Positions 1 through 64,000 of a stretch of DNA of 64,000 nt are shown here, one piece after another (within the stretch, counting starts at the first letter, position 1; each line of letters starts with the position of its first letter). The DNA comes from Frankia sp. R82. Its GTDB lineage: Bacteria; Actinomycetota; Actinomycetes; Frankiales; Frankiaceae. Location of the stretch: assembly GCF_023716925.1 (NCBI RefSeq), contig NZ_JAMQQG010000043.1, positions 1 through 64,000 on the forward strand. The letters are read 5' to 3'. Both the position numbers and the translations under genes were made by a program. The notes beneath the pieces were generated by a model. The model made no database searches. It was given only the letters and a program-made list of their open reading frames with translations, and had not been told where the DNA came from.

Positions 1-127
1 GCGGGTGGCCTCGCTGACCGCCCGCCGGCTGGCCGCGCTGCCGCCGGACATCCGACCGCTGCCATCGGTCGCCGCCTACGACCAGCTGCTTCGCCGTCCA
101 CGCACCCGTCAGGGAGGCTCGCTATGA
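1..127 (+). CDS. istA: IstA-like IS21 transposase, C-terminal end only
   Basis: The reading frame is open from base 2 and enters from outside the window. The visible 41 residues end in a stop that overlaps the next ATG (ATGA). The tail carries the SVAAYDQLL motif common at the C-terminus of IstA transposases, and the following gene is istB, which is the standard IS21 order. IstA is the DDE transposase; its catalytic core lies left of the window, so intactness cannot be judged. Confidence 0.75.
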   Translation, partial: RVASLTARRLAALPPDIRPLPSVAAYDQLLRRPRTRQGGSL

Positions 128-915
128 CCGCCGTTCACCGCACCCGGGGCCTGACCGACCAGGCCGCCGACGCCGCCGTCGACACCGCCTGCCGGGTGCT
201 GCGCCTGCCCACCGTGCGCGCCGAGTTCCCCGCCACCGCGCAGGCCGCCGAACGCGAGCACATGTCCTACCGCGGGTTCCTCGCCGAACTACTCATGGCC
301 GAATGCGACGACCGCGACCGGCGCCGGTCCGAACGGCGCACCAAAGCCGCCGGCTTCCCCCGCCAGAAACTGCTCAAGGACTTCGACTTCGACGCGAACC
401 CCGCCCTCGAGCCCGCCGTCATCCACACGCTGGCGAAATGCGACTGGATCCGCAAGGGCCTGCCGCTCTGCCTCATCGGCGACTCCGGCACCGGCAAGTC
501 CCACCTGCTCATCGGCCTGGGCACCGAGGCCGCCCTCGGCGGATTCCGCGTCCGCTACACCCTCGCCGCGAAGCTCGTCAACGAGCTCGTCGAGGCCGCC
601 GACAGCAAACAGCTCGGCCGCACGATCGCCCGTTACGGCCGCGTCGACCTGCTCTGCATCGACGAACTCGGCTACATGGAACTCGACAAACACGGCGCCG
701 AGTTGCTCTTCCAGGTCCTCACCGAACGCGAGGAGAAAAACAGCGTCGCGATCGCCTCCAACGAGTCGTTCTCCGGCTGGGCGAAGACCTTCACCGACCC
801 GCGGCTCTGCGCCGCGATCGTCGACCGGCTCACGTTCGGCGGGAACATCATCGAGACCGGCACCGACTCCTACCGGCTCGCCCGCACCCGCGCCGGCGCA
901 CAGACCACCACCTGA
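124..915 (+). CDS. istB: IstB-like ATPase, IS21-family helper protein
   Basis: This 263-residue protein has Walker A GDSGTGKS at residues 119-126, a Walker B region near LLCIDELGYM (about 175-184) and the IstB/DnaC-like AAA+ layout. IstB is the regulatory ATPase that works with IstA to select the target and assemble the transposition complex. The start overlaps the istA stop by 4 bases, implying translational coupling. Length is normal and no damage is visible. It is the second gene of an IS21-like element whose right end may be near 4282. Confidence 0.9.
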   Translation: MTAVHRTRGLTDQAADAAVDTACRVLRLPTVRAEFPATAQAAEREHMSYRGFLAELLMAECDDRDRRRSERRTKAAGFPRQKLLKDFDFDANPALEPAVIHTLAKCDWIRKGLPLCLIGDSGTGKSHLLIGLGTEAALGGFRVRYTLAAKLVNELVEAADSKQLGRTIARYGRVDLLCIDELGYMELDKHGAELLFQVLTEREEKNSVAIASNESFSGWAKTFTDPRLCAAIVDRLTFGGNIIETGTDSYRLARTRAGAQTTT

Positions 916-923
916 GGCCCACC

Positions 924-1292
924 GTGTTCGTCTATCGCCTCACCAAGCCCATCGACCTCTTCGACGGCCTGGTCCCGCTGCGCCGCTGGCTCACCGACGC
1001 CACCGCCGGACAGACCAGCTGGGCCCTGGCCGCCGTCCTCGCCCTCGGCGACGCCGCCACCGACGTCGGCTGGCACGGCGACATGCGCCACCTCCCGCTC
1101 GTCGGCGCACTGCCGACCCGGCCGGCCACGACCCCCTACCTGCTGGTCAAGCAGGACAACAACGGCGACACGTTCCTCGTCACCACCGCCCCGCCCGGCT
1201 GGCTCGGCGAGACCGCCACCCAGGTCCAGGTCCCCACCCGCGACATCGGCGCCTGGGAACCCGACGACAAACCCGACCAGTCCTTCTTCTGA
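924..1292 (+). CDS. small protein following istB, function unknown
   Basis: GTG start 8 bases after the istB stop; 122 residues beginning VFVYRLTKPIDLFDGL. The same frame stays open further upstream inside istB, but that part is an Arg/Pro-rich shadow, so the GTG after istB is the sensible start. The protein is soluble and moderately acidic with no motif I recognise. Tight spacing suggests it is co-transcribed with istAB as part of the element. Confidence 0.6.
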   Translation: MFVYRLTKPIDLFDGLVPLRRWLTDATAGQTSWALAAVLALGDAATDVGWHGDMRHLPLVGALPTRPATTPYLLVKQDNNGDTFLVTTAPPGWLGETATQVQVPTRDIGAWEPDDKPDQSFF

Positions 1293-1459
1293 CCGGCACG
1301 ACCGACTGGATACACCGCAGGCCGACGACGTTGTTGCTTGCCATCGAAGCCAGCCCGTTGTCACCGAATCCGACCCGAGGAGTTCGCGCGAGGGGAGGCG
1401 CCCCCTTCCGGGTTGATTGGGTGATCTGGTGTCCGGTCTGGCCGAGCAGAATCAGGGCC

Positions 1460-2338
1460 GTGACATCGCCTGCCCCGAACTGGCCGCGCGCCGAACGGCT
1501 CGACGCCGAACGTGTCGCCGAAGCGATCGCCGCCAGCACCGGCGTTCGTCTCCTCATGGAGGGTCCGTGTCCAGGAGGCCAGGTCGGTGCCGCCTACGTG
1601 CGCAGACCCGACGGTCGCCGGTCGGTGCTCACCTGGCGGCCGGACACCACCCTGGCCGGCCTGCGTGCCGGTCCCCTCGCCGTCGTGGAGACGCTACGAA
1701 CCGCCGGATACCCGGCCCCCGCCGTCGAGATGGCGGTTCAGGTCGGCGCGGCGGTCGCGCTCGTCCAGGAACGCCTGCCCGGCCAGAAGATCGACTATTT
1801 GACCCATCGGCTGCTGGACCGGCTACTGGACCTCAACGACCTGCAGGCCGGCGCCCTTTCGGGACGGCCGGACGTGCCGCCGGTCCGGCTTCACCTGCGA
1901 CACGACGGTCCGGGCTACTGCCTGCACGAGCCGCTGCGGCGCCATAGTCCGCGGGCCGCCGCCCTGGAGCGGTGGGTAATCGCCGTCGCGGATGCCTATC
2001 CCGACGGTCTGCCGGGTCAGGACGCCGTGCATGTCGACTTCCATCCCGGCAACGTCCTCGCCCTCGCCGGCCGGGTGACCGGAGTCGTTGACTGGGACGG
2101 CGCCGGGCGAGGCGATCGCCGCCTGGACCTGGTCACGCTGCGCTTCGGCGTCCGCCCAAAGTCCACCGAGCCCGGCGTCCTCGAACGCATCGACGAGATC
2201 CTCGACGCGCTGCCCGACAGCGTCGTCCGCCCGGCGTGGGCACACCTGAGCCTGCGCATGGCGGACTGGGCCATCCGGCACTTCGCCCCCGACGAGATCG
2301 ACCGCTGGCTCGACCTGGCCGAGAGCCGCCTCGACTGA
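1460..2338 (+). CDS. aminoglycoside phosphotransferase (APH)-family kinase-like protein
   Basis: From the GTG at 1460 the protein has 292 residues. It carries the APH catalytic loop HVDFHPGNVL, where the conserved Asp is the base and the Asn binds metal, followed by VVDWDGAGRGDRRLDL, the metal-binding DWD segment. The N-terminal kinase lobe is present but degenerate. APH-fold proteins phosphorylate small molecules such as antibiotics, choline or sugars; the substrate cannot be told from sequence. The frame is open back to 1331, but the upstream part is low quality. It sits between istAB and IS21-like terminal repeats, so it may be cargo of that element. Confidence 0.75.
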   Translation: MTSPAPNWPRAERLDAERVAEAIAASTGVRLLMEGPCPGGQVGAAYVRRPDGRRSVLTWRPDTTLAGLRAGPLAVVETLRTAGYPAPAVEMAVQVGAAVALVQERLPGQKIDYLTHRLLDRLLDLNDLQAGALSGRPDVPPVRLHLRHDGPGYCLHEPLRRHSPRAAALERWVIAVADAYPDGLPGQDAVHVDFHPGNVLALAGRVTGVVDWDGAGRGDRRLDLVTLRFGVRPKSTEPGVLERIDEILDALPDSVVRPAWAHLSLRMADWAIRHFAPDEIDRWLDLAESRLD

Positions 2339-2452
2339 ACGCGGCGTCCGGGCCGAGCTCCAAAGGACCACCGGGCCGGATTCGACGACGCTGGCCCGAC
2401 TGGAACGGCAAAGGACAGGCGGTCGCCGGTGAACACACAACGTGATCAGAAG

Positions 2453-2535
2453 GTGGGGCCAAAACTCGTTCCCCGACCAACCCTCGAAGATCGCCAAGTG
2501 GGGCCAAAACTCATTGGAAAGTGGGGCCAAATCTC
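2453..2535 (+). repeat. three direct copies of GTGGGGCCAAAACTC, IS21-type terminal repeats
   Basis: The 15-base motif GTGGGGCCAAA(A/T)CTC occurs at 2453-2467, 2498-2512 and 2521-2535. Multiple short direct repeats close to the ends are typical of IS21-family elements. The third copy continues across the ISL3 insertion to bases 4277-4282 (CCCTCA), giving the 3' CA expected at an IS21 terminus. This is the likely right end of the istAB element, later split by the ISL3 insertion. The assignment is inference. Confidence 0.5.
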
Positions 2536-2536
2536 G

Positions 2537-4268
2537 GGATCTGGCGCTGATCTTGTGATCGGACTGACCCCTTCGATGATCATCTGGCTAGGAGGACGCG
2601 TTTGCGGAGGAGGTCGAAGCTGGCGCGGCCATACATCTGCCTTTTGATCATTTTGATGCGGTTGACGTTGCCTTCGACGACGCCGGAGCTGTGGGGTTCG
2701 GTGAGGCCGGCGAGGACAGCGGCGTGGTCGCGGCGTAGGCCGTGGGTGAAGCGGTGCAGATCGGGCTGGTCGTCGGCCTCGACGGCGCTGATCCAGGCGT
2801 CGAGGCGGTCGCCGTGGCGTTCGACGAGCATCTGGGCGAAGGCGGCGACGTGGGCCGCGGTCGCGGCGAGCGACGGGCTGCGCTCAAGGATCGTCTTGAG
2901 CGTGGCGGTGTCGTCGGCGTCGAGCCGGTCGGGGTGGGTCAGGATCCAGCGGGTCACCGTGCGGACCTTCGGTGCCGCCGGCGCCGGCGCCGGGGCGCGG
3001 CCGGCTGCGCGCAGCGGACGTAGGTAGTCGCGCAGGGTCGCATAGCTGCCGGTGTAGCCGCGCTCGGAGATCTCCCGGAACAGCTCGCTGAAGGTCGTGA
3101 CGCCGGCATTGAACCGTTCGTGCAGGTAGGGCTTGTGCACGTCGAGAACGCTGACCCGGCCCTCGCGGGCCCTGGCCAGGACGTCCTCGACCGTTTCGGC
3201 CCGGTAGTACTTGCGGACGGTCTCCTTCGCCAGCCCGAGTTCCCTTTTGATCGTCTTGATGCCCAGGCCCTGGGCCTTGAGCTCCTGCACCGCGGCATAC
3301 CGCTCGCGGGCGTGGCGGACGAAGTCCTTCTGCTCGAACTGCTCCGCGCGCACCGCCGCGGCCCTCGCCTCGGCGTCGGCCTGCTCGGGCTCCGGCGACG
3401 GTGCCGGTTCGGCGGCGGGTTCGCGCAGGTCAGCCCGGTGGCGGGTGACGGTCTTCTCGACGTAGCCGGCGAGGTTGTGCCACAGATGCCACCGGTCCGC
3501 GATCTGCACGGCCTCGGGGGCGCCGGTGCGCGCACCGTCGGCATAGGCGCCGCCCCGGTCCCGGCAGACGGTCCCGGTCCCGGGATGGGCCTTCAGCCAG
3601 GCGGCGAACGTCTCGGCTTCCCGGTCCGCGAGCAGGTCCACCGGCCGGCCGGTGGCGACGTCGATGAGAACCGTGCCGTAGGTGCGACCGCGTCGCAACG
3701 CGAAGTCGTCCACCCCGAGCACGACGATCGTCGTCACCTCGGGATCAGGCAGCGCCCGCACCCGACGCAGCAACGTGTCCCGGCCGACCTCCAGACCCAG
3801 CGCGGCGGCCAGCCGTGCCCCGGCCCGTCCCGCGAGCGCCAGGCCGATCTCGCGCAGCGCCCCCGCCGCCGGCGGTGTGAACCGTGCATACGGGCTGGTC
3901 AACCCCTCAACCTGCTCCGCGAACGTCACCACCACACAGCCCGCCTCGGCGCAGCGGAACCGGCGGACCACCAGCTCGACCACGACACCCAGCCCACCCA
4001 GCGCGGTATCAACAAGGCGCCGCCGATACCGGCCATGCACCCGCGCCGAAACCGTCGCGCAACGCGGACAGGCCACCCGCTCCGCCCGGGCACGCCCCCG
4101 AAGCCGCAACCCGCCCGCGACACGCTCCACGCTGTCCAACGCCACATTCGCCAGATGCGGCAGCCAGACCCCAAGGTCAAGGAAGTCACACCAGCCCGAT
4201 GATCGCAGCCGACGATCAATTCTCGATCATCACGGAGCCAGCCCGATCACAAGATCAGCGCCAGATCC
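2537..4268 (-). mobile_element. complete ISL3-family insertion sequence, 1732 bp
   Basis: Perfect 26-bp terminal inverted repeats lie at 2537-2562 and 4243-4268. The flanks carry an exact 8-bp direct repeat, AAATCTCG, at 2529-2536 and 4269-4276, the duplication length known for ISL3. One transposase gene fills the interior. The perfect ends and duplication indicate recent insertion. It landed at the junction of the IS21-like right end and the truncated HATPase gene. Confidence 0.95.
2580..4145 (-). CDS. ISL3-family DDE transposase
   Basis: 521 residues. The order is an N-terminal zinc-finger region (CPRC...C...C within the first 75 residues), a helix-turn-helix region, then the DDE domain. 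Acidic residues are visible in LGVDDFALRRG, in CRDRGGAYADGA and in SSGVVEGNVNRIK near the C-terminus. The ending MYGRASFDLLRKRVLLAR is typical of ISL3 transposases. Length is normal and no frameshift is seen, so the enzyme looks functional. It lies wholly inside the inverted repeats. Confidence 0.95.
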   Translation of the reverse strand: MALDSVERVAGGLRLRGRARAERVACPRCATVSARVHGRYRRRLVDTALGGLGVVVELVVRRFRCAEAGCVVVTFAEQVEGLTSPYARFTPPAAGALREIGLALAGRAGARLAAALGLEVGRDTLLRRVRALPDPEVTTIVVLGVDDFALRRGRTYGTVLIDVATGRPVDLLADREAETFAAWLKAHPGTGTVCRDRGGAYADGARTGAPEAVQIADRWHLWHNLAGYVEKTVTRHRADLREPAAEPAPSPEPEQADAEARAAAVRAEQFEQKDFVRHARERYAAVQELKAQGLGIKTIKRELGLAKETVRKYYRAETVEDVLARAREGRVSVLDVHKPYLHERFNAGVTTFSELFREISERGYTGSYATLRDYLRPLRAAGRAPAPAPAAPKVRTVTRWILTHPDRLDADDTATLKTILERSPSLAATAAHVAAFAQMLVERHGDRLDAWISAVEADDQPDLHRFTHGLRRDHAAVLAGLTEPHSSGVVEGNVNRIKMIKRQMYGRASFDLLRKRVLLAR

Positions 4269-5073
4269 AAATCTCGCCCTCATAGCCAGTCCGCTCGATC
4301 TCCTCGCCGGGCACCAGGCTGCGCATCCTGGCCAGCAGCACCACGGGGCGCAGGTGTTTCGGAACGCGGAACTGGGCCGCCATCAGCTGGTCACCTTGCC
4401 GCTGGTCAGCTCGCTGGGCCGGTAAAGGGCGCAGGCCGGAGGCGAGGCCGCTCGGTTTCGGCGGACAGCTGTTGAGGTGACGTAGTCCGTCCAGGATGCG
4501 ATGGAGCAGCGCCGGGTCGTCCTCGAAGGCTGAGGGGTGTTCCGGTGTCGGACTGGAAGAACGCGAACGTTTCGGCAGTGCCGTTTCGGTGTGGCCGGTG
4601 TCGGGGTGCGCCGGCTCTGTGCGTGCGGCGAGCTGGGCCCAGACGATCTTGCCGCCGCCGCGGGGGTGGTACCAGGACCATCGCAGGCAGAGTGCGTCGA
4701 CCAGGACGAGGCCGCGGCCGTTTTCGTCGTCGTCGCTCGGGTCGGCCAGGGTGGGTGGGGTGTCGCTGTCGTCCCAGACCTCGATGGTCAGGGTCGGGCC
4801 GGTGAGGGTCAGCCAGAGTACGTTTCCGGCGTTCCCTTCGCTGATCTTCGTGGCGTTCGTGGCGTTCGTGGCGTTCGTGGCGTTCGTGGCGTTCGTGGCG
4901 TTCGTGGCGAGCTCCGACACGACGATCTGTGCCGACTCGACGGTGTCCGAGTCCAAATGCCAGGCATGCAGGGTCTGGACCGCGGCGGCCCGCACGGCCG
5001 GGATGGCGGTCATGGCGGCGGGGAAGTGGTCGACTGCCATGCGGACGGCGAGTGCTGGAAGCGCGGCGGTCAC
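4255..5073 (-). CDS. HATPase_c domain ATP-binding protein, 3' end truncated by IS insertions
   Basis: From GTG 5073 the product is 272 residues. It has a GHKL ATPase fold: N-box SELATNA (53-59), G1-like DDSDTPP (101-107), G2-like NGRGLVLVDAL (118-128) and GGGKIVWAQL. Such RsbW-like proteins occur beside Xre-DUF5753/DUF397 pairs in actinomycetes, exactly as here. The GTG overlaps the stop of a 24-codon upstream frame (GTGA). A 9-bp tandem repeat follows the N-box. The last codons (IWIWR) come from IS DNA, so the native C-terminus is lost. ATP-site function may survive; the original role is not certain. Confidence 0.7.
   Translation of the reverse strand: MTAALPALAVRMAVDHFPAAMTAIPAVRAAAVQTLHAWHLDSDTVESAQIVVSELATNATNATNATNATNATNATKISEGNAGNVLWLTLTGPTLTIEVWDDSDTPPTLADPSDDDENGRGLVLVDALCLRWSWYHPRGGGKIVWAQLAARTEPAHPDTGHTETALPKRSRSSSPTPEHPSAFEDDPALLHRILDGLRHLNSCPPKPSGLASGLRPLPAQRADQRQGDQLMAAQFRVPKHLRPVVLLARMRSLVPGEEIERTGYEGEIWIWR
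4849..4911 (-). repeat. 9-bp tandem repeat encoding Asn-Ala-Thr units
   Basis: Six perfect copies of CGTGGCGTT (4849-4902) plus a partial copy to 4911. Read on the minus strand they encode consecutive NAT triplets directly after the N-box SELAT of the HATPase gene. The unit is a multiple of three, so copy-number change keeps the frame. Confidence 0.9.
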
Positions 5074-5144
5074 TGTGGCTTCGCGGTGAGGATGAGAGGC
5101 GGCGAGGTCGGGCTCGCCTGTGGACGGATCACCTCGTTGGTCAT
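5070..5144 (-). CDS. possible 24-residue leader peptide upstream of the HATPase gene
   Basis: ATG at 5144 is preceded by a good ribosome-binding site (GGAGAG, 8-base spacing). It encodes MTNEVIRPQASPTSPPLILT and four more residues, and its stop overlaps the GTG start of the HATPase gene. The good ribosome site and GTGA overlap argue for translation and coupling. No family is recognised. Confidence 0.35.
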   Translation of the reverse strand: MTNEVIRPQASPTSPPLILTAKPQ

Positions 5145-5160
5145 GGTGGCGTCTCTCCAT

Positions 5161-5487
5161 TGGAGTGGAGGTGGCGCTGCCCCGGCTCGTACGGCGTGGT
5201 GGGAGAGATCCGGCAAGGGCAGCGGGAGTGGTGAGGACGCCGGGCCAGCAGGCAGTGTGCGGCGGGCGGTTGATGGCTGCAGCGCAGCGGTGTGCTGGCC
5301 ATGGGTGCTCATGAGCGTGTCGTGGGCCCGTCGGCGTCAGAGCGTCCTTGGAACGTGAGGATGCCGTCACGAACCTTTAAATGCAACTGCATCTGTAGAC
5401 TTGTTTTCGTTGTGGATGGAGTGGGTGGGGTCCGTTCGGCCGGTGGCAGACTGCGATCGGGCATGGGTGCGCGATGGCGGAGGAAGC
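5161..5487. promoter_or_regulatory. divergent intergenic region between the HATPase and Xre genes
   Basis: No gene is supported here. The stretch around 5375-5410 is locally AT-rich (TTTAAATGCAACTGCATCTG) and contains the small palindrome TGCAACTGCA, a candidate operator for the adjacent Xre regulator. No -35/-10 pair is clear enough to name. The purine-rich AGGAAG before 5488 sets the Xre start. Confidence 0.35.
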
Positions 5488-6351
5488 GTGGCGAAGTCGT
5501 CAGCAGGGCCGACGGTGCGCAGCCGCCGACTGGGGGCCGAGCTGCGCAGGCTGCGTGAGGCTGCCGGCCTGACCGCGGGGGAGGCGGGGCAGGCGATCCG
5601 CGCGTCCGACGCCAAGATCAGCCGGATTGAGAACGGTCGGGTCGCCGTGCGCGCGGTCGATGTCGGCGACCTGCTGTCTCTCTACGGTGTTGACGATGCC
5701 GGTCAGCGGGAGGCGATCCTCGTGTTGGCGAAGGAGACCCGCCGGCAGGGCTGGTGGCGAAGCTTCGGTGATGTCGTCCCCCGGTGGATGGAGGTCTACA
5801 TCGGGCTCGAGGCCGACGCGTCGTCGATCAACGTCTACCAGTCGTCGCTGGTGGAGGGCCTGCTGCAGACCCCGGAGTACGCCGCCGCGGTGATCCGTTC
5901 CACGTGGCCGGAGCTTCCCGGCGACGAGGTCCGCCGGCGGGTGGCACTGCGGACCAGCCGCCAGGAACGCCTCGCCGGCGCGCAGCCGCCCCGCCTGTGG
6001 GTCGTGCTCGACGAGGCTGTGCTGCGCCGCCCGGTCGGCGGCCCCGACGTCCTGGACGCCCAGCTCAGGCATCTCCTGGACGCCGGAACCCGACCGAACG
6101 TGACCATCCAGGTGCTACCGTTCGACGTTGGAGGGCATGCCGCGCTCGGGACGTCCTTCACGCACCTGGCTTTCCCGGATCCAGACGATCCGGAGGTCGT
6201 CTACCTGGAGGTTCTGACGGGCAGCCTGTATGTCGAGAAGCCCGCGGAAGTGCGGCTGTACCGGGACAAGCTCGACCATCTGCGAGCGCTCGCGCTCAAC
6301 CCCCGCGACTCCACCGAGATGATCCAGCGCCTGGTGAGGGACCAGCCATGA
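5488..6351 (+). CDS. Xre-family regulator with C-terminal DUF5753
   Basis: GTG at 5488 with GGAGGAAG just upstream; 287 residues. An HTH_31-type domain (LGAELRRLREAAGLTAGEAGQAI, ISRIENGR) covers about residues 14-60. A DUF5753 domain follows, with VYQSSLVEGLLQTPEYA, a ligand-pocket-like middle and TSFTHLAFPDPDDPEVVYLE. Relatives control differentiation and antibiotic production in Streptomyces, and some form toxin-antitoxin-like pairs with DUF397 proteins. The next gene overlaps by 4 bases and is DUF397, so the pair is a canonical operon. An open frame upstream to 5401 is ignored because it lacks a ribosome site. Confidence 0.9.
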   Translation: MAKSSAGPTVRSRRLGAELRRLREAAGLTAGEAGQAIRASDAKISRIENGRVAVRAVDVGDLLSLYGVDDAGQREAILVLAKETRRQGWWRSFGDVVPRWMEVYIGLEADASSINVYQSSLVEGLLQTPEYAAAVIRSTWPELPGDEVRRRVALRTSRQERLAGAQPPRLWVVLDEAVLRRPVGGPDVLDAQLRHLLDAGTRPNVTIQVLPFDVGGHAALGTSFTHLAFPDPDDPEVVYLEVLTGSLYVEKPAEVRLYRDKLDHLRALALNPRDSTEMIQRLVRDQP

Positions 6352-6563
6352 CCAGCAAGATCGAGTTTGACCGGGACAGCCTCACCTGGCAGTTGTCCAG
6401 CTATACCAACGGTAGCGGCGCCTGCGTCGAAGTCGCCAAGCTCCCGCAGAACGGCCGCGCCCTACGCGACTCCAAGGACCGCACCGGCCCCATCCTCGTC
6501 TTCACCGCCGCCGAGTGGGCCGCCTTCGCTGCCGGCGTCCGTGATGGTGAGTTCGACACCTGA
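6348..6563 (+). CDS. DUF397 protein, partner of the Xre regulator
   Basis: 71 residues, start overlapping the Xre stop (ATGA). Conserved features are LTWQLSSYTNGSGACVEVAKL, the ALRDSKDRTGPIL segment and FTAAEWAAFAAGVRDGEFD. DUF397 proteins nearly always pair with Xre-DUF5753 regulators. In described cases the small protein antagonises the regulator or is inhibited by it. Complete and typical in length. Confidence 0.92.
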   Translation: MTSKIEFDRDSLTWQLSSYTNGSGACVEVAKLPQNGRALRDSKDRTGPILVFTAAEWAAFAAGVRDGEFDT

Positions 6564-6745
6564 GGGTGACGGGCGCTGGTGATCATCCCTGTGTCGCGCC
6601 GGTAGGCTACGTGACCATGACCGGCCGAGCCCGTATCCCGCTCACCTGGCAGGGAAGGCCAGCGATGCCTGCCATGAAGGCATCTGAGCTCGACCGAAAA
6701 TCACAACAGAAGCCGGACGCCTCCTAAAAGCCCAGCTCACGAAGC

Positions 6746-6972
6746 GTCCTCCCCATGCCCGTGGGGGTGATCCGGAGGGGATGCGGATGTGCGGGACATG
6801 GTCCTGGTCCTCCCCATGCCCGTGGGGGTGATCCGCAGTTCGAGCTCAATCCACTGGTTGGTTTCGGCGGGCGTGGGACGGCGCGCCCTCCTACGCCGGT
6901 GGAGATGATCCACTGATAATCAACGGTGTTGACTGTGCCCGCGGTCGCCGCCACGTCTGTGGGGATGATCCG
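6746..6972 (+). CRISPR. degenerate type I-E-like CRISPR array, two intact and two decayed repeats
   Basis: Identical 29-base repeats (GTCCTCCCCATGC..., ending GGGGGTGATCCG) lie at 6746-6774 and 6807-6835, separated by a 32-base spacer: the 29/32 geometry of type I-E arrays in actinobacteria. Two degraded copies end in GGAGATGATCCA (about 6885-6912) and GGGGATGATCCG (6944-6972). The spacing between copies 2 and 3 is irregular (49 bases). No cas gene is present in the window, so this is an orphan or eroding array. Direction is taken from the conserved GTGATCCG repeat end. Confidence 0.85.
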
Positions 6973-7379
6973 AGACTGGGCCCGGACGCTGGAAGGATCC
7001 TGGGAAGAAATCCGGGAACATGCGCAGGAACGCCGGATTCAGCCTCCTCTCATGTCGAACCCTGAGTACGACAAAAGAACGGCCCCTGATCCGACGGTCG
7101 CGTATTCATTCGGCCCGACCCTTGACAGTACCTCCCGGGATTCGTCTTTTGGCCATGTCGGACGGCATGGAAGAAACACGCAGAGCGACGAGATTCTTCT
7201 CATAGGCGTGCCGGCGGAGCCGCCACACATCACCCCTTCGGTGGGAAGGGTGTTGTTGCGTATTCTGCTGGAGGTGCGCACCTCGCGGCAGGCTGAGGAT
7301 TCCCGCGTCGAACCGGATGCGCCGCGCGAGGAAGCATCGCTATCGGAGCCCTTGCCGCCGTCTCATCTCGAAGGAAGCA
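6973..7379. other. intergenic region between the CRISPR remnant and the first recombinase
   Basis: Several overlapping frames are open here but none has both a ribosome site and plausible composition. I see no gene. The segment is less GC-biased than its surroundings, with patches such as GTATTCATTCGGCCC. It may hold the left remains of the element to which the recombinase at 7380 belongs. No second att core is visible. Confidence 0.4.
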
Positions 7380-9080
7380 GTGATCAGGTTTGCTTTCTAT
7401 GGCCGGGTGTCCACGGAGGACCAGCAGGATCCCGAGGCCTCACGCGCCTGGCAGCTCGCCCGCGCCCAGGCCCTCGTCGATGCCCACGGTGAGATCGTCG
7501 GCGAGTATTTCGACATCGGCCAGTCCCGTTCGCTGCCGTGGAAGCGACGGCCTCGGGCCAACGAGCTGCTGGCCGCGCTGCGCGACCCGGATCGCGGCTT
7601 TGAGGCGGTCGTCATCGGTGAACCGCACCGGGCGTTCTACGGCAACCAGTACAGCCTCGTGCACCCGGTGTTCGTGCACTTCGGCGTCACCCTGTGGGTA
7701 CCGGAGGTAGGCGGCCAGATCGACCCGACCTCCGAAGCCCACGACCTGATCATGTCGGTGTTCGGGGGGATGTCCAAAGGCGAACGGGAAAGAATCAAGG
7801 TTCGGGTGCGATCCGCCATGGCCGTCCAGGCCAGAACCGAAGGCCGGTTCCTCGGTGGCCGCCCACCCTACGGCTACCGAATGATCGATCTTGGCCCGCA
7901 TCCCAACCCGGCCAAGGCGGCTGACGGCCGTCGATTGCATGGCCTTGCCCATGACGAACAGACCGCCCCCGTCGTCGTCCGGATCTTCACGGAGTTCCTC
8001 GCTGGTAGCGGCCTGTTCGCGATCGCTGAAGGGCTGACCCGCGCAGGCGTCCTCAGCCCCTCTGCCTATGATCCGGCCCGCAACTCCCATCGCACCGGGA
8101 AGGCCTGGTCGAAGGGTGCGGTCCGGGCGATCATCACCAATCCCAGGTATACCGGCCGCCAGGTCTGGAACCGCCAGCGCAAACAGGAAGTCCTGCTCGA
8201 CGTCGAGGACGTCGGCCTCGGCCACACCACCAAGTTGCGGTGGAACCCGGATGACAGGTGGATCTGGTCTGAGAACGCGGTCCACCCGGAGATCGTCGAT
8301 GCCGAGACGTTCACCCAGGCCCAGCAGGTTCTCGCCGGCAGAGGACGGGGCCCTGGCGACGAGAAGCTGCCGCGCACACGCCGTTCCTACGCGCTGCGGG
8401 GAGCGGTCTACTGCGGCGTGTGTAACCGCAAGATGCAGGGACACACGGTGCGTGACGCCGCCTACTACCGTTGCCGCTACCCGCAGGAGTACGCGCTGGC
8501 GAACACGGTCCGTCACCCGGTGAACGTCTTCGTCCGCGAGGACGTTATCCTGCCCGCGCTGGACAGCTGGATCGCCCGCGCGTTCGCACCGCCGCGCCTG
8601 TCGGACACCCTGCAGGCCATGGCGGCAGCTCAGGCCAACATGTCATCCCACGATCTCGCGATCGACCAGGCCCGCCGGGCGATCGAGGAGAGCAACGCCA
8701 AGCTCGTCAACTACCGGGCAGCCCTGGACGCCGGCGCGGACCCCGTGGTCGTCACCAGCTGGATCGCCCAGGCCCAGGCAGCGAAGACCACCGCCGAACG
8801 GAACCTCCGCGAGGCCAGGAGAACACAGACACAGACGCTGAGCCACGAGGAGATCGCCGCCCTGGTCGAGGAGCTCGGCGACGTGGCCAGCGCACTCGGC
8901 GAAGCCGAACCTGCCGAGAAGGCCGACCTGTACCGCCAGCTCGACCTTCGGCTGACCTACCAGCCATCCACCAACACAGTGAAGGCCGAGCTGAAGATCA
9001 ACTCGGCCTACCGTGGGGTAATGGAACGTGTCCGAGGGGGGACCCGTCCCGAACTCCATGCAAATGGATGTCGAGTTTGA
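7380..9080 (+). CDS. large serine recombinase (integrase) of an older tandem element
   Basis: GTG at 7380 after AAGGAAG; 566 residues. The N-terminal resolvase domain has RFAFYGRVSTEDQQDPE with the catalytic Ser near residue 10. A recombinase domain follows, with GGRPPYGYR and AIITNPRYTGRQVWNRQRK. A zinc-ribbon piece (CGVCNRKMQ...YYRC) and a coiled-coil (about 420-520) come next. Large serine integrases insert phages and ICEs by attP x attB exchange. The last codons run through the 20-bp att core at 9024-9043. It is close in sequence to the broken recombinase at 60033 but is intact here, and could act on both ends of the neighbouring element in trans. Confidence 0.92.
   Translation: MIRFAFYGRVSTEDQQDPEASRAWQLARAQALVDAHGEIVGEYFDIGQSRSLPWKRRPRANELLAALRDPDRGFEAVVIGEPHRAFYGNQYSLVHPVFVHFGVTLWVPEVGGQIDPTSEAHDLIMSVFGGMSKGERERIKVRVRSAMAVQARTEGRFLGGRPPYGYRMIDLGPHPNPAKAADGRRLHGLAHDEQTAPVVVRIFTEFLAGSGLFAIAEGLTRAGVLSPSAYDPARNSHRTGKAWSKGAVRAIITNPRYTGRQVWNRQRKQEVLLDVEDVGLGHTTKLRWNPDDRWIWSENAVHPEIVDAETFTQAQQVLAGRGRGPGDEKLPRTRRSYALRGAVYCGVCNRKMQGHTVRDAAYYRCRYPQEYALANTVRHPVNVFVREDVILPALDSWIARAFAPPRLSDTLQAMAAAQANMSSHDLAIDQARRAIEESNAKLVNYRAALDAGADPVVVTSWIAQAQAAKTTAERNLREARRTQTQTLSHEEIAALVEELGDVASALGEAEPAEKADLYRQLDLRLTYQPSTNTVKAELKINSAYRGVMERVRGGTRPELHANGCRV
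9024..9043 (+). repeat. left attachment core (attL) of the 52.7-kb element
   Basis: GAACGTGTCCGAGGGGGGAC, identical over 20 bases to 61675-61694. It lies in the last codons of the intact recombinase gene. The right copy continues into tRNA-Leu, so this left copy marks the junction with the older element. Confidence 0.9.
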
Positions 9081-9134
9081 CGTCGACGCCGACGCCGCCT
9101 GACGTCCTCCCCGGCAAAACGCTCGTCCGCACGA

Positions 9135-9173
9135 GGATCGGCCCCCGCATCGCAACGAGGCGGGGGCCGATCC
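9135..9173. terminator. perfect 14-bp hairpin at the left edge of the element
   Basis: Arms 9135-9148 (GGATCGGCCCCCGC) and 9160-9173 with an 11-base loop. It lies between the rightward recombinase and the leftward HNH gene, so it can stop both converging transcripts. No long U-run follows. Confidence 0.75.
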
Positions 9174-9192
9174 TTCGGACTCGGATGGCTGG

Positions 9193-9456
9193 TCAGACGG
9201 AACTTCCGGCCGGGTCGCGGCCCGCTGCGGTCTCCGCCGCACGCACCGCCATCCACTCCACCACCGTCAGGTCACCTTTCGACTGTCCGCACGGCCGACA
9301 CGCCGGCGCCAGGTTCACCAGCGCCCCAGACCCGCCCCGCGAACACGGCACGATGTGATCCAGATGGTCGGCGGGGCGCAGGGTGCAGTACACGCACATC
9401 CCGTCGACCTGCTCGAACAGCCGCCGCCGGCAGGCCGTCGACCGGCGGTGCCTCAC
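9193..9456 (-). CDS. small HNH endonuclease
   Basis: 87 residues with a complete HNH motif: CVYC, DHLDHIVPCSRGG (His pair), NLAPACRPCGQSKGD (Asn, CxxC, final basic). Phage HNH nucleases of this size nick DNA and often assist terminases. It is the last gene of the leftward operon at the element edge. Its start overlaps the preceding gene's stop by 4 bases. No terminase lies beside it here. Confidence 0.85.
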   Translation of the reverse strand: MRHRRSTACRRRLFEQVDGMCVYCTLRPADHLDHIVPCSRGGSGALVNLAPACRPCGQSKGDLTVVEWMAVRAAETAAGRDPAGSSV

Positions 9457-9677
9457 TGCGACACCAGGGTGATGTCGGCGCCTAGGTGGACGCGGATCAG
9501 CTCGAGCAGCTCCCGCTGCGCCCCGGCCACCACGTCGGTCAGGCGCTCCCCGGGGACAAGCCGGATGTCATGGGTGCGGGCTGCGTAGGACGCCGCATGT
9601 TGCTCGGCGTTGTCCAACGCGGCCAGGATCGCCCCCGCGGGCAGGGATGCGGCGGCGAGAACCTCGACGGCGGCCAT
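9453..9677 (-). CDS. unknown small protein
   Basis: 74 residues, beginning MAAVEVLAAASLPAGAILAAL, with an acidic helical C-terminal half (ERLTDVVAGAQRELLELIRV). No family recognised. It overlaps both neighbours by 3-4 bases and belongs to the tightly coupled leftward run 9193-11134. Confidence 0.6.
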   Translation of the reverse strand: MAAVEVLAAASLPAGAILAALDNAEQHAASYAARTHDIRLVPGERLTDVVAGAQRELLELIRVHLGADITLVSQ

Positions 9678-9778
9678 CAGGAACTCCTCGGGGGCAGGGT
9701 GGCGGAGCAGGGGCAGATCAGGCTGTTGTTCACATGGCCGCAGGCGTGGCGCTGCAGGCCGTGCACCGGGGCGGTCAC
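9677..9778 (-). CDS. 33-residue zinc-knuckle-like microprotein
   Basis: GTG 9778 overlaps the upstream stop (GTGA) and its own TGA overlaps the next ATG. Sequence VTAPVHGLQRHACGHVNNSL, then ICPC, holds CGH...CPC, a possible metal site. Strict stop/start overlap on both sides is the main evidence for translation. Confidence 0.55.
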   Translation of the reverse strand: MTAPVHGLQRHACGHVNNSLICPCSATLPPRSS

Positions 9779-10182
9779 TCGGGAATCACCTCCGCGGCGT
9801 GCTCCGGCAGGACATGCCGGTGGAGCAGCAGGTTGAGCGGGGCACCCTCGTCGAGATCCTCAACCGTCCACGTGCGGGCCATGGCCTCGGCGAGGAAGCG
9901 GGGGGCGTCCAGGAACCATCTGGCAGGGATGGTGTCGATGAACTCGCTCATCCCAGGCTGCACCTGCAAGCGCACCCCGGTGCAGGTGATGGTCGTGCGG
10001 TCGACGGCCGTGACCTGCCCATAGCCGATCTGGCCTGTTCCAACGACACGCCGGCGGAGTCGGCCCGGGCGGTGCAGAGCGACCGCCGACATGACGATCA
10101 GATCGCCGGGCGTCGGCCGGCCACGCCTCGGGTGAACCTGAACGTCTCGGACAGCTACCTGGAACGTCGCCTGCTCGCTCAC
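9775..10182 (-). CDS. unknown protein, paralogue of the upstream gene
   Basis: 135 residues. It aligns by eye with the product of 10179-10619: both have PTPGDLIVMSA / PEPGDIVAMSA, ITCTGVR / FTCTGVR, an IDTIPARWFLDAPRFLAEAMARTW block and a similar N-terminus. Beta-rich, no catalytic motif seen. Adjacent paralogues with a 4-base overlap indicate a tandem duplication that then diverged. Confidence 0.7.
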   Translation of the reverse strand: MSEQATFQVAVRDVQVHPRRGRPTPGDLIVMSAVALHRPGRLRRRVVGTGQIGYGQVTAVDRTTITCTGVRLQVQPGMSEFIDTIPARWFLDAPRFLAEAMARTWTVEDLDEGAPLNLLLHRHVLPEHAAEVIPE

Positions 10183-10619
10183 TGCACCACCTCCGCCAGC
10201 CAGGCGAGGCCGTCCGGGGTGGCATGGGCGCGTAGTAGCCGGACGAGCTCCCCGGTCTTCGTGAACGCGGGGAGCTGCCAGGCGCGGGCCCCGGCTTCCG
10301 CGAGGAACCGGTCGACGTCGACGAAGTAGGCCGCCGGCAGAGAGTCCAGATACTCCCGCTGCCCCGGGCCGACAGAGGGGCGGACCCCTGTGCAGGTGAA
10401 CGCGCCGTCCTCGGCAACGGCGATGAGCCGGCTGTGCCCGAGTTCCCCGATGCTGACCGGGGTCTGCCTGCGGCGCCAGCGGGACGTTTCGTAGGTGACG
10501 GTCCCCGCGGACATGGCCACGATGTCCCCGGGCTCTGGGTCGACGGGGGGCCCGTAGATCCGGGCCCAGAAATCCCCGGGGCGAGCGACCCGGAACGTGG
10601 TTTGCTCGGGCCGGCTCAC
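10179..10619 (-). CDS. unknown protein, paralogue of the downstream gene
   Basis: GTG 10619 overlaps the upstream stop (GTGA) and gives 146 residues beginning VSRPEQTTFRVARPG, which lines up with MSEQATFQVAVRD of the paralogue. An open extension up to 10727 is dropped because it covers the upstream gene. Conserved core: PGDIVAMSA, CTGVRPSVGPGQREYLDSLPAAYFVDVDRFLAEAGARAW. Function unknown. Confidence 0.7.
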   Translation of the reverse strand: MSRPEQTTFRVARPGDFWARIYGPPVDPEPGDIVAMSAGTVTYETSRWRRRQTPVSIGELGHSRLIAVAEDGAFTCTGVRPSVGPGQREYLDSLPAAYFVDVDRFLAEAGARAWQLPAFTKTGELVRLLRAHATPDGLAWLAEVVQ

Positions 10620-10708
10620 TTGGACTGCTTCTGCAGGTTGTCGGCCAGCTGCTCCACGGCGCGCCGTGTCGCGTCGGCCAGGCTCGTGCCCTTGACTGCT
10701 TCGCTCAT
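10616..10708 (-). CDS. 30-residue microprotein
   Basis: ATG 10708 encodes MSEAVKGTSLADATRRAVEQ followed by LADNLQKQSK, a likely amphipathic helix. Start and stop both overlap neighbours (ATGA, GTGA). Unknown function. Confidence 0.5.
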   Translation of the reverse strand: MSEAVKGTSLADATRRAVEQLADNLQKQSK

Positions 10709-10830
10709 CGGGCACCGCCCTGGCCACGGGCGTCGACGAGCACGATGACCCCGTTGGCGTTCCTCCGCGAGTTGGCCCACTCCTTGGCCTGCTCGCGGGT
10801 CATGCCCTTGGGCGGGTTCTGGTCGCTCAC
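10705..10830 (-). CDS. 41-residue basic microprotein
   Basis: GTG 10830 overlaps the upstream stop. The product starts VSDQNPPKGMTREQAKEWAN and ends in a basic-hydrophobic tail (NGVIVLVDARGQGGAR). The central helix is rich in charged residues. No family recognised; support comes from the overlap pattern. Confidence 0.5.
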   Translation of the reverse strand: MSDQNPPKGMTREQAKEWANSRRNANGVIVLVDARGQGGAR

Positions 10831-11018
10831 CGGGCGCCGCCCATGTGGCCGTTGATGACCCGCGGCAGAGAGTAGTAGTCGGCGATGACCGACAGCGACA
10901 GGGCAATGGACGTCAGCGCGACGACCTCGACGGCCCGGTCGGCGGGCAGCTTCTTCGCCCGGGCCGCGCTCTCCTCTGCGAGCTGGCCCGCGAGATCCGC
11001 CTTGCTCGATGCGTTCAC
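10827..11018 (-). CDS. 63-residue unknown protein with one hydrophobic helix
   Basis: MNASSKADLAGQLAEESAAR then AKKLPADRAVEVVALTSIALSLSVIADYYS. The helical middle is mildly hydrophobic (VVALTSIALSLSVIADYY), possibly membrane-associated. Overlaps both neighbours by 4 bases. Confidence 0.6.
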   Translation of the reverse strand: MNASSKADLAGQLAEESAARAKKLPADRAVEVVALTSIALSLSVIADYYSLPRVINGHMGGAR

Positions 11019-11134
11019 AGGACACCGCCGGCCGCGTCGTCGATCAGGTCGGCGAGGTCGTCGACGAACGGGTTGGTCCGAGCGAGTCCGCGACCTGGCG
11101 GATCCGAACGGAACGATAGGGCAGGATGGAACAT
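11015..11134 (-). CDS. 39-residue microprotein, first gene of the leftward operon
   Basis: ATG 11134 follows AAGGAGTAGAACC, a strong ribosome site. MFHPALSFRSDPPGRGLART begins a protein resembling the 37-residue product of 12445-12558 (VHHPALTFLPDP...NPLQTPL versus MFHPALSFRSDPP...NPFVDDL). Both head leftward gene runs. Function unknown. Confidence 0.6.
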   Translation of the reverse strand: MFHPALSFRSDPPGRGLARTNPFVDDLADLIDDAAGGVL

Positions 11135-11166
11135 GGTTCTACTCCTTGGGTTGGGGTGGGTCACCT

Positions 11167-11199
11167 GCCCCGCCCGGAGATTGCAGCTCCGGGCGGGGC
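11167..11199. terminator. perfect 13-bp GC hairpin between two leftward operons
   Basis: Arms GCCCCGCCCGGAG (11167-11179) and its complement (11187-11199), 7-base loop. On the plus strand it is followed by a T-rich run (CTCTTCTTCTTTG). It sits downstream of the leftward gene ending at 11227, where it can end that transcript. Confidence 0.7.
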
Positions 11200-11226
11200 C
11201 TCTTCTTCTTTGAGCGGCTGGCCTGC

Positions 11227-11607
11227 CTAGGCGCGGGCCGACTGGACCTTGGTCGAGAACGCCTCGCCGAACGCCTTCAGGACGGCCGGGTGCAGCTCGC
11301 TCTCCCAGTCCCACAGGTGGGGCTCGTCCAGGTGGACGATCACCGAGTTCGGGTTGAAGGTCAGGAGTACAGCCCCGTCGATCTTCGCGAGTCGGTCGGC
11401 GAGCCGCTGGCCATTGTGGGTCAGGTTCGCGCCGTCGCGGTCCGCCGGCTTCAGGCTGCCGGTGCCGTCGACCTCGATCTCGGAGCCACGGAACTCGTTG
11501 CAGAGCCGCTCACGGGTGGCGTACTTGCAGGAGGTCTCGCTGTGATCATTGGAGATGATCACCTTCACGGTGCCGTCCTCTCGGGTTGGGGCGGGCTTAG
11601 CGGTCAT
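11227..11607 (-). CDS. unknown 126-residue protein
   Basis: Begins MTAKPAPTREDGTVKVIISN, contains TSCKYATRERLCNEF, an alpha/beta middle with LLTFNPNSVIVHLDEPHLWDWE, and a helical C-terminus. No family recognised. It has its own upstream spacing (40 bases to the antirepressor) and a hairpin downstream, so it ends the second leftward transcript. Confidence 0.65.
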   Translation of the reverse strand: MTAKPAPTREDGTVKVIISNDHSETSCKYATRERLCNEFRGSEIEVDGTGSLKPADRDGANLTHNGQRLADRLAKIDGAVLLTFNPNSVIVHLDEPHLWDWESELHPAVLKAFGEAFSTKVQSARA

Positions 11608-11647
11608 GTGCTGTTCTCCATCCCGGCAATCACCCGGATGGAGAACG

Positions 11648-12448
11648 TCAGTGGGCGCTGCTGACGGTGAGCTCGCGAAGGGCTGACGCCCGGCCGGCGA
11701 TCCGCTTGTGGATCAGGTCGACTCCGCGTGGGGTGACGTACAGCGTGTAGTGGGGGCAGGAGCCCCAGGTGTGCTCGATGACCCGCTCGACAGCGCGGAA
11801 GTGGTCGGCGTTCTTGGCGTAGAAATCCCACTGGGTGGCGCCGCACAGGTTCTGGCGGCGGTAGATCAGCTTCTCGTCGGCTAGGAAGGCGCGGAGATCG
11901 CGCTCCTTCCAGCCGAGGATCTTCGCGACTTCCCGGACCAGCCGACCGCCCTCTGGTGCCGACAAGTAGGTGTCGTGGGCGAGGGCCTTCGGCTCCAGCT
12001 CGGCGACCCTCGTGGTCAGCTCGATCTCCCGCTCGGCCCCGGCGAGGAGGGCCTGGGCGACCGCGCGGCGGCCCTCGGGGGTCGTCATGTCTGGCAGTGC
12101 GGGTGCTGGGGCCGGGGTGATCTCGTAGCGACCGGTCCGGCGGATCTCGGGAAGAACCTCGTGGGTAACCCACCGCGTGAACGCTTGGGCCTTCTTAGCC
12201 CGGCTCCGAAGGATCAGCTTGTAGAGGCCGGGTTCGCTCACGACGGTGAGGTTCTGCAGCCCGCCGGGGGTACGCACCGGATGCGTACCCTTTTCGTCGT
12301 CATCGAGCCAGCGTGTTGCGTCACCCGCGATGCGGTAGCCGAGGATGTCGGTGACGTCCTTCGCCACCCACCACGGCTCGTCATCGACGAGGAACGCCCG
12401 TACCTCGTGCCCCTCGAACGCGAACGGGACGATCTCGCGGGCGGTCAT
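11648..12448 (-). CDS. phage antirepressor, Bro-N plus KilAC domains
   Basis: 266 residues. A Bro-N domain (about 5-105) has VPFAFEGHEVRAFLVDDEPW, WWVAKDVTDILGY, GLYKLILRSRAKKAQAFTRWV and HEVLPEIRRTG. A KilAC-like domain (about 145-255) has EGGRLVREVAKILGWKERDLRAFL, YRRQN and YVTPRGVDLIHKRI. Such proteins relieve repression of phage lytic genes or act as lysogeny switches. Its start overlaps the stop of a 37-codon gene. Intact and of normal length. Confidence 0.93.
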   Translation of the reverse strand: MTAREIVPFAFEGHEVRAFLVDDEPWWVAKDVTDILGYRIAGDATRWLDDDEKGTHPVRTPGGLQNLTVVSEPGLYKLILRSRAKKAQAFTRWVTHEVLPEIRRTGRYEITPAPAPALPDMTTPEGRRAVAQALLAGAEREIELTTRVAELEPKALAHDTYLSAPEGGRLVREVAKILGWKERDLRAFLADEKLIYRRQNLCGATQWDFYAKNADHFRAVERVIEHTWGSCPHYTLYVTPRGVDLIHKRIAGRASALRELTVSSAH

Positions 12449-12558
12449 CGCAGACCCACCAGCGGGGTCTGAAGCGGATTGCCTTCCAGGCCAGACACCA
12501 TGGGCCTAGATACGCGAAGACGCGGGTCAGGGAGAAACGTTAGGGCAGGATGGTGCAC
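12445..12558 (-). CDS. 37-residue microprotein coupled to the antirepressor
   Basis: GTG 12558 is preceded by GGAGG at 8-base spacing, and the stop overlaps the antirepressor ATG (ATGA). VHHPALTFLPDPRLRVSRPM resembles the 39-residue product of 11015-11134. It could be a translational leader that couples or meters antirepressor synthesis. Function unknown. Confidence 0.5.
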   Translation of the reverse strand: MHHPALTFLPDPRLRVSRPMVSGLEGNPLQTPLVGLR

Positions 12559-12639
12559 GGGTCGGGCCTCCATAGGGGTCAGGCCAAGGGACTCCCGGTG
12601 CTCGCCGCCAAGCTCCGCGCCGGGGGTTCCGTCTGCCAC

Positions 12640-12730
12640 ACCAACTGTCGTACTGAAGTACGGATGTAGTCAAGGCCCTAGCCTTAGACTGGTAGACAAC
12701 GAGTTGCTAGCTAGGGGGGTTTGGTCCGAT
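12640..12730. promoter_or_regulatory. control region upstream of the GntR gene
   Basis: Holds the dyad GTAC-TGAA-GTAC (12650-12661), the CTAGCTAG palindrome (12708-12715) and AGGGGGG before the TTG start. A dyad upstream of a GntR gene is often its own operator. It also faces the leftward antirepressor operon. Confidence 0.4.
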
Positions 12731-13501
12731 TTGCGTGTAAATCCGAGCGACCCAACCCCCGGCTACGTCCAGATCGCCGCCGACCTACGTCGAGCTATCA
12801 GCCGGGACGAGCTGCCCAACGGGGCGAAGCTGCCCTCCGTCCGGCAGCTCATGGGCGCCTACGGGGTGTCCGACGGAACCATCGCTAAGGCCATCGACCA
12901 GCTCCGCAACGAAGGCTTGGTCATCACCCGCCAAGGACAGGGGGCGTTCGTCCGGCGCCCTCGGCGCTACCTACGGAACGCCACGCGCCGCCATCTCAGA
13001 TCGGCACGACCAGACGGCACCGCGCCCATGGAGGCTGAGGCTGGCACGCAGGGCTTCGTTCGCGACCAAGAGTTGGTCGACGTCGCCACCGGGCCCTGCC
13101 CTGCCGATGTTGCTGGGCGCCTCCAGGTCGAAACTGGATCACCCGTGGTGGTGCGCAGGCACCTGATGACACTTGACGGCGAACCAGCCCAGACAGCAGA
13201 CAGCTACTTCCCACTCGCCCTGGTAGAGGGATCGCGGATTCCGCAGTTCGAGAAGATCCCGGGCGGCGTGCACTCCGAGCTCGCGCGAGCCACCGGCCGC
13301 ACCTTCGGACCGGCCTGGGAGGAAATGCTCGCCCGGATGCCAACACCGGAGGAATCGCAGCTCCTGCGGCTCCCCCCGGGGACGCCGGTCGTCGAGCTAT
13401 GGCGCACCATCAGAGACTCGGCGGGCGCACCGATGGAGGTCAGCCGGTTCCTGTTCGACGGCGCGCGCCACTCGTTTGGCGCCGAGGTGCCAATGGACTA
13501 G
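12731..13501 (+). CDS. GntR-family regulator with UTRA domain
   Basis: From TTG 12731, 256 residues. The winged helix (about 5-75) has TPGYVQIAADLRRAISRDEL, GAKLPSVRQLMGAYGVSDGT and AIDQLRNEGLVITRQGQGAFV. A UTRA-like ligand domain follows, with PVVVRRHLMTLDGEPAQTADSYFP and a C-terminal APMEVSRFLFDGARHSF. The family represses by DNA binding released by small ligands; the pSAM2 regulator KorSA is a GntR relative in a related element type. The frame is open to 12479, but that part is unlike the family. TTG with AGGGGGG upstream fits best; GTA/GTG codons nearby leave the start uncertain. Confidence 0.85.
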   Translation: MRVNPSDPTPGYVQIAADLRRAISRDELPNGAKLPSVRQLMGAYGVSDGTIAKAIDQLRNEGLVITRQGQGAFVRRPRRYLRNATRRHLRSARPDGTAPMEAEAGTQGFVRDQELVDVATGPCPADVAGRLQVETGSPVVVRRHLMTLDGEPAQTADSYFPLALVEGSRIPQFEKIPGGVHSELARATGRTFGPAWEEMLARMPTPEESQLLRLPPGTPVVELWRTIRDSAGAPMEVSRFLFDGARHSFGAEVPMD

Positions 13502-13532
13502 CTCGGCTGGGCTGCTGCGCACTCGCGCCGAT

Positions 13533-13727
13533 CTATGCCCAGGCGTTCGCGCCGATCATTTTCCGCAGGAAGTCCTGACGGTCGTCCCGGCGGGTCCGCT
13601 CGAAGATCAGCTTGACGTCGGCCTCGCAGAGCAGGGTGCCCGCCACCATCGTGACCGCCTTCGACGCATCGCCTCGCCGCGACTTGGCTGCCAGGTAGGC
13701 CAGACATCCCGCGCACAGATCAGCCAT
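13533..13727 (-). CDS. 64-residue zinc-ribbon-like small protein
   Basis: ATG 13727 after GAGGGGGAATC. MADLCAGCLAYLAAKSRRGD includes CAGC, and a lone Cys lies in TLLCEADVKLIFERTRRDDR. Likely soluble and helical; function unknown. It faces the GntR gene tail-to-tail. Confidence 0.6.
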   Translation of the reverse strand: MADLCAGCLAYLAAKSRRGDASKAVTMVAGTLLCEADVKLIFERTRRDDRQDFLRKMIGANAWA

Positions 13728-13820
13728 GATTCCCCCTCGACGTGGTGAACATCCACTGTCGAGTGTGGGCCGCCAGGATCCTCGGCGGATCAAAACAGTC
13801 CGGTTCAGCGCGATCCGTGA

Positions 13821-14099
13821 CTAATCCAGCCGGGACGCCCGCGGTCCTCGGAACGTGAGCAGCAGGTTTTCCCGCCGCTGGGCGGCCCCGGTGAGCACCG
13901 ACCCGGGCGGTACATGGTCCAGCAGGGCCTGCATCACCTCGCCGATCTCCAGCCCGACGTCGAGGTACAGCTCGAACGAGCTCGCGTTCCTGGTCGCGTG
14001 AACAACGACGGATACCGGGCCGGGACCCCACATCCCAGCGTTCCTCGCCACGAGCTCGTCCGCGTCCGCAACAGGCGGTGTGCTGGCAACGTCGGACAT
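13821..14099 (-). CDS. unknown 92-residue protein
   Basis: ATG 14099 with GAGGAGACCGCC upstream. MSDVASTPPVADADELVARN starts a protein with a beta-rich core (GPVSVVVHATRNASSFELYLDVGLEIGEVMQALLDHVPPG). The core loosely resembles small effector-immunity or ribosome-associated folds, but I assign no function. An open 5' extension to 14222 lacks a ribosome site. Confidence 0.65.
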   Translation of the reverse strand: MSDVASTPPVADADELVARNAGMWGPGPVSVVVHATRNASSFELYLDVGLEIGEVMQALLDHVPPGSVLTGAAQRRENLLLTFRGPRASRLD

Positions 14100-14238
14100 G
14101 GCGGTCTCCTCGGACGTCGAGGGCCCAAGCCGGGCAGGGCCGTCCCGTTGGGCGTGTCCTTCGCACCGTAGCGAGCCTGTGGACATGAGTACAGACCATG
14201 TGCTCGGATCATGTGGTCTCACCTAGCGTGCTGGGCTC

Positions 14239-14445
14239 ATGGCCGGCGAGCAGCAAGACGACTGGGTCGACATGGCCGAGCTCCGCGCGCTCCTCGGCGT
14301 GAACCGGTCCAGGGCCTACACGATCAGCCGCGACCGGACTTTTCCGTCACCGGAGATCGAACGGCCACGGATCCGCCTGTGGCGCCGCACCGCGGTGGAG
14401 GCGTGGTTGGACCTGTACCGGCCAGGCTGGCGCGACGCCGGCTGA
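14239..14445 (+). CDS. AlpA/MerR-type helix-turn-helix protein
   Basis: 68 residues. VDMAELRALLGVNRSRAYTI is a helix-turn-helix; FPSPEIERPRIRLWRRTAVE and AWLDLYRPGWRDAG follow the DNA-binding pattern of AlpA/excisionase-like proteins. It is paralogous to the product of 14776-15096 (same RLWxRxxVEAWLDxxRxGWRxA tail). Either could be a recombination directionality factor or a small regulator. Confidence 0.75.
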   Translation: MAGEQQDDWVDMAELRALLGVNRSRAYTISRDRTFPSPEIERPRIRLWRRTAVEAWLDLYRPGWRDAG

Positions 14446-14449
14446 CCGG

Positions 14450-14611
14450 CTATGCCTCCCCGGTCTGGAACACCAGCATGTAGCCATGGGGGACTTTGCG
14501 GACCTCCACTGCCCGGGCATCATCCAGACCCCCGTCGACGGCGGCGTGCACGGCGATCGCCCCCATCCAGGTGCTCGCAGTGGCCCCGTCGCCGATGAAA
14601 ATCTCCGACAT
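14450..14611 (-). CDS. 53-residue unknown protein
   Basis: ATG 14611. MSEIFIGDGATASTWMGAIA starts a compact alpha/beta small protein ending KVPHGYMLVFQTGEA. Overlaps nothing and converges on the AlpA-like gene with a 4-base gap. Unknown function. Confidence 0.5.
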   Translation of the reverse strand: MSEIFIGDGATASTWMGAIAVHAAVDGGLDDARAVEVRKVPHGYMLVFQTGEA

Positions 14612-14701
14612 GCGAGCCGCCCTGGACGTGCGTGCGTGGACTCCGGGCAAACCCTGAGCATGCGACACTGAGCTCACAACGACCCCTCCCCTGGGGGTTG
14701 A

Positions 14702-14736
14702 GGCCCCGCCGTGGTGTGTCAGCACCAGGCGGGGCC
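14702..14736. terminator. GC-rich hairpin, possible attenuator or terminator
   Basis: GGCCCCGCC(G)TGGTG pairs with CACCAGGCGGGGCC around a 6-base loop, one bulged base. A T-rich stretch (GTTGTCGTTCTGG) follows on the plus strand. It lies between divergent genes rather than after one, so it may be a leader structure. Confidence 0.5.
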
Positions 14737-14775
14737 GTTGTCGTTCTGGCGGCCAGACCATCGGTAGCCAGGTAG

Positions 14776-15096
14776 GTGACAGTCGTACACCATTCCCTAT
14801 CTCCCTACCTGTGCATTCCTACTGTGCGCCCCGTGCACGCCCCCGGAGAGCGCACCTACACGAAAGCCGAGCTCGACAGCCTGATCAGCGTCGAGGACCT
14901 CACGCATCTCCTCGGCCGGCTCCGCGGCGACCGTGTTTCCCGCTCCTACGCCAACCGGATCGCCAACCAGAAGGGCTTCCCCGACCCGCTGATCGACCGC
15001 CCGCAGCTACGCCTGTGGCTACGCGCCGACGTCGAGGCGTGGCTCGACCGTAACCGGCGCGGCTGGAGAGAAGCCCGCCCGCGTCCCACCGGCTGA
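14776..15096 (+). CDS. second AlpA-like helix-turn-helix protein
   Basis: 106 residues from GTG 14776; the true start could be a GTG near 14824. The core ISVEDLTHLLGRLRGDRVSR has a helix-turn-helix, then KGFPDPLIDRPQLRLWLRAD and VEAWLDRNRRGWREA match the neighbour at 14239. It likely binds DNA as a regulator or excision factor; the element also has a third such gene next to the integrase. Confidence 0.7.
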   Translation: MTVVHHSLSPYLCIPTVRPVHAPGERTYTKAELDSLISVEDLTHLLGRLRGDRVSRSYANRIANQKGFPDPLIDRPQLRLWLRADVEAWLDRNRRGWREARPRPTG

Positions 15097-15172
15097 TCAA
15101 CCCGCACGCCCCCTGGACGGCCGCCCGACACCGGCCGCTACGGTCAGCGCCGACGACCATCCAGGGGGGAAC

Positions 15173-15637
15173 ATGCGTCGCCGTCTGCTGCTGCCCGCGG
15201 TCGGGCTTTTCGCCGCGGCCATAACCAGCTGCCAGCCAGCACCAGTCATCCAGCAAACGGCGGCCACGCCAACCGCCACCCGATCGGCTGCGGCGCCAAC
15301 CTCGCAGGCGCCGACCGTGACCCCGACCTACCAGGAGTCGACCCCACGGCCGCGACCAGCCGCGCAGTCCGTGCCCCCGACGCCGGCCGCCGCCACACAG
15401 CCGCCGCCCTCGGCCGCAACATCCGAGACCCCGCCGGCCGTCACACCGACAGCGACGCCCACCGATCTGTGGGGACACCCCGTTGCAGGGCAGCCATGCC
15501 TCCAGCCCGGCGCCGGCGGCATGGCCGACGACAACGGGAAGAGCCGGTGGATCAACTGTGGGATGGATGGCATCTGGGCGTGGGGTGAAGCCCCGACACC
15601 ATCCCCGACGGCGGCGCGCACGCCCCACACCTCGTAG
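15173..15637 (+). CDS. Pro/Thr-rich lipoprotein, function unknown
   Basis: 154 residues after a strong GGGGGGA ribosome site. The signal peptide RRRLLLPAVGLFAAAITSC ends in a lipobox-like AITSC with Cys 20, so it is probably a membrane-anchored lipoprotein. A long Ala/Pro/Thr linker (22-100) carries a short C-terminal module with two Cys (CLQPGAGG...WINCGMDGIWAWG). In phages, lone lipoproteins often change the lysogen surface or block superinfection; that role is inference. Confidence 0.7.
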   Translation: MRRRLLLPAVGLFAAAITSCQPAPVIQQTAATPTATRSAAAPTSQAPTVTPTYQESTPRPRPAAQSVPPTPAAATQPPPSAATSETPPAVTPTATPTDLWGHPVAGQPCLQPGAGGMADDNGKSRWINCGMDGIWAWGEAPTPSPTAARTPHTS

Positions 15638-15647
15638 CCGGTCGAGG

Positions 15648-16109
15648 TCAGGCGTCCGAGAGCACCTCGGCGTGCGCGGCGGCCACCAGCTCCACCATCC
15701 GCGCCAACTCCTCCGCCGAAAGGCCCTGCCGGCACTCCGGGCCCACCCCGTACACGCGGCTGTGCTCGTCGGCGAGCTGTTTCCCACACCAGCAGCAGCG
15801 GATGGCCAGCGCCGCGAATCGGGCCGACGCAGCATCCGGGTCGGCCTCGATCAGCCGGCGCGCCTCGACCCTCGCGTCGAAGACCCGGTCGAAGTGCTCC
15901 CGGACGAACGCCCGGTAGCCGGGCGGGTCCGCGGCCTTATCGAACGGCACGTCGCGCTTCAGCAGATGCCCCCACCGGTTCCGCCGGGGCGGCCACGGCG
16001 CAAGCTGGCCGGCGGAGCGGGCCGCCCTCGACCGATACCAGTACGACATCCGCGTCCCGTCGAGGGGATCGGGGACGGCGAAGTATCCCGGCTCCTCCCG
16101 ATCACCCAC
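15648..16109 (-). CDS. DUF6011-like zinc-binding protein
   Basis: 153 residues from GTG 16109. The C-terminal part has RFAALAIRCCWCGKQLADEH then SRVYGVGPECRQGLS, the CxxC...GPEC pattern of DUF6011-type domains common in actinophage proteins. The N-terminal part is basic. The start overlaps the upstream gene by 8 bases. Unknown role, likely nucleic-acid linked. Confidence 0.65.
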   Translation of the reverse strand: MGDREEPGYFAVPDPLDGTRMSYWYRSRAARSAGQLAPWPPRRNRWGHLLKRDVPFDKAADPPGYRAFVREHFDRVFDARVEARRLIEADPDAASARFAALAIRCCWCGKQLADEHSRVYGVGPECRQGLSAEELARMVELVAAAHAEVLSDA

Positions 16110-16410
16110 GGCCGGCGCCTTCCGGGGCCGGCGGCTCCGCCTCGGCGGCCGGGCTGCCGACAAAGCCACGGCGGATCTCGTCCTTGTGTCGGTTGTGCCA
16201 GCGGCGCCGGGCCGCTGTCGAATCGAAATGGTCGGACACCTCGCCGCAGCGGCACACCCCGTGTCCGCCATACCGGCCCGGCTCGCCGAGCTGCGGCGTC
16301 GTATCCGTGAGGCTGTACCCGCAGCAGTTCGGAACGGTGAACGCTCGACCCTCGCGCTGCAGGCCGTGGCCAGGGATGGACGTCTGACCCACCCTCGACT
16401 CCTCGGCCAT
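16102..16410 (-). CDS. Cys/His-rich small protein
   Basis: ATG 16410 with AAGGTGGGG upstream; 102 residues. NCCGYSLTD, GHGVCRCGEVSDHFDSTAAR and RRWHNRH suggest a metal-binding fold. It follows ssb by 10 bases in the same leftward operon, which hints at DNA metabolism. Confidence 0.6.
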   Translation of the reverse strand: MAEESRVGQTSIPGHGLQREGRAFTVPNCCGYSLTDTTPQLGEPGRYGGHGVCRCGEVSDHFDSTAARRRWHNRHKDEIRRGFVGSPAAEAEPPAPEGAGRG

Positions 16411-16420
16411 GATCCCCACC

Positions 16421-16927
16421 TTAGAAGGGAGGTGCGTCGGAGTACGCGCCCGCGGGGGCCGCCTGCGACCACGGATCGCCCGCCGCCGACGGCTGCTGGC
16501 CGGCGGGGCCCTGCGCCGGCGCCTGCTGGCCGTACCCCTGCTGCTGCCCGCCGCCCTGGCCCCGCTCAGCCCGGGCCACCCTCGCCGTCGCGTACTTCAG
16601 ACTCGGACCCACCTCGTCGACGTCCATCTCGATGACGGTGCGCTTCTCGCCCTCGCGGGTCTCGAACGACCGCTGCTTCAACCGGCCGGTCACGATCACC
16701 CGCATGCCCTTGCGCAGCGACTCGGCGACATGCTCCGCCGGCTGCCGCCAGAGCGAGCAGCGCATGAATAGCGGATCCGCATCGCGCCACTCGTTCGTCT
16801 GCTTGTCGAATGTCCGTGGGGTCGACGCCACGGTGAAGTTCGCGACCGCAGCACCGTTCGGCGTGAACCGCAGTTCGGGATCGGCAACCAGGTTGCCCAC
16901 TACAGTGATCGTCGTCTCTCCGGCCAT
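16421..16927 (-). CDS. ssb: single-stranded DNA-binding protein
   Basis: 168 residues. OB fold (1-110): [60 protein letters not shown] and [21 protein letters not shown] Gly/Gln-rich linker and the tail DAPPF follow; the tail resembles the acidic DDDIPF tip that recruits partner proteins but is shortened in acidic residues. SSB coats ssDNA during replication. It sits directly downstream of the primase-helicase and initiator genes, forming a replication operon. Confidence 0.95.
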
Positions 16928-16938
16928 TTCTCTACTCC

Positions 16939-18729
16939 TCAACTCGCATTCGTGCCGTGAATCCACGACACGTTGCTGCTCTCGTCCGCCTCATAGGACC
17001 GGTCCTGTCGAGGTGGGTTCACCTTCAGCACCTCGATCGAGCTCTCCACCTCCTCTTCGCTCCACAGCGGCTGCCACGGCCAGCGCGCCCCCCACTTCAT
17101 CGCCATCGGCCAATCCCGCTCGTCGCGGTCCCCGCGGAACCGGCCCAACGTCAGCAGGCGGTTCGTCGGATCGTCCGGGTGGGGTACGAGCTTGATGCCG
17201 AACTCGGGCCAGCGTGACCACACCCCGGAGTTCATCGGCCGAAGGTTCCGCCCCCCTCCGGTGTCCAGGGGTGCGTGGGTTTCGAGCCACAGGGCCGTAC
17301 CGAAGGTGGCCCGGATGTTGTCGAGGATCCGCGCCACCTCCCCGTTGATCGTTTCCGCCTTTTCGCCGTTCTCGAGGAAGCTTTTGTACAGCGGGCCGAG
17401 GCAGATCAGGTCCGGCTCGGTCATTTCGCACACCTGGTGCAGCGCCTTCAGTTCCGAGCCGGACCGCAGATCAATGCCCGCCGGTTGTGTCCACAGCCAG
17501 CAGCGGCCCGTCTCGTAGGCACGTTCCATCTCCACCGCGCGAACAATGTTTCGAGTTTTCCGTCGAATGTTCCTCGGAGGGTTCTCCAGATCCACGATCA
17601 ACGTGCGGACCGGTGGGATCTGCTCGAACGTAAACGGGTGAATTCCCTGTGCTGCCATAATAGCAACCTGGCGGGCCATCTGTGTCTTCCCCGCACCTTC
17701 CGGGGCGACAATGACAACCCGGTCCATGCGCTCGAGAAGGCCCGGGATAAGCCAGTCGAACTCCTCCTCCGCAGTGGAGATGAACGAGTGCAGCTCATGC
17801 AGGCCGGTGATTTCCGCTTCGGGGACGTCCAGGCCGGTGACGAGCTCTCGGACGTAGGTCATCGCCTGCTTCGATGTGCGCTTCGGGTCGTTCGCCGCCG
17901 CGGCGATCTGCCCAGCGAGGGCCATCAGCGCGGCCCCCATCAGCTGCCGCTCCGTCGACGGCCCGGACGGCGCCTCCTCCGGGATCAGCCGGCCGAGGTC
18001 CCGGACATCGCGGCCGGCAGCGAGATGGTCGTGGAGATCCTTGTGGTCCGGTGGGATCCACAGGTGCACCGTGGCCGCGTACTCGGCGACCTGGTCGGCG
18101 ACGGCCTGGGCGTGGAGCCGGCCCGGGTCGTCGTTGTCGGCGACGACGTGCACCGTCGCACCCTTGAAGATCTTCGAGTAGTCGCGGCGCCATTTCCCGG
18201 CGCCCTGCGCGTTCGTGGTCGCAACCCAGCCGGCCCGTTCGGCGGCGTGGACGTCTTTCTCCCCCTCGCAGATGATCACCGGCTGGCCGGCGGCGACCGC
18301 GGCGAGGACCTTCGGGAGCCGGTAGATCGGCGGGGTGGCGCCGCCGAGCCCCCACGTCCACTGGGAGCCGTCCCAGTGCTGCTGGCGGAACGTCTTCGGC
18401 ACGAACCGGAGGACGCGGATCGTCGGCTGACCGTCGGCGGTCTCGTAGACGTACGTGGCCGTCGGCGTTCCCAGACCCTTCGTTTCCCGAGGTGGGAACA
18501 GGTCGGCCATAGACAGCCCTGCGGCGGCGAGCACCGAGTCGGTGTCGCAGCCGCGATGGCACTGGATCAGCACGTGCCCGTCGGGGTTGACTCCGATCGA
18601 CAGGGACGGGTCTCGGTCGCCGTTGGCGTGGGCCTCGGTGGGGCAGCGGGCCGCCCAGCCGGTTCCGGAGCTGCGGGTGCCGTGGAAGTGTTCGAGGACG
18701 CGGGCGATCGGCCCGTCGGCGGCGCTCAT
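16939..18729 (-). CDS. primase-helicase fusion: zinc, Toprim and RecA-fold domains
   Basis: 596 residues. An N-terminal zinc-type region ([20 protein letters not shown], then CHRGC) resembles the CHC2 part of primases. A Toprim fold (about 135-215) has [18 protein letters not shown] and [21 protein letters not shown] RecA/DnaB-type ATPase has Walker [11 protein letters not shown] (about 338-347), [11 protein letters not shown] and [12 protein letters not shown]. Such proteins prime and unwind DNA for phage or plasmid replication. The start overlaps the initiator stop (ATGA). An open upstream extension to 18954 is Arg-rich noise inside the initiator gene. Confidence 0.93.
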
Positions 18730-19619
18730 CGGTAGACCACGCCGGCGTCCCAGGCGAGCTGGGTGGTTGCTGCTCGGCGTCGGGCCTGCTGCCCGATCCG
18801 GCCGCGGTCGATGTCGTCGCGGACCCAGTTCCGCCAGGCGGCCTGCCAGTCCTTCTTCGCGGCGTTCCGGCCGGAGGCAGCCGCCCAGTAGTCGCGGAAG
18901 CGGGCCAGGGTGCGGATCGCCTCGTCGCGGGTCACGCCCTGCTCGAGCGTCCACTCGGCCATGCGCTCGGACGGTTTCCAGTCCTGCGGGAGGCGGGTGG
19001 CCCGCTTCGAGTCGGACGTGGGGATCGGGATGACCTTCGCGTCCGGGGCCTCCTCGGCGGTCTGGGCCGGAGGGGTTTCCTCGCGTGTGTGTGCGTTCGC
19101 GTGCGCGGACACATCCCGAAGGGATGGGTCTTGGTTTGACTCCGTAGGAGTCATGGGTGGTTTAGATGTACTTGGTTTGGGTGACATGGGTGTCACCCCG
19201 TTCTGGACACCGGTGTCACCCCGTTCCGACGCCGATGTCACCCCGTTCTTGCCGATCGGGGTGGCGCTAGTGTCACCCCGCTTGCCGGGTGGGCGTCCTG
19301 AACGGGGTGACGTTTTGTCGTGCCGTTCCCGGCGCATGGACATGTTCAAGTCCCACACCACCGGGCGGCGGTCGGGCGGGTAGTGGGAGACGTGGGCCTG
19401 GTCGCCACGAGATATCAGTCCGCGCTCTTCAAGGCTGCTTAGGTGCCGCTGCACGGTCCGCTCGTGGACCTCGATGTCCTCGGCGATGTTGGGGACGGAG
19501 GGGAATGCGTGACGGCCGTCGCGGTCGGCCTGCTCGGCGAGACGGACGAGAATCAGGCGGGCAGTCGGGTCTCCTGCGGGGGCGTCGTAGAGGGCCCAGG
19601 AGACGGCAGTGGTGCTCAC
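18726..19619 (-). CDS. replication initiator-like helix-turn-helix protein carrying internal iterons
   Basis: 297 residues. The N-terminal winged helix (about 1-75) has HAFPSVPNIAEDIEVHERTV and QRHLSSLEERGLISRGDQAH. A variable hydrophilic linker (100-200) includes GDT/GVT repeats. The C-terminal helical domain (RATRLPQDWKPSERMAEWTL..., WAAASGRNAAKKDWQAAWRN) is like DnaD/phage replication proteins. The linker DNA holds iteron-like repeats, the arrangement of lambda gene O, where the initiator binds an origin inside its own gene. Overlaps primase-helicase downstream. Confidence 0.85.
   Translation of the reverse strand: MSTTAVSWALYDAPAGDPTARLILVRLAEQADRDGRHAFPSVPNIAEDIEVHERTVQRHLSSLEERGLISRGDQAHVSHYPPDRRPVVWDLNMSMRRERHDKTSPRSGRPPGKRGDTSATPIGKNGVTSASERGDTGVQNGVTPMSPKPSTSKPPMTPTESNQDPSLRDVSAHANAHTREETPPAQTAEEAPDAKVIPIPTSDSKRATRLPQDWKPSERMAEWTLEQGVTRDEAIRTLARFRDYWAAASGRNAAKKDWQAAWRNWVRDDIDRGRIGQQARRRAATTQLAWDAGVVYR
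19104..19311. other. candidate replication origin with iterons inside the initiator gene
   Basis: Direct repeats (G/A)TGTCACCCCGTTC at 19190-19203, 19213-19226, 19235-19248 and 19270-19283 (the last with a two-base change), spaced 23, 22 and 35 bases, plus an inverted copy GAACGGGGTGAC at 19300-19311. Adjacent is a comparatively AT-rich stretch (19125-19185) with the dyads GACTCC-GTA-GGAGTC (19138-19152) and CATCCC-GAA-GGGATG. Two-turn spacing and an AT-rich neighbour are the hallmarks of iteron origins. The role is inferred. Confidence 0.65.
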
Positions 19620-19984
19620 TGGCCACCGGCCCGACGCGCGTTGATGTCGACGACGTCGCGGCCTTCAAGGACGAGGATTGCCCGCTCGGCGGATCCGTCC
19701 CCCCCATGGGACAGGATGGAGATCGCCACGCTGATGCGGGTCTGGAGTTTTCCTGCGGCGCCGTCGAGTGCCCGCCGGCGCCATTCCTCCGCGTTCTGCC
19801 GTTCGATGCCGAGCTGGCGGTGCAGCTTGTCCATGCCGCGGGCGGCGGCATCTCTCATGCTGCTTTGCGCGGCGAGGTCGTAGCGGGCCTGATAGCACTG
19901 GTCTTCGGTCAGGCACTCGGCGCGCAGGGATTCTGGTTCCCCGTCACAGTTCTGGGCGTCGGGGTGCGGATTTGGATCAGGCAT
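19616..19984 (-). CDS. unknown 122-residue protein heading the replication operon
   Basis: MPDPNPHPDAQNCDGEPESL starts a mostly helical protein with a probable coiled-coil (DLAAQSSMRDAAARGMDKLH, RQLGIERQNAEEWRRRALDG). Its stop overlaps the initiator start. Possibly a replication accessory; no family recognised. Confidence 0.65.
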   Translation of the reverse strand: MPDPNPHPDAQNCDGEPESLRAECLTEDQCYQARYDLAAQSSMRDAAARGMDKLHRQLGIERQNAEEWRRRALDGAAGKLQTRISVAISILSHGGDGSAERAILVLEGRDVVDINARRAGGQ

Positions 19985-20037
19985 GATAGCCTTTCGTTAG
20001 TTGCATGTTGTGGTCCGAGCTGCTAACTCGGATGGCG

Positions 20038-20082
20038 GCGAGAAGCCCGACCGGTTGCCCCCCTTCCGGTCGGGCTTCTCGC
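20038..20082. terminator. strong 17-bp hairpin terminator
   Basis: Arms GCGAGAAGCCCGACCGG (20038-20054) and its exact complement (20066-20082), 11-base loop, followed on the plus strand by TTTTAC. It lies 3 bases beyond the stop of the leftward HNH gene, so it ends that transcript; the T-run suits the plus direction too. Confidence 0.85.
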
Positions 20083-20084
20083 TT

Positions 20085-20510
20085 TTACGAGGCCATTCGC
20101 GCCTGCCAGGACGGGATGAGCCAGCCCGCGGCCGTGGCCCCTACCGGGTCGACGTGGTGGATGTGGTCGTGATGCCGCCGACAGATCAACTTGATGTTGT
20201 TCGGGTCGACGATGGATCCTCCGCGGGCCCGCGAGAGCGGTTCGTGCGCATCCACCGGGCCGCCGCAGGGCACCGCGGGGAACGCGCCGGCGGCCGGGCA
20301 GCGGTCGGCCGGCTCGACGTCGGCGGCCAGGGCGGCCAGGGCGGCGACGACCTGGCCGCGCTGCCGGTTCTCGGCCCGCCGCTTCGCGGAGACCGGCTGT
20401 AGCCGTCCGCTCCGGGTGAAGGGCGCGCCCTGCTGGAGTCCGCCGCTGGCGGTCAGTGGGGTGCGTCGGGTGGGCCCTCCGGTGCGGGCGAGGGGCTGTG
20501 AGCGTCTGAT
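20085..20510 (-). CDS. HNH endonuclease, start codon unclear
   Basis: The frame is open from 20534 and encodes RRSQPLARTGGPTRRTPL..., PVSAKRRAENRQR, CPAAG, then PCGGPVDAHEPLSRARGGSI and NNIKLICRRHHDHIHHV: a standard phage HNH protein with all metal and His residues. No ATG, GTG or TTG precedes the conserved N-terminus. The best candidate is an ATC at 20510 after GAAGGGGGCACC. The coordinates use that codon. A GTG at 20273 would remove the first CxxC side. Likely acts with packaging or recombination, but no terminase is present. Confidence 0.65.
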   Translation of the reverse strand: MRRSQPLARTGGPTRRTPLTASGGLQQGAPFTRSGRLQPVSAKRRAENRQRGQVVAALAALAADVEPADRCPAAGAFPAVPCGGPVDAHEPLSRARGGSIVDPNNIKLICRRHHDHIHHVDPVGATAAGWLIPSWQARMAS

Positions 20511-20541
20511 GGTGCCCCCTTCGGCTCCGGTCTCCTACAGG

Positions 20542-20556
20542 ATGTTCCATGAACAT
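20542..20556. promoter_or_regulatory. inverted repeat operator ATGTTC-CAT-GAACAT
   Basis: A perfect 6-bp dyad with 3-base spacer whose half-site (GGAACA/TGTTCC) recurs at 20690-20707 and 58144-58190. It lies just upstream of the leftward HNH gene. Likely a site for the element's repressor. Confidence 0.5.
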
Positions 20557-20680
20557 ACCTGCTGTCGAGCGGATCGGGGGCTAGCGGGTCGCGTCCTGGC
20601 TGTCGCTCGGCGCGCTCGCGGGTGCCGATGATGCTTGTTGCTGCAGGTCATCGCGCTGGTGACGGAGGTGCGCGGCAGGC

Positions 20681-20710
20681 TTGACAAATCATGGAACAAC
20701 ATGGAACCTG
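20681..20710 (+). promoter_or_regulatory. promoter of the rightward block overlapped by a repeated operator
   Basis: A perfect TTGACA -35 (20681-20686) is followed by ATGGAACAACATGGAAC (20690-20706), two TGGAAC units 9 bases apart, then a poor -10 candidate (AACCTG or further down GATGTT). The same arrangement, TTGACT then TGGAACAGAATGGAAC, occurs upstream of the gene at 58135. Binding here would block the long rightward operon starting at 20748. Confidence 0.6.
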
Positions 20711-20747
20711 ATGTTAGGCGTCGCTGGACGCCAGCAAGGGGGGCTTC

Positions 20748-21317
20748 ATGATCGACACCACTGACATTGCAGACCTGTACGAGCCGTGGATCACCGCGGT
20801 CCGCGGCGGCCAGGCCGGCATTGAACGGCTGCTCGTCGAGCAGCCCGACCTGGGCACGCCCGAGCAGATCGTCCGCGACGTCCTCACCGTCGTCGCCCCT
20901 GCGATCACCAACCCGGAGCTCCGCGAGGCCACGCTGCAGGCGGCCCGGGACGTCCAGGCCGCGCTCGACCGGCAGGCCACCACCGCCGCGCCGGGCCTGG
21001 CCCGCAGCCGCGCCGGACGGGCTCTGCTCGTCACCGGCCCCGCCGGAGCCATCGAAGCCGAACGGTTCGACGAAGCACAGCTGTTTGCCCGGGTGCGGGT
21101 CCACTCCCGCCCGGCCGGCGGCCAGGTCCACTACTGCGAGCGTTGCCCGGAAGGCTGCGCCCGTGGCTCCTGGCACCTCGGCGCAGGCTTCACCGCCTCG
21201 AATGCGGCGTTCGCCCAGGAGCTGGCCGCCGGCGTCTTCTACGACGAGGAGGCCACCTACCGGCTGCTGGAGGGCCTGTACGGCGAGTTTTTCGCCGGGT
21301 CGGCGGTCGCCGCATGA
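20748..21317 (+). CDS. unknown protein, first gene of the rightward operon
   Basis: 189 residues, preceded by AAGGGGGGCTTC. It is helical at the N-terminus, with HYCERCPEGCARGSWHLGAG (CxxC...C) near residue 126-140 and a C-terminal helix. No known family. Its position directly behind the operator-covered promoter suggests an early gene. Confidence 0.7.
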   Translation: MIDTTDIADLYEPWITAVRGGQAGIERLLVEQPDLGTPEQIVRDVLTVVAPAITNPELREATLQAARDVQAALDRQATTAAPGLARSRAGRALLVTGPAGAIEAERFDEAQLFARVRVHSRPAGGQVHYCERCPEGCARGSWHLGAGFTASNAAFAQELAAGVFYDEEATYRLLEGLYGEFFAGSAVAA

Positions 21318-21775
21318 GCGCCGACCAGATACCGGCCGACCTGTACCCGGCCGACACCAAGGAGTGGACCGACCTCGGGTTCACCCTCGGACGGCCGGTC
21401 ACCGGGAACCCGCTGTTCCGCCACGTCACCCTGCCGAACGGCTGGGCCTGGCGCGAATCCGACAGCCAGCCGAACTCCTCGACCATCGTCGACGAGCGAG
21501 GCCTGGTCCGCGTGGCGGTCGAGCGCAGCCCGAAGGGCCGGGCCGCAACAGCAAGCCTGATCAACGTCGGCTATGTCGTCGCAACCGTCGCGATCTACAA
21601 CGGCAGTGCGATCCCCTGGGCGACGCTGACCCGCGACGAGCAGACCTTGGCTGCCGCCACGCTCGAGACGTATATCGCGCAGTCCGGCCGGCACCCGGAG
21701 TTCATCGACAAGCACCTGCGCCACGCGAAGACGCTGGCCGATTCCGCGCCGATGTTTCCCGCGGGGGCGCAGTGA
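21314..21775 (+). CDS. unknown 153-residue protein
   Basis: ATG 21314 overlaps the previous stop. MSADQIPADLYPADTKEWTD begins a mixed protein with WAWRESDSQPNSSTIVDERG and AAATLETYIAQSGRHPEFID. No domain recognised. Coupled by ATGA and GTGA overlaps to both neighbours. Confidence 0.65.
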   Translation: MSADQIPADLYPADTKEWTDLGFTLGRPVTGNPLFRHVTLPNGWAWRESDSQPNSSTIVDERGLVRVAVERSPKGRAATASLINVGYVVATVAIYNGSAIPWATLTRDEQTLAAATLETYIAQSGRHPEFIDKHLRHAKTLADSAPMFPAGAQ

Positions 21776-21957
21776 CCAGCGGCGGCGCTGCGGCGGTTCC
21801 CTGCGGCGGTTCGTTCCCGAACCCCGACCAGTCGCATCCGCTGCTGCTGGGCACGTACGGCCGGCTGACCGGGACCGGCCGCTGTCTGAGCTGCCTGCGC
21901 CAGGCAGACGACCCGATCCATGACGTTGACGTTCCTGCCTATGGAGGCAACCAGTGA
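21772..21957 (+). CDS. 61-residue CxxC microprotein
   Basis: GTG 21772. VTSGGAAAVPCGGSFPNPDQ, then GTGRCLSCLRQADD. One C plus CLSC suggests metal binding. Overlap of 4 bases on both sides. Confidence 0.55.
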   Translation: MTSGGAAAVPCGGSFPNPDQSHPLLLGTYGRLTGTGRCLSCLRQADDPIHDVDVPAYGGNQ

Positions 21958-22247
21958 CCAGCACCAACAACGACTTTGCCGCCGGCAGGGTCGCCACCGG
22001 CGCCAACTACCTCGACAAGCTCACCAAATCTCAGGGGTGGGCGAACCGCATCGACCCCGAGCAGGATGTCTACGACCAGGTGATCAACCTGTCGCTTGAC
22101 CTGATCGAGGGGCGGAGTATCGCCTTCTACCAGGCCTTCGGCCTCGAGCGTGACCCGGTGCATGGCATCACCGACGCCGATCTGGACCGGCTGTGGAAAA
22201 TCGAGGTCGACAAGCGTCGCGGGACGCGCGGGCGGTCTGGCCGATGA
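21954..22247 (+). CDS. unknown 97-residue protein
   Basis: GTG 21954. VTSTNNDFAAGRVATGANYL then DQVINLSLDLIEGRSIAFYQ: helical, acidic, with a basic end (DKRRGTRGRSGR). Overlaps both neighbours. Unknown. Confidence 0.6.
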   Translation: MTSTNNDFAAGRVATGANYLDKLTKSQGWANRIDPEQDVYDQVINLSLDLIEGRSIAFYQAFGLERDPVHGITDADLDRLWKIEVDKRRGTRGRSGR

Positions 22248-22660
22248 GCTACGAGATCCGCCGGGTCGCCCTCGACTGGCTGCATCCTCGTGACGGCCGC
22301 TACCCGAACGGCAAGCCCCGCTACATCGGCCTGTTCGACGGCCCCTCCTACCACGAGCAGGTGGAGTACGCCCGCGAACACGGCGAGCCCGCCCCGAACC
22401 CGGCCGACTACATGCCGACGTGGGATGAGAGCACGCCGCTCGGCTGGTGCCTGTACGAAACGGTGACCGAGGGCACCCCGGTCAGCCCGGTGTTCAAGAC
22501 CGAACGGGCGTTCGAGGACTGGTTGGTGTCCGAGCGGCAGATGACCCGCCCGGGTGCCCGGGAGCTCATCAAGCGCGGCTGGGTGGCAACAGGGTTCAGC
22601 GTCGGCGGCCGGTACATGACCGGTCTGGAGTTCATGGACCGCCATGCGGGCCGGTCATGA
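22244..22660 (+). CDS. unknown 138-residue protein
   Basis: ATG 22244. MSYEIRRVALDWLHPRDGRY, YIGLFDGPSYHEQVEYAREH and SPVFKTERAFEDWLVSERQM show a compact alpha/beta protein. Homologous-looking proteins occur in actinophages, but I know no assigned function. Confidence 0.65.
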   Translation: MSYEIRRVALDWLHPRDGRYPNGKPRYIGLFDGPSYHEQVEYAREHGEPAPNPADYMPTWDESTPLGWCLYETVTEGTPVSPVFKTERAFEDWLVSERQMTRPGARELIKRGWVATGFSVGGRYMTGLEFMDRHAGRS

Positions 22661-22893
22661 GCGCCCACCGTCGCCGTCACGTCTCGCCGCTCCGCGTTGC
22701 CGCCGCCGGCGCCGCGTTCTCCGCCGCGGTCGCAGGTGTCACAGCCGCCGGTAGCTCGGGCCGTCCGCCTGCCGTCGAGTCCACGGTTGTGCCGGTGAGG
22801 TCCACGGTTGTGCCGGTGAGGATGTGGGACCCACGGCCCTCGGGCCCCGCTGGTGGGGATCTGATTGCCATCGCGTTCGGGGAGCGCCACTGA
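22657..22893 (+). CDS. small protein with signal-like N-terminus and an internal duplication
   Basis: 78 residues. The basic N-terminus MSAHRRRHVSPLRVAAAGAA is followed by FSAAVAGVTAAGSSG, resembling a signal or membrane segment. An exact 21-bp tandem duplication (22779-22799 and 22800-22820) encodes STVVPVRSTVVPVR. Overlaps both neighbours by 3-4 bases. Confidence 0.55.
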   Translation: MSAHRRRHVSPLRVAAAGAAFSAAVAGVTAAGSSGRPPAVESTVVPVRSTVVPVRMWDPRPSGPAGGDLIAIAFGERH

Positions 22894-25130
22894 TGCCTAC
22901 GAAGATCGAATGGGTCCGGAACGTCGACGGCACCCCAGGCGAGACCTGGAACGTAATCGACGGATGCTCCAAGATCAGTAGCGGTTGTGACAACTGCCTC
23001 GCCCCTGAGACACGGGTCCTCCGCGCGGACATGGTCTGGGTCCCGATCAAGGACATCCAGGTAGGCGACCGCCTCGTGAGCTTTACCGACACCCCGGCGG
23101 TTGGCCAGAACCGAGTCTGGGAGGAAGGGGTCGTCGAAGCCGTCTGGGAGACGGAGAAGCCGACAGTCGAGTTCGAGTTGGCGAACGGTGCCCGCGCAGT
23201 CGCCAGCGAAGACCACAAGTGGCTGATCGCAAAGCGGGGCGCGTCGCAGTGGTGGCGGTCCACCGTAGATCTCACCTTCAAGACCCCCGTCCGAACTGTG
23301 CGGCTGGCAGGAGGCGACCTCCGGACGTCAACCGACTACCGAGCTGGCTACATCGCCGGTGTCACAGCCGGTGATGGAACCTTCCGGTGGGATTCGTCAT
23401 GGCGGTCTGACAAGCTCGGGTTCCCCCAGTCCTACTGGCGTGTCGCGAAGCCGGAATCGGACCGGGTCGTACTCGATCGGCTCGTCGACTACCTGAGCCA
23501 CTTCGAGATCGACGTCGCTGTTCGGCCCTTCGACAGCGGGCCATCGGTGTTCACCGACAACCCGGTCCCCATGGCGAAGGTCGAGACCCGTCGGCTCGCC
23601 CACATGCCGCTCATCGCCGGCCTCTGCGAGGAACGGCCGACCACCGAGTGGATGACCGGATGGCTCGCGGGCATGTTCGACACCGACGCCTCGTACACCG
23701 GAGGCAACCTGCGGTTCCACCAGGCGAAGCCGAACGACGTGCTGGACATGGCAGTCCGGTTCGCGAAGGAGCTTGGCTTCGAGCTGAAGCGTGAGGACTA
23801 CTCGGGCGGATGCCCGGGGGCCCGTCTCGTCGGTGGGATCCCAGAGAACATTGCCTTCCTCGCCGCGATCTCGCCTGCGATGACACGGCGCTGCCAGGAC
23901 TTCTATGGCCGCAGAGTCGAAACCGAAGACCACATGGTGGTGGGTGTCCGCCGCGGTCCCGTCCGTCGCCTCGTCGACATCACCGTGTCGACCGGGACCT
24001 TCGTGGCGGAGGGGATGCTGACCCACAACTGCTACGCGGCCACAATCGCCCACCGGTTCGCCGGCACCAAGGCCTACCCCAACGGCTTCAACATCACCGT
24101 CCACCCGGAGCGGCTCACCGCACCGCTGCGCCGCCGCAAGCCCACCACCTACTTCGTCAACTCCATGGGCGACGTCTTCCACGACGACGTTCCCGACGAG
24201 GCGATCGTCCGCATGTGGGCGGTCATGGCCGCCACCCCGCAGCACACCTACATCGTGCTCACCAAGCGTCACGGCCGGATGCGCTCGTTCCTCCGCGACG
24301 AATGCCGCTGCGGCGCTGGCCACCAGCCGGGCATTCACCTGCGCTCGGCGATGGACTGGGCGTCCACCCCGCACAGCCCGACGTACGTCCCGGGCATCGA
24401 GCCGGGCCTGTACCACCGGATGCGGTGGCCGCTGCCGAACGTCTGGCTCGGGGTGAGCGCCGAAGACCAGCGGACCGCGGAGCTGCGCATCCCAGCGCTG
24501 CTGGCAACACCGGCCGCGGTCAGGGTGGTGTCCGCCGAGCCGCTCCTCGGCCCGGTCGATCTCACCAGGCTGAAGGCGCGGAACGGCGCCCACATCGACG
24601 CCCTCGCCGGGGACGTCATCCACCCGGTAACGGGTGAGATCTACGCGGCGGCGCCGGGCTGCATCGACTGGGTGATCGTCGGCGGCGAGTCGGGCCACCG
24701 GGCCCGGCCGATGCACCCGCTGTGGGCCCGCGGCCTGCGCGACCAGACGACCAGCCGGGGTCGGGCCTTCTTCTTCAAACAGTGGGGGTCTTGGGGTCCG
24801 GCCCAGCACAAGGTGCCCGTCGACCCGGAGCTGGTCGAACGGTGGGCGGCGGACCGGGGCGACCCGGCGCTGGTCGCCGAACTGAACGCCGCCAAGGCCG
24901 CCTCTGAGGCGGTCGGTGCCACCCACGGCTACGCCGTCTGGGCCGACCAGTACGGCTGGCAGCCCCACGAGTACTCCCACCGGCCGTGGTCCGTCGAGCG
25001 CAGCTCCGTCGACGAGTCGATGCACGCCTCGATCCGCCGGTGGGGTGTGAAGGCCGCCGGCCGCGAGCTGGACGGCCGGGTCCACGACGACATGCCCGCC
25101 CGCCACGCCCCCGCAGGAGCCGCATCATGA
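22893..25130 (+). CDS. DUF5131 (phage Gp37/Gp68) family protein interrupted by a LAGLIDADG intein
   Basis: 745 residues as a precursor. The host protein begins KIEWVRNVDGTPGETWNVID then GCSKISSGCDN, and resumes CYAATIAHRFAG. Joined, this is the Cys cluster GCx(6)CxxCYA of DUF5131 proteins, which resemble radical-SAM enzymes. Later motifs are SMGDVFHDDVPDEAI, YIVLTKRHGRM, LGVSAEDQRTAELRIPALL, VSAEPLLGPVD, WVIVGGESGHRARPM and FFFKQWGSW, all present. Intein residues 35-379. After splicing about 400 residues remain. Biochemical role is undetermined. Start ATG overlaps the previous TGA. Confidence 0.9.
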   Translation: MPTKIEWVRNVDGTPGETWNVIDGCSKISSGCDNCLAPETRVLRADMVWVPIKDIQVGDRLVSFTDTPAVGQNRVWEEGVVEAVWETEKPTVEFELANGARAVASEDHKWLIAKRGASQWWRSTVDLTFKTPVRTVRLAGGDLRTSTDYRAGYIAGVTAGDGTFRWDSSWRSDKLGFPQSYWRVAKPESDRVVLDRLVDYLSHFEIDVAVRPFDSGPSVFTDNPVPMAKVETRRLAHMPLIAGLCEERPTTEWMTGWLAGMFDTDASYTGGNLRFHQAKPNDVLDMAVRFAKELGFELKREDYSGGCPGARLVGGIPENIAFLAAISPAMTRRCQDFYGRRVETEDHMVVGVRRGPVRRLVDITVSTGTFVAEGMLTHNCYAATIAHRFAGTKAYPNGFNITVHPERLTAPLRRRKPTTYFVNSMGDVFHDDVPDEAIVRMWAVMAATPQHTYIVLTKRHGRMRSFLRDECRCGAGHQPGIHLRSAMDWASTPHSPTYVPGIEPGLYHRMRWPLPNVWLGVSAEDQRTAELRIPALLATPAAVRVVSAEPLLGPVDLTRLKARNGAHIDALAGDVIHPVTGEIYAAAPGCIDWVIVGGESGHRARPMHPLWARGLRDQTTSRGRAFFFKQWGSWGPAQHKVPVDPELVERWAADRGDPALVAELNAAKAASEAVGATHGYAVWADQYGWQPHEYSHRPWSVERSSVDESMHASIRRWGVKAAGRELDGRVHDDMPARHAPAGAAS
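22995..24029 (+). other. intein with homing endonuclease domain, 345 residues
   Basis: Block A begins at Cys35 (CLAPETRVLRADMVWVPIKD), block B-like NGARAVASEDHKWLI follows. LAGLIDADG motifs are YIAGVTAGDGTF and WLAGMFDTDASY. The C-terminal blocks read VDITVSTGTFVAEGMLTHN, ending His-Asn with +1 Cys. All splice-junction residues are intact, and both endonuclease motifs keep an acidic residue, so splicing and homing could be active. Confidence 0.92.
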
Positions 25131-25327
25131 GCCTCTTCGATTTCCAGGCCGCCCTCAAGCTCGCTGACGACGTCTCCTTCGACGCCCTGATCATGGCCGC
25201 TGCGCTCCGCGCCGACACCATCAACCGCCGGCTCCTCCACAGCGCGTTCCCCGCTCTCGCCGTCGAGGCGTACGACCGGCGTGAGGCCCCCGGCGGACGG
25301 CTGCCCGAGGACGGTCCCCGTGGCTAG
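25127..25327 (+). CDS. 66-residue helical protein
   Basis: MSLFDFQAALKLADDVSFDA then LIMAAALRADTINRRLLHSA. Start overlaps the DUF5131 stop, stop overlaps the next GTG by 8 bases. Unknown. Confidence 0.6.
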   Translation: MSLFDFQAALKLADDVSFDALIMAAALRADTINRRLLHSAFPALAVEAYDRREAPGGRLPEDGPRG

Positions 25328-25826
25328 CGCCACCAAGGTTGCCGGCGGGCCGATCACCACCGGCGCCCGCTCCGTCCCCCTCACCCGCTCCGACTACGAG
25401 CAGGCGGTCGCGGCCATGGCCGACGACCAGGTGGCCTGCTGGCACACCGGCACCCCACTGGAGGGCTACGACGGCTGGGAGGGGTTCAAATGCCGGCTCC
25501 GCCCAGGCCACCGTGGACCCCACCGGGCGGTGCCGATCAAACACGATCATCATCCGGGCGGGATTGTCTCCGAGTGGGACGCGGTCCGCTACCCGCACAT
25601 CACTGTCCACCCGGTGGACCTGCCCGACGGCGGGCAGGGCGTCGAGGTCCGCGACGCGGGCGTGGGAAAGGTCCTGATCCACGGTCTCATCGTCGCCGCC
25701 GGGGAGGGCTATGCCGTCCGCTGGCAGGGCCGGACCGGGCAGCTGGGTTCGGAGAAGTTCTACTCCCGGAGCTCCCTCGAGGTGCGGGAGCAGATCGCCA
25801 TCGCATATGGCGGCGAAGCCCGGTGA
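25320..25826 (+). CDS. unknown 168-residue protein
   Basis: GTG 25320. Contains WHTGTPLEGYDGWEGFKCRL, RPGHRGPHRAVPIKHDHHPG and a beta-rich half (YAVRWQGRTGQLGSEKFYSR). The C...H-rich middle could bind metal. No family recognised. Confidence 0.6.
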   Translation: MASATKVAGGPITTGARSVPLTRSDYEQAVAAMADDQVACWHTGTPLEGYDGWEGFKCRLRPGHRGPHRAVPIKHDHHPGGIVSEWDAVRYPHITVHPVDLPDGGQGVEVRDAGVGKVLIHGLIVAAGEGYAVRWQGRTGQLGSEKFYSRSSLEVREQIAIAYGGEAR

Positions 25827-25981
25827 GCGCCCTCCCCGACCAGACGTCGGCCAGCACCACCAGCCGGCAGACCGTGGTGCACGTCGACTTGCCGCACGCC
25901 TTCGAGCAGCTCGCCAACCGGGCCACTGGCCTCTGCGGCCTGTGCGGCTCGACCGTCCGCGGCGGGATGTGCCATGGCTGA
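25823..25981 (+). CDS. 52-residue CxxC microprotein
   Basis: GTG 25823 overlaps the previous stop. The C-terminus TGLCGLCGSTVRGGMCHG holds CxxC...C. One of several tiny zinc-knuckle products in this block. Confidence 0.55.
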   Translation: MSALPDQTSASTTSRQTVVHVDLPHAFEQLANRATGLCGLCGSTVRGGMCHG

Positions 25982-26225
25982 CCATCCGCTGTCCGCGCTG
26001 CTGGCCGAGAACGATCAGCTTCACGCCGAGAACGCGCGGCTGCGTGAGGCGCTGTCCGCGGCGAACCGGACGATCAAGGTTCTCGCCAACGGCCGTGACA
26101 CAACCCCTGTTCTCCCGTCGGCGCTGCCAACCCCCCCGGGTGGCGCCGGCGGGGCCACACCTCCGGCCGGGGCGTTGGGTGGGTCCGCACCCCGGCCGGA
26201 GCCAACATCGGAGCCGGCACGATGA
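25974..26225 (+). CDS. 83-residue protein with short coiled-coil and Pro-rich tail
   Basis: MADHPLSALLAENDQLHAEN, ARLREALSAANRTIKVLA is a leucine-zipper-like coiled coil; the rest is Pro/Gly/Ala-rich. It directly precedes and overlaps the methyltransferase start. Confidence 0.55.
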   Translation: MADHPLSALLAENDQLHAENARLREALSAANRTIKVLANGRDTTPVLPSALPTPPGGAGGATPPAGALGGSAPRPEPTSEPAR

Positions 26226-27832
26226 CCCTGACCACCCTCGACCCGATCGACCGGTACCGCGTCCGCGCCGACACGAACAGCCTGCCCGACCTCGACCCCT
26301 TCTTCGCCTGCCCGCGCCCGGCAAGCGGGCTGGTCGCCCTCGACCTGTTCGCCGGCGCCGGCGGATCATCCACCGGCCTCATCTGGGCCGGACACAAAGT
26401 GGCCCTGGCGATCAACCACTGGCAGACCGCGATCGAATCGCACAGCGCGAACCACCGCGACACCGACCACTGGCGTCACGACCTCGGCGCCTGGCGCCAC
26501 AACGACCCGTTCTGGCAGGGCACCAACCCGCCCGTCGGCCGCGACGACCTGTACGGATTCCTCCCCGCCGCCGACATCCTGTGGGCCAGCCCGGTCTGCA
26601 AGGCACACACCCGGGCGCAGGGTAAGAAGCAAACCCGGCGCGTCCAGCAGGTCAGCCTGTGGGAGCACGACGACGAACGCCCCGCCGACGAGGCCGCCGC
26701 ACGATCCCGCGCCACCATGCGCGACGTCCTGCGCGCCATCGAATCCGCGACGATGCGCGGCCAGCCCTTCCTCGGCGGGATCATCGAGAACGTCCCCGAA
26801 GTTGTGGACTGGGAGCACTGGCCCCGCTGGTGCCGCGAACTGAACGACCTCGGCTACGACTATGCGATCGTCTCCCTCAACTCGGCGTTCGCCGCGGACG
26901 ACACGCTCGGCGTCACCCGCGCGCCGCAACTCCGCAACCGCGTCTACATCATCTGGTGGAAGCGCACCCTGGGCCGACGGCCCGACCTCGACTTCCGAGT
27001 CACCTCCTGGTGCCCGCGCTGCGAAGTCCTCGTCGAGGCGAAGCAGTCGTGGAAGAACCCTTGGCGTGGCGAGCCGGTCGGCACCTACGGCCGCAACGGC
27101 CAGTACTGGTACCGATGCCCCACCTGCCGCACCATCGCCGAGCCGCTGGTCCAACCGGCCGCAGACATCATCAACTGGGCGGTCACGGGGCCACTCGTCG
27201 GCGACCGTGAGCGGCTCGGCCTGCCCGTACTGCGCCCGGCCACCCGCGACAGGATCGCCGCAGGCCTGGCCCGCTATGGCACCAGTCCCACGCTGATCGC
27301 GACCGGTGGCAGTTGGAACACCAGCCCGGCCAGCCCCGCCGACCCGTTCCGAACCCGCACCACCACCGAATGGGAAGCGTTGGCCACCACCCCCGCTGGG
27401 GTCGACCCGTTCCTCGTCTGCCTGCGCGGCGGCGGGGAGAAGGGACGTGCCCATTCGGCGTGGGGGCCGATTGGAACCGTGTCCGCGCAGGGCGAGCACC
27501 ATGCCGTCGTCACCGCCGGCGCCCGCCACATGATCACCTCGTACTACGGCAACGGCGGGTGCACACCCACGCTCGTTCCCCTGCCTACGCAGCCGACAAA
27601 AGACCGGTTCGCGCTCGTGTCGACCGACGGCGGCGACGTCGATAGCTGCACCTACCGGATGCTCGACCCCGACACGGAGATCAAGAAAGCGATGGCCTTC
27701 CCGGCGGGCTATCACCTGTTCGGCAACCGCGGCGACCGCACAGCCCAGCTCGGGAACGCGGTCACCCCCAACTGCTCTGCTCTGGTTAGTCACAGGCTCG
27801 CGCAGGCGATCCTCGGGGAGCGTGTCGCATGA
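26222..27832 (+). CDS. C5 cytosine DNA methyltransferase, actinophage type
   Basis: 536 residues. Motif I ALDLFAGAGGSSTGL (39-53, SAM binding). The catalytic loop is SPVCKAHTRAQGKK with Cys126 in place of the usual PCQ, as in actinophage enzymes with SPEC. Motif VI is IIENVPEVVDW and motif VIII PQLRNRVYIIWWKR. An inserted zinc ribbon is CPRCEVLVEAK...YRCPTC. Motif X is QLGNAVTPNCSALVSHRLAQ. It lacks a restriction partner, so it probably protects the element from host restriction or marks its DNA. Start overlaps the upstream stop; the next gene overlaps its end. Confidence 0.92.
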   Translation: MTLTTLDPIDRYRVRADTNSLPDLDPFFACPRPASGLVALDLFAGAGGSSTGLIWAGHKVALAINHWQTAIESHSANHRDTDHWRHDLGAWRHNDPFWQGTNPPVGRDDLYGFLPAADILWASPVCKAHTRAQGKKQTRRVQQVSLWEHDDERPADEAAARSRATMRDVLRAIESATMRGQPFLGGIIENVPEVVDWEHWPRWCRELNDLGYDYAIVSLNSAFAADDTLGVTRAPQLRNRVYIIWWKRTLGRRPDLDFRVTSWCPRCEVLVEAKQSWKNPWRGEPVGTYGRNGQYWYRCPTCRTIAEPLVQPAADIINWAVTGPLVGDRERLGLPVLRPATRDRIAAGLARYGTSPTLIATGGSWNTSPASPADPFRTRTTTEWEALATTPAGVDPFLVCLRGGGEKGRAHSAWGPIGTVSAQGEHHAVVTAGARHMITSYYGNGGCTPTLVPLPTQPTKDRFALVSTDGGDVDSCTYRMLDPDTEIKKAMAFPAGYHLFGNRGDRTAQLGNAVTPNCSALVSHRLAQAILGERVA

Positions 27833-28023
27833 CCGCTCCCCGCCGCCTGCCGCCCGGCGAAGCCGTCGTTCTCGCCGCAGCGCTTCTCGCCCTGCTGCTC
27901 GTCGCGCTCGCCGTCGGGGCCGCCCAAGCCGGCCCGGCACGCCAGCTGGCCTGCGGGCAGACCCATCCGTCTCGCTGCACCACCCGAACACCCATCCACG
28001 ATCAAGGAGGAGATGTCCGATGA
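27829..28023 (+). CDS. small single-pass membrane protein
   Basis: 64 residues with one hydrophobic span (EAVVLAAALLALLLVALAVG) followed by a short Cys-containing tail. ATG overlaps the methyltransferase stop. Unknown role. Confidence 0.6.
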   Translation: MTAPRRLPPGEAVVLAAALLALLLVALAVGAAQAGPARQLACGQTHPSRCTTRTPIHDQGGDVR

Positions 28024-28307
28024 CCACCCCGGCGATGTCCGAGTACGACTGGATGGAGCTGGTCTCCTTCGACTTCAGGATCGAGGAGGGCGGCTTCGAC
28101 AGCGCCTACCTGAGCTACCCGCCCACGTTCGAGGACCCGGGGCTGCAGACGATCGCCGCCGACGAGCGGCTCCTGCACCGGGCCGTCCTCGGCCTGCAGG
28201 TGGAGCTGGAGCGCTGGCGTGAGGTGCACTTCGGCGATGCCGCGGTCCTGATCGACGCGCACCGCCGTCAGGCAGCCCAGCGGCGGGAGGCCGGCAATGT
28301 GGCCTGA
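28020..28307 (+). CDS. unknown 95-residue acidic protein
   Basis: MTTPAMSEYDWMELVSFDFR, helical C-terminal half (LLHRAVLGLQVELERWREVH). ATG after AGGAGGAGATGTCCG, a good ribosome site. Overlaps the next gene by 11 bases. Confidence 0.6.
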   Translation: MTTPAMSEYDWMELVSFDFRIEEGGFDSAYLSYPPTFEDPGLQTIAADERLLHRAVLGLQVELERWREVHFGDAAVLIDAHRRQAAQRREAGNVA

Positions 28308-28686
28308 CGACCTGCTCGCCGCGCTGCGCGCGCAGGCCCGCGGCGTCTACACGGCCGAAGCCGCCGTCGAGCTCCTCGCCGGCTGGAACAACGGCTACTG
28401 GATCCGCAGGGCCGCCGCAAACCTCGCGGCGCTGAAGGTCGACTACTCGGATGATCCCGACGAGATTGGCGATACCCCGATGGCCAGCATCGACTGGCGG
28501 GCCCTCAACCCCAACCGGATAACCGCATCGTCGGGCGAGCGAGCGATCCTCGTGATTGCCTGCTCGCTCGGCGGCGGCCGGCCGGTTGATCTGCGGGACT
28601 GCCTGACCTCCTTGGGCCTGCACGGCATCGACTGCGTGACCGCCGCGATCGTCCACGCCGGCGGTCGCCGCCCGGACGGAGTCTGA
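28297..28686 (+). CDS. unknown 129-residue protein
   Basis: MWPDDLLAALRAQARGVYTA, EAAVELLAGWNNGYWIRRAA, then an alpha/beta C-terminus (ERAILVIACSLGGGRPVDLR). Resembles uncharacterised proteins common in actinobacterial mobile elements; no function known to me. Confidence 0.65.
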   Translation: MWPDDLLAALRAQARGVYTAEAAVELLAGWNNGYWIRRAAANLAALKVDYSDDPDEIGDTPMASIDWRALNPNRITASSGERAILVIACSLGGGRPVDLRDCLTSLGLHGIDCVTAAIVHAGGRRPDGV

Positions 28687-28904
28687 TGACCGCCGTCGAA
28701 ACGCCACGGTTCGAGGACGGGGCCGACTCCCTGCCCGTCTGGGAGCCGCCGGCCATCTGTCGCTGCCGCCACTCGGAAGGCCTGCACTGGCAGGAGGAGG
28801 ACGGCGAGCAAGGCTGCGATGGCACGGTCGGCACGCAGTTGTGCACCTGCCGCGGGTTCACCACCTGGCCGGCCAGGCCGCCAGCCGGGGCCTGCCGTGT
28901 TTGA
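28686..28904 (+). CDS. 72-residue Cys/His-rich protein
   Basis: ICRCRHSEGLHWQEEDGEQG then CDGTVGTQLCTCRGF: two CxC units and a His form a likely zinc site. ATG overlaps the previous stop by one base. Confidence 0.6.
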   Translation: MTAVETPRFEDGADSLPVWEPPAICRCRHSEGLHWQEEDGEQGCDGTVGTQLCTCRGFTTWPARPPAGACRV

Positions 28905-29004
28905 CCTGGTCGCCACCGCCGCCGCTGTGCTGCTGGCCGCTCTGCTGCTGTGGCTGGCCGGCTGGTGTGCCGGCCGCCGCCACGAACGCATCCGCCGCAG
29001 CTGA
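28897..29004 (+). CDS. 35-residue membrane peptide
   Basis: GTG 28897: VFDLVATAAAVLLAALLLWL then AGWCAGRRHERIRRS, one transmembrane helix with a basic tail. Overlaps the previous gene by 8 bases. Confidence 0.5.
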   Translation: MFDLVATAAAVLLAALLLWLAGWCAGRRHERIRRS

Positions 29005-29125
29005 CCCCGAGCCCCGCCGTCCTGTCCGCGCGGACCGCAGCGGGACGGCGGTCTACACGTCCCGGCGCCGGCCAACCCCCGAGCCGGCGCCGGGACCCCC
29101 ACCACACGGAGAGGGCTATCGCACC

Positions 29126-29494
29126 GTGAACGCCTGGTACCACGCCCGATCCTCCGCCCGGAAATGGGGCGGTGAGCCAGAGACGTACCTGCCGGTGCAC
29201 GAGTTCATCGACAGCTCCAAAGAAGCGTTTCCCGACATGCGCCATCGGGCGATGCTCCACAGCTCGTGGGGCATCTACCTGGCTGGCCGCATGTTCGGCC
29301 CCACCCTCGTCGTCCCGCGCGAGCACGGTGAGGTCCGGATACCCGTACGTCTCATCGCCGAACAGCACGTAATCGAAGACCTCGGACGGATCCCCACCGT
29401 CGAGGACTACCTGAAGTACATGACCTTGCAGCCATGGATGGGCGGCGCCCAGCGCCGCACCGTCACCACGAGCGACTTCCTAGGAGCGAAATGA
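29126..29494 (+). CDS. DUF6915 family protein
   Basis: GTG 29126; 122 residues. NAWYHARSSARKWGGEPETY, LPVHEFIDSSKEAFPDMRHR, HSSWGIYLAGRMFGPTL and RLIAEQHVIEDLGRIPTVED match the DUF6915 pattern seen in many phages and plasmids. Function unknown. The frame is open far upstream, but the conserved region starts here. Confidence 0.75.
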   Translation: MNAWYHARSSARKWGGEPETYLPVHEFIDSSKEAFPDMRHRAMLHSSWGIYLAGRMFGPTLVVPREHGEVRIPVRLIAEQHVIEDLGRIPTVEDYLKYMTLQPWMGGAQRRTVTTSDFLGAK

Positions 29495-29964
29495 GCACCG
29501 ATATCCCAACCACGTTCGCCGGGCTGCCCATCGAAGGCGAGGTCTCCTACTACCAGGAGCCCCGGGACAGGCCGCAGAAGACCGCCGAAGAGTTCAAAGC
29601 CGCGCTTGACCGCCTGTTCGCGACCGCGGGGGTGAAGGCTGTGGTGTGGACGCAGTACACCCCATACTTCAACGACGGCGAGCCTTGCGTCTTCGGGATG
29701 AACCTTGAAGGTGTGGTGCTGGATCCCGCGCCCGACGGTGTCACCTCCTATAACACCGTTCCCGTCGGGGACGGTGAGCTGCCCGTTTTCGACGTGTATG
29801 ACCTAGACAGGGAGGCGGGCCTGGCCGCTCTGGTCGGCCTGCTGCGCGAGCTCGGCGGGGACTTGGTCTCGTACGAGGACGTGTCCCTCAATGCGTTCGG
29901 GGATCCAGCCCGGGTTGTTGCCCGTCCGGACAGGTTCGAGGTTCACGACTACTCGCACGACTGA
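29491..29964 (+). CDS. unknown 157-residue acidic protein
   Basis: ATG overlaps the DUF6915 stop. MSTDIPTTFAGLPIEGEVSY, AVVWTQYTPYFNDGEPCVFG and ELPVFDVYDLDREAGLAALV. The pattern is close to uncharacterised phage proteins that start with a predicted pocket (WxQYTPYFNDGE). No function assigned. Confidence 0.65.
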   Translation: MSTDIPTTFAGLPIEGEVSYYQEPRDRPQKTAEEFKAALDRLFATAGVKAVVWTQYTPYFNDGEPCVFGMNLEGVVLDPAPDGVTSYNTVPVGDGELPVFDVYDLDREAGLAALVGLLRELGGDLVSYEDVSLNAFGDPARVVARPDRFEVHDYSHD

Positions 29965-29978
29965 CCGCCGCGCCACGT

Positions 29979-30013
29979 CCCCGGGGCGGGCCGGTCAGAC
30001 CCCCGCCCCGGGG
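29979..30013. terminator. 12-bp GC hairpin
   Basis: CCCCGGGGCGGG (29979-29990) pairs with CCCGCCCCGGGG (30002-30013). It fills the 69-base gap after the gene ending at 29964 and may be a terminator or processing site; no T-run follows. Confidence 0.55.
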
Positions 30014-30033
30014 CGCACCCCGAGGAGCCACAG

Positions 30034-30807
30034 ATGATCCGCGTCAACGTTCGGTCGGAACGCTGGCGTCCAGCCGGCGCAGGCTTCACCTCCCCGCTCG
30101 CACACAACCCGCCCGACGCCCGGGCACTCATCACCTCCAACCGGAAAATCTGGTTCGTACTGGAGGTTCGTGACCGCGACCTCATCGACTGGGACGAATA
30201 CGACCGCCTGCGGCTCACACACGCACAGGCCATTCGGGACCAGCGCATAGATCGCCGACGGCGACTAGCCGAGAACAGCGCCACCCTCTCGCTGCCCAGT
30301 GGCACCCGGTTCCAAGGCCCGACCACACCGAACGTGTACGACCTGTGGGACGGCACCGCCGGCACATGGTGGAACCGCCCCCGGGTGGTGATGGTCCGCC
30401 CGCACCTCGGCGGGAAGCGGCTGCACTGGCGCTGGCCACACGACTTCTGGGCCCAGTGCTGGGCGCTCCCCGAACATCACGCCATCTGCGGGTCGTGCGG
30501 CGAGATCTACCCGTGCACCGAGGTCGAAGCGGCCAAGCAGGCGTCCCGCGAGATGGTCAACGTCGAGAAGCTCATGTCCATCCCGCCCGGTGCCTGCTGG
30601 CACTGCCAGCAGCCGATCAGCCAGCGTCAGCAGTCCGTGACGTTCCCCGGCGACAACCTGCTGCTGCCCGGTGGCCCCCCGGTCGCATTCCACCTGCGCC
30701 GCTCCGGTGGCTGCGGTGACGCGGCTGCCGGCTACGAGACGCGGTGGCGTGAAGCGAAGGCCAACGCCCGCCTGGATGACGAGGTGAACCGTGCCATCGA
30801 CAGTTGA
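30034..30807 (+). CDS. unknown 257-residue protein with central zinc ribbon
   Basis: ATG after GAGGAGCCACAG. Central HHAICGSCGEIYPCTEVEAA and PPGACWHCQQPISQRQQSVT give two CxxC pairs. FHLRRSGGCGDAAAGYETRW near the end. Similar proteins are common in Streptomyces phages, role unknown. Overlaps the next gene by 17 bases. Confidence 0.65.
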   Translation: MIRVNVRSERWRPAGAGFTSPLAHNPPDARALITSNRKIWFVLEVRDRDLIDWDEYDRLRLTHAQAIRDQRIDRRRRLAENSATLSLPSGTRFQGPTTPNVYDLWDGTAGTWWNRPRVVMVRPHLGGKRLHWRWPHDFWAQCWALPEHHAICGSCGEIYPCTEVEAAKQASREMVNVEKLMSIPPGACWHCQQPISQRQQSVTFPGDNLLLPGGPPVAFHLRRSGGCGDAAAGYETRWREAKANARLDDEVNRAIDS

Positions 30808-31276
30808 GCGCGTCGCCTGCCCCTGTGGCAGCCCGTTCCTCCAGTCGGCGATGGGCGACGCCGGCACCATCGACTGGACCGGGTTGTGCCCGGGCTGTGT
30901 CACCCTCACCCAGGCCGACCGGGAGATCCTCGCCCGCCTGTCCGCCGGCGACACCGTCGTCGTCCGCCTGCCTGGCCTGTACCAGCCGTACCCGCCGCTG
31001 CTCCGCCGGCTGGCCGACGAGCGCCGCCTGGTCCGCATCGGCCGGGGCACCGTGTGGGGCAACCCGCACCGGCTCCCGGCCCGGGCCACAGCGGAGCAGC
31101 GCGCCGCCGTCATCGCCCGCTACGCCGAGGACCTCGACCGGCGGCCCGACCTGCTCGCCCGGCTCCCCGAGCTTCGCGGCCGGGCCCTCGCCTGCTACTG
31201 CTCGCCGCTCGCCTGTCACGGGGACGTCCTGGCCGCCCGGGCCGCCCAGCTCTCCACCAGCCCACCCAGCCGATAG
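30791..31276 (+). CDS. DUF4326-domain protein with zinc ribbon
   Basis: 161 residues. The N-terminal CPCGSPF...GLCPGC zinc ribbon precedes DUF4326: RRLVRIGRGTVWGNPHRLPA, ARYAEDLDRRPDLLARLPEL and RGRALACYCSPLACHGDVLA. DUF4326 proteins are frequent in phages and mobile elements; the conserved GNP and CYC...CHGD residues are present. Function unproven. Confidence 0.8.
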   Translation: MPSTVERVACPCGSPFLQSAMGDAGTIDWTGLCPGCVTLTQADREILARLSAGDTVVVRLPGLYQPYPPLLRRLADERRLVRIGRGTVWGNPHRLPARATAEQRAAVIARYAEDLDRRPDLLARLPELRGRALACYCSPLACHGDVLAARAAQLSTSPPSR

Positions 31277-31285
31277 GAGTCCGCC

Positions 31286-31438
31286 TTGACTACCCCTTAC
31301 ACCTTCACCTGCCCGTACTGCCTCGCCGTCTCCGACCCGGTCGGCAGCGCCGCGGAGGCCGAGCAGCTGCTCGACGTCCACCTGCGAGGCCAGCACGGCT
31401 GGGTCGGCCGGTCTAACGGCCAGACCACCCGGCAGTAG
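31286..31438 (+). CDS. 50-residue C2H2-like zinc-finger protein
   Basis: TTG start 31286 with AGGAGT upstream. MTTPYTFTCPYCLAVSDPVG then AEQLLDVHLRGQHGW: CPYC...HLRGQH is a classic C2H2 spacing. Likely a small nucleic-acid binder. Confidence 0.6.
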   Translation: MTTPYTFTCPYCLAVSDPVGSAAEAEQLLDVHLRGQHGWVGRSNGQTTRQ

Positions 31439-31444
31439 CCGCCC

Positions 31445-31792
31445 CTACGCCCCGTCGGCCCCGTCGTCTCCGGATGGCGGGGCCGGCTGCTGTCCGGGGC
31501 CGTCCAGGTAGGCCTTGAGCGCCTCCACGACCAGCTCGGCCACCGTCCGGTCCTCCAGGAGTGCCCGGGCCCGTAGTCGCCGTTCCAATCGCAGCGGCAC
31601 CGCCCGGTAGATCGCCAGCAGCGCCCGGATGACCGGCGTGACCTCCCCGCCGGGTCCACGGGACCGCTGGACGCGGGCCATCGTCGCCCGCCACTCGTCC
31701 TCGGCGATGCGAACAGTGCGTTTCGGTGTTCCAGCGGACACCCGACCCCCGTCGACAGGCCGGTGACATGGCGGTGTCATGTCACCCTTCAC
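31445..31792 (-). CDS. ribbon-helix-helix-type regulator, opposite strand
   Basis: 115 residues (an ATG at 31780 is also possible). TPKRTVRIAEDEWRATMARV has the beta-strand/helix start of a ribbon-helix-helix domain; a second helical unit (RALLEDRTVAELVVEALKAY) follows. It is the only leftward gene in this block and converges on the zinc-finger gene. It may regulate the promoter region 31793-32022. Confidence 0.6.
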   Translation of the reverse strand: MKGDMTPPCHRPVDGGRVSAGTPKRTVRIAEDEWRATMARVQRSRGPGGEVTPVIRALLAIYRAVPLRLERRLRARALLEDRTVAELVVEALKAYLDGPGQQPAPPSGDDGADGA

Positions 31793-32022
31793 CGCAGTCT
31801 AGCTGCGACAACTCGGAATCGTAGCCAAAACCTTCACGATAACCGGCGCGGGGCCTTCACAACTGCCGGTTCTCGGGATAGTGTCGTGCCAGCGACTTAA
31901 ACAACCGAATACGCGGCCGAGACAGCGCCCCACTCCACTGGGTGCGCCCCAGGCGCAGGGACTCCACTCCCTGGCCCGGGACGACTAGGCCGTACCGCCT
32001 GACCTAACCAGGAGGACAACCC
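31793..32022. promoter_or_regulatory. intergenic promoter region before the WhiB fusion gene
   Basis: No gene fits. The segment is locally AT-richer (CGTAGCCAAAACCTTCACGATA, CGACTTAAACAACCGAATAC) and faces both the leftward regulator and the rightward operon beginning at 32023. AACCAGGAGGACAACCC before 32023 is a strong ribosome site. I cannot name a -35/-10 pair with confidence. Confidence 0.4.
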
Positions 32023-32691
32023 ATGGCTACCCTGCCATGCCGTGCCCCGGCACGAACACCCCCGCACGGTGTTGCCCCACCGTTGCGCAGCCGTCGGCGC
32101 CCCGTCACGCCGCTGACCAGCGCCGATCTCGCCCCCCATGCCGCCCGCTTCTGGGCCCTCGTGGACCGCACCGGCGAGCACTGGACCTGGACCGGCCCGG
32201 TCGACCCCCGCGGCGCCGGCCGCTTCTACGTAGGTCAACAGCAGATCCGCCCCCACCACGCCGTCCTTCTCCTCGAGGGCAGCGCCCGGCCTGCGGCGAA
32301 TTCGATCACCCGTCAGAGCTGCGCATCCGCAGGCTGCATCCGCCACTGGTCGTGGAAACCCGAGAAGAACACGCACCGGGCCAATACCATCCTGGGAAGC
32401 GTCGCTCGGCCCATGCCCAGAAAGGCTCCACCGGTCGTCGGAGACTCGGTCGGGTGGGAAAGCCGTGCGCTGTGCGCCGGCACCGACAACCCGGACTTTT
32501 TCTTTCCTGACAGCGCCGAGGACAGCCGGGCTGTGCAAAGGTTCTGCCGGCCCTGCCCCGTCCAGGTCGAGTGCGGCACCGCGGCGATTGCCCGGGGCGA
32601 GGAGCACGGCGTGTGGGCCGGCATGTCGCAGATGGAGCTCCGCCGGGCCGTCCGGCAGGTCGCCGAGAGCCGTCAGGTGGTGGCGGCATGA
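32023..32691 (+). CDS. HNH-like domain fused to WhiB-family iron-sulfur regulator
   Basis: 222 residues. Residues 40-112 follow the phage HNH layout: FWALVDRTGEHWTWTGPVDP, GAGRFYVGQQQIRPHHAVLL, then RQSCASAGCIRHWSW. Residues 148-205 are WhiB: LCAGTDNPDFFFP, CRPCPVQVEC, GVWAGMS. Cys151, 175, 178 and 184 are the four cluster ligands. WhiB proteins bind DNA or sigma-A through an Fe-S cluster, and phage versions can block superinfection or host gene expression. The fusion is unusual. Strong AGGAGG ribosome site. Confidence 0.8.
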   Translation: MATLPCRAPARTPPHGVAPPLRSRRRPVTPLTSADLAPHAARFWALVDRTGEHWTWTGPVDPRGAGRFYVGQQQIRPHHAVLLLEGSARPAANSITRQSCASAGCIRHWSWKPEKNTHRANTILGSVARPMPRKAPPVVGDSVGWESRALCAGTDNPDFFFPDSAEDSRAVQRFCRPCPVQVECGTAAIARGEEHGVWAGMSQMELRRAVRQVAESRQVVAA

Positions 32692-32771
32692 ACGCCTGCT
32701 CCGAGTGCGGCCGGGTCCTCACCGGCGGCGGCCAGCACGACTCGATCTGCTCGAAGGGCCGGACCTCATGA
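32688..32771 (+). CDS. 27-residue zinc-knuckle peptide
   Basis: MNACSECGRVLTGGGQHDSI then CSKGRTS. CxxC...H..C forms a minimal zinc knuckle. Start and stop overlap both neighbours by 4 bases. Confidence 0.5.
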   Translation: MNACSECGRVLTGGGQHDSICSKGRTS

Positions 32772-33073
32772 GCCTCGAGCTTGAGCGTGCACAGGCGGCG
32801 AACGCGGCCCTCTGGGCCGCCACCCACACTCTCCTCGGCCAGATCGAAGCCGAGCAGACCCTGCACACCGCCTACGTGAACCTGCTGGCAGTCGGTGCTC
32901 CCAGCGCCGAGCTGGCCGAAGCGTGGGAGGCCTACGTCGGGGCGCGATCCCGTCGCGCCCGCCAGTTCGCGGTCCTCGGCCGCGGTGAACTGATCGGCCA
33001 GCTCGACGCCGCGGAGAACGACGCGATCGAGACCGCCGCCCACGAGGCGGCTGTGAGCGGGGTGGCCGCATGA
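32768..33073 (+). CDS. unknown 101-residue helical protein
   Basis: MSLELERAQAANAALWAATH and LLGQIEAEQTLHTAYVNLLA predict an all-helical protein. Overlaps both neighbours. Unknown. Confidence 0.6.
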   Translation: MSLELERAQAANAALWAATHTLLGQIEAEQTLHTAYVNLLAVGAPSAELAEAWEAYVGARSRRARQFAVLGRGELIGQLDAAENDAIETAAHEAAVSGVAA

Positions 33074-33282
33074 TGCTCACCGCCATCCAGGAACTCGCCG
33101 CCGCACTGGCCGAGGAGGACCGGCTCGAGGAGCGCGGGGTCCTCGCGGCCGGCGACCGGACGACCTGCCACACCCACCAGTCGTGGGCCCGGGACTGTGC
33201 CGCCAACCCGGCGCATGTCCAGGCCCGGGTGAACTCGGCGTGGGCGACGCGGGCCTTGGCCGTGCTGCAGGGGGCCCGGTGA
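33070..33282 (+). CDS. unknown 70-residue protein
   Basis: MMLTAIQELAAALAEEDRLE, then TTCHTHQSWARDCAANPAHV with two Cys and three His. Overlaps both neighbours by 4 bases. Confidence 0.55.
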   Translation: MMLTAIQELAAALAEEDRLEERGVLAAGDRTTCHTHQSWARDCAANPAHVQARVNSAWATRALAVLQGAR

Positions 33283-33563
33283 ACGCCGCGACCGTGCGCC
33301 GGGGCATCGCCCGCCCGCTGGAGTGGGCCGCCGCCTACATGCCCGCCCTCGCCGTCCTTGCAGTCGTCGCCGTGCTGTTCGCCGGCCAGGGCTTTCGGGC
33401 CGCGGCCGTGTGGAGCATGCCGCCGATGGCAGCGATGGGCCTGTTCCAGCTTGCCGCCGGCCTGCTCGACCCGCAGCCGCCCGCCGACCGTTCCTGGTGG
33501 GCCGAGCCCATGGTCAGTCTCGCGCTCGGCGTGTTCGGCAGCTACTGGTACCTCGTCCGCTAG
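33279..33563 (+). CDS. small membrane protein with three predicted helices
   Basis: GTG 33279; 94 residues. Hydrophobic spans YMPALAVLAVVAVLFAGQGF, AAMGLFQLAAGLL and MVSLALGVFGSYWYLV. First of the membrane-protein set leading to the transfer genes. Confidence 0.65.
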   Translation: MNAATVRRGIARPLEWAAAYMPALAVLAVVAVLFAGQGFRAAAVWSMPPMAAMGLFQLAAGLLDPQPPADRSWWAEPMVSLALGVFGSYWYLVR

Positions 33564-33608
33564 TTCAGCTCACCCACCCCCGTACCGCCTTCACTAGGAG
33601 TGATTGTC

Positions 33609-33803
33609 ATGCCCATTTTCGCCATCGTGGCCATCGGCCTCTGCGTCTGGCGCTGCCGGAAGAAGGGCGCGCAGGCCCCGGACATGTTCCTCGGCGCCCT
33701 CGCCCTGCTCGGCATCAGCCTGGCAGTTGATCTGCACTCGATCGCCGAGCCGATCAACACCTCGCTGGGCCAGCTGTTCAGCAGCGCGAAGAACGTCATC
33801 TGA
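33609..33803 (+). CDS. small membrane protein
   Basis: ATG 33609 after TAGGAGTGATTGTC. 64 residues: MPIFAIVAIGLCVWRCRKKG, then a second hydrophobic stretch MFLGALALLGISLAVDL. Two-pass topology likely. Small membrane (Spd-like) proteins often accompany TraB-type genes in actinomycete plasmids; that link is inference. Confidence 0.6.
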   Translation: MPIFAIVAIGLCVWRCRKKGAQAPDMFLGALALLGISLAVDLHSIAEPINTSLGQLFSSAKNVI

Positions 33804-33806
33804 CCC

Positions 33807-33841
33807 GGCTGGCCGCCGGACAGCGTGCCCGGCGGCCAGCC
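33807..33841. terminator. 13-bp hairpin before the DUF2637 gene
   Basis: GGCTGGCCGCCGG (33807-33819) pairs with CCGGCGGCCAGCC (33829-33841), 9-base loop, 4 bases after a stop codon. No T-run. May partly uncouple the transfer genes from the upstream operon. Confidence 0.6.
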
Positions 33842-33872
33842 AACCCTGCCCTACCTGAAAGGGGTGACCGTC

Positions 33873-35342
33873 ATGCTCCGCACGCCCGAGACCACCGACC
33901 TCGCGCCCGTCGACCCCGTGGAGCGGCGTGTGGATGCCGACGCCGACGTCGACCGCGACTTCCGTCGGGCGAAACTCCAGCTCGAAATCGAACAGCTCCA
34001 GCAGGCCGCAGCCGACGAACGCGAGGCGAAGCTGGCCGCCGCAGCCAAGGCCGAGAAGGCCGACAAATGGGCCGGCCGGAAGGCCGCTGTGAACGGCACT
34101 CTGGCCGCGCCGGTCCGCTACTGCCGGCGGAGCGCCGCCGGCGCCTGGTCTTCGATCGTCTACGCGCTCGCCGTCGGCACCGCCGTCTACGGGCAGATCA
34201 CCATCGCAGTGGATCTGCTCCACTGGCCCACCCCCGCTGGGGTCGCGGTCGCAGGCTTCGTCGAGGGCCTTGCCCTCAGCATGGCGCTGACCGCACACGA
34301 GCTGAGGATGCGCGGCGAGCGGGCCTTGGCGCCCCGGGTCCTGACCTGGGTTGCCGCCGGGTTCGCCGCCGCGGTCAACGGATATGCGCACAGGGACGAC
34401 GCGGTTGCTGCGGTTCTTCTTGCTGCCGCTTCTCTCGCGGGCATTACGGTCTGGGAAATTCGCACCGGCGCCCGAAATCGTGGGGAGCTGCGCGCACTCG
34501 GAATCATTGCGGTTCCCCGCCCCCGCCTCGGGTTGGCCTACTGCGTCCGCTTTCCGGTCCGCGCATTCTGGGCGTGGACCGCAACGATCGCCTATCCGGC
34601 TATTCGGACGCGGGCTGAGGCCATCGACATTGGCATGGGGCTCAGGTCCGTCCGGCGAGCGGACCGGTGGAAGAACTTCCAGCAGACCGCGGCGGACGAT
34701 CTTCTCCCGGTCCGGTCCGGCGAGACTCCCGGTCCGGAGGGTCCGGGTGGTGCGGACGACCCGGTCCGGATGGTTGCGGACTGGTCTGTCCCGTCCGGCT
34801 GGGTTCCGGACCGGACCGCGATCACCGCCGGACCGGACCGGGCCGAAGCGGACCGGACCGCAGACGAGCGGACCGAGCCGCGGACCGGCATTGCGGACCG
34901 GTCCGGAGAGCCGGTCCGGACGGACTGGACGCCGGACCGGAGCGCGGACCGGACCGGACCGGACGGGGAGGTTGCTGCGGACCGGTCCGCAGACCAGGAG
35001 GTTCCGGTCCGGACCGGGCTGGCGGACCGGTCTGCCAGTGGGGCCGAGGATGCGGACCGGTCCGCGGAGTTGCGGACCGAGGAGGCGTCCGAGGATGGCC
35101 CGTCCGCGGACGAGATGGAGCCTGCGGTCCGGGATGCGCTGCCGTTGGTCCGGCCGTTCGCCGAGGTGTTGTGGATGCGCGGCGACAAGATCAACAGGGA
35201 GACGTTGCGCGCCGAGATCAGGAACGCCCCCGAGGACCGCAAGATCAAAATTGAGAACGGTCTCCTCGGCAAGGTCAGCCAGATCCTCCGCGCCGAACTG
35301 CCCCTCCCCTCCCCCGAGGAGAGCGAGGCGACCACCCGATGA
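33873..35342 (+). CDS. DUF2637 (SpdB-like) membrane protein with repeat-rich linker
   Basis: ATG 33873 with AAAGGGGTGACC upstream; 489 residues. A helical N-terminus (25-70) leads into four membrane spans (about 92-113, 122-142, 155-171, 176-196), the DUF2637 layout shared with SpdB plasmid-spread proteins of streptomycetes. Residues 285-395 are Asp/Arg/Thr/Pro-rich, encoded by the GGACCGG repeat array. The C-terminal 80 residues (AEVLWMRGDKINRETLRAEI) look like a small DNA-binding or winged-helix unit. In the family it aids intermycelial plasmid transfer. Confidence 0.8.
   Translation: MLRTPETTDLAPVDPVERRVDADADVDRDFRRAKLQLEIEQLQQAAADEREAKLAAAAKAEKADKWAGRKAAVNGTLAAPVRYCRRSAAGAWSSIVYALAVGTAVYGQITIAVDLLHWPTPAGVAVAGFVEGLALSMALTAHELRMRGERALAPRVLTWVAAGFAAAVNGYAHRDDAVAAVLLAAASLAGITVWEIRTGARNRGELRALGIIAVPRPRLGLAYCVRFPVRAFWAWTATIAYPAIRTRAEAIDIGMGLRSVRRADRWKNFQQTAADDLLPVRSGETPGPEGPGGADDPVRMVADWSVPSGWVPDRTAITAGPDRAEADRTADERTEPRTGIADRSGEPVRTDWTPDRSADRTGPDGEVAADRSADQEVPVRTGLADRSASGAEDADRSAELRTEEASEDGPSADEMEPAVRDALPLVRPFAEVLWMRGDKINRETLRAEIRNAPEDRKIKIENGLLGKVSQILRAELPLPSPEESEATTR
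34667..35057. repeat. GGACCGG/CCGGTCC repeat array, left cluster
   Basis: About 24 occurrences of GGACCGG or its complement CCGGTCC in roughly 400 bases inside the DUF2637 gene, many overlapping (GGACCGGACCGG, GGACCGGTCC). They are read as ADR, DRT, RTG and PVR, that is in more than one frame. The second cluster is at 36502-36831. Confidence 0.85.
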
Positions 35343-35590
35343 GCCGCAAAGAGGACCGTCGGGCCACCACCGCCGCCGAGCGCCACCGCCGCCGGCAGGC
35401 CGTCCTCAGCACCAAGTTCCGCCGGGCCAAGAACCAGAGCCAGCGCGTGTCGGCCGCCGCCGACTACGTCCGCTCCGCGATGAGCGACCCCGAGGTGACC
35501 GCCGCGGCGGCGAACTCAACGGCCGACCAGGCCATCCGCAAGCTCGTCGAGCTCGCCGACCAGCTCGTCACCCAGACCGGAGGGCGGTAA
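35339..35590 (+). CDS. unknown 83-residue basic protein
   Basis: MSRKEDRRATTAAERHRRRQ then AVLSTKFRRAKNQSQRVSAA: strongly basic helical N-terminus, acidic C-terminal helix. Start overlaps the DUF2637 stop, so the two are coupled. Possibly DNA-associated. Confidence 0.6.
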   Translation: MSRKEDRRATTAAERHRRRQAVLSTKFRRAKNQSQRVSAAADYVRSAMSDPEVTAAAANSTADQAIRKLVELADQLVTQTGGR

Positions 35591-35592
35591 CT

Positions 35593-36246
35593 GTGAGTGA
35601 AACCCTGGAATCCCCAGTGGAGTTTCCGGCCGTCCCCCCCCTCGACCCGGAAATCGGGTCCAACGCGCGCCCGCGCGCACGCGAGGCTAACACGCCCCTT
35701 CCGGGCCCCGAGAAGGGGTGGCGACCAGAGTTTCCGGCATGGTTTCTGGCCACTCTCGGTGACTATCGGGAGGTGTGGGAGACCGCCCCCACCCCTGCAA
35801 ACGATCTTCTTCGGTACTCGACCGAAGGCGCTTGGACCTACCCCTACGCGATCAAGCTCCGGAAGATCCACTGGTGGTACACCTGCGCCATCGCCATCCC
35901 AGCCACCGCCATCGCCTACCCGCTCGCGCTGACCGTCCAGCACCTCGCCGGGCTCCACGCCGAGCGCGAGCCGCGCGCCGAACCGCTCACCGGCGGATCG
36001 AAAGTCGGCCAGGCCGTGCTCGACCGGGTTGGCCAGATCCCCGAGCCACCGGCCCTCGTCGACGTCTGGCACGAGGTCCAAGACGACGTCGCGACCCGTG
36101 AGGGTGCGGGCGCCCGGTTGGCGTGGTGGATCGGAGCCGCCACCACCGCCGTGACCGCTCTGCTGTACGGCATCGCCTGGCTGGTTCAGCGGCCTGGCAG
36201 GCTCCTGACCTGCACATCCATCGCCCTAGCTGTCCAGCTCACCTGA
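35593..36246 (+). CDS. membrane protein of the transfer cluster, unknown
   Basis: GTG 35593, 2 bases after the preceding stop; 217 residues. WYTCAIAIPATAIAYPLALT (about 97-116) and WWIGAATTAVTALLYGIAWL (about 177-196) are membrane spans; the N-terminus is Pro-rich and cytoplasmic. Position between DUF2637 and FtsK-type genes suggests a transfer accessory. Confidence 0.65.
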   Translation: MSETLESPVEFPAVPPLDPEIGSNARPRAREANTPLPGPEKGWRPEFPAWFLATLGDYREVWETAPTPANDLLRYSTEGAWTYPYAIKLRKIHWWYTCAIAIPATAIAYPLALTVQHLAGLHAEREPRAEPLTGGSKVGQAVLDRVGQIPEPPALVDVWHEVQDDVATREGAGARLAWWIGAATTAVTALLYGIAWLVQRPGRLLTCTSIALAVQLT

Positions 36247-36260
36247 GAGGAGGTGACACC

Positions 36261-37265
36261 ATGATCGAAACCCTGATCGTCATCTGGCTCGCCAAGACCC
36301 TCTTCGAGGTCGTCAGCGACGTCGTCCTCAAAGAGACAGCGTTGATCAAGGGTAGGGAGGTCGAGTTCGCCAACGGACGACGCTTCCGAGGACGCAGCCG
36401 GGGCGCCCTGTGGGGCACCCTCACCAACGCCGCCGGCGAGGTGTGGCAGACCAACTGGTCCGCCCGGAAGAGCTTGCGGGCGGAGAAGGCCCGGGTCCGC
36501 GCGGACCGGTCCGCGGAACGGTTCCGCGATCGGGAGAAGCGGCGGGCGGACCGCCGTCGCGGACCGGACGGTCCGGAGCTCGACGTCCCGGACTGGATCC
36601 GCGACCCGGCCAACCCAGCCCGGTCCGACGATCACCGTCCGTCCGTCCGGACCGGCTCTCCGGACCGGACCGGCCCCGGACCGGACGGACCGGGCGGCAC
36701 CGGACCGGTCCGGACCGGCACACCAGCTCCGTCCGGACCGTCCGGACCGGGGGAGGCCCCGGCGGACCAGGCCCAGCCGGACCGCGGACCTGGCTCGAGC
36801 GGATCCCGGACCGGTCCGGACCCCGGACAGCCCGACGCCGACGTCGGCGAGCCGGCCCGTCCGGACGCACCCCAGACCGCCCGGCCGACGTTAACCCTCG
36901 TCAAAGACGACACGCCACCCGAAATCCCCACCCAAACAGCACCCCCCCGCATAATCGAAGGAGACGCCGTGCATTCCGGTGAGACCAGCAATATCGATGA
37001 CCTCACTAAATTCCTCCAGGGACTCGACACGTACGCCGCGCAGGTAATCGCCTCCCTGGAAATCGCCAGGGCCACCCTCAACCGGATCGGCCTCACCGAC
37101 CCGGGAGTTCTCGGACCGCTCGCCGGAATCGGCGAAAAGCTCGTCGGAATCCGTGTGGACGCCGGCAACGCGAATGCCGGCCTGATCCCGCACCGCAATG
37201 TGGGTGAGGCGGTCAGCGCAGCAACCGGCGCGGCGACCAGCACCGACTTCTACCAGCCCAGCTGA
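36261..37265 (+). CDS. transfer-cluster protein with membrane-proximal N-terminus and repeat-rich linker
   Basis: Very strong ribosome site GAGAGGAGGTGACACC; 334 residues. A hydrophobic N-terminal helix (IETLIVIWLAKTLFEVVSDV), a basic region (40-100), a long Pro/Gly/Arg/Asp linker (105-225) encoded by the second GGACCGG array, and a helical C-terminus (NIDDLTKFLQGLDTYAAQVI). No family recognised. The DNA repeat shared with the DUF2637 gene is the striking point. Confidence 0.7.
   Translation: MIETLIVIWLAKTLFEVVSDVVLKETALIKGREVEFANGRRFRGRSRGALWGTLTNAAGEVWQTNWSARKSLRAEKARVRADRSAERFRDREKRRADRRRGPDGPELDVPDWIRDPANPARSDDHRPSVRTGSPDRTGPGPDGPGGTGPVRTGTPAPSGPSGPGEAPADQAQPDRGPGSSGSRTGPDPGQPDADVGEPARPDAPQTARPTLTLVKDDTPPEIPTQTAPPRIIEGDAVHSGETSNIDDLTKFLQGLDTYAAQVIASLEIARATLNRIGLTDPGVLGPLAGIGEKLVGIRVDAGNANAGLIPHRNVGEAVSAATGAATSTDFYQPS
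36502..36831. repeat. GGACCGG/CCGGTCC repeat array, right cluster
   Basis: About 15 copies of GGACCGG or CCGGTCC within 330 bases, in codons reading SGP, PDR, RTG and GPD. All three frames are used, unlike a simple protein repeat. The next gene but one base cluster is the FtsK/TraB-type translocase at 37347. Confidence 0.85.
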
Positions 37266-37346
37266 TCTGCCTGTTTCTGTCGGGCCCGAGGCAGCCTCGG
37301 ACCCGGCGGTGACCGCCAGACCACCGCAGCCTGAGAGGAGCACGCC

Positions 37347-39455
37347 ATGCCAGCACCTACAGCGACCATGACGGCGATGGACGTGGACGCGCTCCTCGCC
37401 CAGGAACCACAGCCCGCCACCCACACCCGGGAGGGTGAGACGGTCGGAACGGATCAGGTTCACCCCGTCCTGCGGATCCGCGTCCACCGGCAGCTCGTGC
37501 CCCTCGGGGTTATCGGCACCCTGTGGGCGGGCGGCGCGGTCGCCGCATCCCGGCCCGACAAGGCGCTGCCGATCCTCGGCCTGTACCTGTCGGTCGCGAT
37601 CCTCTACTGGTGGGTGAAGGGCCGTCGGGCCGCGGACCCGTACGAGCGGCAGCGGCGGAAGCGCTGGACCACGATCATCACCGTGTGCGGGACGGCATGG
37701 CTGTCGGTTGCCTCGGTGTCCTCCGCGGGTGGAGCCCAGGCGGCGCTGCTGCTGGCTGCCGGGTCGGTGATGGGCATCCCGTATTGGATCAAGAATCGGA
37801 TTCCGGTTCCTGGAACCGGCAGCCGCCTCGAGCCGCTCGTTACGGCACCCGCTGCCGGTAGCACGGACGTCGAGGTGGATCCGAACCCGGGCCTGTGGGC
37901 GGCCAGCGTCGGTAGCCCTCACGGCATGCTCGCTGGCAGCACGCTGACAGCCGAGGAGACGCTGCCCAACGGTGCGTTGGCCTACACGGTCAACCTGCTG
38001 CCCGGCAAGCAGTCGGCGGAGCAGGTCGGCTCACCCGCCGTGCTACCGCTCATCGCCTCCGGGTTGCACCGCAGCCTCGCCGAACTGCAGCCGGACCAGC
38101 ATCCGTCCGGGCAGCAGAACCTAGCCCGCATTCTGATCATGAAGCCGTCGGGCAACCCACTGATGCGAGTCACCATCCACCCTGGGCTCGACGCAGCCTA
38201 CGACCTGGCTACTGGCACCGCGGCGTTCGCGACCTACGCCGACGGCAGCCATGTCCGCTGGGCGTTCTACGAGCCGAAGATCGGCATGCGTTCCGGCCCG
38301 GTGTTCGGCGGCACCCGCGTCGGCAAAAGCACCCTGCTCGAACTGTTCGGGAAGCAGGCCGCGTCCACCGGGTTCATCTCCGTATGGCCGGGCTGCCCGT
38401 CCGGCGGCGCCTCGTTCCCCGGCCTGCTCGCCGGCGCCCCGTTCCCTGCCCGGTCGCGTGAGCGGATGCTCGAGCAGGCCCGCCTCGCAGTGCTGATCAT
38501 GCAGATTCGGGGTGCGCTCGGCGGCCTACGCGGCGAAGTGGGCAAACTCCATGTGCCCACCCCGCAGGCCCCCTGCATCCTGCTCATCTGGGATGAGATC
38601 CACAAAATCTTCCAGGAGACGTGGGACGGCCGGGCGGAGATCATCGAGCTGGCCCGGCAGATCGTCTGCGAAGGCTCCAAGTTCGGCATCGGCCTGATCG
38701 CCGCCGACCAGACGCCGGGCACCGAGGTGTTCGGCGGCAACGAGGCGCTGCGCGCGAACCTGTGGGTCCGCCAGGCCGTCATGCTCCGCACCGGGTCGAC
38801 CTCGGCGGGCGGCATCCTCCCCGGGCTGACGATCAACCCGGCGAGCCTGCCCGAATTCTGGCCGGACGGCTCCCGCACACAGGGCCTCGGCCTGCACACC
38901 GGCGGGCAGAGCGGCGCGATGATGCGCACATGGTGGCCAGAAGGCCTGCCCACCATGGAAAGCCTGCCTCATCCCGAGCTTGAGCCGGTGATCGCTGCCA
39001 GCCTCGGTAGCAGGTGGGCGAACCGGCTGGGTGACGCCGAGGACGAGCGGATGTTGAACGCCGGCCGCTACCTGGCGAACCTGCCTGCCGATGTGCTGGC
39101 GGCAATGGCCGCGCAGGAACCGGAGCTGGCGCAGGCTGCACGCCTGTTCCAGGCGCGTAGCACCGGCCGGGCTGCACCAGCGACCCCTTCGGCGGAGACG
39201 TTGGAGGGCTGGTGGCAGCTGCCTGCCCCGCCCACGTTGAACATGCGCGCGCCGGAGCATCCGGTGCTGCGTACCCCGGGCGTCCGCCGGGTGCACGAAG
39301 TGGTGTCCGGAGGCGTCAAAAAGCGCGCGGACATCATCGCCCATGCCGATCTTGCACCGCAGACCGTGGACGCGGCGCTCAAGGCGCTGAAGGACGCCGA
39401 GCTGCTCCTGAACCCGTCCCACGGTGTGTGGGAGAAGGCCCCGGCGGCGGCCTGA
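37347..39455 (+). CDS. FtsK/TraB-type DNA translocase
   Basis: 702 residues. Four N-terminal membrane helices lie between about 50 and 147. The ATPase domain has Walker A GGTRVGKST (about 321-329) and Walker B CILLIWDEIH (about 410-419), then FGIGLIAADQTPGTEVFGGN. The C-terminal winged helix (VLRTPGVRRVHEVVSGGVKK, IIAHADLAPQTVDAALKALK) is in the position of the FtsK gamma/TraB DNA-recognition domain. Actinomycete TraB proteins move double-stranded DNA between cells after binding short repeats. With DUF2637 and GGACCGG arrays beside it, a conjugative role is likely. It could instead be a host-type partition ATPase. Confidence 0.88.
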   Translation: MPAPTATMTAMDVDALLAQEPQPATHTREGETVGTDQVHPVLRIRVHRQLVPLGVIGTLWAGGAVAASRPDKALPILGLYLSVAILYWWVKGRRAADPYERQRRKRWTTIITVCGTAWLSVASVSSAGGAQAALLLAAGSVMGIPYWIKNRIPVPGTGSRLEPLVTAPAAGSTDVEVDPNPGLWAASVGSPHGMLAGSTLTAEETLPNGALAYTVNLLPGKQSAEQVGSPAVLPLIASGLHRSLAELQPDQHPSGQQNLARILIMKPSGNPLMRVTIHPGLDAAYDLATGTAAFATYADGSHVRWAFYEPKIGMRSGPVFGGTRVGKSTLLELFGKQAASTGFISVWPGCPSGGASFPGLLAGAPFPARSRERMLEQARLAVLIMQIRGALGGLRGEVGKLHVPTPQAPCILLIWDEIHKIFQETWDGRAEIIELARQIVCEGSKFGIGLIAADQTPGTEVFGGNEALRANLWVRQAVMLRTGSTSAGGILPGLTINPASLPEFWPDGSRTQGLGLHTGGQSGAMMRTWWPEGLPTMESLPHPELEPVIAASLGSRWANRLGDAEDERMLNAGRYLANLPADVLAAMAAQEPELAQAARLFQARSTGRAAPATPSAETLEGWWQLPAPPTLNMRAPEHPVLRTPGVRRVHEVVSGGVKKRADIIAHADLAPQTVDAALKALKDAELLLNPSHGVWEKAPAAA

Positions 39456-39490
39456 CCAATTCCGACCCTGACCGAACTGGAGGAACAACT

Positions 39491-39715
39491 ATGAAGATCA
39501 CCCGAATCGACTTCGGTGAGGACGAAGAACCGTCCGAGATCACCGTGCGTCTGTCTCCCGTAGCGGCAGCCCGGATTACGAAGTGGGCCGGCAGCCTCTC
39601 GCCAGCGGAGGGCGGAACCGAAGAGCTGTCGAAGGTCTACGACGTTCTCGACAGCTTCTTCAACCGGTTCTGGGAGGGCGGCGCGGACGAGGTGCTGCAG
39701 GGAGGGCCGCGGTGA
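39491..39715 (+). CDS. unknown 74-residue acidic protein
   Basis: ATG after GGAGGAACAACT. MKITRIDFGEDEEPSEITVR then LSPVAAARITKWAGSLSPAE. Small mixed fold. GTG overlap links it to the next gene. Confidence 0.6.
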   Translation: MKITRIDFGEDEEPSEITVRLSPVAAARITKWAGSLSPAEGGTEELSKVYDVLDSFFNRFWEGGADEVLQGGPR

Positions 39716-39933
39716 AGGCCCGGCAGATCATCTGGCTCGGCACCACCGGCCGGGCCGGCGGCGCGACCTTCTCGATATCCCTGTACAGGGCGAATACCTA
39801 CCGCGTCAGGGCCAACGTCGAACCGATCCAGCGTGACCTGGGGTCCCAGTTCCCGTCGCAGGAGGAGGCGCAAGCCGCCTGCCAGCAGGCGCTCGACGTG
39901 TTCGTCGCCGAGCTGGTGGACGCCGCCCAGTGA
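39712..39933 (+). CDS. unknown 73-residue protein
   Basis: GTG 39712. VKARQIIWLGTTGRAGGATF, SISLYRANTYRVRANVEPIQ: beta-rich then a helical C-terminus. Unknown. Confidence 0.6.
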   Translation: MKARQIIWLGTTGRAGGATFSISLYRANTYRVRANVEPIQRDLGSQFPSQEEAQAACQQALDVFVAELVDAAQ

Positions 39934-39988
39934 CCGCGGCAGCAGTGCCCCGCCCGATGCCCATCCCGACAACACGGAGTTAACGATC

Positions 39989-40405
39989 ATGCCCATTGCG
40001 ATGCCCCGCACACCCACCGTCACCATCAGCCGAGGTGGCAGCAGATCCGCCATCTACATCGAGCCCGAGCTGGCCCGGGCCGCCGATCCCGAGCTGGACC
40101 GGCTGATCCGCGCAGAGGAGAAGCTCGGCCGGAAACGGAACCTGCGACAAGGCCAGGACCGGAAGGTCGACGAGCTGTACCGGCAGATGCACGCACGCCA
40201 CGCCGAGGTGCAGAACCTGCTTGCCCGCGAGGTCATCGTCGGCCTGGTCGGGCAAGTCGACGGCGACAAGGCGCATCTCGCCATGATCGCACAGGGGGCT
40301 GTGTTCGACCGGCATGCCTGTGACGGGCACTGCTCCTGCTCGCCTGCGGTCATGGTCCCGGGCCTGCTACGGGGCGGGCGGACGGTCACGGTGCTGGTCA
40401 AGTGA
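39989..40405 (+). CDS. unknown 138-residue protein
   Basis: ATG 39989 after ACACGGAGTTAACGATC. The basic helical middle (AEEKLGRKRNLRQGQDRKVD) is followed by FDRHACDGHCSCSPAVMVPG, a CxxxCxC site. Overlaps the next GTG by 4 bases. Confidence 0.6.
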   Translation: MPIAMPRTPTVTISRGGSRSAIYIEPELARAADPELDRLIRAEEKLGRKRNLRQGQDRKVDELYRQMHARHAEVQNLLAREVIVGLVGQVDGDKAHLAMIAQGAVFDRHACDGHCSCSPAVMVPGLLRGGRTVTVLVK

Positions 40406-40968
40406 AGACCCGCAGCGCATCCGACCTGGGCTGGCGGTCGGCGACCAGCCTCGACGACCTCGGCGAGCTGACCGCACGCTGGCTCCTCGGCGACATCCCC
40501 GCCATCCCCGGCCAGGCCGGCCGCCCCGACCTCGAAACAGCCGAGATCCGCGACGCGCTCGTCACCCTCAACCGTGGCGGCCTGGTCACGACCATGTCCC
40601 AGCCGCAGGCGGCGGGGACCGGATGGCGGCAGCGCGCCGCCGTTACCGGGCTGGCGTCCGCGGACGTCGCGCGGCGTCTGGAGACGGCCTGCAGACGGGC
40701 CGGGCTCGGGGTCGGCGTCGTATCGCCCGGAGAGCGTCATCGATGGCACCGCGACAGCTCCAGGGCTGCCACCGTCGGTGAGATCCGAGGCTCAGTGTCC
40801 GTACTGGTCGGGGCGGTCGAGTCGACCCACGCCTTGCGGCTGCTGTGGGGCCCCCATCTGTCTCGCAGTGGGCTGGCCGTGGTGCTCGGCGCGTGCGAGG
40901 TGTTCGCCTACGACCCGGAGTGGACCCGCAGCGGCCTGCTGTGGGACACGCTCACCCGCGCTATCTGA
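40402..40968 (+). CDS. DUF6919 family protein
   Basis: GTG 40402; 188 residues. DLGWRSATSLDDLGELTARW, GDIPAIPGQAGRPDLETAEI, LNRGGLVTTMSQPQAAGTGW and VFAYDPEWTRSGLLWDTL match DUF6919, found widely in actinobacterial phages and plasmids. Function unknown. Confidence 0.75.
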   Translation: MKTRSASDLGWRSATSLDDLGELTARWLLGDIPAIPGQAGRPDLETAEIRDALVTLNRGGLVTTMSQPQAAGTGWRQRAAVTGLASADVARRLETACRRAGLGVGVVSPGERHRWHRDSSRAATVGEIRGSVSVLVGAVESTHALRLLWGPHLSRSGLAVVLGACEVFAYDPEWTRSGLLWDTLTRAI

Positions 40969-41053
40969 CCATGCCGGTGTGGCGTCCCGCCTGCCAAGAA
41001 GAGCCGCCACACCGGCACCACCCCAACCCCCTGATGGGAGAAGGAGCAACACC

Positions 41054-41194
41054 ATGATGGACCGTCTGTACGGCGCACTGGACGTGCTGGGAGATCGGGC
41101 GCTGCTCGTCGCCGCAGCCGCCATGTTCGTCGCCGTAGCCGCCGGTGAGGGCCGGCATGCCCTGACCGCCGCAGCCGTCCGGGATGCGGCATGA
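41054..41194 (+). CDS. 46-residue protein with one hydrophobic helix
   Basis: MMDRLYGALDVLGDRALLVA then AAAMFVAVAAGEGRH. ATG follows GAGAAGGAGCAACACC. Probably membrane-associated. Confidence 0.5.
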   Translation: MMDRLYGALDVLGDRALLVAAAAMFVAVAAGEGRHALTAAAVRDAA

Positions 41195-41463
41195 CCGCCC
41201 GTCCGCCCCGGCCGGAGGGCCGTCGGGGCCGAGGCGCCGAAACCCTGCCCACGGTGGAGGAGTTGACGGCTGCGCCCAGCCGGGATGCGGCGGCAGGGAT
41301 GCTGCGTGACGCCACCGTGGTGCAGCTACGCGAGCTGGCAGAAACAGCCCGGGTGCAGGTCACCGCGCGGGCTACGCGCGAGGACATTGTTCGGATGATC
41401 GTGGACGGGACGACCGGGATCCGCCTCACCGCGGCAGCGTTCAGTACGGAAGGGATTGCCTGA
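41191..41463 (+). CDS. small protein with SAP/Rho-N-like helical unit
   Basis: 90 residues. MLRDATVVQLRELAETARVQ then VTARATREDIVRMIVDGTTG resembles the short helix-loop-helix of SAP and Rho N-terminal domains that bind nucleic acid. ATG overlaps the previous stop. Confidence 0.6.
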   Translation: MTARPPRPEGRRGRGAETLPTVEELTAAPSRDAAAGMLRDATVVQLRELAETARVQVTARATREDIVRMIVDGTTGIRLTAAAFSTEGIA

Positions 41464-41672
41464 TGGCCCGCCGTTACGTCTACTTCGTCCACTATGCGAT
41501 CTGGGACAGGGGGGGGCGTCCGGCCGGCGAGGGCAGCGGTGAGGTCGTAATGCCGGAGGCGATCACCAGCATGGGGCATGTCAAATCTGCTGAGAGTTGG
41601 CTGGAGGAGAACATGCGTTCTGGCCATCGTGCGGTGATCCGGAACTTCCATCCGCTGCGGATCGAGGGCTGA
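41463..41672 (+). CDS. unknown 69-residue protein, last of the rightward block
   Basis: MARRYVYFVHYAIWDRGGRP then GHVKSAESWLEENMRSGHRA. Small alpha/beta protein common in actinophages, role unknown. ATG overlaps the previous stop. A hairpin terminator follows 47 bases on. Confidence 0.65.
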   Translation: MARRYVYFVHYAIWDRGGRPAGEGSGEVVMPEAITSMGHVKSAESWLEENMRSGHRAVIRNFHPLRIEG

Positions 41673-41719
41673 CTGGAGAGCCAACCGTGGCAAGCTCCTG
41701 ACCCCGGGCATGCCGAAAT

Positions 41720-41758
41720 GGCCCCGGCCACCCGCGAGAGACGCGGGTGGCCGGGGCC
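41720..41758. terminator. perfect 17-bp bidirectional terminator hairpin
   Basis: GGCCCCGGCCACCCGCG (41720-41736) pairs exactly with 41742-41758 around AGAGA. It lies between the ends of convergent genes (41672 and 41774) and marks the junction of the rightward block and the leftward lysis/tail block. Confidence 0.85.
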
Positions 41759-41773
41759 GTGGTGTTGCTGGGG

Positions 41774-41956
41774 TCAGGCGGTCGGCGCGTTCGGCAACAG
41801 AGTGCACACGTTGTCAGCGTCGACCACGTAGGCGCCGGGTTGCGGTGCTGGCCCGCCCGTCTTGACGCCGTCTGGCGTTACCCAGGTGATCTCGGCATCG
41901 GACGGCTCGGCGCCGGGGCCGACAGGGCAGATGAATTGCACGGGGTCCCAGGCCAT
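41774..41956 (-). CDS. 60-residue unknown protein
   Basis: MAWDPVQFICPVGPGAEPSD, AEITWVTPDGVKTGG: two Cys, Pro-rich, beta-like. It sits alone between two hairpins with almost the same stem. Unknown. Confidence 0.55.
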   Translation of the reverse strand: MAWDPVQFICPVGPGAEPSDAEITWVTPDGVKTGGPAPQPGAYVVDADNVCTLLPNAPTA

Positions 41957-41984
41957 GGCCTAGTGTCCCACCGCCACGCCGAAC

Positions 41985-42022
41985 CGCCCCCGGCCACCTG
42001 CTCACGCGGGTGGCCGGGGGCG
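41985..42022. terminator. 14-bp hairpin related to the one at 41720
   Basis: CGCCCCCGGCCACC (41985-41998) pairs with GGTGGCCGGGGGCG (42009-42022). The stem shares CCCCGGCCACC with the neighbouring terminator. It lies just beyond the gene ending at 42043 and would end the leftward lysis/tail transcript. Confidence 0.75.
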
Positions 42023-42042
42023 CGGTGCTGCTGGTGGGCCGG

Positions 42043-42375
42043 TCAGACGGTCGGCTCGCCCGGGGTCTCCGGGGCCGGCTCCGGCTCGGGGGTCGGCTCC
42101 TCGGTCGGCGGGTGGGCGACCGCGTCGAGCTTCGAGACGAAGTCGTCGAGCGCGGTGAAGTCCAGATCGGCACCAGCCGCGGCGGCCTGGTCCTTCAGCG
42201 TCTGGATCTCGGCCTTGACGGTGTCGAGATCCTCGGTCAGCGCGCCGACGACAGCGTTGATGTGGTCCTGGTTCGCGGACATGCGACGGTCCTCTCGTTG
42301 CATCTGGTGGATGGTGTGTTGCAGGTCCTGGACCTCCCTGCGGGTGGCCCAGGGGATCAGCCGGGGCAGGCGCAT
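42043..42375 (-). CDS. coiled-coil protein of the lysis cluster
   Basis: 110 residues. A basic start (MRLPRLIPWATRREVQDLQH) leads into a long coiled coil (INAVVGALTEDLDTVKAEIQ, TLKDQAAAAG) and an acidic Pro/Glu tail. Start overlaps the previous gene by one base. Such proteins accompany holins in actinophages; function unproven. Confidence 0.6.
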   Translation of the reverse strand: MRLPRLIPWATRREVQDLQHTIHQMQREDRRMSANQDHINAVVGALTEDLDTVKAEIQTLKDQAAAAGADLDFTALDDFVSKLDAVAHPPTEEPTPEPEPAPETPGEPTV

Positions 42376-42788
42376 CAGTACGCCGCCCGGGTGTCGGGGT
42401 CAGCCGCGAGCGCGGCCCGGGGGGTGACCTCGGACCGGTGACCGAGACCGAGCGTCGCGGCGACCAGGGCGAGGATCGCCGCGTCCGCCCCCGGCGGCAG
42501 GTCCAGCCCGCACAGCACGGCCAGCGGCAGCAGCGCCTGGAGGGCACCCCAGACCAGCGCGGGCCGGGACGGCGCGGTGGCCCAGCCTGCGACGGCGGCG
42601 AGAATCGCGGCGGTCGCGGCGAGGATGACCGTCTGGGTGCCGGGGGTGAGAGTGTCCGGCCACCAGTAGGCAGCGAGCGCGACGGCGGCGGAGAGAACAG
42701 CCTGCGCGCTGGCGGTGAGCGCGGCGGGTTCCCGGCGGGGCAGCGGCAGGACAGCCGTCGCAGGGGCGGTGGTCAGCAGGTAGGGCAC
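42375..42788 (-). CDS. holin-like membrane protein
   Basis: 137 residues with several hydrophobic spans: SAQAVLSAAVALAAYWW, TVILAATAAILAAVAGWA, LVWGALQALLPLAVLCGL and ILALVAATLGLG. Position directly after the peptidase and amidase fits a holin or holin-like role, forming membrane lesions for lysis. Assignment rests on topology and context. Confidence 0.6.
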   Translation of the reverse strand: MPYLLTTAPATAVLPLPRREPAALTASAQAVLSAAVALAAYWWPDTLTPGTQTVILAATAAILAAVAGWATAPSRPALVWGALQALLPLAVLCGLDLPPGADAAILALVAATLGLGHRSEVTPRAALAADPDTRAAY

Positions 42789-42791
42789 GGG

Positions 42792-43709
42792 TCAGCCTCC
42801 GGTCGTGGGGCGTGCGGCGAGCCAGGCGGAGGCCGCGGGGATGAGGGTGCGGAGCGCGTCGGCGAGCGCCCGACCGTCGTCGTCGGCAGGAGTCGGCGCG
42901 GGCGGAACAGGTACGGGGGCGGGTGTGACCGTGGGGAACGGCCGGCCGGTCAGCTCCTGGTAGTCCGCGGCGAGCGCCGCCAGATCCACCCCGGCCTGGA
43001 ACACAGCCGAGCCGAGATGCTCCGGCCAGATGACCACCCAGGCTTCCTGGAGCTGACGGCGCCGGAACGCCGCGGTGGTCGAAACCCGTTCGGCCCAGGT
43101 GATGACGTCGTCCCGGCCCGCCCGGTACGCCCCGGCGAGCACCGCATGGCCGCCCCACTCGCCCGACCTGCGGTAGTCCCACACCGGCGGATGCGCATCG
43201 GTCTGCGCCTGCTGCGCCACCTCGAGGTCGACACCCCAGAGGATTCCGCCGAACAGGCTGATCGCCGCGTCCAGCTCGTCGTCGTTGCCGACGTCGACCT
43301 GCGCGAACGCCAGCGACTGGACGCCGCCAATGCCGCCGGCCTGGACGGCCTGGAGCATCGTCTGCATCTCGACGCCGTTGTCGTCGGCGCCGGTCGCCGG
43401 GTCGAACCCAGGGTTCCCGCTGCGCCGGTAGAGGTCGAACACGTCGTCCTGGCTGGGCGCCTGCATGGTGCCGGTCAGCCCTGCGGTGACGACCCTGCGC
43501 AGGTTCGCCACCGACGTGGGCCCGCAGTCGCCGTACCGGTCGTTGGCGTACAGCCCGTACTCGAGGTGGCCGAGATGGTCAGCTGCGCTCGGGTGGGCGG
43601 GCACGACACCGGTCAGGTACCGGCCGATCCGCAGCGCCGCGCGCCTGGTCGGGGGCCGCAGGCCGGTCTTGCGGGTCGGATGGGCGTGGATACCGACGGC
43701 CGAGGTCAT
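42792..43709 (-). CDS. papain-like cysteine peptidase of the phage lysis cluster
   Basis: 305 residues. DCGPTSVANL (Cys62) and GEWGGHAVLAGAY (His188) form a Cys/His pair as in C39/papain-like phage peptidases; a WAERVSTTAAF region follows. A Pro/Ala linker and helical C-terminus complete it. Actinophages carry similar proteins near lysins. It may cut peptide cross-links in the wall or a host protein. Start overlaps the amidase stop. Confidence 0.75.
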   Translation of the reverse strand: MTSAVGIHAHPTRKTGLRPPTRRAALRIGRYLTGVVPAHPSAADHLGHLEYGLYANDRYGDCGPTSVANLRRVVTAGLTGTMQAPSQDDVFDLYRRSGNPGFDPATGADDNGVEMQTMLQAVQAGGIGGVQSLAFAQVDVGNDDELDAAISLFGGILWGVDLEVAQQAQTDAHPPVWDYRRSGEWGGHAVLAGAYRAGRDDVITWAERVSTTAAFRRRQLQEAWVVIWPEHLGSAVFQAGVDLAALAADYQELTGRPFPTVTPAPVPVPPAPTPADDDGRALADALRTLIPAASAWLAARPTTGG

Positions 43710-44635
43710 GCAGTGGCTCCGGGAGGCGTAGGGGCGAGGAGGGATGCGGCGTGGCCGGCGGCGGCCTGCGCCAGGCGGACGGCATCGAGGGCGTCGAGGC
43801 GGCCGACGGCGTCGAGTAGCTGGTCGAGGGTGGGCTCTGCCGGCGAGGCCATGGCGAGGATCGCGGCGGCCGGATGCTGCTGGTCGACCATCGTGGACAT
43901 GGCCTCACGGACTGCGGCCATGTCCGAGCCGAGCGCGGCGAGATGGGCCTGGAGATCGCCAGCCTTGAGGTAGGTGGCGCCGATGGTCTGCCCGGCGCTG
44001 CCCTGCCGGATCGGATGCTGCGGGTCGGCCGCCGTGCCGACGTCGGTCCACAGCTCCGCGCGGACCCGGCTCGACACGGCGGCGGCGATGGAGCTGATAT
44101 CGGCGTCGGTGAGCACATCTGCCTCCGGTGCTGGGGGGGTGAGGATGGCCACGGCGGCGGCGAGGATGTTCGCCCGCCGGCCGGCGCGGATCGGCCCGGG
44201 GCATTCGTGGCCGCCCCAGGCGGCACCGCCCATCTGATGGGTGCCGAGACCACGGCCGCCGGGCGAGTCGGCGAGCTCGAGCGGCCAGCCGAACTCGCGG
44301 ACACCCCAGGCGTACAACGCGCCGAGCGCGCCGACCTGCTCTGGAGTCAGGTCCTCGTCCGGGTGGCCCTCGGTCTCGACCGAGACCCAGTACGGGTTAC
44401 CTGCTTCCTGCGCCCACGCTCGCTGGTCCAGCGGGACGAACTGCTCGACGTCACCGGCCCGCGACACCCACAGATGGGAGCTGACCTGGCTGGCCGGATT
44501 GTCGAACCAGCCGAACGGCGAGCCGGTGCCGACCTGGACGTGGACGATCAGGCCCCGCGTCGGCCCGGCGATCACCCCGCTGCGGTTGCGGACGGGCCGG
44601 TACCTGGCCGGCGGGTAGAGCACGGGGGCGGTCAT
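43706..44635 (-). CDS. N-acetylmuramoyl-L-alanine amidase (endolysin)
   Basis: 309 residues. Amidase_2/PGRP fold at 1-165: GLIVHVQVGTG (His32), VSSHLWVSRAGDVEQFVPLD, YWVSVETEGHPDEDLTPEQV, GLGTHQMGGAAWGGHECPGP (His133, His143, Cys145). Zinc-dependent cleavage of the MurNAc-Ala bond lyses the host wall. The C-terminal half (180-300) is helical and may bind the wall or assemble with the coiled-coil partner. Overlaps the next upstream gene by 4 bases. Intact. Confidence 0.9.
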   Translation of the reverse strand: MTAPVLYPPARYRPVRNRSGVIAGPTRGLIVHVQVGTGSPFGWFDNPASQVSSHLWVSRAGDVEQFVPLDQRAWAQEAGNPYWVSVETEGHPDEDLTPEQVGALGALYAWGVREFGWPLELADSPGGRGLGTHQMGGAAWGGHECPGPIRAGRRANILAAAVAILTPPAPEADVLTDADISSIAAAVSSRVRAELWTDVGTAADPQHPIRQGSAGQTIGATYLKAGDLQAHLAALGSDMAAVREAMSTMVDQQHPAAAILAMASPAEPTLDQLLDAVGRLDALDAVRLAQAAAGHAASLLAPTPPGATA

Positions 44636-44976
44636 GGCGGGCAGCCCCGCGCGATGTACGCGGCATCGGCCCGCGCGGCGAGCAGCTGACCGGCCGCGGT
44701 CGTCCGCGGCGGATCACCCGGCCGTGTGCGCAGCAGGTCCAGCAGCCCGCAGTCGGCTGCTTCCACCCGCTGCTGGGTTGCGGTTGCCTGCTCGACAGCG
44801 TGCTGGGCTTGCTCGCGGGCTACGTCCACCCGGGAGGAGAACGCCTCGAACGCAATGCTCAGGCTGCCGACGGACAGGATGACGCAGAGGACGACTGCGA
44901 CCTGGATCTGCGCGGGGGACAGCCGGACGCGGGCGAGACGGTCGCCGGCGCTGCGGGGGAGAACTCGCGCGTTCAC
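44632..44976 (-). CDS. membrane protein of the lysis cluster (spanin-like topology)
   Basis: GTG 44976; 114 residues. One strong span (IQVAVVLCVILSVGSLSIAF) near residue 25-45, then a coiled coil (DVAREQAQHAVEQATATQQR) and a Cys pair (ADCGLLDLL...RGCPP). The membrane anchor plus coiled coil is reminiscent of Rz-type or fusion-assisting proteins, though Gram-positive phages usually lack spanins. Unknown. Confidence 0.6.
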   Translation of the reverse strand: MNARVLPRSAGDRLARVRLSPAQIQVAVVLCVILSVGSLSIAFEAFSSRVDVAREQAQHAVEQATATQQRVEAADCGLLDLLRTRPGDPPRTTAAGQLLAARADAAYIARGCPP

Positions 44977-45263
44977 GTCCGCCCCTCCAGCCGGTCGTTG
45001 CGGGCCTGGAGACGCTCGATCATGCTGTCCCTCCGGTCGATCTCCTCGCGGTGCTCGTCCAGGAGCGCACGCAGCCGTGCGAGGTCCTCGGTGCGCTGCC
45101 GCTCGGACGCCTCGGCGCGCTGCCGCTCGGCTTCGGCGCGGGTCCGCTCGGCCGCCTCGGCGCGTTCGGCCCGCCGGGCCTTCGCGGCGGCCACGGAGCC
45201 GAGGAAACCGCCGCCGAGCGTGCCCGCGAGGCCAATAAGCGCGACGGCGATGGTCGGGTCCAC
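44973..45263 (-). CDS. membrane-anchored coiled-coil protein
   Basis: 96 residues from GTG 45263. The N-terminal span (DPTIAVALIGLAGTLGGGFL) is followed by a long charged coiled coil (AERAEAAERTRAEAERQRAE). Similar to small holin-partner proteins next to actinophage lysins. Overlaps the next gene. Confidence 0.6.
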   Translation of the reverse strand: MDPTIAVALIGLAGTLGGGFLGSVAAAKARRAERAEAAERTRAEAERQRAEASERQRTEDLARLRALLDEHREEIDRRDSMIERLQARNDRLEGRT

Positions 45264-45285
45264 AAGCGCCGGCCTCTCTGCGCAA

Positions 45286-46791
45286 TCATTTGCCGAACAG
45301 CTGCCGGTAGAGCGCTGCCGCTTTCGGGAACTGCGTCGGCGCGGTCACCTGAAACGCTCCACCAAGGTTGAAATACGATTCATACACGACGTTGTTCGCC
45401 GGATTGGCAAACACGTCATGCATCCGCTGGATGTAGATCGCGTCATCGCCGGAACCGTTCGCCGAGCCGAACCCGGGGCCGGCGTTCAGCCCCCACTCGG
45501 GGAACGCCAGCGGCAGACCCTGAGCTTTCGCGTAGGCTATCCACGCGCCGATCCCGTACGGCGCCCCGCTGGACTCGACATCCATGTAATGGGCGTCCCA
45601 GGACTTCTGGTCGTGGATCGCCGGGTACATGTTGTACCAGTCGGTGGCGATCACATCGCAGTGGTCGGAGCCCGGGAAAACGGTCCGGACGTCGAACGGG
45701 AAGTCGGCGGACTTGTTCGGGTTCCACACGATCTGGAAGTCGTCGCTGACCCCTTTGAAGATTTCGTAGACGCGTCGGAATCCGGCCTTCCACGCGTCCG
45801 CGTTCGCCGGGGTGGCATGCCAGTAGAACCAGTCGCCGTTCATCTCCCAGCCGAGCCGGACGAACGCGTTCCCGAACCCCACATCCTTCAGGCCCTGTGC
45901 TATGGCCCGGAAATTGGCGTCGTTCGCGCCGCCCGCGGTCGTGGCCGCGGTCTCACCCTTCGCCCACAGCGCCTGCGAGAAGCTAAGCCGGCCGGTCCAC
46001 CGCCTGTTGAACGGTGCCGCCTTCTCGCCGGTGAAATAGGCGTGGACGGTGTCCAGGCGTTTCATCGTCGCCCAGTCAGCCTGAGCGTTCCAGGTCTCCC
46101 ACACCTCGACCGGACGCCCCCGCCAGGCGCCGAACGCGTACGGATCGGCCACCCCTGCGCCGCTCAGCCACGTGCCGCTGCCGGTCGTGCCTCCCCCGCC
46201 CGTGCCCGGATCTTGGCTGGGCGTGCCGGTGCCGTAGCACAGCACCTCCAACCCCTGCAGCGTCGCGGCGTTGACGACGGTGGTCAGCGCGACCGTCAGC
46301 CGGCCATCCGCGCCGACCGTCGCCGGCACCTCGCGGACGACTCCGCGGTACGGTCCGCCCGCGAGCGCCACCGGGTCCACCGCGCGCAGGGCACTGCTGC
46401 CCTGGACAGCGACATCGAACACCCGCATCCCGGGGCTGGTGTCCGCGGCGTAGGAGTCGGCGAGGTGCAGCCGGACCACGGCCGGGCCCGGGGGCAGACC
46501 GGTCAGGGTGTAGCCGAAGTCGCCCCACCGCTCGGTCTCCATGACCGCGTCGGCGCCGTAGTGGCCGGTGCCCTGCGCGCTGGCGGTGCCGCCGGAGTAG
46601 CCGCGGTCGGCCTCCCACGCGACCCCCGTCACGGTGACAGCCGGCCCGCCGCAGTTGAGCCGCACCACCCGAGTCGGAGTCGACACGGGCGGGTCCGGCT
46701 CGGGCTCGGCCGGCGGGGCCCACGGGTGCGCGGCCATCCACTCGGCCAGCGCGGCACCAGCCTGCGCGGCATAGTCCGACCAGGTGGTCAT
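45286..46791 (-). CDS. tail-associated glycosidase: malectin-like plus GH26 domains
   Basis: 501 residues. The N-terminal anchor (1-35) resembles the ends of tail proteins. A malectin-like carbohydrate-binding domain (about 41-186) has RVVRLNCGGPAVTVTGVAWE and ADRGYSGGTA. A GH26-type barrel (about 205-501) has acid/base Glu316 in VRLGWEMNGDWFYW and nucleophile Glu432 in LAFPEWGLNAG. GH26 enzymes cut beta-mannans and related beta-1,4 or 1,3/1,4 glucans, so this looks like a depolymerase for host surface polysaccharide. Downstream of the major tail protein, upstream of lysis genes. Confidence 0.85.
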   Translation of the reverse strand: MTTWSDYAAQAGAALAEWMAAHPWAPPAEPEPDPPVSTPTRVVRLNCGGPAVTVTGVAWEADRGYSGGTASAQGTGHYGADAVMETERWGDFGYTLTGLPPGPAVVRLHLADSYAADTSPGMRVFDVAVQGSSALRAVDPVALAGGPYRGVVREVPATVGADGRLTVALTTVVNAATLQGLEVLCYGTGTPSQDPGTGGGGTTGSGTWLSGAGVADPYAFGAWRGRPVEVWETWNAQADWATMKRLDTVHAYFTGEKAAPFNRRWTGRLSFSQALWAKGETAATTAGGANDANFRAIAQGLKDVGFGNAFVRLGWEMNGDWFYWHATPANADAWKAGFRRVYEIFKGVSDDFQIVWNPNKSADFPFDVRTVFPGSDHCDVIATDWYNMYPAIHDQKSWDAHYMDVESSGAPYGIGAWIAYAKAQGLPLAFPEWGLNAGPGFGSANGSGDDAIYIQRMHDVFANPANNVVYESYFNLGGAFQVTAPTQFPKAAALYRQLFGK

Positions 46792-46797
46792 GGCGCC

Positions 46798-47334
46798 TCA
46801 CTTCGAATGGAAATAGACCGCGGCAAAATTACCGGCTAGCGCGTTCAGCTGGCCGGTCGACGTCTGGTAGCCGACGACTTCCAGATAATCGGAGGATCCG
46901 TTACAGGCGACCGGGATAGACGTCGCAGTCATTCCCTGTCCGGGTCCGCCGATGTTAGGAACGTCCATGCCGCCGTAGTTGGTGGCAGTCAGATAGTTGC
47001 CGTTTGCGTTTTTCGTGATCCGGATCTGCCTGTAGCCAGAGTTCGCGCCCGCCCATGCGAACCAGGTGGTTACCGTGAAATATCCAGAGTATGTCGGCTT
47101 GATGATGTAGGTGTTGTTTACCTGATCATGAAAATTGTATGGATCGTAGACGTCGGTGTTCCAGAGCATGCCAGCCTGCTGGTTGGCGTTGAACAGCACG
47201 TTTCCGGAGTTCGTCACCACGCACAGCGGCTTCTGCATCAGGAAATTCAGCGGGGTGCCGAGCCCGGCGTTCAGGAACCCGTCGGTTTCGATCTCGCCGG
47301 GAATGAACGTTCGGACTGCGGGCGGGTCGGCCAT
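46798..47334 (-). CDS. tail fibre/receptor-binding-like protein with C1q/TNF-type fold
   Basis: 178 residues. NFLMQKPLCVVTNSGNVLFN, YIIKPTYSGYFTVTTWFAWA, YRQIRITKNANGNYLTATNY and SSDYLEVVGYQTSTGQLNAL...FAAVYFHSK follow the jelly-roll pattern (alternating strands, YxGxYxV...W) of C1q/TNF-like tail-tip proteins. It probably helps in host attachment. Lies between the two glycosidase proteins. Confidence 0.7.
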   Translation of the reverse strand: MADPPAVRTFIPGEIETDGFLNAGLGTPLNFLMQKPLCVVTNSGNVLFNANQQAGMLWNTDVYDPYNFHDQVNNTYIIKPTYSGYFTVTTWFAWAGANSGYRQIRITKNANGNYLTATNYGGMDVPNIGGPGQGMTATSIPVACNGSSDYLEVVGYQTSTGQLNALAGNFAAVYFHSK

Positions 47335-47345
47335 ATACTCTCCTC

Positions 47346-47603
47346 ATGAGCGACAATCGATGCCCGAAATGCGGGCGTGACGATGACCTGCACGCCACCC
47401 TTTTCCACCTGGCGTTCGACGAACAGCAGGACCCCGAGCACACGCCCTGTGGGCGATCCGCCGAAGGCCTCGAGGCCGGATGCATGCGCCAGAAAGGCCA
47501 CACGGGGGGGTGTGTTCTTCCCGACCCCGACGGTGCGACGCCGCAGAACCCGTCAGGGTTGATGGAAATCGCCCATTGGGCGGTCAGTTCGCCAGCCGGG
47601 TAG
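47346..47603 (+). CDS. zinc-ribbon protein on the opposite strand of the tail module
   Basis: 85 residues: MSDNRCPKCGRDDDLHATLF, HTPCGRSAEGLEAGCMRQKG and HTGGCVLPDPDG. CPKC plus three Cys and several His suggests metal binding. TACTCTCCTCATG gives no strong ribosome site beyond TCTCCT on this strand, so a promoter inside the flanking gene is assumed. It overlaps the end of the 1438-residue gene by 20 bases. A moron-like gene is possible. Confidence 0.55.
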   Translation: MSDNRCPKCGRDDDLHATLFHLAFDEQQDPEHTPCGRSAEGLEAGCMRQKGHTGGCVLPDPDGATPQNPSGLMEIAHWAVSSPAG

Positions 47604-50600
47604 TGGAGCCCAGAATGCTGCGGCTGTCCCACTGGGTCGGGCTCGACTGGGAGGTCGCCCCGGCGGGCAGCTGCGACACGATCGTGTCCCCGGCGTTCAC
47701 CCCGAATCCGAGGGCGGTCACGGCCACGGTGAACGTGGTGTAGCCGGTGAACGTCGGGTTGACCGCGGTCACCGTCACCTGGCCGATGCGGGCGCCGGCC
47801 CGCCAGATGTCATAGGCGCCGGTCGCCCAGCTGGCCTGGGCCGGGTTGGTCAGCCGGTCGGGGAGGGCGGCGAGCACCAGGGAGGTGGAGCCGGCGCCGG
47901 CCCCGGCGCTGACCGTCGTGCGGGCGGCGGCTAGCTGCCAGTAGTCGACCAGCATCGGCGACATTTGCACATCGGTTTTCCACTCCTGGGTGCCACCGTG
48001 TTCGACGGTGATCTCCTCGGCGAGCGCGTCCACGTACCCGTCGTAGGTGATCGCGGGCGCGCCGATCGGCCGGTGCACGACCCGCTGCCGGTCGGAAATG
48101 TCGATGGTCAGCGCGACCGGGAACAGCACGCTCGGATTGGCCGACGGAATAAACGAGAACCCGGACATGCGCAGCCGCGGGTTTTTGTACAGGGACAGGT
48201 ACAGGTTGGTGCGGCCGGCCAGCTCGGAGTCGTCGCGGAGTTTCAGCGTGCCCGAGTAGGTGCGCGGCAGGTACATGTCGGCTGATGTTGTGTCGGTCGC
48301 AGACTGGGTGGGCCCGCCGTCACGGGTCAGGTTTACCGTGTTGTAGATATAGGTCGGGTCGAGATCGAATCCTAGGCCGTCCAGCTGGTAGGGGAGCCCG
48401 GCGATCCCGTCCCACAGGTTGACGGCCTGTGTCTGCGACGCCCGGTAGCTGCGCGCTTCGAACACGATGGTGCCGTCGGCCGCGGCGTACAGCTGGCCGG
48501 CCTCGGCGTCGGCCGTGTCTTGGCAGGCTCCCAGCGTCGACTGTCCGGCGAGGCCGGCGAGACCGAACCCGTTGCCCGAGCCGGCGTAGGAGTCGCCGGG
48601 CTGCACCGAGCGCATGGCTACCGGCCAACGGCCGTAGTTCAAGATCCGGTTGACACGCGCCCCGGTGCGCTCCAGGTCGTATCCGCCGTTGCGCCCGACA
48701 GCCCAGTGGGCCGCCACCCGATCTGCGGGCAGCTCGTAGTTGTAGAACGCCACATGGGAGACGAGGGTTTCGCAGAGATGCTGCGGTGAGGTCGTCGAAT
48801 ACCAGTCGCCGCCCAGGACCGCCGCAGTCGGTGTCGGCCCCAGATAGTTGGTCGATGCGAACTCCTCGCCGCCGTTGATGTAGAAATGTGACCGGCCGGT
48901 GGTGTCGAGGGTGATGCACAGGTAGATCGCGTTGATCTCGCCCGTTTTCGAGTCCTCCGGGTACCAGGTGCCCCCCGAGTTGTAGGCGATCGTGCCACCG
49001 GTCGCGAAGCTGATCTGGCCGTCGAAGTTACGGCTGATGATGATCTGATAGCCGGTTTTCAGGTTGGTGCCGGCGATCAGGTGGGAGAACAGCGGCGAGT
49101 TGGTGTCCGGGATGACATCCTGCTGAGGCTTGATCCACATTTCCATGGACCAGCCGGTGGCTTGCGACGGCACCATCCCGGGTGCTTTCGACAGGTCCAC
49201 GTAGTCGCAGGCCGTCAGCTGCCCGCCCGGGTTCAGATTCAGCGAGGACCCGCCGTCGAACACGACCGCCGCGCCCCCGAAGTCCGATTGGGCCCCGCCG
49301 TACTTCGACGGGGTGATCGGCGCGACGTCCGGCTGCACGATGTCCCCGGCCGCCTGGCTGGTCTGCTCCTCCACCATCGGAATGAAGGAGGCGGGGTTGT
49401 CGAGGCGCACCTCCTCCTCGTAGGTAGACCTCAGCTCACCCTGCGACAGCACCCCCGGCGAGTCGACGCAGGTGATCGTCGGAATGCTGAGTGCCGGGTC
49501 CTGCCAGGACAGCGGCCACCGCTCGACCACCCCGGCCCACCGCGGGTACACCACCCCGTTCCAGACCGCGCGGATCCGGACCGGCACGATCGGCCGAATG
49601 TTCGGGTAGTAGGGGCTGGCCGAGTTCCCGTAGGTGAACCGGCCGTCGGAGTTGTCCACCGCGATCGACGCGCTGCCTGCTTCGAACCTGCCTAGCTCGT
49701 ACTGACGGCTGCTCCGCTGCAGGCTGACTTTGCCCCGCACATAGCGGGTGATATCCGTCCACCGGCTGGTGGAGGTGTCCGCAGTCAGCGCCGCCGCATA
49801 ATGCCGCTCACCCGCGGCAGCGCCCGGGATGTCCACGTAGAAGAACGCGTAGGACGTCCCTGTGGGGGCAGGCGAGGTAACGGTGAGCGTGGTCCACCCG
49901 TTCGTGTTCGTCGTGATCGTCGTCCCGGACACCGTCGCAGTCCCACCACCGGCGAATTTCCAGTCGATTTTCAACGTGGATGCCCTGCCGGTCACAGCCG
50001 CCCGCAACTGCACCGTTGCCGTGTAGGAAACTCCCGAGAGTATCGATCCGACATCCGTCTGGATGCCTGCGAGCATCTCCCCGCCAGTGCCAGTGATCGC
50101 CACACTGTTGCGGTACGGCGCCGGTGCGACCCCCCGGGCCAGCCCAACAGTGCACGCCACGTAGGCCGCCCACTGGCCGATGGACCGCTGGCAGGTGGCG
50201 GTGTCCCCGTTGGACAGCGGCCAGGTGGTGGCCGCCCGGGCCGGCAGGCCGAACCCGGCTTCGACGATCAGCCGCGGCCAGGTCGCCGAGCCCGGCCCGC
50301 TGCCGCCACCCCCGGTGGTCGGCGTCAGGTTGAAGTTGTCGTAGACCGCGCTGCCTTGGTCTGCGAACCCGAGGCCGTAGTAGCCGGCGAGCAGACTGAC
50401 GCCGACCGCAGTGAGGGAGAACGTCGAGGCGGCGGTGCGCTGGGTGGTCCAGGTCAGACCGTCCGCGGACGTCGCCCAGGTGATCACCCCGGCGGCCTCG
50501 GTCATCCGCCACCAGCGGTGATCTGTCGTGCTGTAGGGGATGGAGACGTCGGACATGACACCGGCCGTCTTCAGCCGGAACACCAGAGCGAGCGCGCCGT

Positions 50601-51900
50601 CCTGCGTCTCGCAGACGGTTTCCACCGTGTTGGTGCTGTTCAGGGAGATCTGGACGGATGCCTGCCCGGTCCCGTTCGCAGGTCGGGTGCCGTTCGCATT
50701 CGCCAAAAAGTTGTTCTTGAACAGGCCGCCCCATGTGGTGGTCGTCGTGTAGTCGGCGGCCGTCATGGCGTTGTCGTCATACCAGTTGCCGAAGAGAAAA
50801 CCGGCAGCCCCGCAGAAGTTTGTCTGCGTCTGCATCTGCGCCGCGTAGAACGTGGCGGCTTGCCCGCCCCACGTCGGGTTGTCGGACAGGTTGCCGTTCT
50901 TCACACCGAATTCGGTTTCGATGATGATGTGGCGGCGGGAGGCACCCCCAGTTGCCGCCGTCCACCGCGCCCCGGAAAACGTCTGCCCGGTGGCGTCGTC
51001 GTCGTCCGGGTAGTCGTGCTTGGCGAAGGCGATGTTGGCCCGGCCCGTGCCGGTCAGCGTCGTATCCAGGTTTTCGAGATTCGTGAACCTGGTGTCGTCG
51101 TAGGCGTGGCTGTAGTTGTTCGAGTCGATGAGCAGCAGGCCCTTGTAGCCGATCGTCGACCGGTAGTAGGTGATGGTCGCTGCCATCGCCGTATACCAGT
51201 CGGCATCGGAAACACTGTTGGGCTCGTTGAACGGCTCATAAAACGTCCACGGGTCGTTCACCCCAACGGCGTTCGCCACCGCCGACATGAGGTCGAACGC
51301 ACGGTTGTAGTTCGTCGCCCAGGCGGCACCTTTGTAGGTCCCATCGAGCGCATCCCAATAGCAGAAACAAGTGAGAATGCCCTGTGCCTGCAGTGCGTCT
51401 CGCCAGCCGACAGCTTTCGCGACATAGGCGGCCCGGTCGGAGGAGGTGAGCCCATTCCAATAGTCGGCCCACAGGCGGATCCGCACGTAGGTGACACCCC
51501 AGGACCGCAAAGTGACGGCGATGCTGTTCCGCGCGGCGTACTGCTGGTCGCCGAGCGGGCTCGGGCCCACAATCGGGTCCTGAACACCCCACAGGCTGAT
51601 GCCGGCGAGTAGCATCCGCGGCCCGGTGAGACTGCCCTGGCGCAGCTGACTGGTCGTCGCGGTGACATCGGCCACCGGGGCTATCGCCGCATAGCCACCG
51701 GTGGGCACCCCGAGCACCTGCACGGCCACCCGGGACGAACGAAAATCCAGGGTGCTGGCAGTCTGCACATTGCCGTAGGAGGGAACACACTGGACGGTGA
51801 GAACCCCGCCGGCTTCGGTGGCGAACGCCGACGCCGTCCACGGGGGATTGCCGATTACACCGTCGTTGAAATCATCGGTGATGTCCCCGGTGAGCGCCAT
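47584..51900 (-). CDS. large minor tail protein carrying a GH5-type glycosidase and a laminin-G-like domain
   Basis: 1438 residues. A jelly-roll half (8-75) is interrupted by a GH5-like barrel (about 90-400): YVRIRLWADYWNG, TFYEPFNEPNSV with acid/base Glu226, and HIIIETEFGVKNG with the nucleophile Glu. The jelly-roll resumes near 410-520. A carbohydrate-binding-like region (540-720) and a phage tail siphovirus-type segment (RWTDITRYVRGKVSLQRSSR) follow. A laminin-G/concanavalin domain (about 910-1065) has WSMEMWIKPQQDVIPDTNSP. The C-terminus is tail-tip-like. It is a baseplate/tail-tip enzyme that digests surface polysaccharide. Confidence 0.85.
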   Translation of the reverse strand: MALTGDITDDFNDGVIGNPPWTASAFATEAGGVLTVQCVPSYGNVQTASTLDFRSSRVAVQVLGVPTGGYAAIAPVADVTATTSQLRQGSLTGPRMLLAGISLWGVQDPIVGPSPLGDQQYAARNSIAVTLRSWGVTYVRIRLWADYWNGLTSSDRAAYVAKAVGWRDALQAQGILTCFCYWDALDGTYKGAAWATNYNRAFDLMSAVANAVGVNDPWTFYEPFNEPNSVSDADWYTAMAATITYYRSTIGYKGLLLIDSNNYSHAYDDTRFTNLENLDTTLTGTGRANIAFAKHDYPDDDDATGQTFSGARWTAATGGASRRHIIIETEFGVKNGNLSDNPTWGGQAATFYAAQMQTQTNFCGAAGFLFGNWYDDNAMTAADYTTTTTWGGLFKNNFLANANGTRPANGTGQASVQISLNSTNTVETVCETQDGALALVFRLKTAGVMSDVSIPYSTTDHRWWRMTEAAGVITWATSADGLTWTTQRTAASTFSLTAVGVSLLAGYYGLGFADQGSAVYDNFNLTPTTGGGGSGPGSATWPRLIVEAGFGLPARAATTWPLSNGDTATCQRSIGQWAAYVACTVGLARGVAPAPYRNSVAITGTGGEMLAGIQTDVGSILSGVSYTATVQLRAAVTGRASTLKIDWKFAGGGTATVSGTTITTNTNGWTTLTVTSPAPTGTSYAFFYVDIPGAAAGERHYAAALTADTSTSRWTDITRYVRGKVSLQRSSRQYELGRFEAGSASIAVDNSDGRFTYGNSASPYYPNIRPIVPVRIRAVWNGVVYPRWAGVVERWPLSWQDPALSIPTITCVDSPGVLSQGELRSTYEEEVRLDNPASFIPMVEEQTSQAAGDIVQPDVAPITPSKYGGAQSDFGGAAVVFDGGSSLNLNPGGQLTACDYVDLSKAPGMVPSQATGWSMEMWIKPQQDVIPDTNSPLFSHLIAGTNLKTGYQIIISRNFDGQISFATGGTIAYNSGGTWYPEDSKTGEINAIYLCITLDTTGRSHFYINGGEEFASTNYLGPTPTAAVLGGDWYSTTSPQHLCETLVSHVAFYNYELPADRVAAHWAVGRNGGYDLERTGARVNRILNYGRWPVAMRSVQPGDSYAGSGNGFGLAGLAGQSTLGACQDTADAEAGQLYAAADGTIVFEARSYRASQTQAVNLWDGIAGLPYQLDGLGFDLDPTYIYNTVNLTRDGGPTQSATDTTSADMYLPRTYSGTLKLRDDSELAGRTNLYLSLYKNPRLRMSGFSFIPSANPSVLFPVALTIDISDRQRVVHRPIGAPAITYDGYVDALAEEITVEHGGTQEWKTDVQMSPMLVDYWQLAAARTTVSAGAGAGSTSLVLAALPDRLTNPAQASWATGAYDIWRAGARIGQVTVTAVNPTFTGYTTFTVAVTALGFGVNAGDTIVSQLPAGATSQSSPTQWDSRSILGSTTRLAN

Positions 51901-51936
51901 AACATCTCCCGGAGGCGGATGTGGAAACGTGGATGG

Positions 51937-54474
51937 TCAGGCTGCGCCGAGAGCGCGCTGGCCCTGGCCGGCGGCGGAAAGACCATTGGTCAAGTTCCGT
52001 CGCTCGCTTTGCAACGCCTGGGTCTGCACAGCGCGGAACACCTCGCGGCCGTCGATCTGAACGACGATGTCCGCCGGCTTGCCGGCCGGCTGCCCTCCGG
52101 CAGATGCGGCGAGATTCCCCGCCCAGCTGGCAGCGGCGCCCGCCCAGCTGGTAGCGGCCGGACCGAACGCGCCCGGGGTGAGCCGGCCGGTGAGCTGGCC
52201 CATCGCCGCGTCAACCGTGCCCATCTGCCCGCCGATACCCTGGGCGAGTAGCCGCACAATAGACTGGCCAGAATAGAAGGGGTTTCCTCGACCGGAAAGC
52301 GGGCCTTCCTTTGCCGGGCTGAAAGGTAGATAGCCTTTTATTTTTGACACGATCGAGTGCATCGTGTCGCCAATTTTCCCGGCTGCATGCTTCAGTCCGT
52401 CAATCAGGCCTTGGATGATGTGCTCTCCTGCGTCGAACAGCCATCGTCCGGCGTCGGCGAACAGGCCGCCGATCACCCCTGGAATGCGTCCTACCCAGCT
52501 GGACGCGGCGGTCCAGCCGTTCTGGAGACCACCGAGCAGCCCGCGGAGCACCCGGACGCCTGCGTCGAACAGCCATTGCGCGGCGTTCAGGAAAAACCCG
52601 AGGATCATCAGCGGTAGGCCGACATACCAGAATACGATAATATTCCAATACATCTTGATCCCCCAAAGCAGGCCCTCGAGGATTTTTCCACCAGCCTCCT
52701 TGAGGAGCTCCGGCGCTTTCCCGAAAAAGCCGAGGATCTGCCCTGGGAGTTCCTGAAAGAAGTGACCTACGGCCTTGGCCGCATTACCCACCCATTGCAG
52801 CGCTCCATGTACAAGATTGCGGAATCTCTGCGAGTGGGTGTAGGCCAGGATGAAAGCTCCGACGAGCAGGCCGAGAACGAGTAGCAGTGCACCTAAGGGG
52901 TTGGCAGCGAGAAAAGCGGAGAATGCGGTGAACGCGGTGCGCACAATGCTGATCCCACGGGAGATCAGGCTGAATGCGCCGCCTACCCGGCGGATAGCGT
53001 CCCGTAGGCTCATGAGGATCCGCACGCCCGGGGTCATGCGGGCGATGAAACCGGCGAGCGCCTGAAAGCCGCGGGCGAAGCTCAGAAGTCGGGAGACGTT
53101 CCAGAGGGCTCGGGCATCCCGCAGGCCCTGAATGAGTAGCCGAAGGGCGTTTCGTGTCCCGAGGATCGGGGACACGAAACGGTGGAAAATCATGAAGCCG
53201 GCGGCGAGCACTCCCAGCGTCCGGGTATGGGCAGAAATCTGGCCGCCGGCGCCGCCGAGTGTCGGGCCAAGCACGTGGGCGAGCACCCACACGAATGCGT
53301 TGACAGCAGGCAGAACAATCGCCCCTACGACCTTCGCGAAAAACAGCAGAACCGGAATGATGATCTGCGAGAAGACCTGACCCATGGCCCGGTTGAACGG
53401 CGCGATCTGCTGGAAAAATTCGATCAGATTCCGGAAGATCGGCCCAAGCTGTTGTCGCAGCGTGTCCAGCCCTTTACCGAGGCCTTCGATTCCGGAGTTA
53501 CCCGCCGCGTCCCCGAACGCCCCCGCCGAACGCGAAGCAGCGAGGAAAACCCGGCCGATATCGGTGAGAATGGGCCACAGGTGCTGAGAGAACAGCACCC
53601 ACAGGGCCTTCGCTTCCTGCTCCTGCGCCCAGGCGGCGGCAACCTGCTGGGCGGCCTCGAGCGCGCCGTCGTCAGGCGGCGACGGGAACTTCGGCTCGGG
53701 CCCGCGGCAGTTCGTGCCGTAGGAACAGAACGTCCGGCAGAAGAAGTAGTCCTCGTCGCGGATCTCCCACTTGTCGATCGCACGGCGAATCTCGGTGATC
53801 TTATCGTCCGTGCTTTCCGCGCCGAACCGGTCGAGGATGCCGGCCATCTCGGTGGCCCGCGCCCGCTCGGTGGCAACCCGGTCCGCGGCCTCGTCGGCAA
53901 TCTTCTGGTCGAACGGCTCGGAAAACTCCCATGCGTCCTCGAAATCGCCGTCGCGGGGAACGAACACCAAGCCGACGGTATGGATGTCGTAGCCCGCCTC
54001 GCGGAGTGCGGCGCCGGCGAGATGCACCTGGGCGCGGTAGCCCCGGCCGATCCCGTCCTTCTTCAGGCGGGCGATCTTCGAGAGGCGAGGGAACTTCCAG
54101 TCGACCACCCGGCCAGCCAGGATGAAACCGAGGTCGATTGTGCAGGCCACCTTCCGGTACACCGCCCGGAACTCGACCAGCAGCCGGAAACGGTCCGGAA
54201 GGCGGCGCAGCGCCGCCTCAGCAGCCGCGTGGGCCGCCTTCCCCATCCACGAGTCCGCCCGCAGCCGCGGGTCCGACTCGGGTATGCGGAGCAGCCGCCA
54301 CAGCGACTCGGCCCGGCAACCCATCGCCTGCGACGCCCCGGTCTCCACCTGCAGAGCCCGCGGGTCGGAGGCTTCCATCTCCGATATCGCCAGCTGCAGC
54401 AGGCCCAGCCCGGTCAGCTCCTCGACGTCCGGCGCGTCCTGCCCGCCGGCCGGACGCTCGTCCAGCGTGGTCAT
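51937..54474 (-). CDS. in-frame fusion: Cas4-like exonuclease joined to tape-measure protein C-terminus
   Basis: 845 residues from ATG 54474, which overlaps the upstream stop. Residues 1-285 are a PD-(D/E)XK exonuclease of Cas4/RecB type: Asp114 in CTIDLGF, Asp125/Lys127 in VVDWKF, Gln149 in YRAQVHLAG, and Cys52, 246, 250, 256 for an Fe-S cluster. From about residue 290 (ALWVLFSQHLWPILTDIGRV) it is the membrane-like, Gly-rich C-terminal part of a tape-measure protein, ending before the tail gene. Neither half normally contains the other. The junction is near 53610. A deletion that removed the head and early tail genes best explains it. Nuclease activity is possible; tape-measure length is too short. 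Confidence 0.85.
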   Translation of the reverse strand: MTTLDERPAGGQDAPDVEELTGLGLLQLAISEMEASDPRALQVETGASQAMGCRAESLWRLLRIPESDPRLRADSWMGKAAHAAAEAALRRLPDRFRLLVEFRAVYRKVACTIDLGFILAGRVVDWKFPRLSKIARLKKDGIGRGYRAQVHLAGAALREAGYDIHTVGLVFVPRDGDFEDAWEFSEPFDQKIADEAADRVATERARATEMAGILDRFGAESTDDKITEIRRAIDKWEIRDEDYFFCRTFCSYGTNCRGPEPKFPSPPDDGALEAAQQVAAAWAQEQEAKALWVLFSQHLWPILTDIGRVFLAASRSAGAFGDAAGNSGIEGLGKGLDTLRQQLGPIFRNLIEFFQQIAPFNRAMGQVFSQIIIPVLLFFAKVVGAIVLPAVNAFVWVLAHVLGPTLGGAGGQISAHTRTLGVLAAGFMIFHRFVSPILGTRNALRLLIQGLRDARALWNVSRLLSFARGFQALAGFIARMTPGVRILMSLRDAIRRVGGAFSLISRGISIVRTAFTAFSAFLAANPLGALLLVLGLLVGAFILAYTHSQRFRNLVHGALQWVGNAAKAVGHFFQELPGQILGFFGKAPELLKEAGGKILEGLLWGIKMYWNIIVFWYVGLPLMILGFFLNAAQWLFDAGVRVLRGLLGGLQNGWTAASSWVGRIPGVIGGLFADAGRWLFDAGEHIIQGLIDGLKHAAGKIGDTMHSIVSKIKGYLPFSPAKEGPLSGRGNPFYSGQSIVRLLAQGIGGQMGTVDAAMGQLTGRLTPGAFGPAATSWAGAAASWAGNLAASAGGQPAGKPADIVVQIDGREVFRAVQTQALQSERRNLTNGLSAAGQGQRALGAA

Positions 54475-55544
54475 GACGACCACCGCCCGCCACCGGATGC
54501 GGCAGTCACGGACTTCGCCAGCGACTGGCAAAGCGTGAGCTGCTTCGACAGAACCTTCGACCGGTCCTCGATGTAGGCGAGCGCCAGCTTGCAGCGGCGA
54601 ACATCCTCCCGCTCGGCGGCAGTCGCAAGATCAGCCTTCGCCTTCTGCCGGTACTCAGGCAGCAGGCGAGCGCCGGTAGCCTCGCACTCGGCGGCATAGC
54701 GGTCGAAGAAAGCGGCGTAGGCGCGGAGACGGATCTCCTCTGCTTCCGACAGCGCCTCCATCGCGGCCCGCTTGTAGGCGGCGACGTCTTCCAGCCGGGC
54801 GGCGATACGGAGCTGTTCGGCGTCGACCTGTTCGGGGTTGCAGTTCTGCTCGTTCAGCGCGAACCGGGAGCGGATCTCCCGGATTCGGGACGGGATCGTG
54901 TCGAGGATCCGGCCTCGGGACTCCGGGTCGGCGTTCAGCATCGCCGGTGGAATCTCAAGGTCGGCATCCGGAGACGCGTCGGCCGGCTGGCCAGCGTGTT
55001 GTGTCTGCTGTTGGCCCTTGGCCGCCTGCACGCGCTGCCGTCCCAGCTCGTAGCGGATCTGCATGAGGATCTTCCCGAGATGGTTCTGGCCCTCGGCGGC
55101 GCAGGCGGGACGGCCGCAAAAGCAGTCCCCCCATACGTTGTCGTGCCAGGTGTTGCCCTCGACGAGCAGCCGGTCGCCGGTCTCGACGAGCAGGTTTGCG
55201 AGATGGGGGTTGGTGAACTTGGCGCGGACGGCTTCGGTCATCACCTGATGGCGAATCTCGTCCCAACCGTCCCGGATCTGTACCTTCCTACCTCGGGCCT
55301 TCGCTTCGGTGGGGGTGGGAGCGGACAGCACCCACTCGCGCTGCCGGGCGTCGACGGTCTTCATGCACTGGAAGGCGTGCTCAACCGTCGGGTATGTGCG
55401 GCCACCCCAGGTGAAGGGTGCGCGGGCAAAGTTCGACAGAAAGCCGAGCGTGCCTTTGAACTCCTCGATGGCGACTGGATGCCAGTGACCGTCGGGGGCG
55501 AGGACCGAGCCGTTGCGGATCTCACCGATCGTCGGCGCGGTCAT
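54471..55544 (-). CDS. NADAR-domain protein with helical C-terminal extension
   Basis: 357 residues. NADAR (YbiA/DUF1768) domain at about 22-172: GTLGFLSNFARAPFTWGGRT, YPTVEHAFQCMKTVDARQRE, GDRLLVEGNTWHDNVWGDCF, GQNHLGKILMQIRYELGR. NADAR proteins act on ADP-ribose chemistry; some (DarG1-like) remove ADP-ribose from guanine in nucleic acid. The C-terminal 170 residues are helical (PSRIREIRSRFALNEQNCNP, SKVLSKQLTLCQSLAKSV) and unknown. Position between exonuclease and RecA-fold ATPase suggests a DNA-protection role in infection. Overlaps both neighbours. Confidence 0.88.
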   Translation of the reverse strand: MTAPTIGEIRNGSVLAPDGHWHPVAIEEFKGTLGFLSNFARAPFTWGGRTYPTVEHAFQCMKTVDARQREWVLSAPTPTEAKARGRKVQIRDGWDEIRHQVMTEAVRAKFTNPHLANLLVETGDRLLVEGNTWHDNVWGDCFCGRPACAAEGQNHLGKILMQIRYELGRQRVQAAKGQQQTQHAGQPADASPDADLEIPPAMLNADPESRGRILDTIPSRIREIRSRFALNEQNCNPEQVDAEQLRIAARLEDVAAYKRAAMEALSEAEEIRLRAYAAFFDRYAAECEATGARLLPEYRQKAKADLATAAEREDVRRCKLALAYIEDRSKVLSKQLTLCQSLAKSVTAASGGGRWSS

Positions 55545-56935
55545 GCCGCCACCGGCTGCCGGCTCACGGTCTTCAGGTGCTCGGCGAACCGCTGCAGCAG
55601 ACCGACTGTCGCGTCACGAAGCAGCGACCCGCCCGACCACTTCTCGTAGGCGGCGGTGAGCGCCGCGAAGTCCAGCGTCCCGTCCGGCTGGGCGAAGCCC
55701 GCTCGGATGGCAGCCTGGGTGACATCCCGACGCCGGGCCTCCAAGTCGTCCGGAGCCGGCTCTGGCAGAGGCGCGTTGGCCGCCGGCGCGGGTGGGATGC
55801 TGGCCAGGTCGCCGCTGATCCCGTTCATGTTGGCCGGGGTCTGGACGGAGTTCGGCACCGGCGCAGGCGTCTGCTGCTGCTCGGCCGCCCGACCGGTAGC
55901 GATGGCCGGCGGCGAGGAGATCTCGTTGCCCTTACGAATGATCAGCTTGCCGAGGGGGCCGATCTCGCCCGTCTCATCCATCACCGGCACGGCGAGCTTC
56001 CCTGTTTTCAGGGCATCGTCGTACAGCCGGCGGAGGTCTTCCTGGGTGGCGTTCTTGTCGAGTGCGCGGTCACGGAACTGGGCCGCTGATGGGTCCTCTC
56101 CACGCTCCTCGGCGGTCAGCTCGCCGCCGGTCGTGGCCTTGATGTCCCGGACATGCGCCTGCTCCGGGTCGCACCGCAACGCGGTGAAGATCAGCCATTC
56201 GAGGAGGTTCCGCTCTGCCTCGGCGGCCTTCACGTCCTTCGGCTCGTCGCGCCCCGGGCGGATACCGGCATGCACGGACCGCGCCCCGATGATCTGCGGC
56301 TTGCCGGATCGGGACATCCGGACCCACATCGTCGCGTCGTAGGCCAGCGTCTTGTGGCCCTCGACCCGATAGTCCTTTTGCCGTTCGATCGGCTTGCCGT
56401 TGTCGTCGAGGGCGGCGACTTCCTTCCCGCGGGCCAGCAGGATCACAATGCCCGGGAACGTCAGGAGCTCGGTCATCAGCCGCCGGTAGCGGGAACCCGA
56501 GTCGTTCCACAAGTCCATCGAGACCGTCACCTCGACGTCCGGGCCGAGCTTGCGGCGCTGCCGGGCCCGTTCCGACGCCCAGTTCTTCAGCCCCTCCCAC
56601 ACGTCCGAGATGGTGTCGATCACCAGGACGGTCGGGGGTTCCTGCGCGTCCGAGGCGCGGCGAGCCTCGGCCTTCACTGCGCGGACCTGGCCGAGGATGT
56701 CGAGGAACGTGCCGTCGTGCTCGATCACCTCGTAGCGGACCCCGGGGATCGCCCCGTACTCGTCGGCGGAACCTTCGCCGAGGTCGACCCAGAAGGTTCG
56801 GCCGACACGGGCCGATGCCGACAGCAGGGCCGCGGAGTACGACTTCCCGGATTTCTCCCCGCCTTCGACGAGGATCACCGGCCACGGCACCTGGCCGGTG
56901 GGCCGGCGGGAGCGGATCTGTGGTGCGACGGTCAT
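55541..56935 (-). CDS. RecA-fold ATPase, phage recombination type (Sak4-like)
   Basis: 464 residues. Walker A VEGGEKSGKSYSAALL (GGEKSGKS at 25-32) and Walker B PPTVLVIDTISDVWEGL; a glutamine-lysine rich ATPase core to about 235 (EGHKTLAYDATMWVRMSRSG). A Pro/Ala-rich C-terminal linker and a helical end (LDFAALTAAYEKWSGGSLLR) follow. Proteins of this kind in actinophages work with the neighbouring exonuclease in recombination or ssDNA annealing. The class is inferred from motif and context. Overlaps its neighbours by 4 bases. Confidence 0.8.
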   Translation of the reverse strand: MTVAPQIRSRRPTGQVPWPVILVEGGEKSGKSYSAALLSASARVGRTFWVDLGEGSADEYGAIPGVRYEVIEHDGTFLDILGQVRAVKAEARRASDAQEPPTVLVIDTISDVWEGLKNWASERARQRRKLGPDVEVTVSMDLWNDSGSRYRRLMTELLTFPGIVILLARGKEVAALDDNGKPIERQKDYRVEGHKTLAYDATMWVRMSRSGKPQIIGARSVHAGIRPGRDEPKDVKAAEAERNLLEWLIFTALRCDPEQAHVRDIKATTGGELTAEERGEDPSAAQFRDRALDKNATQEDLRRLYDDALKTGKLAVPVMDETGEIGPLGKLIIRKGNEISSPPAIATGRAAEQQQTPAPVPNSVQTPANMNGISGDLASIPPAPAANAPLPEPAPDDLEARRRDVTQAAIRAGFAQPDGTLDFAALTAAYEKWSGGSLLRDATVGLLQRFAEHLKTVSRQPVAA

Positions 56936-57252
56936 GCTGCAGCCCCCGGGGTGGTCTGGTCGGACGGGATGATCTGGTCGGCGATGTCCGCCACGTCATC
57001 GGCGATGTCGATGACCTTCTCGGCGAGCGCGTCGACCGCGTCCGCGAGGATCCGCGGGCCGGCGTCGGCGATCTGCTGGGTCAGCGTCACCAGCGACATG
57101 GCGGTCGACACCTGCGCTTTGGTGCGGGCCAGCTCGGCGACGGGCAAGCCGGTGCCGTCCAGGCTGTTGGCCAGGCGGACGGCGTCGGCGGCGAGGTTCG
57201 CCGCGGTGGCCACATCCCCCTGGTAGGGGCTGGCCGTCGGGTTGTCGCTCAT
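56932..57252 (-). CDS. unknown 106-residue helical protein
   Basis: MSDNPTASPYQGDVATAANL, then long helices (RLANSLDGTGLPVAELARTK, ADAVDALAEKVIDIADDVAD). No family recognised. ATG overlap with the gene above and below. Confidence 0.65.
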   Translation of the reverse strand: MSDNPTASPYQGDVATAANLAADAVRLANSLDGTGLPVAELARTKAQVSTAMSLVTLTQQIADAGPRILADAVDALAEKVIDIADDVADIADQIIPSDQTTPGAAA

Positions 57253-57626
57253 CGGACATCACCAGCCAAGTAGGCGGTCACGCCCAGCTCGGCGGCCCGC
57301 ATCGCGACGTCCGGGTCGGCATATGGCGACCGGTTCAGGTGAACGATGCTGTCGCCGGGGCGTACGTCGAGTGGCCGGCCGTCGATGACGTGCCAGTGCC
57401 ACTGGCCGCCGTCGGCGGTGGCCCAGTAGACGACAGCGGCAGCCACGCAGGAGTGGAAGCCGAAGCGGCAGGCGGAAGGCGTGCATCTGTAGCGCCGCTG
57501 GGCAGTCAGTGGGATGTTCACCGACCCGTACGTCAGCACCCAGTCGTCGAACGCTAGGACCGCGCCCTGGAGTCTGCGGGACTGAAGGTCCTGCGGCGAG
57601 CCGGGCGGGAAGTTGATCGCGCTCAT
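57249..57626 (-). CDS. unknown 125-residue protein
   Basis: ATG 57626. FDDWVLTYGSVNIPLTAQRR, TPSACRFGFHSCVAAAVVYW and WHWHVIDGRPLDVRPGDSIV suggest a small beta-rich fold. Overlaps upstream and downstream genes. Confidence 0.6.
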   Translation of the reverse strand: MSAINFPPGSPQDLQSRRLQGAVLAFDDWVLTYGSVNIPLTAQRRYRCTPSACRFGFHSCVAAAVVYWATADGGQWHWHVIDGRPLDVRPGDSIVHLNRSPYADPDVAMRAAELGVTAYLAGDVR

Positions 57627-57793
57627 ACGGCACCAGTCGGCGTGGCCTCGACGTACCGGGGGCAGTCGCACTGCTCGGCCGGAACGTGGACGGCCTGGCC
57701 GTCGATGCCGAGCACCGCGCGGTGCAGGTGGATCGATCCGCCGCAGCCGGCGCACGGCCGGTGGCGGGTGATCCCCGGGGTAGTGTGAGACAC
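57623..57793 (-). CDS. 56-residue zinc-ribbon protein
   Basis: GTG 57793 after GAGAGGGGTACCT. VSHTTPGITRHRPCAGCGGS then EQCDCPRYVEATP: CAGC and CDC form a possible zinc site. The stop overlaps the next ATG. Confidence 0.6.
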   Translation of the reverse strand: MSHTTPGITRHRPCAGCGGSIHLHRAVLGIDGQAVHVPAEQCDCPRYVEATPTGAV

Positions 57794-57830
57794 AGGTACC
57801 CCTCTCTGATGGTGGTGGGATGGGGTGTCA

Positions 57831-57866
57831 GGACGCCCCGGCCGGTCGCAACGGCATGGGGCGTCC
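57831..57866. terminator. 9-bp GC hairpin after the AlpA-like gene
   Basis: GGACGCCCC (57831-57839) pairs with GGGGCGTCC (57858-57866); the 18-base loop has a further CCGGCCGG region. It lies just beyond the stop at 57872. No T-run, so a weak terminator or partial read-through site. Confidence 0.5.
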
Positions 57867-57871
57867 GGCGT

Positions 57872-58135
57872 TTATGCGGCTGTTGCGGACAGTCCGCGGG
57901 CGTAGACCGGGCCCTCGATGTAGGCGATGACGTCGGACAGCCGGTAGCGGTATGTGATCTTGGTTCCGCGTTGGATGTGCTCTGCCGCCTTCAGTCCACG
58001 CGCCGGATCTTTCTGCTTCGCGTCGCGACGGGTCAGCCACGTGACGTGCTGACGCGTGTAGCCCAACAGGACGGCAACGTCCGACGATCGGAGCCACCGG
58101 TCGGCGGGCTTGGTGCGCCGTGTCGTTAGAGCCAT
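57872..58135 (-). CDS. helix-turn-helix protein divergent from the repressor
   Basis: 87 residues. RWLRSSDVAVLLGYTRQHVT and WLTRRDAKQKDPARGLKAAE form a helix-turn-helix with wing; ITYRYRLSDVIAYIEG follows AlpA/MerR-type patterns. In phages the small gene divergent from the repressor acts as Cro-like or early activator. Its promoter has a -10 only about 6 bases from the ATG, so the mRNA may be leaderless. First gene of the leftward early block. Confidence 0.75.
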   Translation of the reverse strand: MALTTRRTKPADRWLRSSDVAVLLGYTRQHVTWLTRRDAKQKDPARGLKAAEHIQRGTKITYRYRLSDVIAYIEGPVYARGLSATAA

Positions 58136-58140
58136 GGCCT

Positions 58141-58190
58141 AATGTTCCATTCTGTTCCAGGAAAAGTCAAGAGCTGGAACAGGCTGAACA
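58141..58190. promoter_or_regulatory. operator/promoter region between the AlpA-like gene and the repressor
   Basis: On the minus strand TTGACT (58165-58170) and AACATT (58141-58146) are separated by 18 bases that hold TGGAACAGAATGGAAC (complement of 58144-58159). On the plus strand TGGAACAGGCTGAACA follows at 58175-58190. The first unit matches the operator at 20690-20706, so the same protein should bind both, presumably the repressor encoded at 58286. Confidence 0.65.
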
Positions 58191-58285
58191 TGCATGCAAG
58201 AGCTTGAGCCCTCAGTGACTACAGACACGAGCCGGCCCCCAGGATCGGCCGCGACGCGCCACAGCGATGTGACACCCTTGCGCCT

Positions 58286-59071
58286 GTGGCGACGGATAAA
58301 CGGGGTGGTCGGCTGACCCCCGAACAGACCCGGCTCCTGCACGCCGCTGTGCGCGACCGCATGGACGAGCTCGGGATGCAGGCCCGGCAGCTGTACCCGC
58401 TACCGACCTCGACCTACTACCTGATGGGCCAGGGCGGCGGCGTCAACGTCTCAACCCTGCCGTCGGTGGACACCGCCATGTGGTGGGAGCCGGGCTCCGC
58501 CTCCGACTACGCCCTCGGCAAGGGGCCGCTCCGGCCACTGGCGCGGCCAACCCCGTTTCAATGGCTGATCTTCACCGAGCGCGCGAAAGACAAGCTCAGC
58601 TACGAAGCCGTCGCCACCCTGGCTGGCAGTGACGAAAAAGGCCAGCTACTCACCGCGAGCAACGTTCATCGGCTCGAGCGAAGCGCGCCGAAACGCGTGC
58701 CAGGCGACCGGGCCATCCGCGGCCTCGCAACCGCCCTCAATCTCGGCATCGCCGACATTCGGGATGCTCTCGCCCGATCCATCAGCGGCCAAACCGACGA
58801 CGCCCACCTCGAAATCGAGGCCAGACGGCTCCTAGCCAAGGCCGACGAGATGGACGAGCGCACCAGGTCCGAGTGGGTGGAAGCGGCGCATCTCCTGGCT
58901 GATGCGTTCCTGCGCGCGAGCCGGGGACGGCCGCGGGCAGCGGTCGACGCCGGTGAGGTTGTCGAGGACCTTTACGGCTTGGTTGGCAGCGGCGACGACC
59001 TCGAGGCCGCGTTCCAGCAGCTCGACGGTGACGGCGAGCCGGTCAGTGACCCGCGGGAATCGGACAGCTAG
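58286..59071 (+). CDS. candidate immunity repressor with Xre-like helix-turn-helix
   Basis: 261 residues from GTG 58286. A first helical unit (MDELGMQARQLYPLPTSTYY) is followed by a second helix-turn-helix (KLSYEAVATLAGSDEKGQLL, TASNVHRLERSAP) and a helical dimerisation part (EARRLLAKADEMDERTRSEW). Similar repressor-like genes sit opposite early genes in actinophages. No LexA-type protease motif is visible, so induction probably uses the antirepressor or a ligand. It would bind the operators at 58141-58190 and 20681-20710. Confidence 0.7.
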   Translation: MATDKRGGRLTPEQTRLLHAAVRDRMDELGMQARQLYPLPTSTYYLMGQGGGVNVSTLPSVDTAMWWEPGSASDYALGKGPLRPLARPTPFQWLIFTERAKDKLSYEAVATLAGSDEKGQLLTASNVHRLERSAPKRVPGDRAIRGLATALNLGIADIRDALARSISGQTDDAHLEIEARRLLAKADEMDERTRSEWVEAAHLLADAFLRASRGRPRAAVDAGEVVEDLYGLVGSGDDLEAAFQQLDGDGEPVSDPRESDS

Positions 59072-59256
59072 GACGCTTCACGGAGCGCCCTGACGTCGTT
59101 GCGGATCTGGTCGAGCTGTCCCGCCATCGCGTCGGCCTCGATCGCCGCGATGGCCCGGTCGCGGGGGTTTACCCCGGGGTCCTCGGAGAGTCGCCTGCGG
59201 TCATCAATGTTCCGTTTCGCGTTCGCTAGTGCAACGAACACTCTGTGATCACCCAT
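59068..59256 (-). CDS. unknown 62-residue protein
   Basis: ATG 59256. MGDHRVFVALANAKRNIDDR then DRAIAAIEADAMAGQLDQIR: helical and charged. Overlaps the repressor's end by 4 bases tail-to-tail. Unknown. Confidence 0.5.
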   Translation of the reverse strand: MGDHRVFVALANAKRNIDDRRRLSEDPGVNPRDRAIAAIEADAMAGQLDQIRNDVRALREAS

Positions 59257-59480
59257 GCTCCCCCGCACCCCGTTCTCTCTCCGCCCCCCGGCGGACACCT
59301 CACCCTAAGGTGTCGTCTACCTGCAGATACCGACGTAACCGTCAGATTGTGTGACGCTAGTGGTTCGCGCTGTTGCAGGCGAGAACAATAACGGAACGTC
59401 ATCGTTATTTGCGCACAGAAAGTCGATACCGGACAAATCGAATCCTGCTCCGTAGCCAGAGTAACCCGGCCCTGGCAGAG
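59257..59480. other. short intergenic region, no gene seen
   Basis: Contains locally AT-rich patches (GAACAATAACGGAACGTCATCG, GTTATTTGCGCACAGAAAG) suitable for promoters of the leftward 62-residue gene or the following excisionase in the opposite sense. No -35/-10 pair is clear. Confidence 0.35.
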
Positions 59481-59675
59481 CTAGTCGACGACGGTCTGGA
59501 CCGTGCGTGCCTTGATGTACTCGAGCACATCAAGCGTCCGGTAGCGCACCACCCGGCCGATCTTCACGAACGCCGGGCCCTGCGGTGGCGACATCGCCCG
59601 CCAGTTCTCCAGCGTCTTCGCCTTCACCTGCAACAGCTCTGCCAGCTCGCAGGGCTTCAGTAACCGCTCCACCAT
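59481..59675 (-). CDS. xis: excisionase-like helix-turn-helix protein
   Basis: 64 residues: MVERLLKPCELAELLQVKAK, TLENWRAMSPPQGPAFVKIG, RVVRYRTLDVLEYIKART. The layout LKPxELAELLxV...LENWR...GPxFxKIGRxVRYR is the HTH_17/excisionase family. Next to the integrase it likely directs excision. For serine integrases the helper is often such a small basic protein. Confidence 0.85.
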   Translation of the reverse strand: MVERLLKPCELAELLQVKAKTLENWRAMSPPQGPAFVKIGRVVRYRTLDVLEYIKARTVQTVVD

Positions 59676-59765
59676 GCCTCCGTCTACTAAGACTGGACGT
59701 AGCCTCCCATAAAAGAGGATGCTGGGGAACCTCCGGGGGCACCGGGGGCCTAGCGGGAGGTACGG

Positions 59766-59996
59766 GTGATGCAGGAAGCCGAGCGGGACGACTCACCTCG
59801 GATGTGGGGACCTGGCACAACCGGGATGGCTCCGACGCCTCAGCGGGAGCCTCGCCGGCGGCTCAGACTCGCAGACCCGCCACCCGCAGACGCCCTCGAT
59901 GTCGTCGTCCCCGACGACCCCCCGCAGCTGTCGCCCCAAGCCGCCCGGACACTTCTCGCTATCCTGCGCCGGGCACACCTCGGCGCCACTGGCTGA
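59766..59996 (+). CDS. small acidic/proline-rich protein upstream of the integrase
   Basis: GTG 59766 or the following ATG 59769 after GCGGGAGGTACG. 76 residues, Pro/Arg-rich (TPQREPRRRLRLADPPPADA) with a helical end (LSPQAARTLLAILRRAHLGA). 36 bases upstream of the integrase. Possibly a co-transcribed helper; unknown. Confidence 0.5.
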   Translation: MMQEAERDDSPRMWGPGTTGMAPTPQREPRRRLRLADPPPADALDVVVPDDPPQLSPQAARTLLAILRRAHLGATG

Positions 59997-60032
59997 CGCG
60001 CCCCCGATCACATCCAACAGAACGGAGCCGTC

Positions 60033-61738
60033 TTGATCCGCTTCGCGTTCTATGGCCGCGTCTCCACTGAGGATCAGCAGGACCCGGAATCCTCGTTGGG
60101 CTGGCAGCGCGGCCGCGCCACCGCCCTCATCGCCCCCCGCGATGGGCAGGTCGTCGCCGACTACTTCGACATCGGCCAGTCCAGATCGGTCCCCTGGCAG
60201 CGCCGCCCCCAGGCCGCCAACCTCCTCACTGCCCTTGCCGACCCCGACCGTGGCTTCGATGCGGTCGTGGTCGGGGAACCGCAGCGCGCCTTCTACGGTA
60301 ACCAGTTCGGTTTGACCTTCCCCGTCTTCGAGCACTACGGCGTCACCCTCTGGGTGCCTGAGGTCGGCGGCCCGATCGACCCCGGGAACGAAGCCCACGA
60401 CCTGATCATGTCCGTGTTCGGAGGCATGTCGAAAGGCGAGCGGATGCGGATCAAAGTCCGCGTCCGCTCGGCCATGGCCGCGCAGGCGCTGACCGAAGGC
60501 CGCTACCTCGGTGGCCGGCCACCCTACGGCTACCGCCTTGCCGACGCCGGCATCCATCCCAACCCAGCGAAGGCGGCCGACGGGAAACGTCTCCACGTCC
60601 TGGAACCCGACCCGGATACCAGCCCCGTGGTCGCCAGGATCTTCCGCCAGTTCCTCGAAGGGCAAGGTATTTTCGCCATCGCCGAGGGGCTGACCGCCGA
60701 CGGAATCCCCAGCCCCTCGGCCCACGACCGGACACGTAACACTCACCGCAGCGGGATCGCCTGGGGGAAAAGTGCCGTCCGGGTCATCCTCACCAACCCC
60801 CGCTACACCGGACGGCAGGTGTGGAACAAGCAGCGCAAGGACGAGGTCCTCCTCGACGTGAAAGACGTCGGCCAGGGCACACCACCAAGTTGCGGTGGAA
60901 CGGCAAAGACGACTGGATCTGGTCGGAGAAAATCGCTCACCCGCCGCTGGTCAACGACGACACCTTCCGGCAGGCCGGCGCCATCATCGCCTCACAGTCC
61001 CGAACCGCGGCGAACCCGCACACCCCACCCAGGCGGCGCCACCCCTACCAGCTGCGCGGGCTGATGCACTGCGCGATCTGCAGCCGGCGGATGCAGGGGT
61101 CGATGAACAACGGCCGGCCACACTACCGCTGCGGGTTCCCCGCCGAGTACGGAACTGCGAACGCGCTGAACCATCCCCGCAACGTGTACATCCGGGAAGA
61201 CCGGGTGGTGCCGAAGCTGGACCGGTGGGTGGCTACCGCGTTCGCCCCGAACCGGCTGGGCGCCACGATTCGGGCGATGCTCGGCGAGCAGGACCGTCCC
61301 GTGGATCTTCGGCAGGTGGAGGTGGCCCGGCAGGCCCGGGAGGCAATCGCCGACTGCGACCGCAAGCTGGCCCAGCATCGGGCTGCCCTGGAGGCGGGCG
61401 CGGACCCGGTGGTGGTGACGGGATGGATTGCCGAGACGCAGGCAGCGCGGGCGGCGGCGGTCAAACGGTCGAGCGTGACCGCTCCGACGATGCGGCCGAT
61501 GGCCGAGGAGGAGCTGGCTGCGCTGGTCGCCGAGCTTGGTGACATCGCGGTCGTCCTCGGCGATGCGGACCCCGCGGACAAGGCGCGGCTGTACGCACAG
61601 ATCGGATTGACGCTGATCTACGACCCCGGGTTGCGCCGGGTTGCGGCATCCGTGCAGCTGAACCATGGAGTTCAGAACGTGTCCGAGGGGGGACTTGAAC
61701 CCCCACGCCCGATAAAGGGCACTAGCACCTCAAGCTAG
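60033..61738 (+). pseudogene. large serine integrase of the element, split by a one-base frameshift
   Basis: TTG 60033 after AACGGAG. The 5' part encodes the resolvase domain RFAFYGRVSTEDQQDPESSL, GGMSKGERMRIKVRVRSAMA, GGRPPYGYRLADAG and NPRYTGRQVWNKQRKDEVLL, then breaks at GQG (about 60878). In the other frame the product continues HTTKLRWNGKDDWIWSEKIA, CAICSRRMQ...HYRC and the coiled coil. The intact relative at 7380 has one extra C here (GGCCAC versus GGCAC), so this copy lost a base. The gene runs on through the att core into the tRNA. It is probably inactive, so mobility would depend on the tandem recombinase or on sequence error. Confidence 0.9.
61675..61694 (+). repeat. right attachment core (attR) in tRNA-Leu
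   Basis: GAACGTGTCCGAGGGGGGAC, identical to 9024-9043. Bases 61680-61694 are the last part of the tRNA on the minus strand, so the 3' acceptor and T-arm end of the tRNA are within the core; integration keeps the tRNA whole. Confidence 0.9.
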
Positions 61739-61764
61739 CGCGTCTGCCATTCCGCCACCCGGAC
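61680..61764 (-). tRNA. tRNA-Leu (anticodon GAG)
   Basis: 85-base cloverleaf. The acceptor 5' GTCCGGG pairs with the 3' CTCGGAC region, with discriminator A. The anticodon stem CTAGC/GCTAG encloses TTGAGGT, anticodon GAG, reading CUC/CUU. A long variable arm (TGCCC...GGGC) is typical of class II Leu tRNA, and the T-arm is GGGGGTTCAAGTCCCCC. No CCA is encoded. Its 3' end is the insertion site of the element. Confidence 0.95.
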
Positions 61765-61767
61765 AGG

Positions 61768-63063
61768 TGGTCGCGGGTCTCACCCGCCGACAGGAGCGAT
61801 GTTACACGGTCGGACATGGTGGTTGTCGCTACCCCCGGCCACCGGCAGATCAAGTCCCCGGGTGGGGCGCGCCGAAGGTCGGGTGCCGGGGTCGGATCGG
61901 GCGTGCGGGCCGTTCCGCCGGGCGGACCCTGTAGGCGGCGATGCCCTTCCGTGTAGGGGATGCCCTGCGCTCGCCTGGCGCGTCGGCGAGCGCATCAGAA
62001 CCGGGGAGCATCGCCGTCCGGCGCGGTGATGTTCGACGGAGGGCGCCGCACTCCGCGTCCGACGATGGTCATGGGTGTGGTGGACGGCCTCTGATCGGGG
62101 CCGCAGGGTAGGGGCGTTGCCGCGGACGGGGTGGCACGGCGGCCGATCGCCGTCCAGGCGCGCTGGCCCGGCGATCGGCCGTACCCGGCGATCGGGCTTG
62201 TGCATGCCGATCCCGGAAGGGTCTGGATCTTGGCGGAGCTTGTCGGCGCTGTGGTTATGTCACGTATCGTCTTCGCCGCACATGTCCAGGCGGCGGCGGG
62301 GGTGCCGCCCCTGACCTGCCTTGGTCGCTGGCGAATGCTGCTCGCGCAGCGGGCACCGTGCGACGGTGGGATTCGGGCCGCAGCTCTCGCCCCGACGTTG
62401 GAAAAAACGTCCGAGAGGGTGTTCGGCGCAGTGTTCAAACGCCAGAGCGGGCGGTCACTCCTGCGATATCGGCGACGCTTTCACCCATGGGTCGGCGCCG
62501 AACAGCGCGCGCTTTCGCGCGATGTAGGTGCCACCCGTCCCCGACGCCGGTGGGTGATCGGACCATGGTGTCCGCCATGTCGTCGATGCTGGTCGCGGGG
62601 CTGGTACTGGACGCTGGTTCCGTGCGCCCCACCACGGCCGCATCCAGGCCACACCACGCGACTCGACGTCAAACGAGGGAGAGAGGACGGCCGTCGTTCG
62701 TGCCCGCTCGCGACATGAACGATCCGGCTGGCGCCAGATCGGAATGCGGAGGAAAATGGTCCACCGGGAAGGTCGAAGAAACGGTATCCCGGCGATAAAG
62801 GGCGGGAAAGCGGCCTCTGGGTCCACGGGCCCACTTCGCGCCCAGGTCGGACCATGCACATGAACGTCGGGTGTCGACTACACGACAGTCATCGCGTCCC
62901 AACTTTCAACGGGATACCCTGAGCGTCAGTCGAAAGGGTTCCCAACCTGGGATCCAGCCGGCCTCCTCCCCGGCGGGCAAGGGCCCGCCGGAGCGTTCCG
63001 GTCGGTACGCGCGCTTCCCCTTTTTCTCCCGAGGCGCACGTGCCAGGCGTGAAAGGAATACGT
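61768..63063. other. 1.3-kb right-flank region without a convincing gene
   Basis: Many frames are open on both strands because of high GC, but none has a ribosome site plus recognisable protein. Compositions are Arg/Pro/Ser-rich and mutually overlapping. Some segments (62020-62100, 62390-62480) look like eroded coding DNA. This is the chromosome beyond the tRNA, possibly with remnants of earlier insertions. Confidence 0.4.
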
Positions 63064-63273
63064 ATGGCTGCAGTGCAGACCTTTTTCCAGAACTCCGTCG
63101 GGCGCCTCCTGCTCATCACGATGCTCGCCTTCGGCCTGGTCGGCGGGACGCTGTCCATCACCCACCCGGACTGGTTCCGCGGGTCGTCCTCCGACGCCGG
63201 CGTGATGCCGATCGGCGGCGGCACCGGTGGTCCGATCAAGGGCGGTCCGATCGTGGTCGACCCGTCCAAGTAG
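63064..63273 (+). CDS. small single-pass membrane protein
   Basis: 69 residues after GAAAGGAATACGT. MAAVQTFFQNSVGRLLLITM, LAFGLVGGTLSITHPDWFRG is one transmembrane span; the tail is Gly/Pro/Ile-rich (GGGTGGPIKGGPIVVDPSK). Unknown host gene. Confidence 0.65.
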   Translation: MAAVQTFFQNSVGRLLLITMLAFGLVGGTLSITHPDWFRGSSSDAGVMPIGGGTGGPIKGGPIVVDPSK

Positions 63274-63417
63274 TTCCTACGCCCCGCAGCTGCCGGGGCT
63301 GCCCGGTGGGGCGCGGGCCATCACGGCCGGCGCCCCACCGGCGCGACCCGGACCGGCCGGTCCAGGCCGTCGGGCCCGGACCGCGGATCGGCCGCAATCC
63401 CCCGAGAGGACACGCTG

Positions 63418-64000
63418 ATGGCCGCTGTCTCGCCAGTACCCGCGTCGGCCGGGACCAGCACTGCCATCGCGGCGCCGGGGGACGCCACGGTGGCCGGGGG
63501 GCGCGGGTGCTCCGGTAGGTCCGGGGGAGGCCGAGCCAGAGTGCTGCGGAGGGTGACCACGGGCCTGATCGCCGTGGCCGCCGTGGCCGCCGGCGTCCTG
63601 GAGCGCCCGCAACTGGTGCTCGGGTTCGTGATCTGCGCGCTGGTCTTCATTCCCCTCGAACAGCTCATCCCGCTGATCCACCGCCCGCCCCGGCCCGACT
63701 GGGTCGTCGACGTCGTGCACAGCTTCGCCAACCGGCTGCCGATCACGATCGCGTTCGCGGTGGCACTGGGCGTGCTCGGCCCGGCGGCGCACCGGGTGTT
63801 CCCGTCGGCGGTGCGCCACGTCGTGCTCGCGCAGCCGGGATGGCTGCAGTTCGCCGTGCTGGTTCTGGTCGCCGACCTGGCGAACTACGCCGGTCACCGC
63901 GCGCTGCACGAGATCGGACCGTTGTGGCGGCTGCACGCCGTGCACCACTCCAGCACTGACCTGGACTGGCTGTCCACCAGCCGCGGCCATCCCCTCGACC
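63418..64000 (+). CDS. fatty-acid hydroxylase/sterol-desaturase family protein, 3' end outside window
   Basis: ATG 63418 after GAGAGGACACGCTG; 194 residues visible. After a low-complexity start, membrane helices (TTGLIAVAAVAAGVLE, LVLGFVICALVFIPL, TIAFAVALGVLG) precede FAVLVLVADLANYAGHRALHE and RLHAVHHSSTDLDWL. The GHRALHE and HAVHHS histidine boxes bind the di-iron centre of this superfamily, which hydroxylates or desaturates lipids in the membrane. More His motifs should follow beyond the window. Confidence 0.85.
   Translation, partial: MAAVSPVPASAGTSTAIAAPGDATVAGGRGCSGRSGGGRARVLRRVTTGLIAVAAVAAGVLERPQLVLGFVICALVFIPLEQLIPLIHRPPRPDWVVDVVHSFANRLPITIAFAVALGVLGPAAHRVFPSAVRHVVLAQPGWLQFAVLVLVADLANYAGHRALHEIGPLWRLHAVHHSSTDLDWLSTSRGHPLD

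Follow-up and report, generated by a model that had tools for sequence, protein, structure and literature searches.

A probable prophage replication origin with iterons inside its own initiator gene in Frankia sp. R82

In a 64,000-nucleotide stretch of Frankia sp. R82 (contig NZ_JAMQQG010000043.1, positions 1 to 64,000; here called the window), a gene encoding a replication initiator contains an array of short direct repeats, followed by an AT-richer stretch and two dyads. We consider it highly probable that this interval is a prophage replication origin lying within the initiator gene, with iterons that would be bound by the gene's own winged helix and a mechanism as proposed below. This origin role is what we infer from sequence comparison. 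The initiator very probably binds the iterons of its own gene, because residue 58 of the protein predicts base 8 of the iteron across relatives, a covariation that would be hard to explain otherwise. Origins within initiator genes are already known; what would be new to a specialist is the family-wide code and the hairpins. The literature searched yielded lambda-type origins but no description of a one-residue code or of the hairpins; it covered subscription papers thinly and is thus weak evidence on this point.

The initiator gene and its iteron array

The initiator gene is followed downstream, in the same direction, by genes for a primase-helicase and a single-strand DNA-binding protein (SSB), in that order (Table 1). 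The initiator has an HTH_36 winged helix-turn-helix domain at residues 1-95 (Pfam PF13730, E 4e-12), a disordered linker at about 105-205, and a DnaT-like C-terminal domain at about 209-271 (PF17948, E 5e-5, just under Pfam's cut-off). Its top PHROG is phrog_1032, "replication initiation protein," a full-length family match (E 1.8e-40, residues 1-274); the "O-like" families phrog_391 and phrog_8540 match residues 1-181 (1.9e-16) and 14-179 (2.6e-13), respectively. The Pfam search gave no match to Phage_rep_O or to Rep_3. In the AlphaFold model, pLDDT is about 97 for residues 1-100, about 95 for residues 211-270, and below 50 for most of the linker, which is disordered and of low complexity; the recognition helix spans residues 53-66 and includes residue 58. 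A sequence search found no solved structure of a relative, and a fold search returned only generic winged-helix matches, all above E 0.001. Members of the gene family usually carry no annotation beyond that of an HTH protein.

The primase-helicase, which we propose as the partner of the initiator, matches AAA_25 (7.7e-18), Toprim_3 (6e-5), phrog_6088 DNA primase (9.7e-29), and phrog_239 primase/helicase (4.4e-25). A large serine integrase marks the element as integrated; together with an antirepressor, an endolysin-like gene, and members of further phage families, it also marks the region as a prophage. If this prophage is defective, as it may be, its origin could be inactive today. No close DNA relative of the replication module was present in the phage collection searched.

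Table 1. Coordinates of the replication module, the iteron array, and the adjoining features in the window
Feature	Position	Strand	Details
Large serine integrase	7317..9080	+	Recombinase 2.6e-21, Resolvase 1.2e-9
SSB, third gene of module	16421..16966	-	PF00436 5e-30; phrog_44 1.4e-51
Primase-helicase (Toprim + AAA_25), next gene of module	16939..18729	-	Start codon inferred
Initiator gene	18726..19619	-	Product 297 aa
Hairpin 2, CATCCC-GAA-GGGATG	19112..19126	+	6-bp stem, C-GNA-G triloop
AT-richer stretch, proposed unwinding element	19133..19191		53% AT versus 31% for locus
Hairpin 1, TGACTCC-GTA-GGAGTCA	19137..19153	+	7-bp stem, C-GNA-G triloop
Inverted partial copy, GGGTGACA	19179..19186	+	Directly after iteron 4; array end on AT-rich side
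Direct iteron 4, GAACGGGGTGACA	19191..19203	-	Closest to AT-rich stretch; read NGVTPM; 8-mer 19192-19199
Direct iteron 3, GAACGGGGTGACA	19214..19226	-	Read ERGDTG; 8-mer 19215-19222
Direct iteron 2, GAACGGGGTGACA	19236..19248	-	Read NGVTS; 8-mer 19237-19244
Degenerate inverted copy	19254..19266	+	3 mismatches; doubtful as site
Direct iteron 1, AAGCGGGGTGACA	19271..19283	-	2 mismatches to 13-mer; spacing 35; read KRGDTS; 8-mer 19272-19279
Inverted iteron, 5' side of array	19300..19312	+	12/12 core, 1 mismatch in 13-mer; KTSPRS on coding strand; 8-mer 19304-19311

The initial annotation had placed four direct copies of a repeat (one imperfect), at 22- to 35-base spacing, and one inverted copy in the linker of this gene. 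All were located there, 300-430 nt into the gene, and the remainder of the gene was indeed free of them. The 13-mer TGTCACCCCGTTC is exact at iterons 4, 3, and 2, with spacings of 23 and 22, and the 8-mer GGGGTGAC is present on the coding strand in all four direct copies. The iteron core, GGGGTGAC(A), is direct and non-palindromic, and its copies mostly follow one another at 22-23 bp. An inverted partner exists for the terminal copy alone: the partial copy GGGTGACA, with which iteron 4 forms the palindrome GGGTGACATGGGTGTCACCC. An inverted half copy stands at this place in 22 of 45 GGGGTG-type relatives.

From one direct copy to the next, the reading switches between two frames (RGDT, NGVT, RGDT, NGVT), and the inverted copy is translated as TSPR. 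Given the same protein and the codon usage of the element, 0.73 copies of GGGGTGAC would be expected in the initiator gene and 5 are seen; none of 20,000 synonymous recodings reached 5 (P ≤ 5e-5). Since the repeat is read in different frames and strands and was never reproduced by synonymous recoding, it is a repeat of DNA and not of peptide. In the window, GTCACCCCGTTC with at most one mismatch occurs 5 times against 0.69 expected, 4 of them in the array, and no second array of the iteron word was found. The whole 6.9-Mb genome has 11 exact copies of GTCACCCCGTTC; just one other contig has two of them, at a distance of 1.8 kb.

Repeats and recognition residue across the family

Searches by protein similarity in bacterial genomes and viral contigs, together with phage records, gave 85 non-redundant genes that range over Actinobacteria, Proteobacteria, and viral metagenomes. 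The conservation of the array is seen directly in their sequences: an 8-base word of the linker is repeated beyond synonymous shuffles of the same gene in 76 of 85 at P ≤ 0.05 (56 at P ≤ 0.005), and the other nine do not fit the pattern. The initial annotation had named, as a finding that would speak against an origin, linker repeats common to homologues as peptide and not as DNA. The opposite was found, as 66 of the 76 relatives with significant repeats have same-strand copies in two or three frames, and the word varies among relatives together with a DNA-recognition residue of the encoded protein. Both open frames are used in 63 of 86 pattern-found genes, the third frame giving a TGA stop. 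The iterons follow closely on the winged helix, with a common spacing of 22 nt and often an inverted copy first, and the order of iterons, AT-rich tract, and dyads is also a family feature.

In a reverse test, IMG/VR stretches with three iteron words were selected on DNA alone, and the identity of the gene was then checked. Among the matches listed, the triple array lay inside an initiator family gene in 109 of 120 cases for GGGGTGAC, 102 of 120 for GGGGTGCA, and 80 of 120 for GGGGTGAA; of the 40 non-fitting GGGGTGAA arrays among the 120 listed, 11 were less than 500 nt from the end of the locus.

Residue 58 (window numbering) goes with base 8 of GGGGTGAC: Arg is found with C, and non-Arg residues with A, in 62 of 62 alignable genes (Fisher 2e-18). 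The iteron word covaries with a residue at least 45 amino acids away, in the DNA-binding helix. On a tree of this first set, built without the helix, each trait changes 10 times, and all 10 node-disjoint pairs are concordant. The GGGGTGCA and GGGGTGAA scans were chosen to test the code on data that had not been used to find it. Among the matches listed, Arg58 was present in 0 of 84 distinct winged helices with GGGGTGCA arrays and 1 of 64 with GGGGTGAA, compared with 96 of 96 for the GGGGTGAC arrays scanned earlier (Fisher 1.7e-68). On a tree of 213 members of this independent set, one trait has 24 changes and the other 25; 23 of 24 independent pairs are concordant, with L550 as the one exception. 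The relatives are not independent, and such trees address kinship only in part. Where residue 58 is not Arg, Tyr, Leu, and Ser accompany TGCA, and Lys and Gln accompany TGAA. Profile positions 31-73 align ungapped to residues 159-201 of the CAP chain 1hw5_A, where residue 58 is opposite the residue numbered 186, which we take to be the base-contacting R185. In a scan run without phylogenetic control, the top mutual-information z (26) linked wing residue 83 with the base 5' of GGGG; this residue might make a further contact that sets specificity, or might simply mark a clade.

Phage initiators of the phrog_1032/HTH_36 type, including those of Arthrobacter phages Kepler and Abidatro, Gordonia phage DatBoi, and Pseudomonas phage JBD68, belong to the same family and carry identical or related iterons at the corresponding place, with words that differ (TGCA, TGAA, GGGGGGAC, and CCGGAC). 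They are usually annotated just as "HTH DNA binding domain protein" or hypothetical, and no origin is annotated in the feature tables of the phage records examined. One IMG/VR contig (3300025941_000016, L220) encodes a primase-helicase 73% identical over its length to that of the window and has two CTCC-TAC-GGAG hairpins after its iterons. Its initiator is about 42% identical, with a different iteron, GCGGGGTGCCG. Because the primase-helicase is similar while initiator and iteron are different, the latter two appear to change together, independently of the partner. Relatives of the initiator were also seen on 34 plasmid records, among them P. aeruginosa NZ_CP124653 and the Streptomyces plasmids W9 and W75; some of the 34 are phage-sized, and the internal origin may also serve plasmid-like elements.

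The AT-rich stretch and the hairpins

The AT-richer stretch and two dyads that the initial annotation had noted beside the repeats are both present (Table 1). Across the family, the 60 nt that follow the last iteron exceed the locus in AT content by 12-13 points, and the coding strand is A-rich (mean of 75 genes). AACC[GA]TCC-type repeats are enriched in this stretch of the relatives (63 seen, 1.7 expected). They occur in each of the three frames, mostly spaced 10-13 nt, and resemble the short repeats of other unwinding elements. In the window, the coding strand is likewise A-rich and has only AAACCA motifs, which are degenerate forms of AACC[GA]TCC and a poor version of the 11-nt repeats of the relatives.

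Read along the coding strand, the hairpin loops are C-TNC-G, which makes them C-GNA-G on the opposite strand; C-GTA-G and C-GAA-G are on the + strand. In DNA, a GNA loop has exceptional stability when G-C pairs close it, and both dyads conform to the rule for C-GNA-G mini-hairpins, a C-G closure with at least 2 G-C pairs (PMC4686876). Folded as DNA, the pair reaches -13.6 kcal/mol (z -5.1), and both strands fold well (z -5.1 and -4.4). Stems in relatives extend to 12 bp in L248, 10 bp in L231 and L273, and 9 bp in L238, and L220 has two copies. Since stems are selected by pairing, their covariation would be circular and was excluded from the evidence; only the loop enrichment was used. CTACG words with a stem of at least 6 bp make up 9 of 88 in linkers versus 4 of 2,628 elsewhere. 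Hairpins of the C-GNA-G type occur in only about one family gene in ten. As to a link between hairpins and primase-helicase, only 5 of the loci had a relative of the latter, of which 3 also had hairpins, and a wider search added few; these are too few to conclude from.

Two further hairpins were seen outside intact members of the family. In L005 (1586, +), a CCTTCTTC-TAC-GAAGAAGG hairpin comes immediately after a different, DnaT-type replisome gene that contains a TETETET repeat (CAGAGA words), which suggests that the hairpin is not tied to the HTH_36 initiator. In a same-family genome, L003 (2413, -), a broken initiator locus with an internal stop has a 10-bp CTTGCTTCCC-TAC-GGGAAGCAAG hairpin nearby.

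Proposed mechanism, rival readings, and known systems

In the mechanism that we propose, the winged-helix domain would bind the GGGGTGAC iterons in its own linker, which are about two helical turns apart (22-23 bp). Several bound initiators may then wrap or bend the array, by which the adjacent AT-rich stretch would open. The product of the next gene, the primase-helicase, would be recruited by the DnaT-like C-terminal domain, with SSB coating the opened strands. Just past the AT-rich stretch, the exposed strand probably folds into the stable C-GNA-G hairpins, which may mark the site of primase-helicase loading or of priming. A wider proposal is made more tentatively, as possible though somewhat short of likely. 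It would have this initiator represent a very widespread family with a linker origin and a readable code (Arg58 for C8; Tyr, Leu, or Ser for TGCA; Lys or Gln for TGAA), in which initiator and origin evolve as an exchangeable unit, and the hairpins, found in a subset that includes this prophage, would be strand-specific loading or priming signals for the phage-encoded primase-helicase.

The disorder and low complexity of the linker, and the likeness of peptides such as NGVT and RGDT, could mean that selection acts on protein repeats (GVT/GDT) and that the DNA repeat is secondary. This we regard as scarcely credible, as a single DNA word gives GVT, GDT, and the inverted TSPR within one gene, most pattern-found genes use both open frames, synonymous shuffles fail to yield the repeat, and the word covaries with a distant residue of the recognition helix; for the family, the frame test and the shuffles refute a peptide-repeat explanation. 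Alternatively, the protein could be a transcription regulator that represses or roadblocks its own gene through the iterons as operators, with replication absent or secondary. Its winged helix is of a general regulator type, and many iteron initiators autoregulate. The sites, however, are inside the gene rather than at a promoter, and are followed in fixed order by the AT-rich tract, AACC repeats, and hairpins; with PHROGs replication families matching over the full length and replication genes as neighbors, this reading is improbable. Slightly less probable again is an array for copy control or centromere-like partition, titrating the initiator while the true origin lies elsewhere. Iteron plasmids do have additional arrays outside the core origin, but the window has no second array of the word, the array adjoins an AT-rich tract, as in an origin, and no partition gene was recognised among the neighbors examined.

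A separate question concerns the dyads, which might be features of RNA with no role in replication, either terminators or hairpins of the transcript, as CUACGG and CUUCGG look like UNCG tetraloop hairpins. The stems, however, pair in triloop and not in tetraloop register (7 and 6 bp here, and longer in L248), and no T-run comes after them, which speaks against identification as UNCG tetraloops or terminators. With the enrichment of C-TAC-G loops in linkers and the good DNA folds of both strands, an RNA role for the dyads is unlikely, and formation as DNA at the origin is the reading that we prefer.

The initial annotation had likened the interval to the lambda O/ori layout. The layout and logic agree (iterons, AT-rich tract, dyads), but not the type of iteron or the O-P partner pair. 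In lambda, the initiator gene carries initiator-binding iterons and an AT-rich tract at its centre, where a linker joins the DNA-binding and helicase-recruiting parts, and in lambda O and its Stx phage relatives extra iterons lengthen the protein by added amino acids (PMC7466680). The interval here is similarly placed, and its AT-rich tract beside the iterons is likewise strand-asymmetric, with an A over T skew in both window and family; the asymmetry is one of A/C versus T/G, rather than of purine versus pyrimidine. An iteron of lambda measures about 19 bp. It is an imperfect inverted repeat to which O binds as a dimer (PMC7466680; PMC5043065), unlike the non-palindromic direct iterons found here. 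The initiator is HTH_36 and DnaT-like; O-like PHROGs match its residues 1-181 and 14-179, but it has no Phage_rep_O match in Pfam. The Toprim and AAA_25 primase-helicase differs from lambda P, a loader acting on host DnaB. We conclude that the probable origin would work like ori-lambda with different parts and is not a member of the lambda O/P module.

Direct, helically phased iterons beside an AT-rich region with short repeats are also typical of iteron plasmids (PMC5043065). In this respect the array resembles those of RK2, P1, F, and R6K, although their iterons are outside the rep gene and those of the prophage are inside the initiator gene. The initiators of iteron plasmids are of another family, the Rep_3 type.

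For most temperate phages of Actinobacteria, Pseudomonas, and uncultured hosts, no origin has been mapped. If the proposed reading is right, sequence alone would be enough to locate the origin of any family member, one residue would predict its specificity, and joint exchanges of initiator and origin could be recognised as those of a single unit. The hundreds of matched protein-DNA pairs would be a natural set for studying the evolution of winged-helix specificity, and the hairpins would be a lead on primase-helicase loading at phage origins.

Other features were seen elsewhere in the window. A DUF5131 gene (phrog_2045; 22824-25130, +) has an intein-like insertion of ~340 residues (about 57-400), for which NCBIfam gave two matches below their cut-offs, one to an intein-containing radical SAM family (4.5e-25) and one to intein_Nterm (0.0077). 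Inside a histidine-kinase-like ATPase gene, at 4847-4891, a GCCACGAACGCC-bearing word occurs three times head-to-tail with 18-bp spacing, and clusters of CCGGTCCG-type repeats are found at 34706-35060 and 36645-36731.

Follow-up and report, generated by a model that had tools for sequence, protein, structure and literature searches.

A Cas4-like exonuclease joined in frame to the C-terminal part of a tape-measure protein in a Frankia prophage: a likely product of prophage decay

Described relatives of the locus

The Cas4-family exonucleases of actinophages (PHROG 1674), including Gordonia phage Santhid gp38 and Rhodococcus phage REQ1 gp38, are proteins of 250-278 aa that stop shortly past their last cysteine. 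Siphophage tape-measure proteins (TMPs), including members of PHROG 305 and PHROG 58, Microbacterium phage Pickles13 gp21 and the prophage TMPs L020 and L036, have genes for minor tail proteins and lysis behind them. Grounded prophages have been described as highly prone to deletions (review, PMC6379469), and defective prophages of this kind, grounded or cryptic, that have lost internal segments form the third class of systems with which the present locus can be compared.

In this study, the window is a 64,000-nucleotide stretch of the draft genome of Frankia sp. R82, and it carries one open reading frame that resembles the first two systems in turn. The N-terminal half is 25-31% identical to the actinophage exonucleases and shares with them the invariant nuclease residues, the four cysteines and the position in an early operon. 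However, it does not end past the last cysteine but continues into a TMP, and the tyrosine of the QxxxY motif that is typical of these exonucleases is an alanine. The C-terminal half was aligned with the siphophage TMPs at 26-41% identity, and minor tail and lysis genes come next here as well. The surrounding element is like the grounded or cryptic prophages in its lost head and packaging block, its broken integrase and its retained early, tail and lysis genes. What differs from those prophages is that a deletion here would end in or at two genes with the frame kept, so that annotation would show one large hybrid protein.

Table 1. Features of the fusion and of the prophage around it (positions in the window).
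Feature	Positions	Strand	Remarks
Holin	42375-42788	-	lysis module, PHROGs
PHROG 19005 protein	42792-43709	-	lysis module
Amidase/endolysin	43706-44635	-	lysis module, PHROGs
Lysis module	42375..44635	-	PHROGs; relatives in same order in L024
Minor tail protein after TMP	47584..51900	-	PHROG 5313; L024 relative
Tape-measure protein C-terminal part	51937..53591	-	residues 296-845; TMP PHROGs, without PhageMin_Tail
Junction bracket	53592..53649	-	residues 276-295; homology ends, GC3 change-point
Cas4-like exonuclease part	53650..54474	-	residues 1-275; PHROG 1674, invariant residues, model
NADAR-domain protein	54471..55544	-	just upstream of fusion, coupled early gene; PF08719 7.5e-28
RecA-like AAA ATPase, early recombination gene	55541..56935	-	PF13479, PHROG 1366
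Serine integrase, two frames	60033..61738	+	end lies inside tRNA-Leu 61679-61764 (-)

The two halves and their junction

The initial annotation had described positions 51937-54474 of the reverse strand as a Cas4-like exonuclease fused to the C-terminus of a TMP with the frame preserved across the join, and had proposed that each half be searched separately. The reading frame is indeed single and uninterrupted over all 845 codons. A mechanical search places its start upstream, at TTG 54531; we prefer ATG 54474 because it overlaps the stop codon of the NADAR gene in the ATGA style of the neighbouring operon genes. When the protein starting at this ATG was scanned whole with hmmscan, residues 24-226 were matched by the PHROG 1674 exonuclease profile (1e-27), whereas the region of about 297-816 drew matches from a number of TMP PHROGs (best 2.8e-31). 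When it was split, the N-terminal half matched exonuclease PHROGs only (PHROG 1674 over the nuclease domain, residues 24-228, 7.3e-29) and the C-terminal half TMP PHROGs only (PHROG 305, the best, 2.3e-32; PHROG 58, 4.3e-19). Each half thus matches its own family alone, which agrees with the fusion as first described. A structural model of the whole fusion, made from one sequence, reached a pLDDT of 42 and was set aside.

Judged by its sequence, the segment from residue 1 to about residue 275 is a complete actinophage Cas4-like PD-(D/E)XK exonuclease. The residues that are invariant among phage Cas4-like exonucleases are all kept (C53, H82, E101, D114, D125, K127, Q149 and C246), and C250 and C256 bring the number of cysteines to four. 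Alignment therefore upholds the earlier claim that the PD-(D/E)XK residues and the four cluster cysteines are present, the sole departure being the nearly invariant tyrosine of QxxxY (position 153), which is replaced by alanine. In an AlphaFold2 model of residues 1-300 built from 58 sequences, the nuclease core has a pLDDT above 90, and the top PDB matches of the model are LHK-Exo and lambda exonuclease, so that the predicted fold is lambda-exonuclease-like. A profile made from the exonuclease alignment found no meaningful match among PDB sequences. Curated Cas4 models were also unmatched: Pfam gave only PDDEXK_1, below its cut-off, and NCBIfam gave nothing. The term "Cas4-like" should therefore be taken as phage annotation practice and not as CRISPR Cas4, an identity that finds no support in these negative results or in the rank of Cas4 structures, which lies below that of the lambda-type exonucleases.

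The segment from about residue 295 to residue 845 is, by its profile matches, the back half of a siphophage TMP from which the PhageMin_Tail domain is gone. It aligns with the later parts of TMPs of 727-1200 aa, and Pfam found no match to PF10145, the N-terminal PhageMin_Tail domain, in the fusion. A complete TMP would have an N-terminal region of the PhageMin_Tail type and would follow tail tube and chaperone genes; here that region is missing and the preceding genes encode the NADAR and RecA-like proteins. The one PF10145 match of the assembly belongs to a different TMP on another contig. This second TMP gene of the genome (L039/L040, G000:C221:24829-25437) has an open frame of 1469 aa.

The junction was located in two ways. 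The tail of the exonuclease resembles that of a gene in another genome of the family (L022) until about residue 275 (GPEPVPLPPPD vs GPEPKFPSPPDD), and the TMP alignments, which are weak (z of about 4), start at residue 295; the join is therefore bracketed to the residues between these two points. Codon composition provides an estimate that is independent of homology: GC3 is 0.894 up to residue 301 and 0.732 beyond it, a step that none of 2000 shuffles matched; the support interval of this change-point is 274-324. The junction at about position 53610 that was proposed at first lies inside the homology bracket.

The surrounding prophage

Scans with Pfam and PHROG profiles found no head, packaging or tail-tube genes in the element, so that essential genes have been lost between retained modules, as in a defective prophage. 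In the whole assembly, which is estimated to be 95% complete, the portal model PF04860 and the terminase model PF03237, the two that were used, had no match. A syntenic prophage in another genome of the family (L024/L032, on G024:C29) allows a comparison. Over about 900 aa, its tail gene after the TMP is 52% identical to that of the window, and the order of the lysis genes that come next is shared as well. Its TMP is whole, with 883 aa, and has the PhageMin_Tail domain in its N-terminal half, in the place of which the fusion has the exonuclease. Moreover, genes for neck, tail tube, head protease, minor head protein, portal and terminase precede the TMP of this relative, the distance from terminase to TMP being about 22 kb, whereas in the window the exonuclease, NADAR and RecA-like genes stand directly before the TMP half.

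The integrase has its Resolvase and Recombinase domains in a first ORF and its zinc ribbon in a second ORF in another frame; the switch lies near 60880-60930 and could be a sequencing error. Because the integrase is split between two frames, the element is probably grounded. No duplicated end of the tRNA-Leu gene that could serve as a second att site was found in the window, and elsewhere in the genome this end has a single exact match, which belongs to another, complete tRNA-Leu gene.

The RecA-like ATPase is 49-57% identical to phage RecA-like recombinases. The NADAR protein scores above the cut-off of TIGR02464 (riboflavin-intermediate N-glycosidase) and is weakly like an anti-phage NADAR family, which makes it a candidate defence or counter-defence gene. 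On the other side of the fusion, the N-terminal stretch of the minor tail protein appears by eye to be like a glycoside hydrolase, with no Pfam support, and a gene downstream of it at 45286-46791 (-) combines malectin and GH26 domains; we suggest that both encode tail-linked glycan-degrading enzymes. To the left of the prophage, genes on the opposite strand at 36000-41000 (+) resemble by eye an actinomycete conjugative element, and include a Walker-A ATPase (37347-39455) and a DUF6919 protein (40402-40968), with no FtsK match in Pfam. We rejected the reading of the element as a tailocin or a satellite, since genes for a tail tube, a tail terminator and a chaperone are all missing from it.

Origin of the fusion

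The explanation that we prefer (probability of about 0.8) is that a dying prophage underwent an internal deletion, with the frame kept by a one-in-three chance. The ancestral element would have run from the integrase through the early genes (HTH, RecA-like ATPase, NADAR and Cas4-like exonuclease) to a block that is now lost, and from there through the second half of the TMP to the minor tail proteins and the lysis genes. The lost block would have held the remaining early genes, the terminase, portal, capsid, neck and tail tube genes and the first half of the TMP. One internal deletion of about 20 kb or more may have taken it out, with one end just past the point where the functional residues of the exonuclease stop and the other inside the TMP gene, the match of frames across it being a matter of chance (prior of one in three). 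That the event was single, that it was of this size and that its product has no selected function are points that we infer. The two genes are normally far apart, as had been remarked at first, but this is unsurprising: the early and late modules lie on the same strand with the early one first, and one internal deletion therefore joins exonuclease and TMP.

Recombination could also have brought the genes together. An illegitimate exchange between two phages or prophages, the product of which would be equally accidental, is in keeping with the mosaic nature of phage genomes and with the sharp GC3 difference across the join, which fits both this reading and a deletion equally. However, GC3 ranges from 0.70 to 0.94 across the rest of the element's genes, which makes a second source unnecessary, and the gene order on either side is that of a single prophage running from the integrase to the lysis genes. 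We therefore regard such an exchange as unlikely. An assembly chimera, in which the two genes would not be joined in the cell, seems still less probable. The genome is a draft of 370 contigs, but the join sits within a contig of 89.5 kb with collinear phage genes on both sides, and the 281 bases around it have no second copy in the genome, where the nearest other match covers 28 bases at 89%.

The initial annotation had left the choice between a chance deletion and a joined protein kept by selection. The first alternative gained support from the missing intervening genes, the broken integrase and the absence of a fused relative; the second found no positive support. A selected hybrid would be a nuclease with a tape-measure segment as its tether, kept for a host or phage function. 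The clean frame of 845 codons and the intact catalytic residues are expected of a kept protein as well, and we count them against the deletion; the intact nuclease core and the start codon, which is coupled to the preceding gene of an intact early operon, point the same way. However, the element lacks the tail tube, terminator and chaperone genes that could carry such a protein, its integrase is broken, the tyrosine of QxxxY is lost, and the fusion is a singleton across all phage, plasmid, viral-locus and family-genome searches.

A conserved fusion should recur in many independent genomes, and it did not in any of these searches. All 80 loci of exonuclease relatives in IMG/VR are unfused: the ORFs have 234-506 aa, and nothing in these loci resembles a TMP. 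Among the records that match either half, none of 476 from phages and none of three from plasmids reached at least 80% coverage of the fusion, and the joined pair is absent from the 34 other genomes of the family, where the few matches each extend over one half only. Peptide-pattern scans of viral and genome contigs confirmed no close relative of either half and yielded no intact parent, which we also count against the deletion. The 80 exonuclease loci contain no relatives of the RecA-like, NADAR or tail genes, and synteny of the early operon is therefore not shown in that way; pMLP1 and the part of MooMoo that was read have the RecA-like gene and no detectable relative of the exonuclease. Selection for the hybrid is thus very improbable in our judgement, and slimmer again is the chance that a membrane-active tape-measure segment serves as the anchor of a DNA exonuclease that selection maintains, perhaps for the breakdown of phage DNA as it enters through the membrane. 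After the deletion that we favour, the exonuclease half, if translated, would probably still fold as a nuclease, bearing a hydrophobic tail fragment unfit for tail assembly.

This case calls for caution, because automatic annotation would report a "Cas4-tape measure" protein of 845 aa at a place that is better read, on the evidence, as a scar of decay. The hybrid would acquire biological weight only if sibling strains show it under purifying selection. The fusion is likely to reflect the ordinary decay of a prophage, not the birth of a two-part protein, in an element from which the head and packaging block is gone and in which the early and lysis modules survive.
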